A stretch of DNA of 64,000 bases, from the NCBI RefSeq assembly GCF_040954835.1, contig NC_090696.1:72043722-72107721 (forward strand). The letters run 5' to 3'. Origin of the DNA: Lepisosteus oculatus (lineage: Eukaryota > Chordata > Actinopteri > Semionotiformes > Lepisosteidae). Position numbers and translations under genes: made by a program. Shown piece after piece: positions 1 to 64,000 of the stretch (position 1 is its first letter; each line of letters begins with the position of its first letter). The notes beneath the pieces were generated by a model, which was not told the DNA's origin, did no database searches, and saw nothing but the letters and a program-made list of their open reading frames with translations.

Positions 1-1434
1 ACCACAGTCTTGCCAGCTATAGGTACTGTCGAAACGAGCAGCCAATTCCCCAGTTCCCTTCCGCCTTTCACAAGAGGTAGCCCTGACCTCTCTGAGTGTC
101 TGTGCAGTGAGCAGACATGCATACACAGAACTGGCACTTCTAGGGAGTTTATTTCTTCCCATTATTGAGAAAGAAAGACTTGTAAAGCTAGAAAACGTAT
201 AATAGAACTTGAAAATCCCGATGCTGTCTAAATGAAATAAATCTTTGCCTAGGGTGGAATATTCAAAGATATATAATGAATGATTTATACATTACAACAC
301 ATGTCTGATATAGGAAAGCATGATGATCATATCAAAACCTGGGTGTGCCTGCATGAACTTCTAAAAAATATATGAACACAGGCTTTGTTAAATACTCTGA
401 CAGATGTTTAATTTTCTTGATTTTTTTCACTTTTAGAACATCTAAGATTAATGGGGATCAAACCTTACTTGAGAAACAGCTGTTGTACAATTCACATAAA
501 TAAATGATGTTATTAGTTAGGATTTTGGTCCATTACAGCGAAGAAGCACAACTTTCTTGGTGTGTTTTATAAAACGGTAGACCAGTACAGACCAAGATGC
601 TGTTACTCTGTTGGGCATAAAATGGGCATTCATAGTTGAGGTCCCTTAGAAGAGGGAATTAAATTCAAGTTGTTGTTATGTGTTGCTTTTTGTAAAGATT
701 TCATTAGCATAGTAAAGACTAGCACGAGTATACACTATTAACAGTTAACCATGACCTCCAGCTTTGAGAAATGGTGATTTTAATTCCTGTTAATCGTGTC
801 TCTAACATGTGAGGCTCTTGACATGCGAGGCTTGAACTTGAACTTGAACTTTATTGCCATATGTAACCGGTACTGGTACAATGGAATTCTTACTTACAGA
901 AAGTCTCTCGATTGTAAAACAAGTGTAAAAAACAAAACAAAGTGCAAACAGTGCATCAAGACAATGTACAAACAAACAGTAGACAATGTGCAAGTAAACA
1001 TGCAGACAGTTTGAATGTAAACAATACAGACGTGTAAACAATGACTGGAGACGTACAATAAATAAATTACAATGAGGTAGATGGTGATGGTGTAGGTGTG
1101 GTCCGAGGGGGATGGCTAAATGTGTTCGCCAGTCTCACTGCTTGTGGATAGAAGCTATTGAAGAATCTGGTGGTCAGTGTCCGTATGCTCTTGTATCTCT
1201 TGCCTGAGGGCAGTGGGGTGAAGAGCTCATGCCCGGGGTGGTGACTGTCCTCTGTGATGGCCAGAATTCTACCACGGCAGCGGTCCTCATAGAGCTGTTT
1301 AATCTCGGTGAGACCGCAGCCGATGGGCTATTAACAGTTAACCAAGAACTCCCGCTTTGAGCCATTCAACACTTCGGCAGTACAACAGAAAATGCATTAG
1401 GCCAGTCTGTGACCGTGCCTGTGTCCCCCTGCAG
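1..1434. other. Intron of the receptor guanylate cyclase, mostly repeat
   Basis: The stretch before the first recognisable exon should be intron, because the transmembrane exon at 1435 starts mid-codon. No exon was identified confidently. A GT at 23-24 could end an upstream exon, but too little is visible to judge. The second half is filled by a retroposon-like insertion (see 752-1327). Confidence 0.5.
735..1361 (-). repeat. Retroposon 3' end (LINE-like) between 34-bp direct repeats
   Basis: Read on the minus strand, the insert ends with an AATAAA-like stretch followed by three copies of a CAAGTT tail (about 830-850). This is the usual form of a fish LINE 3' end. It lies between direct repeats at 735-768 and 1328-1361. 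Their first 17 bases are identical (CTATTAACAGTTAACCA), and about 30 of 34 match overall. They look like a long target-site duplication, or a local duplication that carried the element. No reverse transcriptase is left. The family was not identified. Confidence 0.45.
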
Positions 1435-4400
1435 TCTGTGGAGACGGCGTGTGCGAGGAGGAAGAGATCTGCTCCACCTGCCCGGCAGACTGTGGGGAAT
1501 GTCCCATGACCGCGTCCATCAAGGTTGCAATTTGTCTCCCCATCGCGTTCATTTTTGTCGGCTTTATCTTCATAGCTGTGGTGAGTGGCCTTATTCTGGA
1601 TGTTTCACCTTGGTCTGGCCTTTTCTGACTTACCATGTGCTTGCCTCATATTCTGCTTGGAAGGCATATCAAGAAATCAGCCGCCCCCTAATTAATATTA
1701 GCATGAAACAGAATGGAGAAATATTTAATGACTTTATTAATATGGTAATCCATAACCAAATAATATATTTTACTATACTTGCACAAGAAAACAGTGCTGT
1801 TTATCCATTTTGTTGTTTTATAATTACATTAAGTTCGAACCCCTCTCTTGGCATGTAATAACTGGTGTTAATATAACAGTGTATACTGTATGTTTAAATT
1901 TATCCAATTGTATTTTCCCCTTTTCAATTTTGTTTACATATAAAACTTGTGTTCTAACATCTATAATGATCAATATGTTGACACATATATCACAACACTT
2001 TTTTTACTGAAATTATGTCTGAACCAGAATAAAGTGCCTTGGTTGCTTTTACTCATCGTTTGGGAAGATGTGCAGATGCTTGTCTTTTTACTTTTCACTC
2101 CAGTGGTTTCAGTATCAAAAGCAAAAGATGTTTTGGGATGAAAGCTGGATTATTGACTTCAGTCAGATCAAACAAGGTATGGAGCTACTTTCCCTTTTTT
2201 TTGTTTTTTGGTTGGGGTGGTAGGAGGATGCAGGAGGAAGCACGCATTTTACACATCTAGGTGTCTATTAAATTGACAAGTTGTCTAACATTAGACAACC
2301 TAGAACTTCAGCCACATGATTCACATTATTTTACTGTACACTTAATTAGAGCAACGGTTTGCTTGTTTAAACCCTGCGATTGAACTGCAATCCAAAAAAC
2401 TTTCATAGTTCCAAGGTAGCTTATGAATTTTAACTTGTCAAAATAGACATCTTCATCTTTTCACAGAATAAAGTGGTTAACAAGGTTTAAGTAGCAAACA
2501 GTCAGTTCTGATTCATGGTTTGATCAATTAGCTAGCTGATTCATGAATTAATTGATGTGTCAGTCACTGGATCCCCAAGGACACTAAGGGACACTGTTCT
2601 AACGGACTGTCTTCTTTTCATGCCTTATCCTTGGTACTTCATCTTCCCCTCACTGTATTTCACTGAAAACCACTGGCCATCCTTCTCTTGAAATGTCTTG
2701 TCCATTCGTATCCTTGGTGTCCCCACATTGCTTCCCCTTCAGTATCTCACTGTAACCTCATATTTATCTTTCTTTCCATATCTTTCCAGCATGTACCAAG
2801 AATTATTTGCCTCCTCCTCTTAATTTCCGCCTGCTCTACAATATGTTAGAACAGTAAAACAGTATTGTCTATATTTGCCACATACTGTACCTTCCATCTC
2901 CTGAAAAACTTTCCTGATGGTCCAAATGTCCAAATAACAGAATTAATCACACAATCCACTGCAGGACATCTTGCGGTCATTTGAAAACCCCTGTTTCTTA
3001 AGATGTTTCGCATCTTGTAGAGTGCCTCATCCACAAATGCTACCCACCTGTTTACTGTTTATTGCCTCTTTTTTATAATTCTATGCACCTCTTTATATGA
3101 TGTCAGGTTATAGCATCTGCTTGTGTTATTGTCTTGTCTTTTAATGTTACGTCTGCGTGCAGACATACTGTGATTTTTATAACAATTGTACTCTTTGTCT
3201 TGGCACAGTTTAATGAATGTCCCTTCTGTCTAGAATATTTTGGATATAGTCCTCTGTTTCTGCAATAAGTACTGTATGTTATTTCACACAACTCTTATGT
3301 GGCTGATGTTCTGTCCTTCAATATTCCTTTCACTCTTCAAATTTCTCTCAAAATCTATTTTTGCAGGTCAAACAAATTAGGCGAGATGACATATTCCCTA
3401 TTATATTGTCTGTCTTCTTTTGCTCCAACCAATTGAACCAATGTTAACTAATTTCCCTATTTAAACTTACGATTAAGCAAAGACCTCAATTTTGCAAAAG
3501 GCTGAAATAGAAAAATAGCCACTTTGATGAAGTATGCATAATTGTAGGAAAATTGTTCTTCATTAATTAAATTGTCCAAACTCTACTCTTTTTACATTTC
3601 AGCAGAGATAGAGAAGCGTATGTGCAGTCATAATTCTCTCCACAGATGACCTTTAAAACACCTGCTTCTCTTTCCAAGGGAATGTGGAAGTGGGAATTAG
3701 CCATTGGGAAGTGGGAACAGCTGATTGCCTCTGATTACTTAAATGAATGCCTGGAGGAAAAGAGGTTTTCTAATTGCAGCAATACAGCATCTTTTAGGAA
3801 GGTCTTGATTGCTTTGCTAGCCCTTAAACTAATTGAGCCCATTGTTGGAGTTAAGGAATAGACATGTCTTTGAAGTGGGGAAAACTAAAAGGATGAGCTG
3901 AGCAGAAATGTAATTGCATTTTACAGTTTGTCTAGGTAACTACCTGGACAAACGGCAAGATACTTTTTCTCCTATTTACATTTGTTTTATAAAAGAATGT
4001 AGAGCTCTTATTTTTTCATTCTTTCTGTTTTTGCAGTGCTATGTTCTACTATGAATACCTTAAACAAATGAAGAGACCAGTGTTTATATTAAGAATGTTT
4101 TATAAAGTGATTTCATGGCTCTCAGGATGTAGAAATAGCATGTAGCACATTTCACCACCTTTGTAACCTGATTTATACTATTTATCAATTTATTCCATTG
4201 AATGCATTTGAATAAAATTGAATACTTCCTTCCTCGACGCTGTCTTGCAGGTCTCAGAAAAGACTCAGAAAAAAGTAAAACAAAGGCAAATCCTTTAGAA
4301 GCAGAATAGGATACTGATTAATTGTCAGTTACTAACAAAGAGACAGACCAAAAACTCACATCATTGCTACGGTGTTTATTCTACAGCCCAACAAAGACCT

Positions 4401-7400
4401 GTAAATGAAACAGCACAGCACAATGTACACTCTAGGTGCATTCTAGGAACAGATGTTGCGCATTTGCGGGAAACTGAATCTTGTACACTTTCTAGAGCAT
4501 AATAAATGTTTTCCCTCTAAATGCATTCCTCACAGGAGGATCACGTGTTTTTGAGCTCATCTATTTATTTGTGAACTTTTTACAAGGCTTCCAAACTGAC
4601 ACACGCAGTATTGCAGACAATGTGCCATTTCACCCCCCATAAGAGGAATTCTCCCTGAGAGGCTCTTCTCTAAGCAATGCTGGATAAGCACAGCAAAAGT
4701 ACATCGCCCCTCTGCCCACATGCCAGCTAGCTCATGCTACCTGTGGGAGCGGTAGTTTGGGGTATCTTCCTGTAGAGAGTGGAACTGCAGGAGTGAGAGT
4801 GTCTTCTCCCCCCCCCCCTCAGACCAGGTGGCACGGACCACCATGGGCAGCATCATGAGCGTGCCCCACGCCAACAGCGACTCCAACGCCAGCTGCATGA
4901 CCACCCTGAGCTCGTGCACGGGGGGCCTGAACCCGTCCCGCAAGCAGCACTTCACTCTGACGGGCGTTTAGTAAGTGTCCGCCGCTCGCCTTCCTCTGCA
5001 GGCCCAGACAGCACCGGCGGCAGCTGCAGTCCCAGCGGACCAGCCAACACCAGGTCTCCAGATCTGAGAGATCTGCGTTCAAACTATTCCGAGTAAACAG
5101 AAAATATAGCCTGCAATTTTTTATTTATTTCATAAACTCTGCATCCGGGAAGTATGTATGAAAAATATTTGTATAATGTATGAAAAATATCTAAAGTATT
5201 TATGCAAAACCATGGCAAAATGAACCAAGTGAGAGAACAGGAGACAAAGGGTTGTGGAACAAGCTGCCCAGCCTTGTTGTTGAACCCAAACAACTTTTAA
5301 GAAGATGAATTGGCTGCTGAAGGGGACCTGCCATGCTATGTTTCGTATTTCAGAGTTTGAAAGAATCAGCTTTGATGGTTGCATTTCAAACTGCAATAAA
5401 AGTAAAATGTACACTTGTAAAACCTCCAATTTACATCACAAAATAGACCAAATTTCCAGGTATGCACAATGATTAGGCACGAGGCAACCCACGAGGCAAC
5501 AAAACATCCAGTGACGCGTGCAGCCCTACGACACTGTAAACAAGCAGGCTTGTGAATACAGCTCTTTTAATCCAAAAGAAATATTGCTTGCGATTTCTAG
5601 ATGGTTTTGCCAACAAATACTACTTACCTGTTAATGCTGTTTGCAGATCACGTTGGAACATTTCTGCGGTGAAGTGTCTGCTGCATAACCTGTATTTATT
5701 CGCTCGTACATCACATTGCATTAGTCTTTACAGAGACTAGAATTGTCGAAATTATGTGAACTTAAACGCCAGTTTGCGACAACATGGCGACTTACAGTAC
5801 TTTCACAAAGTTCACAATTTTGTGCTTAATTAGAAATTTGTAATTTTTTTCTATAAGATCAATTAATTTTGTTACTGAGAAATTGGAACTTTAGCTCCCC
5901 TTTAAAGGTCACACTAACTAGATGTGATGTGAAATGATATGACATCTCACTGGTTATCTTTCTTGTATTCCTGTTTAATGTTTAGATTTTGTATTATATA
6001 TTCTTAATCACTTTTGTTGTCTTATCTGAATATGATAGCAGTCTACCTGGGACCATATTACCTCTAGGTGTTTCATGTAGCCTGCATGCTGTCTCTTAAT
6101 GAGAGCTTGGTTTGGTTAGAGTAGTAATCATTAGGTCAAATAAAACTGACGATTTATAAAGGCATATACAGTAAATCCTATTTATTTCCGGCCCTCAAGG
6201 ACGGAGACATTTTATTACCGTCAAACAGAGAAATGAGGATAAAGAAATGTACATTTCAATTCCCGATTCCTGTTAACCAGTTAAAAATGGTCTATTTCAG
6301 CGATGGACGCACAGTTGCCATTAAAAAAATAAAAAAGAAGACATTTTCCCTTACAAAGACTCTCCGAAGGGAAGTGAAACAAGTAAGGTAGGGAAAACAG
6401 ACGAATACAAAAGGACTTTTTTGTTTTGTTATTTTGGTCTTATATTGATAATGAGTGATGCAGTGGTGAGGAATGACTTACAAAGAACTATGACTTTGAC
6501 TTTGAGAGACAATTAAATCACAGTATTTCTTGTAGGTTACAGTATGTGTACCCTTAACTGAATGTTTTCACACAATGCAATCAAGTGTTTCTTGTGAGTG
6601 GAAAAGCATTTGTAAATGGGTGACACTTTAAATCTTTTGTAAGAATTTTAGGTTATTTTACAATTTTTTAAATTAAATTTCTAAATGGTCTTAAACATTG
6701 ACAATTGTAACTATAAATATTTTATGTATATTTCCAAATTAAGTTACATTTACATTTTTAATTATATTTACATTTGGAAAAGTACAACTTTCTTAAAAAA
6801 GGCTAACCAGTGACCATTAAAACTAAATATGAAATGGCATTATAGACATTTATAAATAAGTCTGCTATATATTACATTTTAATTATAAGTACAGTGCCTT
6901 GCAAAAGTATACACTCATTCCAATAATAGAAAATACACATTTTTAAATATCAATATTTAAAATATATCAACATATTTTAGTTTTAGTTTTTTCTTTTTTT
7001 CTTCTGCCATTGAATGACTTGGTTCAGTTGTTCAGTTTGAATGTTCACATTTTGATTAAAAATACTCACTTTAAAAATGTGTGTAAATCAATTGTAACTG
7101 AACATTTTCTGCTGCTGTGCCAGAGAACTGGATCATCCAAACCTGTGCAAATTCGTTGGAGGCTGTCTGGAGGTGCCGAATGTGGCCATTGTAACAGAGT
7201 ACTGTCCAAAAGGCAGTCTTAATGATGTCCTTCTCAATGAGGAAATTCCTCTCAACTGGGGGTTCAGGTAAATGTAGACGTTGTTACACAGTACTAGGCA
7301 CTAGGCAAAGTTTTAACCTGTGTTTCGGAACTAACTTCAAATATCTTAAAAGGTTTTGTACAAACATGGATAAATGTAAACTACTTAATAAGTTGAGGAA

Positions 7401-10400
7401 AAGGTCTCCAGTTGCTACAGTTATACTTCTCCATAGGGTTAAAATGGGCTTTCTTTGTTTTCACATTTCCTACTAAGTGAAGGCTGTTTAAATTAGTAAC
7501 TAGGAACAGTAAAAAAACGTATAAAATATAAAATACTTATAAAAACAAATAAAATATATTTGGAAAACCTTTTTACCTACTTTTGCTGTCTTCATATTTT
7601 TGGCTGTGTAGACCAAATGAAGTTAGATTTTTTGGACACCTACATGAACTATGAGCCGGGTGATGTTCCAGGTTCAAATGACGTGCAGATTGTGCCTTTT
7701 GTGGCTTGCAGATTTTCCTTTGCTACTGATATTGCTCGAGGGATATCATACCTCCACCAGCACAAGATTTGTCACGGAAGACTGAAGTCCATGAACTGCG
7801 TCATTGACGATCGCTGGGTCTGCAAAATCACAGGTAGAGGGACCAGACGGGGGCGGAAGATACAGTACATGCACCTCTGTTCTTTCTCTCCTGCAATTGA
7901 CAGATTGGATGATTAAGTTAGAGGAGCAAATCTGAGAGGGTTTCTGTCCTGCAGCCTGTATCGAGAGTCCTGTATATAGGGACTTCAGTGCTAAGTACAA
8001 TCCGCTCTAGGTCCAGCTGAAAATCACATACTGTAGTTTTGGTAATAGTCCTACCAGCCTGGAAAGTATTGTGGAAACGCAGGGCTCCAGGCAGTGCCAC
8101 ACCCTGTATGGAAGATAAGTCTCTGGCAGAGCACAGACACACACGGTTTAGAGACGACACCTTAGCCAGAGTGTCCTTGGAAAGTGGGGGAGAAGAGAAG
8201 CACCTGGTGACAACCCACAAAATCCAGAGAAAACATCCAGGGTTCACACAGAAGGTGCCCCAGTCCAGAATCCTAGCAGTCCAACCCCCAAGAGAGGTGG
8301 TAACCAACACACCACAGTGCCATCCCTGATTTTTTATGTGCCTTTTAATTATTCATTGAGGCTGTGTTTTGTTTTTGTGTTACAAAAGAGGATGACTCGT
8401 GGGCATGTTGACCATTTCTGCCTTTGTACCCCTACAGATTACTGCCTAGGAACATACCGCAAAGAGGACTGTGGTGAAGCCCCAAGCACATACCAGCAGA
8501 GGCTGAAGGAGGTTTATATGCCACCAGAAGCACAGTCATCAAACTTTGAGCCCACACTTGCAGGAGATGTGTTCAGGCAATTAAATAATACCCGAAATAG
8601 ACATTTGACAGTGAATACAGTTAGGATTTTTTATACATAGTAGTAGCTTGTTTCTAGTGCAGGACCATTCTGTTTACTATTTGTACAGTAAAGCAGAGGG
8701 CACTATGTATAAGTGCATTTTAAAATCAGAACAGGATGCACCTGTTTACGCAAACGGTTGTGGGAGTATGGAACAAGTTACCCAGCCATGTTGTTGAAGC
8801 CAGCACCCTAAAACCCTAATTTTATTAAGATTTTACTCCAACTGGTCACCATGTTTTTTAAAGTACGTTCAGCTGAATTAAATGATTTTGTTAATTTGTT
8901 AAAATAAATGTGTTTCTTATTAAACAGACACAGTTATAATTGATGTTTTCTTGCAGTTATTCTATTATATTACTGGAAATAGCAACTCGAAGTGATCCTG
9001 TCCCAGTAAGTACATCCTTCTTCCCCATCTGCATTTTTTCGGCATTTCCGTTCAATGAGTATGTTTTTTCACAAACTAATCACAAACTAATTTCACAAAC
9101 TTTGCTAATAATCTTTCATGGTAGCTGGATGCACTATTTTAATTCACTTTGATCTCAGCACTGTATTCAGTACTCTAAAAAATTATATCATAAAAATGTG
9201 TTGGAAGTCTCTGAGATATAAATTATTCTTGTATCTTAATTATTAGACTGAAGACACTTTATTCTGTTCCTCTCATCAGTTACTTATAACCAGGATTCTG
9301 CTTGGTGTTATTTTTTAATCCTGAATTGACAGTCATGTGTGGAATATTAGAAAGCTCTTATTTTTCCATGTTGTCAAATTGCATTTAATACTATCTTTGT
9401 AGTGGAAAAACCGGAACATGAGTTCTGATTTACAGGGCTAAATTATTATAATGCTCTATGTGCAGGAGTTTTTAAAAATAACAAGCATCAATAAGTTCAG
9501 AAATTCAGAACTCGGAACTCAAAGCCTGGCTAGGTCACACATGAGAAATGATGTCACTCTTGTCCTAGAGTCTCTGTACTGGTTTCCTGTCACATTTTAA
9601 GTTGATTTGGAATTCTTCTGCTTGCTTTTAAGGCACTACGTGGCTTGGTAACCTTATTCTAGCTGATATGATGATACTAATGATGTGCTTACTGACTTTC
9701 ATGCAACCCTCCCTCACCTGATTCTGGTTTCCTATGTGTTCCCAATGTTCACCCACACTTGATGGGTGCACAGGCATTATGTTTTGTACCCCAAAGTTCT
9801 GGACACTACTCGAAAACTAATCAGGGCTTCAGCCATATTATGTACTTTTAAAGTCTAGACGAAAAACTTACTTTTTTTTAGAAGGGCCGTCTAGGAATGT
9901 TTGATCTGTATCTACTTTGTGCTCATGCCTCGCTTTGTATTCTCAATTCTATTTTTCTGGTGGTGATATGTGCTTTTCATCACTTGTTCACTTTGATTTG
10001 CTGTAATGTACAGCTCAACTTCAAACAGCTGTTTCGCTTTCGAAAAGTATACCATTTTTCTCATTGAGTCTGCCCCCCAGATTCAGTGTCACATTTAACA
10101 AAAAGCCTTCACTTCACATAAATGGTGCAAGTGGAGTTCATCAGCAGCTATTATCCCTTTCACTGACTAACATCATGTTTCTGCCTCCTTCAGGCAGAAG
10201 ACAGCTCCCTAGAATGCGCATGGTGTCCACCTCTGCCCGAGCTCATTACAGGCAAAGCAGAAAACACCTGTCCCTGCCCCTCAGAGTATGTGGAGGTAAG
10301 ATCTGGAAAGAGTCCTTCAGCTGTACGTGTGGAGCAATATTGAACATAAAAACCAGAATCAGACTGTATTGCAGCAGGGAGTGAAAAGTGTCTGAACTCC

Positions 10401-13400
10401 TAACATCGCTTCTTTAGGTTTCAGAAAATATATTTTTGTACGACGGAAATCAGAGCACAAAACACATCAAATAAAGTGAACGAAGAGTGGCAGATGGTTG
10501 TTACACACTCAAAAAACACCATCAAGACTCCTCTCGGCTCCCCTCCATCAAGCAGTAGTGGTGTGTGTATTACGTGTGTGTGTGTTTGACAGTTAAACTC
10601 TTCTAAACCTGAGTTTGTCCCTCAACAGCTCATTAGAAGATGTCGGTCCCATAATCCAGCCCACCGGCCAACCTTTGACCAAATCAAGAAGTTTGTGCAT
10701 AAAATCAACCCGAACAAAGTCAGCCCTGTGGATATGATGATGAACCTGGTAAATTATGCTTCATTGTGTTAGGCTTTTAGCTAATGGTGTTTTTTTTCAG
10801 ATGCGGTTTCTCACAATGGGTCAGAAAGAAAAAGCTTGGAGGATTTTTCAGCTCAAATCTCAATAGCTTAAATAGAGAAATCCATAATGTATCTGCGGTC
10901 CGTTTGTAAATGTACAGGAGGATAGCATACCTGGCACCCTGGCCCCTTCAATAAATGTTTTCTCCGTTTTGATTATTTTATGAACGTGAACTTGTAGTTC
11001 ATGTATCAAATAACAGACAATATCCTATCCAAGACAACAAAGAAAAAACCAAAAGTGTTCCAAAGGCTTTTTATCTACGTGTTCGTTGTCTTTGCTCTGT
11101 AGATGGAGAAATACAGCAAACACCTGGAGGTGCTTGTAGCTGAAAGGACGCAGGACTTGGTACATGAAAAACAGAAGACCGACCGTCTTTTATACAGTAA
11201 GCCCTCAACTCGGAACAGTGAACGGCTTTGTTTCTTGTCATTGGCTCTTCCCTGCACAAAGTCCTGACCATGTCCTTCAGAGACCTTTGTGCTGTTATTT
11301 GTCATTGTAACACTTTCCTAACTCTTTTCCGCCACCTTACAAACACCTTGCCAACTAAACGCGTACATTTGCTTTTCAGCATGACTAAAACAACATTATT
11401 TTAATTGCTTCTCAAAATATCGCAAATGCGAGTATTCTCCAATATACTATAAAAAAACCATTGAGTTCATTTTCACAGCAGCTAAACTATTTTGTAATAA
11501 ACAAATCAACAGCAGAATACTGACAACAGCACTTCAGACAGAGATTGCAAAACGAGCGTGTTATAAATGTTTCTACCAGCAAAACCAAAACAGACTAGAC
11601 ATCACTAGACACAAGACAATCTAAGCTTTTCAACAGTTTGTTTTGTAACCAAATACAAAAGCATAATGCAAATGATTTTGTCTTATAGGTATATTTATGT
11701 AATGTTGCAGTTTAGAGAAGCCCCATTGATGATTATCAATTCTCCAGCAAAATACAAAGTCAAAACCAAAAATGCACCAAAATACAGTATATAAAAACAA
11801 GTTTCCCCTACCTTGACAAATGCAAATTTTCAGAGTACAAGTTTGCCCGTGTGCCAAGGAAGCAAACAAAAGTAGAAATGGCTGCCTAATAAAAAATGCT
11901 GACCTAACAGGTAGAAATAGTTGCTATTCAGCTAATTCTGACCATTCAGTTATTATTATTCAGAGTGTACAGAAGGGACGGCTCTTAGGCTTAGGCTGTT
12001 CTTCCAATTGCCTGTGCGTTTTTTTGGTTATGTGAAGAAGATCACATACTGTAGCTTCTTGTCAATCTGTTATAAATACAAACCAGAAGTGTTACAAAAT
12101 GTACAAAAAAACACCTTTTTCCTCCAGCAATAGTCTCTCTAATACTGCCAGACGTCAATGCAATAGAAAAACAGAATGAATCCACCTAATCTGGTGTTCA
12201 GTGTGGCTGCTGGGACATGATGATGTGATGCTTCCCATGTGTGAAGCGCTTTGGTATCCCTTGAAACGAGAGGTCCTGTGTAAATTCAAGAAACAATTAA
12301 TTAATATTGTAACGAATTCAGGTTCTCTGGGCATGTGCCCTCACCACTCCTACCTCAGGGCGGCCCCCCGCCGCTGGGGCTCAAACCCAGGTCTCCGGCG
12401 TCACGCAACAGGGAATTTACCGGCTGAGCTAATGGAGAACTCCCTCAGCCCAGGCTGCCAAGCTCCCTGTTAAGCACAGGGGCGTATTCGTTCCGACATA
12501 ATGAACTTCAGTTTCTGGAACATGAGGTTCCCTAAAAAAGTGTGCAATAACATAAAGCAGATCCAAGTGGGTATGATTCCCCGTGCCAGGGCATGAATCG
12601 TCTTAGCTGTTGTTTGATTGCAGGCATGCTTCCCAAGCAGGTGGCGGATGACCTCCGACAGGGAAAGCCATCCCAGGCTCAGAGCTATGTAAGCGCCACC
12701 ATCTTCTTCAGGTAAACTGAAACAGGTTAGGTATTCAACCACGTGTGTCTTCGTGTGCATCATAGTGGGATTCATTTCATCTCTGAGAACATGATACAGT
12801 GACAGCAACATATCTGCCTCATCTCATCCAAAACGATTCACATTTTTTGCAAAATGAAGTAAACATTAGAGATACTAAAGGTAACTAGAGCTTACAGTGA
12901 ATAAATAGATGCATATCCAGACTTTCCTTATCTGACACTTCCTTTTCAACCACCACTTCTTGATATTTCATTAGAATATTGTTAACAACATATTTTACAG
13001 GCTTTTAAAATCACCTTAAAAATTCATAAGCATTTAATCAGGAATATTTTTTTGATATTTCTAAAGCATTTAAGGAAATGATCATGTTTAAAAGACAGGC
13101 ATCAATTGATAATATTGCCCATTTAATTCTTGCCATCTAAATCTTTTTTTTCATTGTTTTTTTCATTATTTCTCTAATAGCGACATTGTGGGATTCACTC
13201 AGCTGTCAAGCACGAGCACACCATATCAAGTAGTGGAGTTCTTAAACAAACTCTATACAACGTTTGATGAAATTATTGACAATTATGATGTTTACAAAGT
13301 TGAGACCATTGGAGATGCTTGTGAGTGCTTTCTTTTCTTTGACAGTTATAGGCCATTTATTAGATACTCGGTATTAAGTCAGTTCCAGGTTGAGCTCTTA

Positions 13401-15916
13401 ATAAACCAATTGATTAATTAAGTCAGTGGTTCTCAGTCCTCATTCTGCTGGACCAATGCGTCTGCTGTCCCCTAAAAGAACTAGTGTGTACTTATGCTTG
13501 TAACTGATCAGATCGCTTGTTTAGACATGTTTTTGACAGTTTAGCGAGATGTTCAGAAAAGCAAGAGTCAACAGTCATTAATGTGTTACTTGTAGAGTTT
13601 ATGGATGAAACCTGAAAACATGGAGACAGCTGTCAAGGATAATAGCATAACATAAACCCATTCAGGTCGCCTTGGTGATGCCCTTGACTTGGTGGTAGAA
13701 AATGAATGTTGAAAGAAAGAGCCTTCAGGTTGGAAAAAAATCAACTAGGCTCAGAGATTTTTCCAAGATGATAGTCCTCTATTTTACCTCTTTCGAACAT
13801 GATGACACTGATCTTTCCGTCTGTAACTGAGGCAGTCCTTCCCTAAAAAGGAGTCTGATACTACCACAGATTTTGCTCAAACAAAGTCAATTTGTTTGAT
13901 AGTTGGATTGTGCCTCCATTTATCTAACGGTATTGAATGGATGTCTGTTTCAGATATGGTTGTTTCTGGAGTTCCAAAGGAAAATGGAATTCTCCATGCT
14001 AGTGAGATAGCCAGCATGGCCCTGGATCTGGTTGCCGTTTGTAAAACCTTCCGAATTCCACACAAGCCTAACACACTGCTACAGATACGAGCTGGGATCC
14101 ACTCAGGTACAGAGTAACCCGTTGAAAGGTAATGACACTGTTGTGCCCTCTGGACTCTGGATTGCATAAGAGGGTATATTTTTCCACTTTCAATTATGTA
14201 ACGTTCAAATGAAAGTCAAGTTCTCACTCACACCTAGTGGCTCATCGGACCAAGGGATATCTCAGTTTTTTAGTTGGGATGCCAGTCCGTTGCAGGCTGG
14301 CCACCAGCAGCACTGGTACCCATCTAGGTGAACCGGAGGGATTAGGGTAAGGTAATATTTCTCCTCCGGTACAGTATTGTCCACATTGGACACATGCGCT
14401 GAGGACGCCGCCCTCCAGCTAAGGTTGTAGATTGTAGGTAACCACAGGTCTAAAGATCTAAAGAGATTGCTGTCACGGACGTCCAAAGGGACTAACCGTG
14501 GGGAGCAGGAGAGCGGAAAAAGACCCATATGCGTAGCGGCGAGACGGGAAAAAGGCCTGGGCTCATAGTGCAAAGAGTTCAGGAATGCCGTATAGAAACC
14601 TATGCCCTCAGGGAGTGGACGTGGGGCGCCCTGGTGCTAGGCGGGACTCAGGACATCCGAACGTCAATGCAGAGCCAGGACAGAGTGCAAGACCCGGAAA
14701 TATATAGCCCAAGGGAAAGAGAGAGACAGGAAGGACAGCAGATCGGAAACTAGGGACAGGACAGAGAAGGAGCGCCCTCTGGCTGCAGAGGGCGTGACAA
14801 TTGCGTTTCCTTGTTCCAGGTCCGGTGGTAGCAGGCGTGGTTGGGACGAAGATGCCTCGGTACTGCTTGTTTGGCGATACCGTGAACACGGCTTCGAGAA
14901 TGGAATCCACCAGCGAAGGTGCTGTTCTGGAACACACCTTCCCTCTGCGGTGTAGTTTATAGACTCTAGCCTTGACAAAGCTTTCTTTTTTCCAGGAAAC
15001 CCCAGTGTGCAATTCAATGTGTGAAATGGTTATTTAGCCAGTGCCACATTTCTTATTCTCTAAGAATGTTTTAACTGAATGTGAATGCTGATGTCATGGT
15101 GGAGACCTCCATTCATTTGTAACCTTTGTTATTTTCCTCCAGCCCTGAAGATACAGTGCAGCTCTGGAACCTTTTACCTGCTGGAGGAGATTGGTGGTTA
15201 TATTTTAACCTGTCGGGGATCGCTACAGGTCAAGGTGAGGCATTACGATTTTCAGCAGAGTCGAGCACACACCAGGGGAATTTCAAAACAAAGAGAAATA
15301 TTAAATTAATATTAAATATTAATAATACTCAATTAAATTATCCTTGAATTATTGCTATCAAGAAAGAATATACATACAGTTGTCATGTTTGCTTTTTGAG
15401 AACAACAGGTCTCATTTCATTTCTTTAACACTTTGTTCGATCAATCAAGTTGCTGAACCATGTTCACTGTGGGGTACCATTATTTTCTAAGATAAATAAA
15501 ATATACATGTCCTATTTTCTCCATTTTGTTCCATGAAGTGTAAGCTGAAGAAGTCTACTGGATTTGTTTCTAGTTATTCCTATTTTAATACGTGATAGGT
15601 AGCAGATTAAGGACGTCTAGAAAACCACCCAGTTAAGAAATTGTAAAATTTGGAATCTTTCGACTTTTAAAAAAAAGCTTTAATACTGTATTTTTGGTCA
15701 AGTTCAGTGCTCAGCTAGTCACCTCTCCATTGAATATCTTCTTCTTGCTGACAGGGAAAGGGAGACATGGTCACCTACTGGCTAGAGGGGAAAGAGGCTG
15801 CACCTGTTAATAAGGAAACTGCCAAGACAACTCCTGCTGTCCTAGAAATTGAGAAAGACCATTACCCTTCCATCCCAGGGTGCCTCAATAATGACCTTCA
15901 CTTCAATCCCGTCTAA
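1435..15916 (+). CDS. Receptor guanylate cyclase (GC-G-like), 3' 17 exons, partial
   Basis: Membrane receptor making cGMP from GTP. Exons: 1435-1580, 2104-2176, 4823-4970, 6301-6387, 7124-7267, 7712-7833, 8438-8576, 8957-9005, 10194-10295, 10629-10748, 11103-11196, 12624-12711, 13181-13320, 13954-14106, 14820-14918, 15143-15234, 15755-15916. Phases agree throughout, giving 651 residues to a TAA. Visible in order: a Cys-rich juxtamembrane stretch (CGDGVC...[11 protein letters not shown], residues 1-22); one membrane helix (about 27-48); a kinase-homology domain with VAIKKI but HGRLKSMNC in place of HRDLK and DYC in place of DFG, so a pseudokinase; a dimerisation helix ([19 protein letters not shown]); and the cyclase ([40 protein letters not shown]). 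Metal-binding Asp and guanine-selecting Glu and Cys are all present, so it should be active. The ligand-binding ectodomain lies upstream. The kinase region differs from NPR1/2, GC-C and retinal GCs as I know them. GC-G is my best guess, and the subtype is not certain. Confidence 0.93.
5251..5300 (+). repeat. Dispersed repeat fragment with GGAACAAGCTGCCCAGCC core
   Basis: The 18-base core at 5256-5273 recurs exactly at 42553-42570 and with two changes at 8770-8787. In each case a TTGTTG-type stretch follows, and a related ATGTTGTTGAAGCTGATG occurs at 55528-55545. The family was not identified. Confidence 0.5.
7834..8437. other. Intron 6 of the guanylate cyclase gene, GC-richer than its neighbours
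   Basis: Bases 7920-8330 are open in short overlapping frames on both strands, but nothing resembles a known protein. The flanking splice sites join in phase (ATC ACA G / AT TAC TGC), so this is intron. It may be a decayed repeat. Confidence 0.5.
8577..8956 (+). other. Probable GC-AG intron in the kinase-homology region
   Basis: The exon before it must end TTC AG and the next begin TTAT to give the family-like reading [13 protein letters not shown]. That puts GC, not GT, at 8577-8578, while the 3' end is a normal TTGCAG. Another donor nearby (GT at 8570) would break the frame. It may be a true GC-AG intron, a GT-to-GC mutation, or a base error. Confidence 0.7.
8765..8815 (+). repeat. Dispersed repeat fragment, second copy of the GGAACAAG core
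   Basis: GGAACAAGTTACCCAGCC (8770-8787) and the following ATGTTGTTGAAGCC match the copies at 5256 and 42553. It sits inside the probable GC-AG intron. Confidence 0.5.
9500..9850 (+). repeat. L2-type LINE relic (reverse-transcriptase C-terminus)
   Basis: A broken + strand frame recalls the late L2/fish LINE reverse transcriptase motif of the 'TPVL.SLHWLPV' type (around 9555-9590), followed by a Leu/Lys-rich 'FKALxG'-type stretch. Stops and frameshifts throughout show it is dead. It lies in the intron between 9005 and 10194. Confidence 0.5.
12313..12470 (-). repeat. tRNA-derived SINE head or tRNA-like relic
   Basis: On the minus strand an A-box-like TAGCTCAGCCGG (12431-12420) is followed at normal distance by a B-box-like GGGTTTGAGCCC (12388-12377). 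The T arm can pair (CTGGG/CCCAG around a 7-base loop). The D and anticodon arms are poor, so this is a SINE head or pseudogene rather than a working tRNA. It lies in an intron of the cyclase gene. Confidence 0.5.
14107..14465. other. Intron 14 of the cyclase gene, left part: degenerate repeat
   Basis: GC-rich text at about 14230-14465 looks like an old dispersed repeat, but I could not place it. The rest of the intron is the solo LTR. Confidence 0.3.
14471..14799 (-). mobile_element. Solo LTR, 329 bp, with ATTGC target-site duplication
   Basis: The element begins TGTCACG and ends CGTGACA. This gives the TG...CA ends of an LTR, which here also form a 7-bp inverted repeat. It is flanked by 5-bp direct repeats ATTGC at 14466-14470 and 14800-14804. 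A TATATA stretch near 14700 reads as CTATATATTT on the minus strand, so minus is the likely sense. No internal retrotransposon DNA is attached. The same LTR occurs at 61515-61827 in the other orientation. Confidence 0.85.
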
Positions 15917-16340
15917 CACCGTGTGACTGCAGAGGTATTATTATATCAGCCTGCCTTTTGGGGTCAAAGTGGTCCTTTCATTGTTTTCCATAGCAGAGGT
16001 TTTTTTGTTATCTACTTTCATGAACGTTACAGGGAATACTTCCATGTAGATATTACAGTGAGGATTTCGACATGAAAAGTGAGGTATTTGAAATTAGTCT
16101 GAAGATTACAATGAAACTTCTTATTTTTCACAAGTGGGGAAATTCCAGCAGAGATATATTTTGTCATAAAGGCTTTCCCTATACCTCTATTTCTGTATAA
16201 TTCAACATAACAGCATGGGGTACGAGCAGCCGGTTTCGTCAACATTGGTCCATCAAGAACTCCACAGGGCAGGATACCAGGTACCTGGCAATGCACTGCG
16301 AGTCCAGTGTGTAGTGAGTAAAGCACCAGCAATAAGCTAT
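15917..16340 (+). other. 3' UTR start of the cyclase gene
   Basis: Follows the TAA at 15914-15916. No coding pattern. The UTR probably runs on through the Tc1 relic to a polyA signal. Confidence 0.4.
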
Positions 16341-16369
16341 CAAGCAGCGGACAAAACGTGATGCGGTCA

Positions 16370-16965
16370 GATTATTCATCTTTCACCACATTCTCAACAA
16401 ACAGCCAAGTGCACATGTGGAGTCATCCTCAAGAATTCTACAGCCCTGAGTGCTTGAGTCCAACAGTGGAGGGCTCTCTGGGGTTCTGTAATGCTGTGGG
16501 GCACATTTTCCGGGCACAGTGTGGGGGCACTTATTCCCTTTGCAGTCAAGGTCAATTCGAATCACTACTTAAAGATACTGAGTGATCATGCTCACCCCAT
16601 GTTGCAGCATTTGTATCCCATCAGAAGACGGACAGAGCATGTGTGATCACCCAGTGATTTGATAAGCAGGGCAGGACACTGATGTTCTCCATACATCACA
16701 GCCTTGTCAGGCACCAGAACTCAAGCCAATCAAAAATGTGTGGGATTGTCTGGAATAATGAATACGACAACGTTTTCCACCTTCCTCAACCAGGCGTGAG
16801 TTGATTGACTTTCTAATGGAAGAATGGTGCTGCATCACTCCTGCAGAATTCCAGGTAGACACCGGTAGACTCTGTGCCACTGCATGTTGACCATACCGGT
16901 TGCCCAGCACCCTGTTAAGTGACTTTACATTGGTGTTTCCATTTTTTGTTCACGACCTGTATGTT
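16370..16965 (+). mobile_element. Tc1/mariner transposase relic
   Basis: The + strand shows, in broken frames, the course of a Tc1-like transposase. A 'V.VWRhPqEfYsPECl.PTVEGS' stretch (about 16410-16480) is followed by a 'DHaHPmLQhLYP' stretch (16583-16620), a 'SGTRTQANQKCVGLSG' decay of the PDLNPIENLW segment (16705-16760) and an 'EEWCCITPAEF' helix (about 16820). It ends in a mariner-like TTTGGTGTTTCC...CCTGTA terminus. Stops and frameshifts make it inactive, and the 5' end is missing. Confidence 0.65.
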
Positions 16966-17815
16966 AAGACATAAGTTGATTAACTTGGAATATTTAGTTG
17001 ACTCTTACACAAGTATTAAATCTGGAAGGATAATTAGTAATTCCTAGGAAAACATTTCCTTGAACTAATGCAAACAAGTTGTTTGTTTATTTTTACCATA
17101 TTTCAGAATGAAAAGACTCAGCTGTGGCTCTGGTCTTTAACCCAGAAAGGAATGTGAAAAAGAGTAATATATCTGTCCACACGTGTAATTTATTATTCTT
17201 GTTATTGTTATTGTTATATGGTTGTTGTTGATATTGTTAATCTGCTTTGCTGACACTCATATCTTACATTGGATAAGCAACAGTCATGTGTGCACAAGAA
17301 GTTAATTAAATGAAAACTAAGAGTAGTACAAGCTAGAAATGCCATGTAAGCACTGTGCTAAGATTTATCGATGTCCTTCCAAACCAGCAAGATCGTATAA
17401 AATTAAATACTCGTGTGTTGTTAAGTATTGTGTAGTGCCATTTTAATAAGGATATATGTATTGATTTAACCTATTTTCTTTTAGTTATTTTTTTAACAAG
17501 TACAATAGCACACATTAAGAATGCCACTCTTTTCAATTCTGTTTCAATTTTGTACTTATTAAAGCCTACTCCTTGAATGGCACACAAGCTAATTAGACTA
17601 GACTAGAGCTGATTAAAGGACCCCTGATTAAATCTGAACTTCAACCTAACCACAAGTCTCAGATTTTCAAAAAATTGATCGTTGGTGTGCTCTTTTGGTT
17701 AACACGAAACCTCTGGCAGGCTGAAAGGTTCTGACATGTTCAGAAGAGTATATGTTCAAGGATTTACTGTATATGGAAGCTGAAATGGCCTGACCAACTG
17801 GTGTGACTGTGTGAA

Positions 17816-17821
17816 AATAAA
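17816..17821 (+). terminator. Candidate polyA signal AATAAA for the cyclase gene
   Basis: AATAAA on the gene strand about 1.9 kb after the stop codon. Several other AATAAA sites exist (for example near 18757), so use of this one is a guess. Confidence 0.25.
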
Positions 17822-17829
17822 CTTGCCCC

Positions 17830-20800
17830 TACTCCAGCATTACAGTCGTACTTCTGCTTTTGTATTTTTTTAAAGCATCCGATTAAAAGAGAAGGCAGAA
17901 AAAAAGAGTTATGTAAGCCTAGAATGTGATATTTTCAGCATGTTCTGTTAAGGTGGCGTGAAGTTGGTCCTCTTTTTTAGACTGTTTTGCGTTTTGTTAG
18001 TAAATGTTACAAGGCAGGGTATTCTAGCACACTGGTTCTGGAGTACTCCTGTGTCTGCTGATTTTTGGATCTAGTTACTCAGAATATTTTATACCTACTT
18101 TAAAATCTCCAACTATTTAGAAGCAGAAAAACAGTTGAAAAAGTGCTAAGTTTGCACTCAATGGAATATTGAGTCCAATGGTCCTTCTGTTGCTTGTTCA
18201 AACCTTCATTTATTGTTAATTACAGTAGGTGACCAAGCCTAGAAGTCCTGAGGCATACGATTGGCCAGGGGCTGGGTTTGCCTGTGTAGGACATGGGATT
18301 CTCAGTTTTTCATTTAACAGCCATTGCTGAGACTGCTGGATGCCTATACTGTAGGTTTGCAGCTTATTGTCAAGGAGTGAAGCTTCAATTGTCCAATCAG
18401 TGCCGACTCTATTTTAAGGCAGTATGGAGCTTACAGGGTGTCAAATGTCAAGCCAATCTCCCAGCTGTGCAGACTGGAATGGTTTGTAAGCATGTCTGAG
18501 GCCTCCCCAGGCTAGAGGGGTTGGACAGGTACAAGTAACTGATTGACAATCAGTGTTTCCAGACGGGTCAGGTATAATAACAGAAGAAATAACTACTGGT
18601 TCCAATATCTAAGAAGAAAATAGTTAAGCAAATTCATAGTTGAGATGTGGCAACAGCTATAGACCTGAGAGTTCAGCTGCAATGAGAAACAGAAGAAAGT
18701 TGAAAAACAATTACCTCATTTATTACTAATCTATGAATGTGTAATGTGTGTAAATAAAAACACTGCTGTTACCTACAGTATAATAAGAGGAAAGATGGCT
18801 TTTAAAAAAAAAGCTAAATAGTGTTTAAAATACTGAGAGCTTTAGAAACACAGTGGAAACTAATTTTGGAGAAAAAAAAATTCTTCCAGTAAAGTGCTCA
18901 TCAGGTGGCCTGTTCTGCTCTTTAGATACTTTCTGTGCCAGAGAAGTGACCAGCCTGCTGCAGTACAAGCATAGATATAGTGTACATAAGAAAATGTGAA
19001 AAAAAACCAGACAGTTTAAATGAGAACCTGGACCGTGCACATACAAGTGGACAAGGTTGTGAGGGATTAATTACAACAAATTACAGCTGGAACAGTTGTA
19101 TTGTACTAATTTAATATATGTTGGAATAAATTGTTGTAAACGTTTATATTTATAATATATACAGTACAGACATGTTTGAATATAGGTTTGGTACTCCTGG
19201 TACTGTAGGTTGTGTACTGAAATTCCCCTTTATTTTTCACCCAGTCCTTAACAAACTATGACTTAAGTCCCACATTTAAATTTGACCTTTGTGATTAACA
19301 CATTGTCATGCTTCATTGACTGCTGAAAGGTTGGTTGTTCTACTTAAAACAAAAGTGCTGTATGCGACTATAAAATAATAATAAAGGATTTTAAATAACT
19401 TAGTGTCTTCCTCTTGTAGTATAAGTTAGTCTGGAAAGTCGAAAGGCTGAGATGATAACCTTCTCTAGAACTAAACTGCTCTCTCAAAAGGATGCAAAAC
19501 TATTTCCCCGTTCCAAAATAATGCTACACTATCCAAAGAGAGGAGTCGTTTAGCCTTTGGATTCCACAGATAAGAAATCAGAAAAACAAAAATATTAGAC
19601 AGCACGTTCCTTTATAAAAGCCTGTCCCAGTGCTGAGATTACTTGGACATATTCTGATCTCTTAGAATAGTCTGCAAAAGGAAGTGTGTCTCTCATGACC
19701 TGGATACGTCTCCTCTAATCTTCCTTCTTTTCACTCCTTCACTCTTTGTATTGTTCCTGTTTATTCTGTGTCGTATTTATCCTGATTTAAGGCCCAGTTC
19801 ATCCTATCCCAAGAGGACTGGCTTAATGACCTCACTAAGAATCAATATTAAATATGTTTAAATATGTACCACTTGTTTTCTCTCCTGGCTCTGTGGCTGC
19901 TTCAAGTGCGATAATCAGATAAAAGGGACAGTCTACACAAATTCTTGAACAACACCCCATTGTATCTTTATCTTATAATGGTGGGCTGCCTCCAACCTTT
20001 TAGCTGCACCTAAAACCACAATACTTACAGTACGTATTCACAAAGCACGGTACAAAGGAAAAAACAGATTTGTAACACAGAGAATGGAACACATGGCTCA
20101 GAAGAAAAGAAATCAAGAAAATCTGTCAAGTAAAATTACAAGACAAAGACCAAAGTAAACTAAACTGGGTTAGTCTGACTGGTCTGTCAACTCTTTGATA
20201 AACTTTCTTGTGTAAGATGTTAGTTGCATATGAGACTACTGTCCAAGGTTTTTTAAAAATATCTCCATCTGGTCCACTACTTCTATAAAGAGCCACTTGT
20301 ACATCTGAGATTCATGTATCTTTCTTGAGTATATTCTAAGTTTTTTCTCATATTTTGAGGGATTTGCTTTGGACATTTATCTAAAATATAGTTGAAATGA
20401 TAAAACTTTTTTAGTTTTAACTGTAGATAGTGATAGTCCATTATGGTTCCAAAACCACCACCAGTCTAAAGAATGTCAATAAAGTGGCCCAGTAATCTAT
20501 CTTTAGGCAAAAACTATTTTCTTGTTAAAAAAAACAGAAGAATGTGACAGGTGTACAGTATGTTTGAATAGTTTTTATTTTTAAAATGAGTACTTGAAAA
20601 ATCTCAACCCACATCCTCAAATAGAAACCAAATGAATATTGCAACACAATGACATTGTGATGCTAGTAATATTTGTTGTATACTACTGTATGCTCTAATG
20701 TCTAAATGAACAAAAAATCAATTTAAAAATCTTGAACCTGTTGGTGCATTTATCCTAACTGTAACTTAGCTATTATATAGTCAATCCATGTTCCAGAGTT

Positions 20801-22030
20801 CTATACTTTCTAAACACACTTAACACCATTACATTTAAATGGAAATGCAACCCCTGTAATGTTACAAACAAGAAGAAGATGGAATCTCTTTAAACGCCAC
20901 ATGCAAGGCTGGATAAGTTATCAACAAAAAGTATGCCAGCAAGGCTATTTATAAAGCATATTTAGAAATGGGAAAGAAAGCAAATGTAATTTATTAAGGG
21001 TGCTTTAATGAAAAGTCTTTGTATTTGTTTCTTGTCACTTTCATAGGACTATGTTTTATTTTTAGAATTTGCTCAGGTTTGGAAATATAAATACATTTTT
21101 TATACAAAAATAATAAAACCTCTAAAAATCATTAAAGTTAAGACTTTGGATGTTACTTAAAGCTCTGATTGTATTTTTGCATTGTTGAAAATCTCGCATG
21201 CAATTATTTTGTTAAAAAGCTCCTGAAATGAATTTGTCAATTCTAATGAAGTGATTTTTAAATATATAACTAACCTTACAATTTTGTTCTCAGTATCTTT
21301 CCCATTTTAATTAAACTTAAGTATTAAAAGGAAAATCATCTTCACACTCACCCTGATTTTGAAGTTAGTCAACAAAATGCTGGAAACTATGACATTTTTA
21401 CTAGTTTGTTTTTCCCTGAGAAACAGAGCACAGCATTTTCAACAGTGAAATAACTTAAGAAAAGCTTCTGATTTTGGACAAAAACGTTCTTACATTTACT
21501 TTTTCATTTCCTCTTAGGAAAATAACATATTCATATACATCTTAATTGTACCCAAACCTAAATGGCTTGTCTCTTTACTTGGATTCATGGTTCTGGAAAA
21601 ACAAAACAAAACAATGATAGCACTCTTTCTAAGGCTGCTTCACTCTTTCCAGGGCTAAACAAAAGCTGAGCAACAGGACCGAATTATCCTCTCTCAGCTT
21701 CACTTTGGTAAACCCATTAAAGACTGGGAAGTACAGTACATTTTTTTCTTGACTGCCTCAGAACATATTAACCATATCCAAGCGCAATATGCCAGACTTT
21801 CTTTTTTGTTACTGATTTCCGAAGAACGGATCCTTCTAGAAGAGTAACACTCACACAGACCCTGGGGACAATACCTGCCAGCTTCTCCTTATTGTGTCCC
21901 TTAGTCCCCTACTGACTGGAACAGAGACAGACACAGCGTGTGCATAAAAGAATAGATCCCCATTCCTTTGTCTCCCACATGCTAAAAAAAGCACAGGTAA
22001 GTGTTAGGGCTTATTTGCCAATCCCTATGA
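17830..22030. other. AT-rich intergenic DNA and probable TMEM215 3' UTR
   Basis: No gene seen. TTTATT at 21055-21060 and 20990-20995 read as AATAAA on the minus strand and could end TMEM215 mRNA, giving a 3' UTR of about 1 kb. Confidence 0.4.
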
Positions 22031-22696
22031 TCAGACTACAGTCTCTTGGCCCCATCGGAAATCCCCGGGATTGATGTAGCAGCAGTAGGCACCGTAAGGG
22101 CTGCTGTCCCTGCGGGAGTAGACCACAATGCTGTCTCTGGGGAGGTACATCACGCTGCTATGGGCCATGCTGTAGGCGGCACTTTCCCTGAGGGCGCGCT
22201 TGTGGTCGAAGACGCAGTAGGAGCTGACATCCCGGACTCCCATGAACACAGTGGAGGGGTAGCAAGCCTGGAGGTACCTCATCACCTCATCTTGGTCCAC
22301 CTGGCGGATCAGGCTCCTGGCCTCCCCGACAGTAGTGGTGGAGGACACCGAGTCTTCCCCCGACCTCGGGGCTCTGTCCTTGTGCAGCCTCCCCAACTCC
22401 CCACAGCTCCCTTTGCCCGAGCCCAGGTGCCAGGGGCTCCGCAGGAGCTGGGAGGTTTCTTTTTGCCTTTTTCTTTGGCAGCGACCTGGGCACCTGGTAC
22501 AGCCGTTGGTTTTTTTGGCCAGGATTATGGCGGCCACCCCCGGCAGGCAGATGGCGGGCCCGATAGCAATTAAAGGGACGTCCCCCAAAGTCTCGCCTTT
22601 GACTCCCGACACGGTGAACATGAACCCAAACACTAAAAAGACGCTGCACAGGGCCACCACCAGTCCGGTGCGGGGATTGATATCATCCGGTCTCAT
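22031..22696 (-). CDS. tmem215: TMEM215, two-pass transmembrane protein 215
   Basis: A single coding exon of 221 residues begins MRPDDINPRTGLVVAL, a start I recognise as the conserved TMEM215 N-terminus. The frame stays open upstream to 22735, but with no ATG there, so 22696 is the start. Helix 1 spans about residues 12-32 (VVALCSVFLVFGFMFTVSG), then KGETLGD, then helix 2 at about 41-61 (IAIGPAICLPGVAAIILA). A basic Cys-rich stretch (CTRCPGRCQRKRQK) and a Ser-rich cytosolic-type tail follow. The tail ends with DSIVVYSRRDSSPYGAYCCY and GQETVV, also family-like. Human TMEM215 is near 235 residues, so this copy is slightly shorter, mostly in the low-complexity middle. In mammals it is described as an ER membrane protein of endothelium. 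Its role here is inferred only by homology. It is divergent from NDUFB6, as in human. Confidence 0.95.
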   Translation of the reverse strand: MRPDDINPRTGLVVALCSVFLVFGFMFTVSGVKGETLGDVPLIAIGPAICLPGVAAIILAKKTNGCTRCPGRCQRKRQKETSQLLRSPWHLGSGKGSCGELGRLHKDRAPRSGEDSVSSTTTVGEARSLIRQVDQDEVMRYLQACYPSTVFMGVRDVSSYCVFDHKRALRESAAYSMAHSSVMYLPRDSIVVYSRRDSSPYGAYCCYINPGDFRWGQETVV

Positions 22697-23174
22697 GATA
22701 GCACCATCCAGACGAGCGCTCCCTCTGCACGGCAAGTTTCAGTCTGGCCAGTGCTGTGACGAGGTTTCTTTTTAAATTAGCCCTTTACACAGTTGAAAGG
22801 ATGATGATAGAACAGTTTAATATTACCTGTTTTATCGTTTTCCATGTTGTTCGGCAGTGTTGCCTTCTTCCAATGAAAAAATGTGTTCTTTGGCCAATTA
22901 GTAAAAAACCCACAGATCAGTTGTATTCCTTTGTCTTCATTTTAATTTTCTCCTTTATTCGTTTTTTTTTTTTTTTTCGTAAAACCCTACTGTATGTCAG
23001 TGGCTAAGTCATCAGTTTTTCGGACTTCGCTGTAATTCTTTGCCGAGCTAAAATCATGACGCCCAGGCAGGTTCGCTCCGTTGAATCGTTTTCCAACAGC
23101 GACTTGAAGAAGGGTCAAGCAGCACTTTTGGGAAAAGTGGAAAGTGGAGGAGAACTGTGTGGGCTTTGTGAAGA

Positions 23175-23195
23175 CGCTGCCTTTATAGTGACCCT
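23175..23195 (-). promoter_or_regulatory. Candidate TATA box for TMEM215
   Basis: On the minus strand TATAAAG (23187-23181) lies about 490 bases before the TMEM215 ATG in a locally GC-richer stretch. It would give an unspliced 5' UTR of roughly 450 bases. A spliced upstream leader exon is an alternative. Confidence 0.35.
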
Positions 23196-23299
23196 GCCAC
23201 AGCCTGGTAAATAAAAGTGTAGAAATACGAGATGAGTCAGAAGGCAGCTGGAAGCAATCCAGGAGCGTCCCTAAGTACATACGGCCTATCACGATGGAT

Positions 23300-26200
23300 T
23301 CAAATGGCAGAGAGTACCCAATTACAGCAATTTTAAAACAATCAACAGTGGCTTTAAGTGTTAATCAGCCAAAAAAATCCACTTCTAATTGTCTAAATCA
23401 GATGTACAATTCAATGTTTGCTGCTTGTACACTTCTGTTTAAGTTTGTTTAATTTCATACATTATACAGTCAGCAACAAAAATGTAGCCACCAGGGTTAT
23501 AAACTGAACAGGACATTTTCATTGGGAATAAACTGTATTAATTTTATAATGCTAGAAAATACAGGATGCATTATCTGATGTTAACCTACAATGACAGATT
23601 AATGATATTATTAGATAAATTACAAATGAAACAGCATTTACAATCACAATCACACCAATTCTGTGGGTACTTCTACTTTCCTTTTTCTTCTTTAAAATAA
23701 ATTATCTTAACCAATTAATAAAAAATACATATATTCTAACAGTAGACATGAATACTCTTCCATAAAAGTTTAGTCATATGTGTAATCCTTAAGCCTAGTG
23801 TAAAATAATTTGAATTTCCAATCTGTAAAAAACTAAGTAAGACAGGAGAAACAGAAATAAATCAAACAACCAAAATCACCTTAACACACTTAATGTTCAG
23901 CGAAGAATTCATATGAAAAGGATGACACAACATATGAGACCTACAATTAAAAATAAAGATTTTTATTTGCTTTACTTTCTTGATTCTGACAAGTCCTTGA
24001 AATAACGTTTAGTTGACGACATCAAGTGAGCGCTAGTAGTCTTTTTATTTGCAAAAATAACACCGTCTTTGAACTGCAGTTTGTCAAAAAAACGTTTTTA
24101 CAGAATATTTTTCACTTAAAAAAAAGGAAAGAACTATTTGCCAGAATATTTTCCACTAAAACAAAAAACGTACGTTTGTGTTCATTTGCATTTCCTGAAT
24201 AAACCCATGAATAAAATATTGCATACAGAAATAAAAATACTAGACCTTTTTTTCAACTGCTCTGTGTTAATGGGTTTATGAATGGCTGTCCTGTTTCTCG
24301 TTATCCATTTAAAGACCTTTAGCAGTTTTAGTTGCTGCTATGTTGGAATGGGCTCAACATATCACCAGCAGAATCCGTGCTATCCTGAACACTTCCGTCA
24401 GTAAATCCAGCTCGGAGACGATGTGTGCTAACCCACACGACAGATAAATATAGAGGAAAGGAGCGCTCCCAGCTTCCCCAGATGGGAAGGGAGATACCTT
24501 CTAGGAACTGCGATTCAGGCCTTCTCAGTTCACGGCAAACCTGAGGCTTTACAGTGCCCTGGGTGGTGGCAAATGCATTGTGGGTCACTTTTCTCACTCT
24601 CTGGGCCTTTCACATAACCCCTGGCTGCACTCCCCAGTACTTAAGAAGACCTTCTCAGATTTGTTATGGCAAAGCCAAAGGTCACATAACAACACATGTT
24701 GAAGTGTGTGTTGTTCGTATGCATTATGCATGCCTTTTATAGCTGTAAGCACCTCAAACTGATTGATGAATATTCCCCAGTTACAGAACCCATTCCTGTG
24801 TTATGATAACTAAGGAGACATGCCACTGCAGAAGTGGTACTACCATACGGTACTTGTGTGGAGCCCTGTGGGGATCCAGCTCTCTCGACCTGTTTATTAA
24901 TGCCAGCCCCCTAAGACCAGGAATCCTTCTTGTTACTCTAAGCCAGGCTTTAATATGCCTTCGGTGGTATGTTGACCCAAACTGAACACAATATTGTAAA
25001 TGAGGTCTTACTCATTGTAGAGCTAAACTTCACTAGATTTAAATCCACACTTTTTGCTATGTACTTTTTGCTTTTTTATTGCCTCCCTATATTGCCTTGA
25101 TAAGGGCATTGAAGGATCTACACAAACATCCAGATCCCTTTCATGTGTAACTTCCTGCAGCTCAGAAGCAATCTGATATGTTTAGTTTGTGTAGATCACA
25201 GTGCACTGATCATCTGGGCAGGTGTCTTCAGAACTGTACCCTTGGCTTTCTGACTCACAAACTGGGTAATGTTTCCATTGCCCAGTCTGCCAGGGTCTCC
25301 ATTAATTAAATATTTTCACTACTTATTAGTAATACATTATTGTTAATAATAATAAATCAGCAGTAAACTAGTAATTTAACTCAGCTAACAAGGTTTAATT
25401 ATGCTAATTTAATTATTAGAAGACAGTCCCAAAATGCAAATGCAGACGTTAACATAATCTAAAACAAAAACAGGTAGCAAGTTTTCATATAAATTCTTAC
25501 TTTGGCAATCAATTCTTACATAATAATTGGGTGAATCATCATGTAATTGGGCCTAATTCAAGTTAGGGATGCATCTTAACATATTTTACAGAACCTTGTA
25601 TCGTAGGTACCATGGCCTCATCCAAATGACATTTTAAAGGAAAATAAAATATAAATGTGGAGTCATAAAGTGAACTCTCTGAATTTCCTGAAAACAGAAT
25701 AATAAAGAACTGTGTTGTTATTGTTTAAAAAGAAAAGAAAACGACAAAACAACATTATCCCACTCGATCAAGCTCTCATTTTGCAAGTCACATGGTTTGT
25801 CTTTTTTTAATTTTTAAGAGTAGAGCTGTTTCAATTGAGCAATAGAAGAAGATGCAAATCTGCACTCAATTAGTGCAACAATTCATGTTGTAGTGAACAC
25901 TCACAATAATCGTTCTGACGAAGCAGTACACCAATATATTTTTAAGTCCTTTCTCGCAGTGGTGAACTGAATCGGTGGGAGTCTGATCAAAATGTGTCCT
26001 GAATCGAAAATCTGTTCTCTCGGACATCGTGGTGAGCGGACATCTCTGACATCCGTGTTTAAAGCCTGGAAGCTGGAGCACACCCGGCTAAAAAACTGAA
26101 GCCTTCTGCCCGTTGGGAAATCTGACGAACGGGTTTTGAATCTAAGGTTCCAGGCTGCCGCAGGCTTGTCCTTTTCCTTTTGATGTGCAGTGGAGGACTC

Positions 26201-28250
26201 CGAATCCGGGTAATTGGTAGGGCAGGTTTTCTGTTTCTGAAAGAAGACCTGCAACGCGCTGCACCTGTCAGTGGTTTGCTGGAATGCATGTCGGGCCGCT
26301 GCTATTTCCTGTACAAGACAGCTCTTTCAGATACTGTTCCACTGGCGACTGTAAGTCCAAGCTTGGAATCCCAGTCCACAACTCGAATTTCATGGCACAG
26401 GGTGTTCCTAGGGCTTTGCTTTATCCTATTTATAAACTCTTATAGCAGTAATACTTTTACACAAGTCAGTGAGGCTCACTGTGTTGTTTCTTAGTATGAC
26501 GGTGAACTTTACATGTATCCTGATGGACACACATGGAGAAACTTAGGAAACAGTCCTGAAGATGATAACAGTAGTCAATGGAGTACCGACATCAGTGTAA
26601 TGCCTTAATCTTACAACATGATGGTGCTCCTCTGTGAATGTCAGGGGTCACTCAAAACACTTACTCTCAGGGCTTAAGGTCGTGGACTGGTTCACCTTAT
26701 TGCTAGATCTCTTCCAAGCTGAGCACATGTGGGACACATTGGGCAGATACTGATCACTAGAATGATATGCTGGTTTTAATGGAATGCTTTTTTCCATTAT
26801 CTTGAATAAATTAATACTTAGTTTATTGTTCCAGATAGGAAATTTGCTTTGCAGGCAGGTAAAGACATAACACATTACGCAATATATCTAACAGACAACA
26901 TATCACACAATACATACTGTACAATACATTTAACTGATGTATGGTGAGAAAGGACATAAAAATATATAAAGTAAATGAACAGTCAACTGTTCAAATGGAG
27001 GTTGATAGCTGTGGGACTAAAAGGTGACTTACTGTAGTTCTATTACTCTTGAATCTAGGCAGTCTAACTCGACACCTAATGAAAAGAAGTCAAATTCACT
27101 GAAATAGGGAACTTAGCACCTCAAATTACTAAAACAAATAAAGTTTACATTTATGAATATAACTTATGAAAATCAGGGCTGTTTAAAAAGCAAGGTTGTT
27201 TAATAGTTCACCAGGGGTGGATAAGTATTTGAATGTTGCTGCACGATGGCCTCATAATCCCTTCATGGCTGCTAGACAAGACGTTATAATCATGTGCATA
27301 GTGCTTTATAGGGACCTGCATGCTATGCTTTTATGACTTGACATGCATAAAAGGCCATGGCATTTGCTTAAGCATCATTTCTAGCACTTGGTATGATCCA
27401 AGCTAAAAACGATGCTAAAATGAATGTCACAACCTCTTATACACGTTACAGTGTGTCATTTGTGGTCACGCACGTCCTTTTAAAGCATGTAATTATAACA
27501 TCATATGCAGCAGTATGAAGTATGATTATGCAGCAACATCCAAATAAAACTTTACTTATTTTTGTCCTTATTAGTGATGCATCTATTTATCAAATAGCTA
27601 ATAATGGCAGCAGTAGGAGAATGTTATTGTACCATACCCCTTGTTTTGTTAAACCTTTACTTATCCTGCTTACACTTCCATGGGAAGCAATAGGGGATTG
27701 ACAGATTTTCACATCTGACCTATTTTAAAGATGTTCATTTCACAAGTGCTTTTATTGCATCATTTGCAGCTTAATTTATTGTCTCTTTAACTAACTCTTA
27801 AGACCTGTTGTGTTATGTTTTGAAATTTCTTTTGAAGACACTGTATAGTGGAAAGTCATCTTAAAGCACCAGTCCATCAAATGTGGATTGGCCCACTTGC
27901 CTGTGTTCTGCAGAGACATTCTACAGACTCTCTCCTTGGACATCAAGCTAGCCGAATGCACAGAATAAAGTTCAGTCTGGGCAAGGAAGCTGGCTGTCTG
28001 TAACATAAGTGCAGAACTAATATAACAAAGTGGTTTGCGGGAGTTTAAGAGTACTTTACAGTTTATTTTGGAAAATTTATTTTTAGTTTTCATAGTGAGA
28101 ACATTCACAGTGTCACAAGCAGAATTACACTTGAGCTGTCAATTCGAGAGAGGGGGTAACAGCTCTTTACAGTAACATGCAATGCATTACAGATCATATC
28201 ATATGCTCTTTTAAAGCATGCATGTAGCCTATATCAATTATATATCCATT
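23300..28250. other. Intergenic DNA, no supported gene
   Basis: AT-rich with short homopolymer runs. Around 24330-25300 the base composition is more even and looks like an old unclassified repeat. A 37-codon open stretch after a good acceptor occurs at 26496-26607 but is not recognisable. No RNA gene seen. Confidence 0.4.
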
Positions 28251-28252
28251 TA

Positions 28253-28365
28253 TTCGGCAGAGCAGTGGATCTGTGCCTGTGACTGGAAGGTTGCCGGTTC
28301 AAATCCCACAGCCGACAGAGGAATCCTACTCCGGTGGGCCCCTGAGCAAGGCCCTTATTAAGTTA
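28253..28365 (+). repeat. V-SINE-like tRNA-derived SINE fragment
   Basis: Contains a B box (GGTTCAAATCC, 28296-28306) and the conserved SINE core CCCCTGAGCAAGGCCCTT. It aligns over about 100 bases with the longer copy at 43186-43457. The tail half is missing. Confidence 0.7.
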
Positions 28366-28369
28366 TTAT

Positions 28370-31300
28370 TAAGATTAAGTTAATTCAGTCTATCCTGCAA
28401 AGAGCAAACTGAGTCTGAAGCAGCCTCCAGGTCTCCACAGTCCCAGAGGAAACCAGGCAAAAAACTAAACAGCAAAATTCAATTCTGGGAAGTAGAAGAA
28501 AGTTTGTTTTTGGTGAAGAACCTTCTTCACACCTAACACGAGGCTTAACAGCCGAAACTATTGGCCAACACCAGTGGGTTCAGGGTACAAGATGTGCTCT
28601 CTGCATGTGTCTTGTTTTCTTTAATTACTGTGGGGGGGAGGGGTTCAGTGTCTGATTGTGTGGGAAAACACCTGATGAATCCAAAAGAAAATTGTTTGTA
28701 TTTTTTTATTATGCAACCACCTCACTGAAAGAGAAATCATATTCTGTCAGATGTCTGTGAAAATGATCAAAACGGAAGTCCTACTGAAAAACTAGAAAAT
28801 ATTTTTAAAATTAAAGTTCATTTTAACTTATAATATTAAGTTAAAAATAGAAATAACAAACACTGCAAAGGCTCAGCATGCCCCTGATATTCTGAATACA
28901 GAAGGTGCAGAGGGATGATTCCGATGATCTTGCAGAGAATTAAGTCCTGATAATACTGTACTGGACTTAATAGTATGTCTTTTTCTTGGATTACTGTAGA
29001 ATGCTGAAAGACCTACTGCTAATACTCATCTTTCACAACAGCGGTGTTGCAAACATGTTCAAGAGGGAATCTAACGCACATGTGCAGATACATTATATCA
29101 CACCATCTTGTATCTGCGCGAAATATCAATGCCTTAATTTGAACTGAAACTGAGCAACGCAACGCCAACAGTAAACACTCAGGAAAACGATAGAGTGTCA
29201 AAACACAAGTAGATGACCCTGCAAGCTGATGACAAGTACTAATTCAATGAGGTCCACGCAGGGGAACATTTCTTACCATTCATCTATATATGATCCACTT
29301 GCTACTTTTACAGTATGCAGTAAATTAGAACTGTATAACGTCCTGTGAAACATGAGCTTTGCAGATATGTGAATTCATCTTATTTGAGGACACTTAGCAT
29401 AGGAACTCAGCCTTATCCCAATAGATTTATACATATAAAAATTACAAGCTTGCCTGAGTAATTACCTAGTCATCACAGACAGGTAAAAGGCAAAAAATAT
29501 TATTTGATTTTTTTGTGACTAACTGGCTGTGAAATGTTCCACCAATTTAAAATTGTGATCCCTTCCTCAGAAACTACAAGTTCCCCTCCACTGATTTTTG
29601 TCTGTGGGAAGCAGATGATCAATCTACATTGAAACAGAACATTGTAAAATAAAACTCACAGGGGTAATCCAATGTTTTGAAATGCAACAGACGTTTGACA
29701 ATTTTATGGCAAATAGACAATACTTGAAATGATATTAGATACCCTGAGTGAAGTTCAACAAGGCTGTTATTTTTCCTGCAAGCATATAATTTTAATTGCA
29801 TATTATTTTAATATGCAAATGATTGCATGAGCAGCACAGAAAACTATTTTAGTGATAAATTTAGGGTAATTTGCATTTAGGTAGTCTTCTAATTGATTTA
29901 GTCATTCATTACAGAATTAAAATGTATAAATTAAAATTATAACTTTATACATAAATTAATTGTGTCAAGTGAACATCTGAGTTTTTAGACACAAGAAATT
30001 TTGTTTTAAATTCTGTAGCTACAGATACAGAAGAAGAAGAAATTGTTTATGAATAATAACCAATATAGATTCCAATATGATACAGTATATGGAATCCAAA
30101 TGCAAAATGTAGTTTTTTTGTATGTACTGTTTAAGCCAATTTAAAATTAATACCAGTATTATAATTTTTTATAAATCTACACATTATTTTAAAAAAACTA
30201 TTTTTTGCCGCTAGCATGGATATTTGACTGTTTCATATTATAATAAAATGTCTTGGTCTATAACGAAAGCAAATAAAACAATGGGTACATCTCGTTTAGG
30301 GACTGGCAGCTGTTTCAGAAAACATTTTTTAAAAACGACAGTAAATACTTAAAGACAGCACGTGCATTCCGTTTTCTGAATGAGGTCTCGTTGATATAGT
30401 GATGTATGTTACCTTGGGCATTATTTAAAAACATTTTAAATGTATTAAGATGAATGTTTCTGGGGATTTGTGCTATATGGGTATCACAGTATTTAAATTT
30501 TGAACAAATAGCACATAGAATTTCTAACACCTCTCAGTCTTTGGGTTCTCATTACTGCATGCAAACAAATGATTAGACACTGAATTATTTCTAATGTTGG
30601 GACAATAGGTTCAAAATGCCATCCCATCAATGGCAAAATAAAACAATGTTCTATATGGAGTCATTTTAAATTAAGTGATTATCTGATGGTCAGCATTATG
30701 TATTTAACGGCTTAGTTTAACATACTGATACCCACCTTTTAGTTTCAATGATCCAAATATTTTGTTAAGTTCACAGTTTTTATGAAGAAGTTATTTTATT
30801 GCAGAGTAAAGTTTAAAAATGCTCTGGCACCCAGGGCTAATTTTCAGGATGAGATTTCAAAACACTGTGAGAGCAAATCCGACAGAATTCAAGAACGAAA
30901 TGTTTCTCCCCAAAAAATAATTTGCACTGCGATGGATACGATAATACTTTTTTCTGCGGGATAGCAACACTCACATTCTTTCTCTTATTGTGCTAACGTT
31001 CAAAAATTAGACAGTTCAAACAAAATTAACATCAGTAAAAGTAACAAATATTGCAAGGCATGCAAGTTTGTAGTATTGCATTCAGAGACACATACTTAAA
31101 TTAATCTATGACCACACCCCATGGTAATTGATGGTAATGTTTATTTCTGGCTGTTCTCCTTTTACATTGATGAACACAGATAAATTTAGCCCCTCTGTGA
31201 AGTGTCTTCTGCTTCCTAGGAAACAGGATCAGAGATGCTCCTGAAGGGGTTTGGCAGAACTACAGTATACACACACGGTGAAATGCACAACAGAAACTAT

Positions 31301-31574
31301 GTGATGCAGTGACTAATTATGGTAACTCAAACGTTCTGTTGAAATAATTTGCTCACAAGATACAAAAGTTGTTATCCAAAGAATATTGTCTTCATGCACG
31401 ACAGAATTCTCAGGGAAGCACTCTGCTTCGTTGCAGTTTGCCAATGCAAGGTGAAAAGAATTCCTTATATTTATCAACAAGCCACAGTGGAATCCATCTT
31501 AATAATAAAATATTTGACAGGCAAACTAAAACTGAACATGGTGAAACCAAGCTTGGGCTTTCCTATACGTTACT
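28370..31574. other. AT-rich intergenic DNA, nothing identified
   Basis: No coding frame with recognisable content and no structured RNA seen. Confidence 0.4.
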
Positions 31575-32263
31575 TTTTGATTTGGGGAACATGTCAAATC
31601 CGAGTCCTGGTGAGGTTCAGATACAGATTGCAGAAAGGCTGATTTGAAACCCCAGCTAGTGTTAGGGTAAGAATTCACACACTACTCAGTGTGGTTTTAC
31701 GCTCAGACAGTTTTATGCTTAGCGCTGGATTTAGGGGCAAAAGCTGGTTCGGAGACTTTTTGGTGCTTGGATGGCGCAGCGCATCACCCGGTAAATGTAT
31801 CCCAAAAGTGACTCGGTCGGATCAAAAGTTGTAAACAAAGATGATTGAATGTAATACATTTGCAACAGCTGTTATCAATGGTTTTGATTGTTTCACACTC
31901 ATAGTTTTTGGTTTGGGGAACATGTCAAAATCTGATGACTGCTGAGGTTCAGATATAGATTGAGAAACTGCTCATTCGAAACCCCAGCTAGGGTTAGGGT
32001 TAACATTCACTTGCTACAGTACTTAGAAAGTTTTGACACTCAGCGCTGGATTTTGGGGCCCAAGACAGCTTTAGGACGAGTGATTTTTTGCTCCTATCTG
32101 AATTTTTTTTTTCAGAGACCCCTTTGGTACTTGAATGGCATGGTGCACCGCTCGGTAATTGTATCCCAAAACTCACACGGTCGGATCAAAAGTTGTAACC
32201 AAACATGATTGAATCTTTTACATTTTCAACAGCTTTTATCAAAAGTGTTGATTGTTTCACATA
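31575..32263 (+). repeat. Tandem duplication, two units, period about 331 bp
   Basis: Unit 1 begins TTTGGGGAACATGTCAAA at 31581, and the same words recur at 31912. Later landmarks repeat in order: GAAACCCCAGCTAG, AGCGCTGGATTT, TGTATCCCAAAA, CGGTCGGATCAAAAGTTGT and TTGATTGTTTCACA. Unit 2 carries small insertions. It has diverged noticeably, so the duplication is old. Not a family I know. Confidence 0.85.
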
Positions 32264-32269
32264 CAGTAT

Positions 32270-35200
32270 TTTCACTCTTCTTTCAAACAAAAAAGCAAAA
32301 TACTGTAGCTTCAGCAGCTACCCTCCTACAGTACTGTACAGTCTGTTCTAGGGATGTATGTAAATATTGTTTATTTACTAGGTAAACACATTTAATGAGT
32401 AAGTAGGAGGATCAATGGTGCAAACACAATAAGGTAAAAATAAAATCAATCAATAAAATGACAACAAGACTAGTTGTGGAAACGGTGCTCCAGCCTATTC
32501 AGCATTGTGTTTGACCTAACAACAACAACATAATCTGTCAGAAGTAAGTTGGATTTGCTTGGTTCTTTCCCATGCTCCTCTTCACTGGTGAATTTTAGCA
32601 CATTTCCACAGAGAGCACTAAACAGTTAAGTGTGTTTCATACAATTAGACTCGGGATCAGGGTTTAACAAAGCTTTCATGACAAGATTTTCTGTAATTTG
32701 CACTTGAAATTATCTGTCTTTCTGGTACTACCCTCCTTCGGCAAAGCCACAAATTAGGAAAGCCAGTTTCATTTTAAGGACACCCCAATCCTTCAGAAGG
32801 ACAGGGAAGACGTCTCTCTTGAGAAAGAGTTGGACTGCAATGACGGCTCAAGTGGGCAAAGTGACCTGGTGTTATTGATAGGATTTAAAAGAATTTCGCA
32901 CCACCTGAGCCTCTGAGTCAGTTCTGCATTTCCACAGAAGCACCTTCTTCCCTGAAATGTGAGGTGGCATAAAAAAAAGCTCTTGTGCATTCAGGGATGA
33001 GAGGAAAACAAAGTCCTTAAGTGACAGACAACAGTGCTCTCTCCTAAGAAACTGTAATTCCAGGAAGTGCTGGCTGTGTCTTTGATTTAGAGATCCGATT
33101 GCCTGGTCAAGGCACACGAAAGGAAAAACACTCAATACAACTTTTGAAGACCAGACAGTTTGGCAATACAATCTAGAACCTGCGATTTTAAGTACTATTT
33201 TTAACTTCAATTATCTTATTGCATTTATCTCTTGATTCACTGTGCCACTCATTGACTCTTACTCCAAATAAGCACTGTGAATATCCTTAGAGTTCAATTC
33301 TTGCCCACAGGAAACAGGTATTTTGAGTTATTGTTTGGGAATGAAAGCTTAATGAATTACTTATTTATAGAGTTTCTCTTTTGTTTAGGTATTCTTCTTT
33401 CCTGACACGTGTGTTAGAAAAATAGAAAACAGACAACTAAGATACTGAAGAAAAGCCGTTTTTCAGTATGAACCAAAGTAGTTGTTATTCCAGCTGAACT
33501 GTAAGAGAAGCTGTAGACAAATATACAATACGATATTGTGGTGTTAGTGTTTTAGCTGTATAATCAGAAGTCTTGATAATTATCTCTTTAGAAAATATTT
33601 CCTGAAAAATGTCCTCCATTTCAATTATAAATAGAACGGTAAGCAAGTTGGATCTCTAATCAGTTTAATTCATTAGGTGCTGTGTCCAGTTCTATGATAT
33701 GGTAATGAGTTGTGGTGTTTTAGTCCCTTCAGTGGGGCTCAGAATGGTTTCCCACTGTTTTCAGCTGAGTCAATGGGAGCTGACTGACACAGCTGATGCC
33801 TGGCAGCTGGACAGATTCCTGTTGTGAAAGTGGGCAAAGACGCCCAGATTCGGTCCCCTTATGGATAAGGAAGAAAGATTTTTAAAAGCCGCAAAAGGTA
33901 GTTACGGATAGAGACAAAATATATAACTGCATGGCAGTACTAGAAGCATGTTTTTTTAAGAAAAAAGAAAAACAGGATTCAGAACCAGATGAATTGAATT
34001 CACTGAAAATTCACACTGAGCCAGTGTAATTCCTGAGAGACGATTACAAAAGTGCAGCCTGCCATTTCAACATGCCCTGTATTGAATCTTTCTTTCCAGC
34101 TGCTCAAAGGAGAAGACATTTCAGACAAATGGCTTTCTGTCGTACCAGCCTTTTCTAAATAGCTGATGGAGACCAAATCCCAGTTCATCTGCCACTAATA
34201 ACTAAGGATTTTCTCTTATAATGGCACACAGCTGCTAACATATATTCCCTACTACATCAATTACTTTGGAATGTACTGTAAAAGCTATATATGTGTAAGA
34301 TTAATTCTGAGATTTATGGCACTTTTGACAGACCAAGATTAAATCAAAACTTTAACTCTCCGACCATTTACAGATTGCTGCCCTTACACTTGGTGTCATG
34401 AGGGGTGGAGGTTGTCTTTAATATGGGGACTAGATTTGTGAAAAGAAACAATCTGTCACTGTCTCCCTTCAAAAAGACCTCCTAGAACCTCTTTCTGCAT
34501 CTGATGCATCCAAAAAAGCTGGTACTCAGTATACAGACTAGGTCTAGGTTACATTTTTGTCTTAAAATTCCTTTTTACATGCATTCTTACTTTTTTTGCA
34601 AGCCCAATATGATGTTCAAGATTAATATCAATTAAATGCAATTCAACAATTCCCCCACAAGATAATTAAGAAAAGAATTTTAATTTATGTGATATTAGTT
34701 TATTTTGATGGACATTCAGTAAATTGAATCCTTTTAAGTATCCAGCTGCAGAATTCACTGCTTGCTCTGTTTTCCATGTATATTCCTAATTAATCATATA
34801 TAATCAAGGCAGCAAGGACTCAGTAAAATACAATAAACTGTTTTAAATCCCCTTGAAATCATTATGCAAACTAAATTTATAAGCACAGAATGCAGTACAA
34901 AAGGACCCCTCTACCATCCCATCACCCATATCATTAACATTTGTAAAAGAGGCCACACAAGCACAATAATTAATTGAAAAACATCAAAGACTAGAATCTG
35001 AAGTGTACTGCTTAGAAGCAACTGAAAACAACATGGCTGAGATCATAGTATAACATTATTGTAAAACACTATTTTTAAAGAGATCAGCAGGGAGGTTTCT
35101 GCGTGAATTCTGGAAGATCAACGTATATTCTGTCTCACTCTTTCCTGTATGTGCAGAAGACTTGAATTTTGCCATATTATCACCACGAAAGAGTTTTGGA

Positions 35201-36177
35201 TTTATCTCTGTGCTCTCAGATTGAATTGTGTGAATTATGAGATGGAAATGAACAACAGCAGCATTTTTGTTTTATCTTTTACAGTATAAAGGTTGAAAGG
35301 TCATTTTAATTACTTAGAAACAGGAAGAAGAGCGAAAATCAAAACCACAGCTGAACACTATGCCGAGAGACCTTGCTTTAAATGAAATTACAAGTAAAAG
35401 CTAACTGGAATCTGTGCTTTGCAATGAGATTTAAAATGTTCCAAAATACTCTGTCACTAATGAGCTTGGCATTACAATGCTGAACAGCATAATGTTTTGC
35501 TACCTCCTGTTCAATGTACTCTACATTATGTGCAGGGAGACGCTCGAAACAGATCTCCGATAAAGGAGGTTGTACTATTTCATGATTTGTTAGTGAGTAA
35601 TAAGATTTTCCTAGAACATTTTACATTTCAGTGGTAAACAAAAAGATGGGGTTAGAAATGGTGAAATTAGGGCATGCTCTTGGGAGACTATGAGCAGTAG
35701 CTTTCTGCGTATACTAGGAATGCCCCAGAACGTTGCTGGGAATAGAGCAGCTGATTGTCTTGCACTAATTCATTCAGGAAGTAATCAATGTACTGTATGT
35801 CCTGACCTTTTGAATGGATTTCATAACCATGAATCATGAGACGTGTTTTTCTGTCCTGTGCTCTGTTGATACTGATGTGATGTCTGTCTGATGATAGTTT
35901 TTAAATGTTGGTAATAACAAAAGTTCTGGTTCTCCATGTATTTCCAGTAGCAAGCTGGTATATCAAGTCTTTTTCTTAGCTAGCTAATTTGCTCTAAAGA
36001 GCCAAATAACTAGCCAGACCAAAACAAAATGTTTTTTAGAAAGCATTACAGGTTGTGCTTATTTGTCTTATTAAAACTTTTGGTGTCACCAACCCTTTTT
36101 CTATTAAACCTCCTTAATATGCAATTGCCAATTTCCAATCTATTTTCTCTCCACCACAACCCTCATAAATTGGAATA
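32270..36177. other. Intergenic DNA, nothing identified
   Basis: AT-rich with scattered short open frames, none recognisable. Confidence 0.4.
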
Positions 36178-36465
36178 ATGAACACAACATGCAGATCGCT
36201 TCTGTCGTATGCGCCGCTGAGCCATCTGCCTCTTTCCAGACAGCAACTTCCACCACATCTACAACAGAGATTACGCATCGAGGGAGAGCGTGTGACTGTG
36301 AACGGCTCTCATCAATACCGATGCAAACTCGCGGCTGCCCATCAGAGAATGAGGTGTCAGCTGACAAGCTTTGAGATGACCTGGCAAACACAAACGCACT
36401 TGGACTCAGCTGATTCGCACCTGGACGCGGAAGGAGAGGGTTCCCTCCAGTTTGCGTTGTAACCA
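36178..36465. other. GC-richer unexplained island open on both strands
   Basis: Base composition rises sharply against the AT-rich flanks, and frames of 94 (+) and 109 (-) codons stay open. Neither translation resembles a known domain. It may be a decayed mobile element or the exon of a non-coding RNA. Confidence 0.3.
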
Positions 36466-36469
36466 GCAA

Positions 36470-38280
36470 AATAAATCTATCACCTCACCTTTGCAGACGG
36501 ATACAACTCCTTTACACGTGGTTATTGGGATTACAACAATGGACTTAGTGTTGAGGGTTTAGAACTAGAAGAAAATGTCCACTCATACTGTATGTCCGTT
36601 ATTACTGGAAATTATTAGTGACTGTACTGTATAAGCAGACTTTAAGTTCAACCTGTACATCAGGTTGCATTTATTGTTTGTCAGATAAATTGTGAATTAA
36701 ACCTGTTTGTGTTTATATCACAGCCATTGCAGCCTGGTCCTCCACTTGCAGCAGTTGCTGTAGGTCCCCACACACCTCTTCTGATTTGCCTGCCGTCACA
36801 TTTATTAGGACAGTTGTCAAAAACACACGAAGGCCTCTCAAAGTCACGGGCTAACTAGACCCCCCCTGAAGTGTTCATCAAGGAATGATTGAAAGGGAGA
36901 GGAAAGGAGAGGGCTCCTGGAAACAGGCCCCCCAGAGAGCCAGGATAGTGAAAATACCTCCTGTCATGAAGCGCCTGCAGTTTTCAGCACAAGGTGTCGT
37001 GAGGGAATGGACGAGTCCATAATGGTTCTGGTAAAAGGGCTGTCTCACAAGAACACTATCGCAGCTCAGGGCCATAAAGCATGCACATTACTCTACTCTA
37101 CTACAACACTACAACAGCACATTGCTTTGGGGCTGCAAAATGTGGGTCACTAACGGAGGTACTGTATCTTATGTACTATATAAAGAAGATTATGACTAAC
37201 ATAAATCAAGGTACAACTGTATTTATACTCAACATAATTTATGTTTCTCACTGCTAAAAACACCCTAATGTCTCTCAGCCTATCTGTTTGGGGTCCTCAG
37301 ACTCTAACATGTCCCTGAAAAGCTAACAGCTTTCTGGAATGCAAGGCCTTAGGTCAGTATGTATAGAATGCATAGTGTGTGCCTTTACGTAATGGCCTTC
37401 AAGAGCTGCACAGCAAACTAGTTTCATTGCTACAAGAAATGAAATGTCCTAGCTTTGAAATTCCAAATGTATTATGTCTGTTTGGAGTGGGATTCATATA
37501 TTTTTAGATGTATTTTATTGGTGAATTTCAAAATAAATGTTGTGGTAATCTAGGACGTTTCAGGCTGTGCCACTTGTTATTGCTAAAGTGAAATACAGTT
37601 CAGTCCTGAATGAAAGGATGTGCTGGAGAATGAAAGATGGAATTCATTCTAGCAAAAATAGTGGATCAGCTAAGTTTTCCTAAGGGTTTACTACTATGTA
37701 GAAGCCTCGCATGTGACCACTTTGCTAAGGCAACAGTAATTCTGTTCAGATGCTAAAAGAATAGTTTGAAAGGTCGCAAAATTAGTCTGTGTAATCAAAG
37801 TAGCTTGACTTGACTTTAGAGTAAACGCGTTTGTCTCTGTAAATTCCCTCAGATACTGAAATATAAGCTTCACATACTGTAGCAATATCGAAAATCAAGC
37901 CATGAAGACAAAGAAGCTTTCAAAACACAGGGATGAAGTGCTGGAGATAGGGAGTAGGTTACTTATCCTTGCAAGTGCATGTCATAACTATAGAGTAAGA
38001 AGTGCAAAGTGCATCAAGCCATGCAGACTCTTCAAATATGAGCAGGGGGACAAGAAGGAAGCTGCTTAGGGCTGCCAATAGTAAGTCTACAGTGACTGTG
38101 AAAGATCTGCAAAGAGTCACTGTTCATACGATCAACAGTACACCAGCCCCCACACAAACCTGACTGTATGAGTGAGAAGCAAGAAAAAAACATTACAGAA
38201 GTCCATCTGAAATCTCATCTGGGATATATTGCAGATATATGGCTGGAGGTCAGACGAGGCAAAAAAATGTTGTTCGAAAT
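36470..38280. other. Intergenic DNA, nothing identified
   Basis: No gene-like frame and no structured RNA recognised. The part from about 37900 may be the outer region of the L2 relic that follows. Confidence 0.35.
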
Positions 38281-38645
38281 GTAAAATGTTGCAACTGGTG
38301 CAAGAGTTTGTTCAACGTGGATTTAGAGACCCCAGTGAGTAGAGCGTTACAGTAGTCAATTCAGGAGGAGACAAATGTGTTGATCACCTTTTCAGCCACA
38401 GTTAGCGATAACATGGGATGTAGTCTAGCGATAGCTTTGAGGTGAAATAAAGATGTTTTGATAATATGTTGCACATGTGGGTCGACTGTCAAGTCTGAAT
38501 CATATATCACCCTCCTGTTTTTCAATTTAGACTGAAGTTCAAGTGCAGTGCCATCCACAGATAGGGTTACAGTATTGGCTTTACAAAACTTACACCATGT
38601 TTGACATTTAAAGTTTTTTTTTATTTTATTTTGACCATACACACC
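38281..38645 (-). repeat. L2-type LINE relic (reverse-transcriptase fragment)
   Basis: The minus-strand translation runs LKNRRVIYDSDLTVDPHVQ, then IKTSLFHLKAIARLHPMLS, then AEKVINTFVSS, then a stop and IDYCNALLTGVSKSTL. This is the order of the C-terminal reverse-transcriptase region of L2-like LINEs ('sRiDYCNaLlsGl'). A TAG replaces the Arg-type codon before IDYCN, and both ends are missing, so it is dead. Confidence 0.8.
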
Positions 38646-38649
38646 AATT

Positions 38650-39800
38650 CAAGTTTTGTCAGCTTTCAGATTTCAGACTTCTCTTTTATTGAACAGGCCA
38701 GCGTAATATCTGATTGGGAGTTTGAAGATTACCACTTGGTCCCCTAGCAGCTGGGTAGAGCTTTGCTGAAAGATTTTCTTTCATGCCTGAGTCCAAATTA
38801 CATCAATATGTTCTATTTCTTTCCTTGGCACTAAAATATGTCGACCTCCCTGCTACCGGAATCAGCAAAAAGATGTGTAACTTAAGAAGTGGACTGGATT
38901 GTTTTTAGATTCTCTCAAACACTTGGCTACACAGAGTACATTTCGTGCCAAGAGCAAAGTTACTTTCCTTTCATTCAGAGATAACCATGCTAACTTTTCA
39001 CTCCAATTCACTATGAACAATTTGAAACTTTAAATATAAGGATTGTATATGTGAATTACTTTAGCCTATAATTGGATAATTATTCAGTTTTAACTGTTGT
39101 GGTTACAGCCAAAAAAGAAAACTTTTCTACTCCTTTCTACTTTCCAATACGGCAACAAATAATTTTTCATTTCTCTGAAAATGTTGAATACTGTATGTCT
39201 AACATCTTTATGGACACAAGCATGTACAAGTGGAAATTGTGCATTCCACTCAAGATCCTGCCTCATTTTGATTTTACAATCAACAAAGAGAAATGATACT
39301 CATCTCTTGAGCCACTGCTTAAAAATTTGATGAAAGACCTGGAGGTAGCACTCCACACAGTTCTTGTTTTTACCGAAACCAGATGTAAAAGTGGATGATA
39401 ACGTCTCCTGTCTTATGATATGAGTGATGTGGTTTCTAGTTAAGGTTAGGATACCATGGATCCACTGACGTGCAGCCCCCACGTGGCTGACATGCACCAG
39501 TGGCATCACAACACAGCAGAACAGGCAGAGAAAAGAGAAACTGATTTACCAATTGAGATAAGAGATAAGGAAGAACTTTAGGCCAGATTGTGCAAGTCCA
39601 GAGAGGAACATTAGCTGGGACACAGCTTCTCTTTGAAAAGGGCAATAAAATCCTGATCAAGCAGTTACGACCTCACTTTAACATCTCATCCTATGTTGTT
39701 ATAAGCAATCACCATACTGGGGCATGGGTTTTGGAAGTTCTGCTCCAGAAGGAAGTGTGGAACCTACAGCACCAACTCCTCTTCCAACAGCAATTGTTTT
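38650..39800. other. Intergenic DNA, partly possible SINE body
   Basis: No gene. About 39590-39800 may be the body of the 5S-derived element whose head lies at 39805-39865. Confidence 0.35.
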
Positions 39801-39804
39801 TTGG

Positions 39805-39865
39805 TCTTCCATCCCAGTACTGACCAGGCCCACATTGCTTAGCATCTGACAACTGATGGATTTAG
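39805..39865 (-). repeat. 5S-rRNA-derived SINE head, separate from the main family
   Basis: On the minus strand GCTAAGCA, GGGCCTGGTCAGTACTGGG and ATGGAAGACC match the 3' half of vertebrate 5S rRNA closely, in some words more closely than the four-copy family does. The flanking body is different from that family. It may be a DeuSINE-type element. It is not a full 5S gene, since the first half is decayed. Confidence 0.6.
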
Positions 39866-40279
39866 GCAGGCAACACGGGTGCCAATAATAAGATCATGTA
39901 TAAAACTGTAACGATATTTCAAAAATAATCCCTTTTTAACTTTTTGGAAATGTTATTTTTTATACATATAAAAGTTCTTTTTTGTTCACATATGAACACA
40001 ATGCAAAGATGGCAGATGAAGAGCAAAGAGTCATTCTCACTCAAGTGTTTTTTAGCGCCTCTATCTGCAACATTAATTTATTAAGACAAATTTTCCTGAT
40101 TCTTTATATGATATCATTTCAGACGAGGAGAGTGTACTCTCGGTAGAGGTCAGGGCTACAGTAAGAAGGTTCTGGTTTATTAACTTTAACATACTGCCAT
40201 CTTGTTGTAATTATTGTTACTACAGGTGCCTCAATTAGAGCCTACCTAAACAGGACATGCCTTCTGAGTCTTTAAGGTC

Positions 40280-40280
<1 letters not shown>

Positions 40281-40329
<49 letters not shown>

Positions 40330-40553
40330 TCCTTCCACTTATATACCACTTTTCTGGACAATCCACTCAAAGCGCTTTACAGGTAATGGGCACTCCCCTC
40401 CACCACCACCAATGTGCAGCTCCCTGCTGGCCCCACTAATACATCTTCTAGCAGCAGCCTTAGTTTTTCCCAGGAGGTCTCCCATCCAGGTACTGACCTT
40501 CTTAACTTCAGTGGGTTGTCAGTTGTGAGTTGCAGGGTGATATGACTGCTGGT
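40281..40553 (-). repeat. 5S-derived SINE copy with internal deletion
   Basis: From left to right it shows an (AAT)n tail (40281-40329), the LINE-like tail unit AAAGCGCTTTACAG, then the 5S-like head on the minus strand (CCTGGATGGGAGACCTCCTG, inverted). Compared with 57837-58413, about 290 bases between CCAATGTGCAG and CCTGCTGGCCCC are missing. Confidence 0.85.
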
Positions 40554-40559
40554 CTTGTA

Positions 40560-41850
40560 GTAGCTGATCCAAGAAAATTTTTATGTAAGAAGCAGATAAT
40601 TAGCACTGTTTAAGGAAGCACGAGAATTTAAATAATTGGAAACTCCAAGATAATAATATACTAATACCTATCAACTCAAAAGAGCCGTGCACCCCAGCCT
40701 GGCGCTCTTCGGCCGCAACGTCAGGCGAGGGCGCTACAGCCCATAAGGAATCTTTGTAAACCCCATCTTATCCCTCCTTGTATATCTTTTTGGAATGCAA
40801 TGTTGGAAAATATAAACTGGAAATTAGTTTGGACAACTCCTGATAGATATTGTATTACAAATAAAGTTAAAGAGATATCGTTTAAAATTGTTAAAAGGTT
40901 TTATCGAGTTAAATTAGTACTCTCTAAATTTAGGCAGGAGCAGGATGATTTGTGTTTTTTGTCGGGCATTCAAAGGTGTTTTTTAGATTTAATTTAGATT
41001 TAAGGATTTTGATATTTTGTTGTACTGTGTAAGAGCAAATTTGGGAAAAGAGCATATTTATAGTAAATGTATTAGTCATTCTGGGTAAATGTCACATTCA
41101 TAAATCAAAATGGTCCATTAATACTCCCTTTTTTAGTACTTTTGAGATGGAGTTGAAACCATTTAAATTCTATTTACAATTTTGAAAAATGCTAAAGCAA
41201 GGAAAACATTTGATATTTGTAAAAATATATCATTTGGTCATATAATAATCTACTTCATTACCTCTGGCAGTTAATTGTTTTTTTTTCTGTTTGTGTTTTT
41301 TTCTCTTGTATCTGTTTCTGCTCCTCTAATTGTACTTGCACTTGTAAATTCTTTACAGTTAATAAAAATTTAACAAGCTCGTCACATGACCTGAGACAGT
41401 CACACGATCCCAGAAAGACACAAGACATACTTTCCGACTTTCGATCGCTAACAGAAATTGGCATAAAACATTTGTTGAATGATGAATTCTGAGTATTCGC
41501 ATTTTTTATTTTTTTCCTTACGCTAATCAAATGCAAAAAGCCTTAAAGACATGAAGTCGCACTATTAAGGCTGTGGGAAATCGATGCTTGCGAGAGGCAG
41601 TCAGCATTTTCCACTACGTCTGAATTGCATATGTGACATACAGTTGTTGCTCAATTCCGTTCAACGAAATCTTAAGTCTTAAACTGTCCTCAATTAATTC
41701 CTTTCACAAGACATGAATCTGCCTTCCTCCTGTTTGAAGGGTTTGTGTGTTTCCCTCCACGCCGGTAGGCGTCTCTGTCACCCAACACCGAGACGTGCAA
41801 GAGCGACGGCGTGATGTCATCTCCAGGCGACAGAGCGCTGCTCAGCTGTC
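40560..41850. other. Intergenic DNA before NDUFB6
   Basis: No gene. A short GC-rich patch (40685-40740) inside AT-rich DNA may be a repeat fragment. Confidence 0.35.
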
Positions 41851-41917
41851 CTCTGTCTTCTTGGTGTAAGGTCGGTGTTTTTACTAGAATTTGCGGGGTG
41901 ATCGTACCAGCTTCAGG

Positions 41918-44734
41918 ATGCTGGGGTACACTACGGACCAGAGGCTTCGCATGCAGCAGCTGGTGAAGCTGCGGCGACAGTGGCTGAAGGACCATGAGCT
42001 GAGCCCCCGAGAGCCCGTCCTGCCCCCCGCAAAACCGGGACTTGTGGAGAAATTCTGGTTACGGTTTCTGGAGCCCAGAAGCCTGTGGAGGCTTTACGTG
42101 AGTAGATACGAAAGAACGCTCCTGTTCAGTTGAACCCCGTGTGCTTGCTTTTCGGGGTTACCTTGCTTACGTCCGATCTAGGCCGATTACTCGTCTTGCT
42201 CTGTGTGTGCTCCCTAGTGGTGTAACTTTCCCCTGCAGATTTCCGACAAGGGGGTGACATTGTCTTACACTGTACATCAGTAATGCATTCGCGTCCTGAC
42301 CTGTTGAAGACAATTACCTTCTCAGTGGGCATATCAAAAAACTGTCTGTCCGCCCAGTTAAAGCTTGGTGCCTTTGTTCATTGAGAACCGTTTCATGAAT
42401 TGTGACGAGAATCGAAGTACGCCTAATAATGACTGTCCTCGTCTTAAAAACAACAACAACAACAACAACAATAATATATAAATTAAATACAGCCACAGCT
42501 TATTAGATCCGAGAACAGGAGGCATTTTTAAACTAAAGCGTTTCAGGAGATTGGAACAAGCTGCCCAGCCATGTTGGTAAAGCTGACGCTGATATACCCT
42601 GGACTCTTGCAAGAAAGGTCTGCATGATATCCGTACAACAGTTAGCCAATATCTGCTTGACCGGCTGAATGGCCTCTGCCTTTGTAAACTTTATGTTCGC
42701 AGGCAAATGAAGAGGAAAGTCTAGTGATGGGATGCACAGTTTTATACTTGCTGCTGTAGGCCTCGTGGATAATCCCAGCAGATTCTCAGATGTGTGGTGG
42801 AGGACTGTCGCTGGCAATACATGTCTTTAATTCAGTAATGTGGCTCGGGTTGGAGTCACTTGAGTTCGGCCTGAGCAATGTTGTTGAATGCTGTTTTGTG
42901 TCATGGTATTGTATCGTTGCTGTATTGTATTATTGTCATAGTAATGTTATATGAATATGAGCTGTTGATGTACAAAATTTCCTTAGGGGCAATGAAGACT
43001 AATTCAATTCAATTCAATGTATGTATGAATGTATCAGCAACCCTGTGATAGGTTGGTCAGCTTATTAAAGAACACAGAAAATCATCATTTCCCCTCTCTA
43101 CTTGATTTTGCTAAATGGTGCAATGAGTTCTCTTTGAAGTCAAAATCTAGAAACAAGTTATTGATTTTAGGGAAAATGCAATACCCCTGGCTCTGTGGCT
43201 AAGGATCTGTGCCTGTGGCTGGAAGGTTGCTGGTTCGTATCCCGCAGCCGGCAGAGGGATCCTACTCTGTTGGGCCCCTGAGCAAGGCCCTTAACCCCAA
43301 CTGCTCCAGGGGTGACGTATAAGTGTCTGACCGTGTGCTCTGACCCCAAGCTTCTCTCCCTGTCTGTGTGTCTCATGGAGAGCAAGTTGGGGTATGCGAA
43401 AAGACAAATTCCTAATACAAGAACTTGTATATGGCCAATAAAGTGATCTTATCTTACCTGCTGTAATTAATGGTCTGTGGAGAAAATTGTCAGTGACTAC
43501 CAAGTACTTGGGAGTGGACTTGCAGATAAAAACCTAAGACTGGACAAATGTGACACCATTTAGAAAAAGACCAACAGAGACTCTTTTTTTTCCTTCTGAA
43601 ACTCACCTATTTCTAGAACAATTTTAAGAACTATAAATATTTTTAGAAATATTTTAACACTTTTATTGAAAGTGTCTTATCACACTGTCTCAGTTGTTGG
43701 TTTGGCAGCATTAGTGTCATTAAATGAATTGAGTTGGGGGAAAATTAGTGAAAATAAGTAGCAAAATAATTGTGAAAAATCAAATAAGATATCCTCTACA
43801 AACAAAAAGTTGTACAGAAGGCCAAGAGCATTATGAGGTGTGTGTCTCACCCCCTCCATTCTGAATTTAAACTTGTCACATCTGGGAGATGCCTCTGTGT
43901 CCCCGGGTGTAAAAGGAATCTCAAGTATTGACTGTCTTCCTTATTCTTATTGTTGTACTGCGGTGTGTCATAACATAATTTTCCCCAGAGGATAATAATA
44001 AGCTTGAATTGAACTATTTTTAACACAAGCCTTTCTTTTCAGACTTATAAAGCCTACCGGGTTGGAAAATGGTCCTTAACTCAGCTGATAATTCCTGCTT
44101 GGATTTGTCATTATTATGTCAAGTATCATGTTGCGGTAAGTTTGGGATGTACTAAATACAAATATAAATTGCCATCACAATTGGCAGATGAGTAGCAGCA
44201 CAAAGCCATTTTTCTTTTAGAATATATTATAGTATGTAACTATGTATTGGCTACCTGTGTATTTCATTTTAATACAGCTTTGCATGCAGTTATGGATTCT
44301 AATGATCTGTTCTTCATTTGTTCTCTTTATTCTAGATGAAACCATATGGTATTGTAGAAGCAAAACCAAGGCTGTTCCCTGTAAGTGTTATTTACCTTGT
44401 CTAGTATCCCATGTCTTATGTAGCGCTTAATAGTGTTTGAATACTGAAAATCTGCATATGGAAGACTAATCCGTTGTGCCTTCACTTTCATCTCCAAATT
44501 CATTGACAAACATTTGTGTGAACTAGGATGTCAGCCAAATAAGGTTCATAAGGAAATTAATGCTGAAGGCAATTCAGCATGTTGAAGTTAGTTATTCTGG
44601 AGGAAGCAGGTATGAAAGTGTTGAGCAATCCCGTGTGATTCGTATTGCTTGATTTATTTTAGGGGGACACAATCATGGAAACTGGAGAGGTCCTTCCTCC
44701 CTTCCCGGAAATGGAAAGCTTTGGACACCACTGA
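41918..44734 (+). CDS. ndufb6: NDUFB6, complex I subunit B17
   Basis: Accessory subunit of mitochondrial NADH:ubiquinone oxidoreductase, in the membrane arm of the inner membrane; not itself catalytic. Four coding exons, all phase 0: 41918-42097, 44043-44135, 44336-44380, 44663-44734, giving 129 residues against 128 in human. Recognised from [34 protein letters not shown], a single membrane helix around residues 70-88 ([19 protein letters not shown]), [18 protein letters not shown] and the C-terminal [12 protein letters not shown]...GHH. No cleavable presequence is evident, as in the family. The ATG at 41918 is the first in frame after a GC-rich leader, and the downstream residues align from residue 1. 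AATAAA at 44800 is 66 bases past the stop. Intron 1 holds a V-SINE and LINE tails. SMIM27 lies downstream in tail-to-tail orientation. Confidence 0.97.
42449..42473 (+). repeat. (CAA)n microsatellite
   Basis: About seven CAA units in NDUFB6 intron 1. Confidence 0.7.
42545..42680 (+). repeat. Dispersed repeat, longest copy of the GGAACAAG family
   Basis: Exact 18-base core (42553-42570), then a body ending GGCTGAATGGCCTCTGCC (about 42663-42680). This copy shows most of the unit that the copies at 5256, 8770 and 55528 share in part. Confidence 0.55.
42890..43020 (+). repeat. LINE-like 3' end with AATTC-type tail
   Basis: AAATTTCCTTAGGGGCAATG is followed by a repeated AATTCAATTC tail (about 42998-43018), the usual shape of a fish LINE 3' terminus. 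Confidence 0.5.
43186..43457 (+). repeat. V-SINE-like tRNA-derived SINE, near full length
   Basis: An A-box-like GTGGCTAAGGATC is followed by a B box (GGTTCGTATCCC, 43232-43243), the core CCCCTGAGCAAGGCCCTTAA and a tail ending GGCCAATAAAGTGATCTTAT. It lies in NDUFB6 intron 1 in sense orientation. Confidence 0.8.
43800..44020 (+). repeat. LINE-like 3' end
   Basis: Ends TTTTCCCCAGAGGATAATAA followed by GCTTGAATTGAA, a fish LINE 3' terminus pattern. It stops just before the branch/acceptor region of NDUFB6 exon 2 (44043). Confidence 0.45.
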
Positions 44735-44799
44735 ACAAGTTCCTAAAAGACAGAAAAAGCCACGTGTACTTTTCTGAGGTTAAAAGGATTTTATTTAAC

Positions 44800-44805
44800 A
44801 ATAAA
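44800..44805 (+). terminator. NDUFB6 polyA signal AATAAA
   Basis: 66 bases after the stop on the gene strand; a compact 3' UTR. Confidence 0.7.
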
Positions 44806-44809
44806 ACTA

Positions 44810-45500
44810 ATTTACAAATGCCACCTTCATTTTATTTGTCCATTTTCTGTTTTGTGCCATGTACAGTTGATCTGTTTGAGTTGAAATCCTACAACAGAAG
44901 GGGCAGCAAATCCTAACCTTAACAGATCGTGTGGCGGACAAACATCAGAAATACAGAGATTGTACTTCTCTCACCTCAGTTTATTTACCTAAGGATTTTA
45001 ATTTTCATAAATGTTAATTCAGGGTATTTTCAATGCCTACTTAGAAGTTACACAAACTGCATGATCAGTCTTGAGCCTTTACAGTGTCAATTACTCCCAG
45101 CAGTTAGGTTAGGATATAAAGTATAGGATTGTCTTATCTAAACAGCCATTACGATACTTTTCCCAAATTAAGTACTAAAACCCTTTATCACTGCCTGAAT
45201 AATAAATTGTTAAAACTTTAAAGCTACTCTTCAGCTTTCTCTCTTTTAGCTTTGGTCTTAATTGCCTATTTAATGGGGTATCTTGATGGCTGGGTAAGGT
45301 CTTGAAAAAAGTATGAAAGTCCCAATTGATTGTCCTGCAATGAAGTAGAGAAGGCATATTTTTAACACGCATAAAGATCACAAAGTTCTAAATAATCTTT
45401 GTTAAACCAGAAGATTGAAATGCTATGACACTATATGGATTCTTTTTAAACCACAATGAAGCATATTAAGAACATTCTGTGTTGATCTTCAGTGGTGCAC
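44810..45500. other. Spacer between NDUFB6 and SMIM27
   Basis: AT-rich, no coding content. Probably includes the SMIM27 3' UTR (minus strand). Confidence 0.4.
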
Positions 45501-45519
45501 AAGTACTTCGAGCTGCAAA

Positions 45520-45852
45520 TACTTTGGATCCCAGAGGGACATCGTGGATATAGCTATCGTTTAGGAGGATTTTGCTGGTCTACAGAGATGTGCATGGAGT
45601 ACTGACATACAGAAAACATCATGGATTAATACCCTCATTCATTTCCTTTTTTTTTACTATATAATGTTAGCATGCCCTAAGGGGTTGGGCAGCCAGTTGA
45701 CCTTGGACACCTAGAGGTTTTTTTTCTTCTTACTAAGGAGTTTTTGGTTCCTCTCCTCTGTTGTCTTCTGTTCTGTATTCACAAAATGTATGGTTACTTG
45801 CATTAAGTGCCTTGTTGTGAAAGGTGCTATACAGACATAAATTGAATTGAAT
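45520..45852 (+). repeat. LINE-like 3' end (L2-type tail)
   Basis: Ends GTGAAAGGTGCTATACAGAC followed by ATAAATTGAATTGAAT, the familiar 'gcgctatataaataaattgaattg' end of fish L2-like elements. Only the untranslated end is left. Confidence 0.6.
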
Positions 45853-45971
45853 ACAGTTCATTCCATCTCGCAGAAAGTTTATTTATCCATAAGGTTCATC
45901 TTCCTTTTGCAGGTTGGTCTGGGTGGTACATTTAACCCCCTCCGTCCACACGCCTCAGTTCCTCAGGGACT

Positions 45972-46822
45972 TCAGTTATTGATCTTGAATTGCTTTTCCA
46001 GCTGCCACTGTGCTGCTATTCTCGTTCCATATATGACGTATCCCCAGGACAGGAGTACCACTGCCAAGAGTACCTTAGAAATAAAACCATTAAACTTCAA
46101 CATAAGTCTTTTAATGAATTTGTATGAAAATGCTTGCTGTATAAATCACACTGAAAATTAAATCTCTTGCCCCCTGAATAATCACTAATAAGAGTTGAAT
46201 GCTTTTTCCATAATTTGAAAACAAAAATACTGGAAACTATGAACAATAACAGTTGCCATAACCGGCTTTTAAAATTTGTTTTTTTTTTACAATATTACAA
46301 ATAGTATTTAAAATATAAATTTATGTCTGAACAGCAAAATCTGCACACAGTTTTGCCGGAACTTGATTTGAACCTCAGACTAATTTGTTGAGAATCGTAA
46401 AACTAATAAATGGCTCAGAACGGACTTTCTGAAGATACTGAACACTGAAATACATCCATCCGTTTTACTAAATTTTAAGGCTTGAGTTCCCCCCCAATAG
46501 TTGGTTTTAAGCCACTTAAAGTAGGAAACATAAAAAATATATATTGGAATGAGTTGTGCATTAGGGTAAGACGCTTACAGTTTGAATTTATAACAACACG
46601 GGGAGTTTGAATGCTCAGAGTTCACATACAGGGGCAAAAAACAACATCGCAGCAGAACTGATCAACTCCCTGCACCCCGTCCTTTTTAAATGGTGCAATT
46701 TTACAGAAGCGAACCTAAAAACTATATTCTCGGTTTCATTACGTACATTATGAAGGACAGGTTTGTCGGTCACTTACGAGTGAGTACATCCTGTCGAGAG
46801 CTCTGCGGCTGACATAAATCAT
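45972..46822 (-). CDS. smim27: SMIM27, small integral membrane protein (48 residues, two exons)
   Basis: Exon 1 46822-46778 encodes MIYVSRRALDRMYSL and ends at a GTAAGT donor. Exon 2 46073-45972 follows a TTTATTTCTAAG acceptor and encodes VLLAVVLLSWGYVIYGTRIA...KQFKINN and a stop. The join is phase 0. The protein has a basic N-terminus, one hydrophobic helix (about residues 14-32) and a basic tail. The VSRR.LD..YS..LLA.VL.SWG..IY pattern matches human SMIM27 (TOPORS-AS1) as I know it, and so does the position: between NDUFB6 and TOPORS, opposite strand to both. Human SMIM27 is about 55 residues. Exon 2 alone could start at an ATG at 46103 (43 residues) but would lose the conserved N-terminus. 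Function is unknown to me. It is divergent from TOPORS, so the two may share control DNA. Confidence 0.87.
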
Positions 46823-46829
46823 GTTGTCT

Positions 46830-47530
46830 CACATCAGGAACACCTTGTACCCGCCTGGCACCTCCGGACAGCTTCTGTCTAATAAATTTTCACCAGTAGC
46901 AACAGCCTTTGTCTAAAAAAACGACACCATCAACACGCTGCGGGTTAGTCCGAGTAAACACCGCCTTGCATTGCGGAAAGCCAACTGATTTCCAAAGAGA
47001 CTTCACCCACAGCGCCACCGGGCGTCAGCTATTTTAATGCCCAAATCTTATTTTTTTTACATATGAATCCGCAAATGCAAGATTTAGCCAATTATTTAGC
47101 TCGTTGAAGCTACGAACATTATTCACTGTCGATATTAAATATTTGGAATACGCAAATAAAACCACTTGTGAACAATATTCAAAGGGTAGGATAATGCCTT
47201 AAGTTGAGATTCATTCATCAAACCCTTTATGTTGTTCTAATTAGTTTAGTAATAAACAGTCAGCATGACTGTAAGTAAACAAAACAGGTCGCACTGTCAC
47301 TAACATGATTTGTTTTACTTCCACATTTTTTTCCGCTTATGCTCTCCGTATAGATGTAGACTCCGCCGCTTTTCCCCGCGGGAGACGTCAGTGCAATCGT
47401 ACACTGTGTCTTAAGAGTAACTCCTGAGAGAGAAATCATATTGTCACCCATACTTCTGTGTGTATGAATTAGTGTTCTCATATTGTCGCTGCTGACGAAT
47501 AAGCAGTTGAAAGCGACTCAAAACTGCGCG
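46830..47530. promoter_or_regulatory. Divergent SMIM27/TOPORS intergenic region
   Basis: Contains the SMIM27 leader and start region (46830-47000, GC-richer) and then AT-rich DNA. No clear TATA box for either gene. Confidence 0.4.
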
Positions 47531-47900
47531 GTCACGGGTGGGTGACCCCACCAGAGGCCCTGTACGCGTTGGCTCCTCCGGGCCGCCAGGGGGCAGGAGC
47601 GCCACGGCCTCCCCTTCGCTAACCGAGCCCTCCCTCCCCGTCTCGCAGCGCAGGCCTAAAACTGCAGGCTCGCTGTGGGGAGAAATTGTTGTATCCATAA
47701 CACGGATATCGGCGATTTTTTGTCATCTTGGTAGGTGAGAATGACGTTTAACTTTGAAGTCTGTCCTACATGACGTTTGATTGTGATGTCTGTGACGGGT
47801 GACCGTTTCCTCTGACGCACCGTGCCCGCGAAAGACCGGCGCAGTGGCATAAAAAAAGCAAAACTTAAAAGAGCCACTCAGCTGCTCTTGGTAGGTAAGA
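47530..47900 (+). promoter_or_regulatory. GC-rich TOPORS promoter and probable non-coding first exon
   Basis: CpG-containing stretch (47530-47670), then a region ending in strong donors: TAG/GTAAGA at 47895, and a near-copy GGTAGGTGAGA at about 47730. No ATG opens a frame that would join TOPORS, so a 5' UTR exon is most likely. Exact start not visible. Confidence 0.5.
47583..47596 (+). promoter_or_regulatory. CTCF-like motif CCGCCAGGGGGCAG
   Basis: A close match to the well-known CTCF core (CCACCAGGGGGCGC type) in the GC-rich region between SMIM27 and TOPORS. Binding is inferred from the motif only. Confidence 0.55.
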
Positions 47901-49876
47901 AAGCTTTTGCTCTGCCTATTCTTTCTTGTATATCTTTCATGTCGTTTGCTAGTTCAGTTTTAAGGAACTATGGTGGGCTAACGAGTTGTGTATTGGTACG
48001 TATTGGTTATCTAGTTCCTAGGCGGGGTTAAGACTACGAGATGCTATTTCGGGAAATAACCCAGTCACTTAGGCCTCTACAATGCGAAAGGAAGGGTTAT
48101 TATGGTTATTATGTACCAACAATATTTCAGTAGATATTTAGTATTTCAGTAGATATTTAGCCAATGTGTGCATAATGGTATCTGCCATGTTTAACCAGGT
48201 CGGGGGAGAAGTGGCAGTCTAATCAAAATGTCTTCCAGTACTTGTTCCCAGGTCTTTCCGGGGGTGCAGATAGGAAAATGACAATCGATAGTTTTTAGTT
48301 GCGTGTGGTTCCTAGATTTCAACACGGAATCACGTTTGTGGACGGCGACGCCTGCACTGTGTTGGTTATCGAGAGTCAGCCGGAATGTCACTGTGTCAGT
48401 GTCAGTTCCGCTGGCTCAATGTCCAGCCTGCTTTCGCTGTAATACTAGTTTTTAAGGAATAATACAGGCAGCCTGCTCAAAGTTCACAGTACTGTATTTA
48501 TTTTTAGCTGTGTTAATTGTATTTTAGCATATTTTCTGGCACACATACAGTACATGTACCCATAAACATACTGTACAGTTGTGTAGTTTATTTTACAATG
48601 GGAGGCTTTATGCCTGTAGGGTTTGATGAACGTTTGTCGTTTTGGTGAAATATATCGTTACGGTCTAGTAAAAAAAAAAATTAGCACTTATTCAATTTTG
48701 CCAAAGTATTTATTGAACGGCATATATAGAATGCTTAAAATATTAACAGGTTTGTTCAAGTCGTCGTATCGTTTATATAACCGAGATAAGCTAGGTTCGT
48801 AAGAGAAGGAGACATGGCGAAATTTCAGTGACGTCTGGATACGTCAGACTGTCTATATTTCTGCATTTACTGTAAAAAAATGGAGCAGAAATGCCAAAAC
48901 GATTTGCATGCTCATCCAAAACAAGTACATTTGTTTTGAGGAGTTACATAAAGTAAATCTAATGATTTCGGTAATACACAACTGCAAAAAATACACTTTT
49001 TGGCACACAGAGCTGTTTTAAGTAGTAGTGTCTTTTGCCGTTCTTGTCTGTGAGCCTCAGTCACTGGGACAGTTTCAGCAGCATCAGGTGCCACACTAGG
49101 ATATCTTTTCCAGTGGCATATAATACAGAAGTTATGTTATCCAAGACGATAGCCTCATTATTTATAGTTGAATTCTTGTCAGACTGTATAATACTTAGTT
49201 TTGTGCAAAGTAAAATGTCTAAGGAGGCCTATTTAATTAAATGTTTTGGTCACACTAACCCGATATTTGAGGTGTGAAAGGTATTCATACTTTTCAGATG
49301 CTTAATCTGTGAGATAGCGTGAACTAGAACATAAGAAATGTGTTCAAACAAATCAGATGTCATTCAACCGATCTTTCTTCTTTGGTTTCTAATAGCTTAA
49401 TGAACTAAATGTACTTGGACTCTGAGGCATTCATGATTGTTTATTGGAACGAACTTCTTAATTAAGTAGGAACAGAACTTTTCTTTTTAATTAAAAAGAC
49501 TCATTATTATTGAATACAACAAAGTTGTGGCATTGTTCTTCAATTTGCAGGGTTTCAAGATCTTTTTTCCTTGATTTGTAAGCCTTTTGGCTGACTGCTA
49601 AAAGCTGAGACATCTACAAATGCACTGATATGTGGATGCATTGTTGATGTCCCTTTTATTTCTAAACACCTATATTTCAATCTAGTATTTAAGGAATGAT
49701 TTCACTCCAGCTAATACCTGTTTTAATTATTATTGCACTTTATGATGATTTTTTGTGGTTTGAAATTCTCTGTTATTTTTAAGATATTGAAAAAAGACTG
49801 CACAACACTGGGGTATATTATAGTGTTGAAATATACTTTATAAATTGTAACACGCTTTTGTTTTTTTATTTTTGAG
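47901..49876 (+). other. TOPORS 5' intron
   Basis: AT-rich, no coding pattern. Ends in a T-rich tract and TTTGAG at 49871-49876, a plausible acceptor, which puts the exon start at 49877 just before the ATG. Confidence 0.55.
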
Positions 49877-49879
49877 GTG

Positions 49880-52765
49880 ATGGCATCTACCAAGAAGAAG
49901 TTGAGGATGCGCAAGAAGTTTTCCCCCAAAGATGGAGCCAGCAAAGTGTCACAGACTGTATTGGTGGAAGCATCTCCAGACTCCAAATGCCCCATTTGCC
50001 TGGACAAATTCAACAACATGGCACACTTGGACCGCTGCCTTCACAAGTTCTGCTTCCGGTGCATACATGAGTGGTCCAAAAACAAAGCAGAGTGCCCGCT
50101 ATGCAAGCAGCCTTTCAACTCCATCTTCCACACCGTAAAAGCCGAGGACGACTTCAAGGAATTCGTCCTGCGCCCGACGGAAAACGGCTCTTTTGGCAGC
50201 CCAGACGGGCATCGGTTCAGGTACCGCACCACCTTGACAAGAGAGCGCAGGCAGTTCAATCCCCCGAGGAGGACATCGCCACCCCCAGACAATGGGGTGA
50301 TGTTTGAAAGCCTGAGCAGTGCATCCGCGCAGCAGCACAACAGAGGAATTCACCGCATGATGCTGAGGCTGGCTGCAAGGAGGAGAGCCCAGATTGAGGG
50401 AAGGTCTGTGCGTCACATGCGGGAACAAGAGATCATCAACTTCAGGCGGGCTCTGTATCGCACTGGCGTGCGGGTAAGGAGTGTCCGAGATGGGGGGCGC
50501 TATCGGGACATCTCTGCTGAATTCTTCCAGAGGAACCCAGCTTGTCTACACCGTCTCGTGCCCTGGCTGAAAAGGGAGCTGACTGTGCTTTACGGTGCTC
50601 ATGGCTCTCTGGTGAACATTGTGCAACACATCATCATGTCCCGCATCACTAGATACAACATGGAAGACCAAGCCATCCAGGATGAGCTGCGGCCCTTCTT
50701 GCTGACTCGCACTGACCACTTCCTACATGAGTTTATCAGCTTTGCACGGTCCCCTTACAATATGGATGCCTATGACCAGCATGCCATTTATGACTGCCCT
50801 GCACCGTCTTATGAAGAAGGCAGCAGCTCGGACTCATCAGTCATTACCATTTCGGCCGATGAAGCTGATTCTGGAGAGCGGAATCGCCCTTCCCTCAGCG
50901 TGGCAGGCAGTGGCTTGAGCCAAGCGCCGTGGGACGATGAAACTCCTGGCCCATCTTACTCAACAGTAGAACAGGTACAGCTGCCCTCACGGTCTGTCAG
51001 TGAATCAGAGTCTGAGAGCAGCAGAGAGGAAGAAAGGGCACCTGGGCCTTCTCGGCAACAGAGCAATCAAGTAAAAACTGATCCAGCCAGTAATGAAGGT
51101 GGCAATGCCTCATCAGGTGAAGAAGACTGCGTGATTGTGGGTTATGTCAAGCCAATGGCTGAAAGGACACCTGAACTTGTCCAGCTGTCCTCTGATTCTG
51201 AAGAGTCTGTCAACAATGAAACTGCAGAGGTACCAGAACAACCTGAACACATTAGATTCTGTAGCATTAGTCCACCGTCTACTGTATGCTCCTCACTGTC
51301 TAAAGACAAATCTCCAGACAGATGTGATCAATCCAGCAAGATGTTGGAGAGGAAAGACCAAGATCGGTCATCATTTGGTGAAACAGAAAGGCAGCCTTCT
51401 GAACGCAGGAGTTCACCTTCAGCAGACAGAGAGAGGGCTTCGAGAGAGAAAGACAGAAGCAGTTCAAAACATTACAGCAAAGACAGACATGCTTATGAGG
51501 ATGACCGAAGGCGACACAGGCAAAACAGGTCAAGAGACAGAACGAGGTCACGGAGCAAAGAAAGGTCTCATCATAGGAGCAGGAGGAGATCTCGAAGCAG
51601 AGAACGGAGTTGGTCAGTAAGGAGCCCAACCATATCGATAAACAGCGATAGCACGCTTTCAAGAAGCAGGCAGCATTCAAGATCACGCAGTAGAGACTAT
51701 CCTTCCTCTAGGGATGCTATATGGCCCATAAGTCGGGACAAGGACTACAGCTACTCTAGACACAACCATGAGAAATCTTATTCATACCACTGGGACTCCT
51801 ACAGTCGCTACAGCAGAGACAGAGATAACAGCGATTCATTGTATGTGCAGAACAGGTCCTATTACACTAGTTACTGCATGAGCCCAGGCTATGGCGCCTG
51901 TTCTCGCTCCCGAAGTAGAAGCCGCAGCAGTCACAGGGATTCCCACCACCGCCGGGAAAGGAGGCGTTCAAGAACTTTGTCCAGCACAAGTTCCCGGGAA
52001 TCCCATGGAGCTCACCGAAGATCAAGGCTTGAAAAACCAAGTGGGAAAAGGAAATACAAGACTCGCCATTTGGAGGCGACCTCCAAAGACAAAGCATCCA
52101 AGTCGCACGTATCCTCCTCATCCAGCCTCCGGGAGAGGAAGGAGAACAGCGAAAGACATCACAAGAAGTCCCGAAGGAAGAGCCGAAGCCCGAGTGTGGA
52201 GATCGTATACGAGGGGAAGGCCACGGGAGAGAGCCGGCGGCACCACAAGAAGAAGAAGAAGCACAAAAAGAAAAGCAGGAGGCACAGAAGCAAGGACAGA
52301 GCACCTCAGAGATCGCCGACTGTTATCACCATCGACAGTGACAGTGACGGCAGTGTGAGAGGCAAAGATTGCCAGATCAATGAAAATGAGGTTTCTACCA
52401 CTACTGGCAGCTGTGCTGAGACCACTGTGCCTGAAACTAGCTTGCAAGTCACTGAGGAGCGAGAGCTGTCAGTTGATCAGGACAGTCATGGGGACGTGGT
52501 GAAGACTGAGGCAGCCTCTGTAATAGATGGTCTAATCAGTGACAAGTGTGACATTATGTGTAGTGTAATTGCACAGACATCCTTTGCCTTGGAGGGTGAT
52601 GCAAGTAGCTCAAGCCCTTCGAACGCCAGGGAACGCCACTCTTTGGAGCAGAGGGATTCAGGAAACTCCACAGCAGCAGAGGCAGGGCCCTTGGCTACTG
52701 GTTCTCAGACTGAATGTCCAAATGAGAGCCCTCACCTGAACTATGCCTGCACCCCCCCTCCTTAG
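49880..52765 (+). CDS. topors: TOPORS, RING E3 ubiquitin/SUMO ligase, arginine/serine-rich
   Basis: Nuclear RING ligase that binds topoisomerase I and p53 and can transfer both ubiquitin and SUMO; also linked to cilia and retina in human. 961 residues in one exon. Visible: C3HC4 RING with C37, C40, C53, H55, C58, C61, C72, C75; the conserved block RRNPACLHRLVPWLKREL-type around 215-235; SUMO-interaction-like motifs VITIS (about 320), CVIVGYV (about 417), PELVQLSSDSEE and VITIDSDSD (about 815); a long RS-rich region (about 500-720); KRKYKTRH; and a Lys/His-rich stretch (HHKKKKKHKKK). The frame also stays open one codon upstream to a GTG at 49877. The ATG at 49880 aligns with an internal start (MASAAKEF-type) of human TOPORS, whose longer form has about 65 extra N-terminal residues. 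No such extension was found here. PolyA signals at 52836 and 53303. Confidence 0.97.
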   Translation: MASTKKKLRMRKKFSPKDGASKVSQTVLVEASPDSKCPICLDKFNNMAHLDRCLHKFCFRCIHEWSKNKAECPLCKQPFNSIFHTVKAEDDFKEFVLRPTENGSFGSPDGHRFRYRTTLTRERRQFNPPRRTSPPPDNGVMFESLSSASAQQHNRGIHRMMLRLAARRRAQIEGRSVRHMREQEIINFRRALYRTGVRVRSVRDGGRYRDISAEFFQRNPACLHRLVPWLKRELTVLYGAHGSLVNIVQHIIMSRITRYNMEDQAIQDELRPFLLTRTDHFLHEFISFARSPYNMDAYDQHAIYDCPAPSYEEGSSSDSSVITISADEADSGERNRPSLSVAGSGLSQAPWDDETPGPSYSTVEQVQLPSRSVSESESESSREEERAPGPSRQQSNQVKTDPASNEGGNASSGEEDCVIVGYVKPMAERTPELVQLSSDSEESVNNETAEVPEQPEHIRFCSISPPSTVCSSLSKDKSPDRCDQSSKMLERKDQDRSSFGETERQPSERRSSPSADRERASREKDRSSSKHYSKDRHAYEDDRRRHRQNRSRDRTRSRSKERSHHRSRRRSRSRERSWSVRSPTISINSDSTLSRSRQHSRSRSRDYPSSRDAIWPISRDKDYSYSRHNHEKSYSYHWDSYSRYSRDRDNSDSLYVQNRSYYTSYCMSPGYGACSRSRSRSRSSHRDSHHRRERRRSRTLSSTSSRESHGAHRRSRLEKPSGKRKYKTRHLEATSKDKASKSHVSSSSSLRERKENSERHHKKSRRKSRSPSVEIVYEGKATGESRRHHKKKKKHKKKSRRHRSKDRAPQRSPTVITIDSDSDGSVRGKDCQINENEVSTTTGSCAETTVPETSLQVTEERELSVDQDSHGDVVKTEAASVIDGLISDKCDIMCSVIAQTSFALEGDASSSSPSNARERHSLEQRDSGNSTAAEAGPLATGSQTECPNESPHLNYACTPPP

Positions 52766-52835
52766 ACGTTCCACCCTTTCTGGGTACATGGACATCATGA
52801 ATTGAACTGCCAATTAAGCAAAAGTGCATACAAAA

Positions 52836-52841
52836 AATAAA
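52836..52841 (+). terminator. TOPORS proximal polyA signal AATAAA
   Basis: 71 bases past the stop. A second AATAAA at 53303-53308 could give a longer 3' UTR. Confidence 0.45.
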
Positions 52842-52844
52842 ATT

Positions 52845-54385
52845 GTTCGGAGATCAAATTATCTTTTTTTTTAAAACAGGTGCATCTTATGAAAGTATCT
52901 TTATGTAATCGGTGATATTCCCTCAAAAACACCCAGATGTAAAGTTTAGTGATTTTATCCATTTTATCCTTTCACTCTAGACTTGAGAATATGTAAATTT
53001 TCCACTTCACCATTTACACGTTATTGAGCCTGTGACTTGATAACTGAAGGTGTACAAACCATTCCAGTCACTTTTAGAAGTTGTACAGACAGTGTACAGT
53101 CATTCTCAGGGAAAAGACTTGACAAATAGCTGCTTTTCACAATGGTGATAGTGACCTTCAAGCATTATTCTTGAGGTAATGCGAAATGGAGCAGTTGTGG
53201 ATTTTGTTTAAATACTGCGTGTACCATATTTTAATCGCATAAAGACTACGTTTTGGACTGAGGACAGTTGAACTTCCACCTTGCAAGAATTGTTATAAAA
53301 GAAATAAATGTTTAAAACAAGTCTTTTTTTTTTTAAGTTGCATTGTATCTAGAGCTTTGCTTTTGCTTTGGTCAGTGAGCGTGCTCAGCCCTCAGTCGAG
53401 GGATGTCTTAAAATGTCCCATTACAAAATACTAATTTTTATTCAGATTGTAGCAAAATGACATGATTTTGTTAATTTAAAAGGTTTATTTTAGACTTTTT
53501 ATATCTATCCCAATAAGCTTCCTTTCCATTTTGTTTTTACGAGAACCACTTTTGCTGCAGAACCAAATTAAAAAAAAAAATACTTTGAAATACGAACATA
53601 TCTCCAGCCTGGCTGGTTAGTTGGATTAAATGGTTATGATCAAATGAATAAGAATTGGACAAATTGACATAACGGGGGACTAGACACTCAAGTGAAGCAT
53701 TGATTTTTATTCTGTCTACAAAAAATTAAAAAGTAGAAAGCCTGGAAAAACCTAAGGTTACAGCGATTTATGGGACTGTTATAAACTGTTTTTTAAAGTG
53801 ATTAATAGCATTATTTATTGCAAATAAGATATATTTGATTGTTATCTCCCTTTTAATCCTTCATCTGACTTGGTGTTTCTTAAAGAACAGTTTTTATATA
53901 AACTGCATGTTCTTAATTTTAATTTTAATTTCACCTGCCCCCTTTCTTACAATCCTACATCACCTTGCTTCCAGTGTCAGTGGGAGGAAGTGGGTGTATC
54001 ATGGTGTTTTAAGATACAAATGTCAAGGTGACAAGCCTGAGAATAGCAGTGGAACGTGATGTGATTCATGGTGTAAATTGATAATCCTATAAGTACCTGT
54101 TATTTTTTATTTACTTTTTTAGATTTTTCGAGTTTTATCTTTCAATAAGTGTTTCGTTGGGGGATGTAATATAAATGAGGGAAAATTTCTAAAATGTACT
54201 GTAGATTAATATATTGACTTGTGCCAGCAGCCATATCTAATGAAGAAATGAGTTTACAGGGTCATCTCTTTCTAAATGCACAGACTGGTTGTTTGGAATT
54301 TTTCAGGGGGTTTCCTTTGGGAAGTCATCGCAGCCCCATATCTTCAACCAAGTATCGTGCACATATTCCTAAGTCATTACTTACC
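52845..54385. other. TOPORS 3' UTR and intergenic DNA
   Basis: AT-rich, no coding content or recognisable RNA gene. Confidence 0.45.
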
Positions 54386-54929
54386 AGCAGCCATATCACC
54401 CTGCAACTCACAACTGGCAACCCACTGAAGCTCAGCAGGTGTGAGCCTGGTCAGTACCTGGATGGGAGACCTCCTGGGAAAAACTAAGGTTGCTGCTGGA
54501 AGAGGTGTTAGTGGGGCCAGCAGGGTCCATGTGGATCCTAATGCCCCAGTGTAGTGACGGGGACACTATACTGTAAACAGGCGCCGTCCTTCGGATGAGA
54601 CGTAGAACCGAGGTCCTGACTCTCTGTGGTCATTAAAAATCCCAGGGGGTTTCTCAAAAAGAGTAGGGGTGTAACCCCGGCGTCCTGGCCAAATTTCCCA
54701 TTGGCCCTTGCCAATCATGGCCTCCTAATAATCCCCATGTATGAATTGGCTTCATTACTCTGCTCTCCTCCCCTCTGCTAGCTAATGTGTGGGGAGCGTT
54801 CTGGCGCACTATGCCTGCTGTCGCATCATCCAGGTGGGGCTGCACATTGGTGGGGGTGGAGGGGAGTCCCCATTACCTGTAAAGCGCTTTGAGTGGAGTG
54901 TCCAGAAAAGCGCTATATAAGTGTAAGCA

Positions 54930-54966
<37 letters not shown>
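54386..54966 (+). repeat. 5S-rRNA-derived SINE, full length, (ATT)n tail
   Basis: Head (54386-54490) follows 5S rRNA: CCATATCACCCTG, GAAGCTCAGCAGG, AGCCTGGTCAGTACCTGGAT and GGGAGACC. A body of about 380 bases ends with the LINE-like unit AAAGCGCTTTGAGTGGAGTG and GCGCTATATAAGTG, then (ATT)n at 54930-54966. The head carries the 5S-type internal promoter region. Other copies lie at 40281, 56499 and 57837. Confidence 0.9.
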
Positions 54967-54967
<1 letters not shown>

Positions 54968-55499
54968 TTCAAATTACAGGTTTTGCAAAGTCAGGTAACT
55001 ACAGTTCATTGTGACACATTAAGAGTCACAGCCCAGCCACGGAAAAGCAAATCTGCTAGATCATGCTTTGTTTCTGACCACAAAATGACCACGCTCCCCC
55101 GAGGGGCTGCAGTAAGGAAAGCCCCCATCTCTAAAAAACAGTTCAGGATGCAAAAGACTAAAGACACTTCATTCATAAAACAGCAGCCCTTTATTCCTGA
55201 CTGTCAGCTCAAAATACCGATAAAATAGGAACCAAAATTATGTAACTGAATATTACAGGTTGGATAGTCTTTCACTTAAAAAAAACCGAGTTATGTTAGA
55301 ATGTGATCATGATAGTATTGCAAAGAACAAAGTCATATTTGTTACAATTGAGATCCAGAAAATTAATGCGACATTTATTTACTTCTCTGTTTAACCCTTT
55401 AATAAAATTCCGCAAAGTAAAAGGAGGTGGTACCAGGTGTTAAATAGCAGCATTTACTGTATCATCGTGGTTGGGATCAGGGGGCTCTTTTAAGACTGC

Positions 55500-55560
55500 A
55501 AGCAAATGGTCCTTGACCTTCCTTACCATGTTGTTGAAGCTGATGCACTGGCTTCTTTGA
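55500..55560 (+). repeat. Fragment of the GGAACAAG dispersed repeat
   Basis: CATGTTGTTGAAGCTGATGC (55527-55546) matches the segment after the core in the copies at 8770 and 42553. Confidence 0.35.
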
Positions 55561-55820
55561 AACAAAAGTGCTATATGAGATACTGTATTTGGATCAGTTA
55601 CAGTAGGTACTAGAATGGCCACATTACCTTCTCCTGTTTCTTAACATCCTTATGTTCTGTTTTCAGCTTACGTTTTCCAGGAAACCGGACGTCCACCAGC
55701 TTAAAAATGGTACAAGTGGGGTCTAAAATCCTTCTCAAACAGTTAACTCTGAGCTCCGAGAGCCCTCCCACATCAGCACGATGACTTCTTGCGCATTCGT
55801 TTAACTCTGCGAACCGGAGA

Positions 55821-56077
55821 CTGAAAGAAAGCTGAAACTGAATCGTGAGATTTAAAACTGCATGTACGGAGATGTGAAAATATTAAAAGTGTTAGCATAT
55901 TAATTGTGGGTTACAAACCTCTACCTTAAATTTTTTAAGGCCACCCCTTTTACTAATGTTGCGCTGTGTCAAAGAAAAAATCAACAACGCTCATGTCTCC
56001 GGTTTCATTTTTCTCTACAGTTTCGTTTCTGTTCCAGCTCAGCTTGCAAAACACGTCATTAACTTGAAGCGAAACTA
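55821..56077 (+). promoter_or_regulatory. RIGI promoter with clustered IRF/ISRE-like motifs
   Basis: Three GAAA-pair sites lie within 350 bases before the ATG: GAAAGAAAGCTGAAACTGAA (55823-55842); a minus-strand pair in GGTTTCATTTTTCTC...AGTTTCGTTTCT (56001-56030); and AAGCGAAACT (56067-56076). Each contains or nearly contains AANNGAAA, the IRF core. RIGI is known to be interferon-inducible. Binding here is inferred. Confidence 0.5.
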
Positions 56078-56168
56078 GGAGGGGTTTGTGTAAGGTCTCA
56101 ACAGGCTGTTTATCGAGAGTGCAGCTTCTTGTTTTACCGTCTGTTTCTGCAGAAGGACTAAACTAAAA

Positions 56169-59100
56169 ATGTATGAATTAGAAAAGGAAAACTTAAAGAG
56201 GTTCAACAGTTATATTGTCAAAATACTCCGCCCTTCCTACATCAAGGAATTTATGGTGGATTATCTCCGTCCAGGTATGTCAAGTTATAATTTATCGCAA
56301 TGCTGCAAAGAGGGCCTGATAAAAAAAACAACAACAAATTGTGTCGTTAGGAATGTGACGGCTTCGATATAGAAAGGGTGCGCTGTGTGCTGAAGTGATA
56401 GTTTTTTTTTAATCGGGATAATTTTTTAAACCACTGGCCGAATGCAAACGAAAGTCAACAAGCTCAACAAGCAAGCAGTAACTTGTACTCGCATTGCGGC
56501 TACACATGGGTAGTGGTGGAGGGGAGTCCCCATCACCTGTGAAGCACTTTAATTGGAGTGTCCAGAAAAGTGCTGTATAAATGGAATTATGTTTCGTATT
56601 ATTAGTAGGAAAATAATCGGTCGCACCAGTGACTGAAGTCTCGTTTTGCACTGAGCATCCAGTTGGGAACTTCGACTGTGCATCTTGGGCACAGCTCCCA
56701 CCTCACAAATCTTCCCTTCACCTGTCAGACGGCGTAAGGAGACCCACCTGCTACATATTTACATTTTCATATATACTGAATTAGAGACAGTGCAGAGAAA
56801 AAGGACTTGCATTAAAGCAGCACAAAGAGGACGGTCTCCCGTGGTGTTCGTGTGCAGTCTGGGTGACTGACTACACCTCTCGTCACCCTTTGGGCAGTAA
56901 ATAACAAAAGGCTTCAAAAGCTTTAACTTTTGAAGTTCAATAGGGTGAACAACAGCAAATCTCAGTTGCTTGACAGAACTGTCCGTTGTGCTAATCATTG
57001 AAATTCTTACATATTAAATTAGTACGTTGTTGGATGTGTACAACGTTTTTGACTGCTGAGCTCTGTCTTTATGTTATACTATATACAGTATGTACCCAAG
57101 TGCATATGGTAAGCAATATTTCCGTGTGGTGGTGGCTATTTTTTTTTTTGGCATTTGTTTTATTTCGGTACTTTCATGAGATGATTCAATATTCTAAACG
57201 TTAAAACTTTTCCCACTGCATTTACAAAAATAAAACGTTAGAGTCTGACAGTAACAGGTTGAAATTGTAGATTTGACACAATTCAACTCACAAACTCAAA
57301 GACCCAATATCTCCTGAAGACTATGGTTTATGCCCTACAGAGAAAGCAGAGCAGATTATATCAGAAGAGGGTATATCTGTCACAAGCGCTGCAGAAATGC
57401 TCATGAGGAGCCTGTGGACACTGGACCAGGATGGGTGGTTTGTGGCCTTTCTGAATACACTGAGGGCAGAAGGTAGGTTTAAACAGTTGCAAATAAAGAC
57501 CTGCGTTTTATCATTTTGCATCGGAGAAGTGGACTAGGGGTGGCATGGTGGTACAATGGTAAGCATTGTCGCTTTGGCGCTCTGGGGTCCTGGGTTCGAT
57601 TCTGGGGCTGTGGTACTGTCTGTGTGGAGTTTGCATGGTTTCCCCGTGTTTGTGTGGGTTTCCTCCAGGTGCTCCAGGTTCCTCCCACAGTTCAAAGACA
57701 TGCTGGTAGGTTAATTGGCTTCTGGGAAACTTGGCCCTGGAACCCCGAGTGCGTGCGTATTCACGTTCATCTGCCCTGCGATGGACTGCTGTTCTGTTCA
57801 GGGTGTATCCTGCCTTGCACCTGTTGTTTGCCAGGATAATAATAATAATAATTGCTTACACTTATATAGCGCTTTTCTGGACACTCCACTCAAAGCGCTT
57901 TACAGGTAATGGGGATCCCCTCCACCACCACCAATGTGCAGCCCCACCTGGATGATGCGACGGCAGCCATAGTGCGCCAGAACGCTCACCACACATCAGC
58001 TATCAGTGGGGAGGAGAACAGAGTAATATAGCCAATTCATAGAGGGGGATTTTTAGGAGGCCATGATTGGTAAGGACCAATGGGAAATTTGGCCAGGACG
58101 CCGGGGTTACACCCCTACTCTTTTTGAGAAGCGCCCTGGGATTTTTAATGACCACAGAGAGTCAGGACCTCGGTTTTTACGTCTCATCCGAAGGACGGCG
58201 CCTGTTTACAGTATAGTGTCCCCATCACTATACTGGGGCATTAGGACCCACATGGACCGCAGGGTGAGCGCCCCCTGCTGGCCCCACTAACACCTCTTCC
58301 AGCAGCAACCTTAGTTTTTCCCAGGAGGTCTCCCATCCAGGTACTGACCAGGCTCACACCTGCTGAGCTTCAGTGGGCTGCCAGTTGTGAGATGCAGGGT
58401 GATATGGCTGCTAGGCTCCGACTCCCCCGGTGACCCTGAACTGAACTGGAGGAAGCTCACCGATAGCCAAAATCCATATACTTTAATTTTCTGAAAAGTC
58501 ACCCGCACAAATAGTGGTTTCATTTGATGTTCAGTATGTTAGTTTAATATAGACTTAGACTTAGAATCAACATTAAAAACGTAACGCTTCCTAACGTGAC
58601 AAATGTGCCCTTTGTCCCTTTTCGTTTGAAGGTTACACTGGACTTTATGAGGCGATTAAAGAATGGGACTTTAAAAACATTGACAGTATGGAACCTTTTA
58701 AGCATCTGTTGGATCGTATTGAACAGTCTTTCACTAAACAGATAAAGCCGACAGAAATGATCAACCACATGAAGGACTGCCTCCTTGCCCGTGAATGTGA
58801 GGAGATCATGGCAGTAGGTGGAAATCGGTGTCTTACTTTTCTTTTTAGAGTGCGTCCTTATGGAATTTTGTTAAGTCCCTGGTTTTCTATAAAGCTGGGA
58901 AAATATCCATAGACTTGGAATATGACTAGTTGTTAAGTTGCCTTCCCATGTTGCGTTGCTGCAATAATGTTGGAAGGAAATGAAGGAAAGCTTTGGAATA
59001 GCTTGGGTTATGGAAACCTTGAGATGAACGTTTGGTCTAGGTAACAACAGATTGATTACCCCTGTGTTCTAGTAACTCCCTTCAGTCATCCTTACTCTTC

Positions 59101-62100
59101 CCATCCAACCTTGGGGTGTTGATGTGAGGAATACTGGCCCCATTCGGGATCACTCACCATTCGCATCCTGTACCAATCAAAGGATGTATTTTTCGTGGGA
59201 CAATTATCATTTGAACAGATAAATATTTACAGGTAGCTTCCCCTTTTCAGCATTGACGTTTCAGTTGGTGCATGGATTGACAGGATGAGATCAGGTGGTT
59301 TAATATAAGCCTTATTTTGTTCTTGGTCAAGAAACCTTAAGTGGGGATGTAAAGAAAGTACACATATCAGAAACACAGTACAGGGCACTATACGATCTCA
59401 CTGTGATCTACATTTACATCAATAAAGGCCTGAATGCATTGTTTGGTGTTCATTAATGATGCTAGTGCCCTGAGGTGTCTTGTCATTTTCCATGAGAGGA
59501 TACACTTCTTGGTTCCATTTAGTTCCACATTTCATGGCTTTGTGTACATTTCATTCCACATGTTTCGTAGTAAGTTCTTGGGAAGGGGCTGAATAACTTT
59601 ATAAGTGCCCTGAATATGTCACACTGTGACTAATAATAGTGTTTTTCTCAGATCAGTCTTCAAAAAGGGAACATTGCTGGAGCTCAAAAGTTTACTGAAT
59701 GCTTGAAAAGGTCAGACAAATCCAACTGGTACAAGACCCTGACGCTAGCGCTGCAAAACTGCAATTACATGGTTGCCTACGAGTTACTAGATGATACGGG
59801 TATGTATTTTCTGCTGTCGGCTCCTTCATCAGCAGCTTTCTGGTTCTGCCGTTTGAGTCCCTGCTCATGCAGGTTAAGTTTCTACAAGAACAAGAACTGT
59901 TGAGGTGTAGATTTTTATTAATAATAAAGAAGCACAGTACAGGTTTAGTAAATTATTTCCATTTTTCCTGGGAATGGTGAATAAAATATCGAGGAGAGTG
60001 GTTTAAAAATCTAAAAAGGCATTCAATTGTATTAATATTCAATTCACGCTGGTTAAGGGCCCCTGCAGAGCAAGTTATTGTTAACAATAATATCATTAGC
60101 TCCAGGCTGGGGTGAATGACGAGTGTGACTCATCCTTGTTTTGGAATTCTTCCTGTAGAAAATGAAAAGGCAGCAGATGACAGTGAGGCAAATGAAGGTG
60201 AAGCCACCGTTCGCTTTGAGTACAGAGAAGAAGCTGACGTGGACTGCCTAAGTGGAAACTTTAATGGACAGCCAGGTATTACACCTTTAAATAATAACGA
60301 CAATGTAATCAAATAGTGTGCGCTCAAAACACAGAAATATTTTACATTTTCAAAACGCCCAAGATGTTGTTGTTTGTTGTTTTGGCTATTTCAAATTGGA
60401 TGAGCAAAATGTACAGCAAAAATAAGTGGCAATCATTTGTTTTTATTATATGTTTTAAAGGTTTTGCAATACTCATTTGTAAGCTTATGAATATGTGATA
60501 GTACGAATGTACTATCGTGCCATTGTCATGGGTATAGATACTGAATTCCCCTGCCTTAGTGATGGAGCTGGGCTTAGAACACTGATTGGGGAGTTGCACT
60601 GCTTATCAGTCACGCCATGTTCTTTTTATGAATTCTCATTCATCAGCACTCAATCTATTGGATACCATTTCAAGTGCTTGAGGCCCGCACTTTCGTATGT
60701 CACACTTAAGTCCCAGAACCGCAGTTTCCGTGGCAGCAGCCACACCTGTAACGTAATCATACACGCGTTCTTTCTGTTTCAAAAGACTTCATTCATGACC
60801 GTTTTCACATTTTACTTTATAACCCCTATTCACGTTAAAATGTGTTTTGGGTCTCTTTCCAACAATCGCTGCTGAGCATGTTTAAATGTTTTGCTGCAGG
60901 AACGAGTAACAGCAGCTCCCTGGCTGAATCCCGTGCAAGGAGGAAGCTGAGGAAGTACCAGGAGGAGCTGGCAGTGCCGGCTTTTAACGGGGAAAACACA
61001 ATCATCTGCGCTCCAACAGGTACCGTACAGTAAGAGACCTGAGACCAGGTCTGTCCCTGTGAGGCACTGATAAATCCTTCATCTCCCATTTTTGTGGAGA
61101 ATAATGTATTTTTAATAAAATTGTTATTCCAGATATTTAGGTAAGGGGGGGGAAAGGAGACATTTCTTTCAGGTGATTGAATATTATGACAAAAATGTGT
61201 TGTGTAAATTTAAAATGGGTGTGGGAATAGAAACACCAATTACTAATATTTCTGCTCCCTCTCCTACTTTTTGGAAGAAGTGAATGAAAGTGTGAGTTTA
61301 AAAATGATGTTTGTTTTCTTTGTAGGCTGTGGAAAGACAGTTGTGGCTCTTGCCATCTGCGAAAATCACCTGAAAGCTAAACATGAACGGAAGCCTAAGA
61401 TTGTCTTCATGGCCACAAAGGTGGATGTGTATGAACAGCAATACGCACTGTTCCGCAGTCATTTTATGGATGGAAATGAAGAAGTTCAGTAAGCACAGAT
61501 TTTAGACAATTTTCTCTCACGCCCTCTGGCTGCTCCTTCTCTGTCCTGTCTCTCTTTTCCGGTTCTCTGCTGTCCTTCCGGTGTTTCTCTCTCTCTGGGA
61601 CTATATATTTCCGGGTCTTGCACTCTGCCCTCGCTCAGCATTGACGTTCGGATGTCCTGAAACCCGCCTAGCACCAGGTCGCCCCACGTCCGCTACCTGA
61701 GGGCATAGGTTTCTATACGGCATTTCCTGAACAGCTGAGCCCGGGCTAACTCCCGTCTCTCCGCTACGCATAGGGTCTTTTCACTCTCCTGCCATTCCAC
61801 GGTTTGTCCTCTTCGACATCCGTGACATTTTCTATATTTAATCAGTAATCATTTTGTGTGTGTGCAGTTCTTGTTAATAGCATGTAATTGCAAAGTTACA
61901 AGACATCAGTGATGTCGTTTTAAACTGTAGGATGATTTGATGAATCCTTGTTCACAAAAAATAAGAACGTTTGCAAATGAATAGAGGTCATCCCGAAAGA
62001 ATAATAACTTTACTTCTGCTATCTGCCTTGAGCTCACTTGTTTTCACAGAAGTTATATAGGTTAAAAAGTTTGTTCCTTAAGCCTTCCTTTCTGGTGATT

Positions 62101-63872
62101 CAATTAATTTTTTTTCTGTATGATCGCTGAAGCCGGAATATGGTGTATTAATTACAATGTCAATGTCCATAACCTTCATTCTCTGCCCATTACAAAAACG
62201 TAAAGGATTTTCTTCAATATGAATAAATGTTTGGGAGACCCTCTTAAACGACACCGCTGACATTTTGAATGTTTTATGTAGGGTTGCAGGTCTCTGCGGT
62301 GACACAGGAGATCATATTCCCGTGGGAATGATTATACAAAACAATGACATCATTGTACTGACGCCCCAGATTTTGGTAAATGCTATTAAAACTAGAGAGG
62401 TGCTATCACTGTCTCTCTTCACTCTCCTGATATTTGATGAATGCCACAATACCACTGGAAAGCATGCCTACAATATCCTTATGACCAACTACCTGGACTG
62501 CAAAATAGATAAAAAGAATGGACCGCTGCCTCAGGTACAGTAAACGGGCCTTTTTCAATCATATTCCAGGCTTCCATTTCCTGAACTTCCCAATTCAGTG
62601 CCTGTGTCATGTATAAGGAGCAAAGTTCACTTAGAGATACTGTGTGTGTGACAGAACACCAGTCTCAATCACAGTAGTGTAAGACGTCTTGGCCTGTGTC
62701 CTTATGCAGGATCCAGGCCAGAGACTCCTGCAAAGGTTTGATATTTACACCAAGATTGGTGATGAAGGAGATTGTTCTTTTTTCACTGCAATTCCTACAT
62801 TATGTGTTAATATGCATTGTTGAATTCATGGCAGGTCCTCTTTATAATATTCTACAGTAGTCTAAAATGTTCTTCATTTACAGCAGGAAAGATGAATAAA
62901 ATTGCCTTTCTTAGGGTTTAGGTTTATTAAAATACAGTATATAATTTTCTCTATACACACAGCTGCTTTTTTCACATTAGCGTGAAGCATAGTGTTACCT
63001 GAAGTCTCCCTTCAAAATATGCAATCTCAAATGATTCTTCAGGCTTTGTCAGGAGTCATATGGTTTTCCAAGTATAAGGAGGTGGACAAATATGCCTGTT
63101 CTCCACTTATGAGACAACATCCTTATCAATGGCTGTAAAACACTTTTAATTGAGGAGAAAGCAGTACAGTATATTTATATACAGGTATCTGAATATATGT
63201 GTATTCAGGCAACTATGAAATATACATTCTCCAACAGTTGTACAATAGTTATGTCTTCAGGAATGCAAATATATGAGCACAACTACTGAAAGAAGAATTT
63301 AGGAATTTATTGTTCTTTACAAGATACAGGAACTTTCAATTCCAGTTTTATCTCTAATGCGAAATCTGCTACATTTGATCAAATACTACAAACATTCCAG
63401 ATGTTTTCCTGGAGATGCTTTCACTTTAAAAACTTTAAAAAATGTCCCTGCTAATATTAAACCCATAAACATCTCCTGGACATCTGATCTGTGAGTATCT
63501 AATAATAGACAACAGTATAAGTCTTTCACTAGATCACAATGTAACTCTTTGTTAATAAAAAATAGCTTATTTTTGAGGACAAGTTCACGTGATCAGAGTT
63601 TCTAATTGTTTACTCTCGGCAGAACAACCAAATGAAACCGTGAAAAACAAAGTTAACTTCACAGTTTTGTTATTCCCTCTGTTATTATTATCGTTTATTT
63701 GATGAGTAGATTGTTGGGCTGACAGCTTCAGTTGGAATAGGAAGTTTCAAGAATGAAGATGAAGCAGCTCATAATATATGTCAGCTGTGTGCAAACCTGG
63801 ATGTGAGGGTCATTTCAACTGTGAAGGAAAACCAGGAGGAACTTACATCATTTGTAAATATCCCTGAAAAAG
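56169..63872 (+). CDS. rigi: RIGI/DDX58 (RIG-I) RNA sensor, first nine coding exons, partial
   Basis: Cytosolic sensor of foreign double-stranded/5'-triphosphate RNA that signals to MAVS. Exons: 56169-56274, 57341-57472, 58632-58813, 59652-59799, 60159-60275, 60900-61019, 61326-61488, 62282-62534, 63710-63872. Phases agree, giving 461 residues, about half the protein; the rest lies beyond the window. CARD1 (about 1-90) and CARD2 (about 95-190, with GYTGLYEAI and ARECEEIM) are followed by a short acidic linker (190-228), then helicase domain 1: motif I APTGCGKT with K272 (split by the intron after 61019), Ia with VYEQQ, Ib [15 protein letters not shown] at 375-378 and III LTAS. Numbering is within 2-3 residues of human. 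The ATG at 56169 gives the conserved CARD1 helix ([18 protein letters not shown]). The residue matching human K172 is Thr. Introns 1, 2 and 7 hold SINE and LTR insertions. Confidence 0.96.
56499..56592 (+). repeat. 5S-derived SINE, 3' fragment
   Basis: Tail part only: GTGGTGGAGGGGAGTCCCCA, GTGTCCAGAAAAGTGCTGTA, matching 54845-54925. It lies in RIGI intron 1. Confidence 0.75.
57539..57836 (+). repeat. tRNA-derived SINE (fish type)
   Basis: Head GGTGGCATGGTGGTACAATG with a B box GGGTTCGATTCTGGGG (57591-57606), then the widespread fish SINE body (GTGTGGAGTTTGCATGGTTT, TCCTCCCACAGTTCAAAGAC, CTGGTAGGTTAATTGGCTTC). The 3' end runs straight into the inverted (AAT)n tail of the next SINE. In RIGI intron 2. 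Confidence 0.85.
57837..58413 (-). repeat. 5S-derived SINE, full length, inverted
   Basis: (AAT)n at 57837-57854, tail unit AGCGCTTTTCTGGACACTCC, body, and the 5S-like head on the minus strand up to about 58413. Closely similar to 54386-54966 over its length. In RIGI intron 2. Confidence 0.9.
58267..58283 (-). promoter_or_regulatory. CTCF-like motif inside the 5S SINE
   Basis: AGCGCCCCCTGCTGGCC is the reverse of a CCAGCAGGGGGCGCT-type CTCF core. The sister copies are altered here: CCAGCAGGGTCCATG near 54518, and the site is cut by the deletion in the copy at 40281. Confidence 0.5.
61515..61827 (+). mobile_element. Solo LTR, 313 bp, with TTTTC target-site duplication
   Basis: Same LTR as 14471-14799, inverted. 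It starts TCTCACG (TG end changed to TC) and ends CGTGACA, with 5-bp direct repeats TTTTC at 61510-61514 and 61828-61832. A TATA-like CTATATATTT lies near 61602. In RIGI intron 7, 26 bases after exon 7. Confidence 0.85.
62535..63709 (+). other. RIGI intron 8
   Basis: 1.2 kb, AT-rich; no repeat recognised and no coding content. Confidence 0.6.
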
Positions 63873-64000
63873 GTAACAATAAGAATTTGTAGAAAAATGT
63901 AGTCTTATATACTCAACGAGTGTAAAGTTTTTGTGCACCCTGTTTTCACCCAAGGAGATCTAAGGTGGAATGGGTAAAATGGTCTTGTAATGTGTCTGCT
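63873..64000 (+). other. Start of RIGI intron 9
   Basis: Begins GTAACA after exon 9 and continues beyond the window. Confidence 0.7.

Follow-up and report, generated by a model that had tools for sequence, protein, structure and literature searches.

In the gar genome, the minus strand between NDUFB6 and an exon that we take to belong to TOPORS carries two short open frames separated by an intron, and the locus raises the question of whether these frames form a single coding gene and whether such a gene would be orthologous to human SMIM27 (small integral membrane protein 27), which is known in human by name. For human SMIM27 (TOPORS-AS1), a presumed sequence of 55 residues was used as the reference throughout; scores, identities and chance controls given below all depend on its correctness. 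Three fragments of this presumed human sequence had no match in the text of open PMC papers. An earlier note on the same DNA, made with no database searches, had proposed an SMIM27 gene from a presumed human pattern, and is thus an agreeing lead and no independent test of the reference. We put the probability that the minus-strand gene is the orthologue of human SMIM27 and is coding at about 0.93, a figure that covers identity and coding status and does not extend to mechanism. This reading is based on a match of the joined frame beyond chance, its register across the splice junction, the order of the neighbouring genes, the CpG content, a hydrophobic span and the predicted helix.

Structure of the two-exon gene

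The features of the locus and its surroundings are collected in Table 1, with positions referring to the window, i.e. the whole stretch of 64 kb that was analysed. Exons, frame, splice signals, polyadenylation signal, order of neighbours and hydrophobic span are read directly from the DNA. When the exons are joined in phase 0 after codon 15, the product has 48 residues, MIYVSRRALDRMYSLVLLAVVLLSWGYVIYGTRIAAQWQLEKQFKINN, and each exon occurs a single time in the 64-kb window. The intron has GT-AG ends, with a donor, CTC/GTAAGT (slash at the exon boundary), that has the full consensus on the intron side and is weak on the exon side, and with the acceptor TTTTATTTCTAAG/G. Since the hexamer GTAAGT is not rare, with 25 copies on the two strands of the window, such a donor alone means little. 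The start ATG at 46822 is preceded by an A at position -3 and, six bases 5′, by a TGA in the same frame. Directly 5′ of this start lies the upstream frame ATGTGA, judged from its sequence to be a candidate that could lower or regulate translation.

Table 1. Annotated features around the SMIM27 locus, by position in the 64-kb window
Feature	Position	Strand	Remarks
TMEM215	22.0-22.7 kb	-	E 6.3e-119
NDUFB6	41918-42097, 44043-44135, 44336-44380, 44663-44734	+	four phase-0 coding exons; AATAAA at 44800
AATAAA polyadenylation signal	45878..45883	-	88 bases 3′ of the SMIM27 stop
SMIM27 coding exon 2	45972..46073	-	33 codons and TGA; most of the membrane span; tblastn match
SMIM27 intron	46074..46777	-	phase 0, 704 bases, GTAAGT...TTTCTAAG
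SMIM27 coding exon 1	46778..46822	-	15 codons, MIYVSRRALDRMYSL; identical to presumed human SMIM27 at 9/15 residues
Minimal upstream ORF ATGTGA (start and stop)	46829..46834	-	from the sequence; same frame as the main ATG, within the presumed 5′ leader
Raised-CpG interval	46600..48099	.	covers exon 1 and the gap on its TOPORS side; divergent promoter presumed
TOPORS main coding exon (name presumed)	49880..52765	+	ATG 49880; RING finger, then RS-rich region
CARD and helicase exons	58697-62492	+	domain matches, downstream of TOPORS

The 15-codon exon with a GTAAGT donor that the earlier note had claimed was confirmed on the minus strand (46822-46778), as was its 33-codon second exon in phase 0 (46073-45972 followed by the stop), joined to the first across the 704-base intron. 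Its further statement, that neither exon is long enough alone, goes too far for exon 2: an intronic ATG at 46103 lies in frame with this exon and opens it up to the stop (43 aa), and exon 2, being readable alone from there, has an open frame of its own. The note also went further than the evidence allows in dating the gene to the common ancestor of bony vertebrates and in stating that gene finders would miss it. As a type, the SMIM27 gene is ordinary.

Just past the SMIM27 polyadenylation signal, a TTCAATTCAAT-type stretch (45829-45852) is matched in inverted orientation at 43007-43030, with 88% identity over 24 bases; this inverted TTCAATTCAAT-type pair may mark the edge of a dispersed repeat.

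Similarity to human SMIM27 and chance expectation

Aligned with the presumed human SMIM27 sequence, the 48-residue product was found to be identical at 23 and similar at 35 of 45 positions without a single gap (E 9e-16 as a single comparison), and the identities continue in register from one exon to the other, with 9/15 in exon 1 and 14/30 in exon 2. The pattern VSRR.LD..YS..LLA.VL.SWG..IY, reported in the earlier note, is indeed present in the joined frame and lies within this gapless match, so that it is common to the gar product and to the presumed human protein. The two would also agree in having one membrane span and in lying on the strand opposite to NDUFB6 and TOPORS, between these two genes; they differ in length (48 vs 55 residues), and their C-terminal ends are unlike in both length and sequence.

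The chance level of such a match was assessed with a two-exon scan of both strands against the presumed human sequence, in which first exons with a length of 6 to 40 codons that started with ATG, ended before GT and scored at least 15 were joined in phase 0, ungapped, to any AG 70-3000 bases further on. The best score in the window, 120, fell exactly at the SMIM27 coordinates. Among the top three hits of each strand, the best on the plus strand reached 45, and those on the minus strand (120, 49 and 48) all used SMIM27 exon 1, which means that other first exons on that strand score 48 at most. For comparison, the best scores in 200 first-order Markov windows had a mean of 38.5 (SD 5.2) and a maximum of 55, and 200 shuffled queries run on the real window gave a mean of 37.4 and a maximum of 51. 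Exon 1 alone scores 37, a value reached by 2 of 500 random windows, and the strength of the match therefore comes from the frame as joined and from exon 2, the latter being found on its own by tblastn with the presumed human protein (E 1.9e-7 in 64 kb).

Searches of wider collections returned no relatives. Pfam-A gave 0 families for the product at E up to 10, and no solved structure related to the whole product or to exon 2 was found at E up to 10. With an alignment of the gar product and the presumed human sequence, 58 stretches in GTDB genome contigs and 16 in IMG/VR contigs matched a pattern, and 0 were confirmed in either set; an absence of bacterial, archaeal and viral relatives is expected for an animal gene.

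Gene neighbourhood and presumed promoter interval

The position claimed by the earlier note, between NDUFB6 and TOPORS, held up on both sides. The joined NDUFB6 product (129 aa) matches NDUFB6 chains of complex I with a best E of 2.2e-50, and the exon on the other side is read as TOPORS, a name that we assign from a presumed TOPORS sequence, as a RING finger fits many possible proteins. SMIM27 and NDUFB6 are convergent (tail-to-tail), with approximately 1 kb between the polyadenylation signals at 44800 and 45883; the former is the first NDUFB6 signal, and another possible one is found at 45201. The coding parts of SMIM27 and of the exon read as TOPORS are arranged head-to-head. Further downstream, the stretch 62337-62492 has its best match in RIG-I chains (E 2.1e-18), and the minus strand of 53001-62900 yielded 0 families at E up to 0.05. 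The order of the block in the window is TMEM215-NDUFB6-SMIM27-TOPORS-RIGI, presumably the same as in human 9p21. In the gar, the coding part of SMIM27 (to 46822) is clear of the TOPORS coding exon (from 49880), unlike what the label ‘antisense’ in TOPORS-AS1 implies, and in the absence of an overlap this label is unfit for the gar gene as far as coding parts are concerned.

Two further elements of the window lie apart from the SMIM27 gene. Within intron 1 of NDUFB6, the stretch 43185-43450 looks by eye like a fish-type SINE, with a tRNA-like head and a simple tail; an ARAGORN scan of the whole window found no tRNA. A kinase-like exon is present at 7500-7916 (Pfam PK_Tyr_Ser-Thr, E 1.1e-7), and by eye it resembles the kinase-homology region of membrane guanylyl cyclases.

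CpG observed/expected ratios of 0.72-1.02 were obtained in seven 300-base windows starting at 46600-47800, against 0.44 for the whole 64 kb. G+C in 46600..48099 is only 0.35-0.56, and raised ratios also occur outside the interval (0.71 at 46200 and 0.52-1.48 at 48000-48800), hence it has no sharp island boundary. Raised CpG across exon 1 and the space on its TOPORS side is the pattern that a divergent promoter would give, and such a promoter is presumed here. Between 46880 and 47900 there are seven TGACG half-sites and one CCAAT, which were counted with no shuffle control and are given no weight; the same scan found no full CRE, NRF1, ETS, YY1, GC box or TATAAA as written. Near the presumed start of TOPORS, at 47741-47793, lie two direct repeats of 24 bases, which start with ATGACGTTT, have a spacing of 29 and are 83% alike.

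Alternative readings of the locus

Three other readings of the locus were weighed against that of a coding, spliced SMIM27 gene. The transcript might act mainly as a non-coding RNA in which the short frame is incidental, in keeping with the description of human TOPORS-AS1 as a non-coding RNA in the cancer literature; among open PMC papers, the name TOPORS-AS1 occurs in 24 and the name SMIM27 in 6. This would leave unexplained a residue-level match that keeps to one frame across a splice junction and is far beyond chance, and coding and non-coding roles could moreover coexist; we regard a mainly non-coding transcript as very improbable. The probability is a little smaller again that exon 2 is translated unspliced from the ATG at 46103, giving 43 residues that begin with MLKFNGFISK, continue into exon 2 and lack exon 1. 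From 46103 the frame runs open to its stop and the tblastn match reaches two residues into the intron, but by eye the ten extra residues are unlike the presumed human SMIM27, while exon 1 matches it at 9/15 positions and the joined alignment is gapless, for which reasons this reading was rejected.

Smallest of all is the chance that the locus is a decayed or processed SMIM27 remnant. Only the donor, weak on its exon side, would fit with decay: the intron is present with canonical splice ends, the frame is intact, the polyadenylation signal is in place and the syntenic position is kept, and the window contains no second copy of either exon.

Predicted product and possible role

As to the coding SMIM27 gene, its hydropathy peaks at residues 12-30, with a 19-residue mean of 1.96 (2.39 for the presumed human SMIM27). 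For the 33 residues of exon 2, AlphaFold2 run on the single sequence predicted one helix (residues 2-32, mean pLDDT 89.2), and the model says helix and little else. Along the product, a short basic head (R6, R7 and R11) is followed by the one helix, whose second half contains a conserved S-W-G, and by a polar tail. An amphipathic tail at residues 32-45 was considered and dropped, its hydrophobic moment being low (0.14).

We infer transcription, splicing, translation and membrane insertion from these features. Transcription of the gene would run along the minus strand in the direction leading away from TOPORS, and the transcript would be spliced once in phase 0 and polyadenylated at approximately 1 kb from the first NDUFB6 polyadenylation signal; translation of the spliced RNA would give a single-pass membrane peptide of 48 residues. 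Small single-span proteins of known role often act on a larger membrane protein by lying against it. The basic head, the single helix with S-W-G and the polar tail would be compatible with an accessory peptide whose helix packs against a larger protein or complex of the same membrane, that of the secretory pathway or of the mitochondrion. Such a part in a membrane complex is the most likely mechanism that we can propose, and we hold it tentatively, at less than even odds. Identical positions were not significantly clustered on one face of the helix (permutation p 0.29, 0.08 and 0.21 in three ranges), which gives no support for a specific packing face.

Implications for TOPORS-AS1

To our knowledge, SMIM31 and SMIM27 are not homologous. 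The two cases are alike in that SMIM31, according to the passages concerned of PMC6886504, is a short coding frame found by conservation in a transcript formerly called non-coding; those passages, on small proteins such as SMIM31, make no mention of SMIM27. In the main text of PMC8021562, the 554-base transcript NR_033992.2 (TOPORS-AS1) is treated as a lncRNA, and neither SMIM27 nor micropeptide occurs there (0 occurrences). Work on TOPORS-AS1 is summarised in a review (PMC10935982). No description of a function of the SMIM27 peptide was found in the open PMC literature, in the portions of main text that were covered, and no open PMC paper matched TOPORS, NDUFB6 and zebrafish together.

The conserved frame suggests that a protein is made from human TOPORS-AS1, an RNA often treated as non-coding in the studies on it, and given both this frame and the treatment of NR_033992.2 as a lncRNA, a coding reading of TOPORS-AS1 needs ruling out. 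Among the effects ascribed to the RNA is a lowering of beta-catenin signalling in ovarian cancer cells. That effects of the human ‘lncRNA’ are carried, partly or wholly, by a conserved membrane peptide of 48 to 55 residues and not by the RNA appears unlikely to us at present, at long odds.

If the frame has been kept between the gar genome and mammals, the human gene would be protein-coding and under long selection, and papers in which TOPORS-AS1 was overexpressed or depleted as a non-coding RNA would face a possible confound. Gar SMIM27 would also provide a distant sequence with which conserved contact residues of the membrane peptide may be sought.
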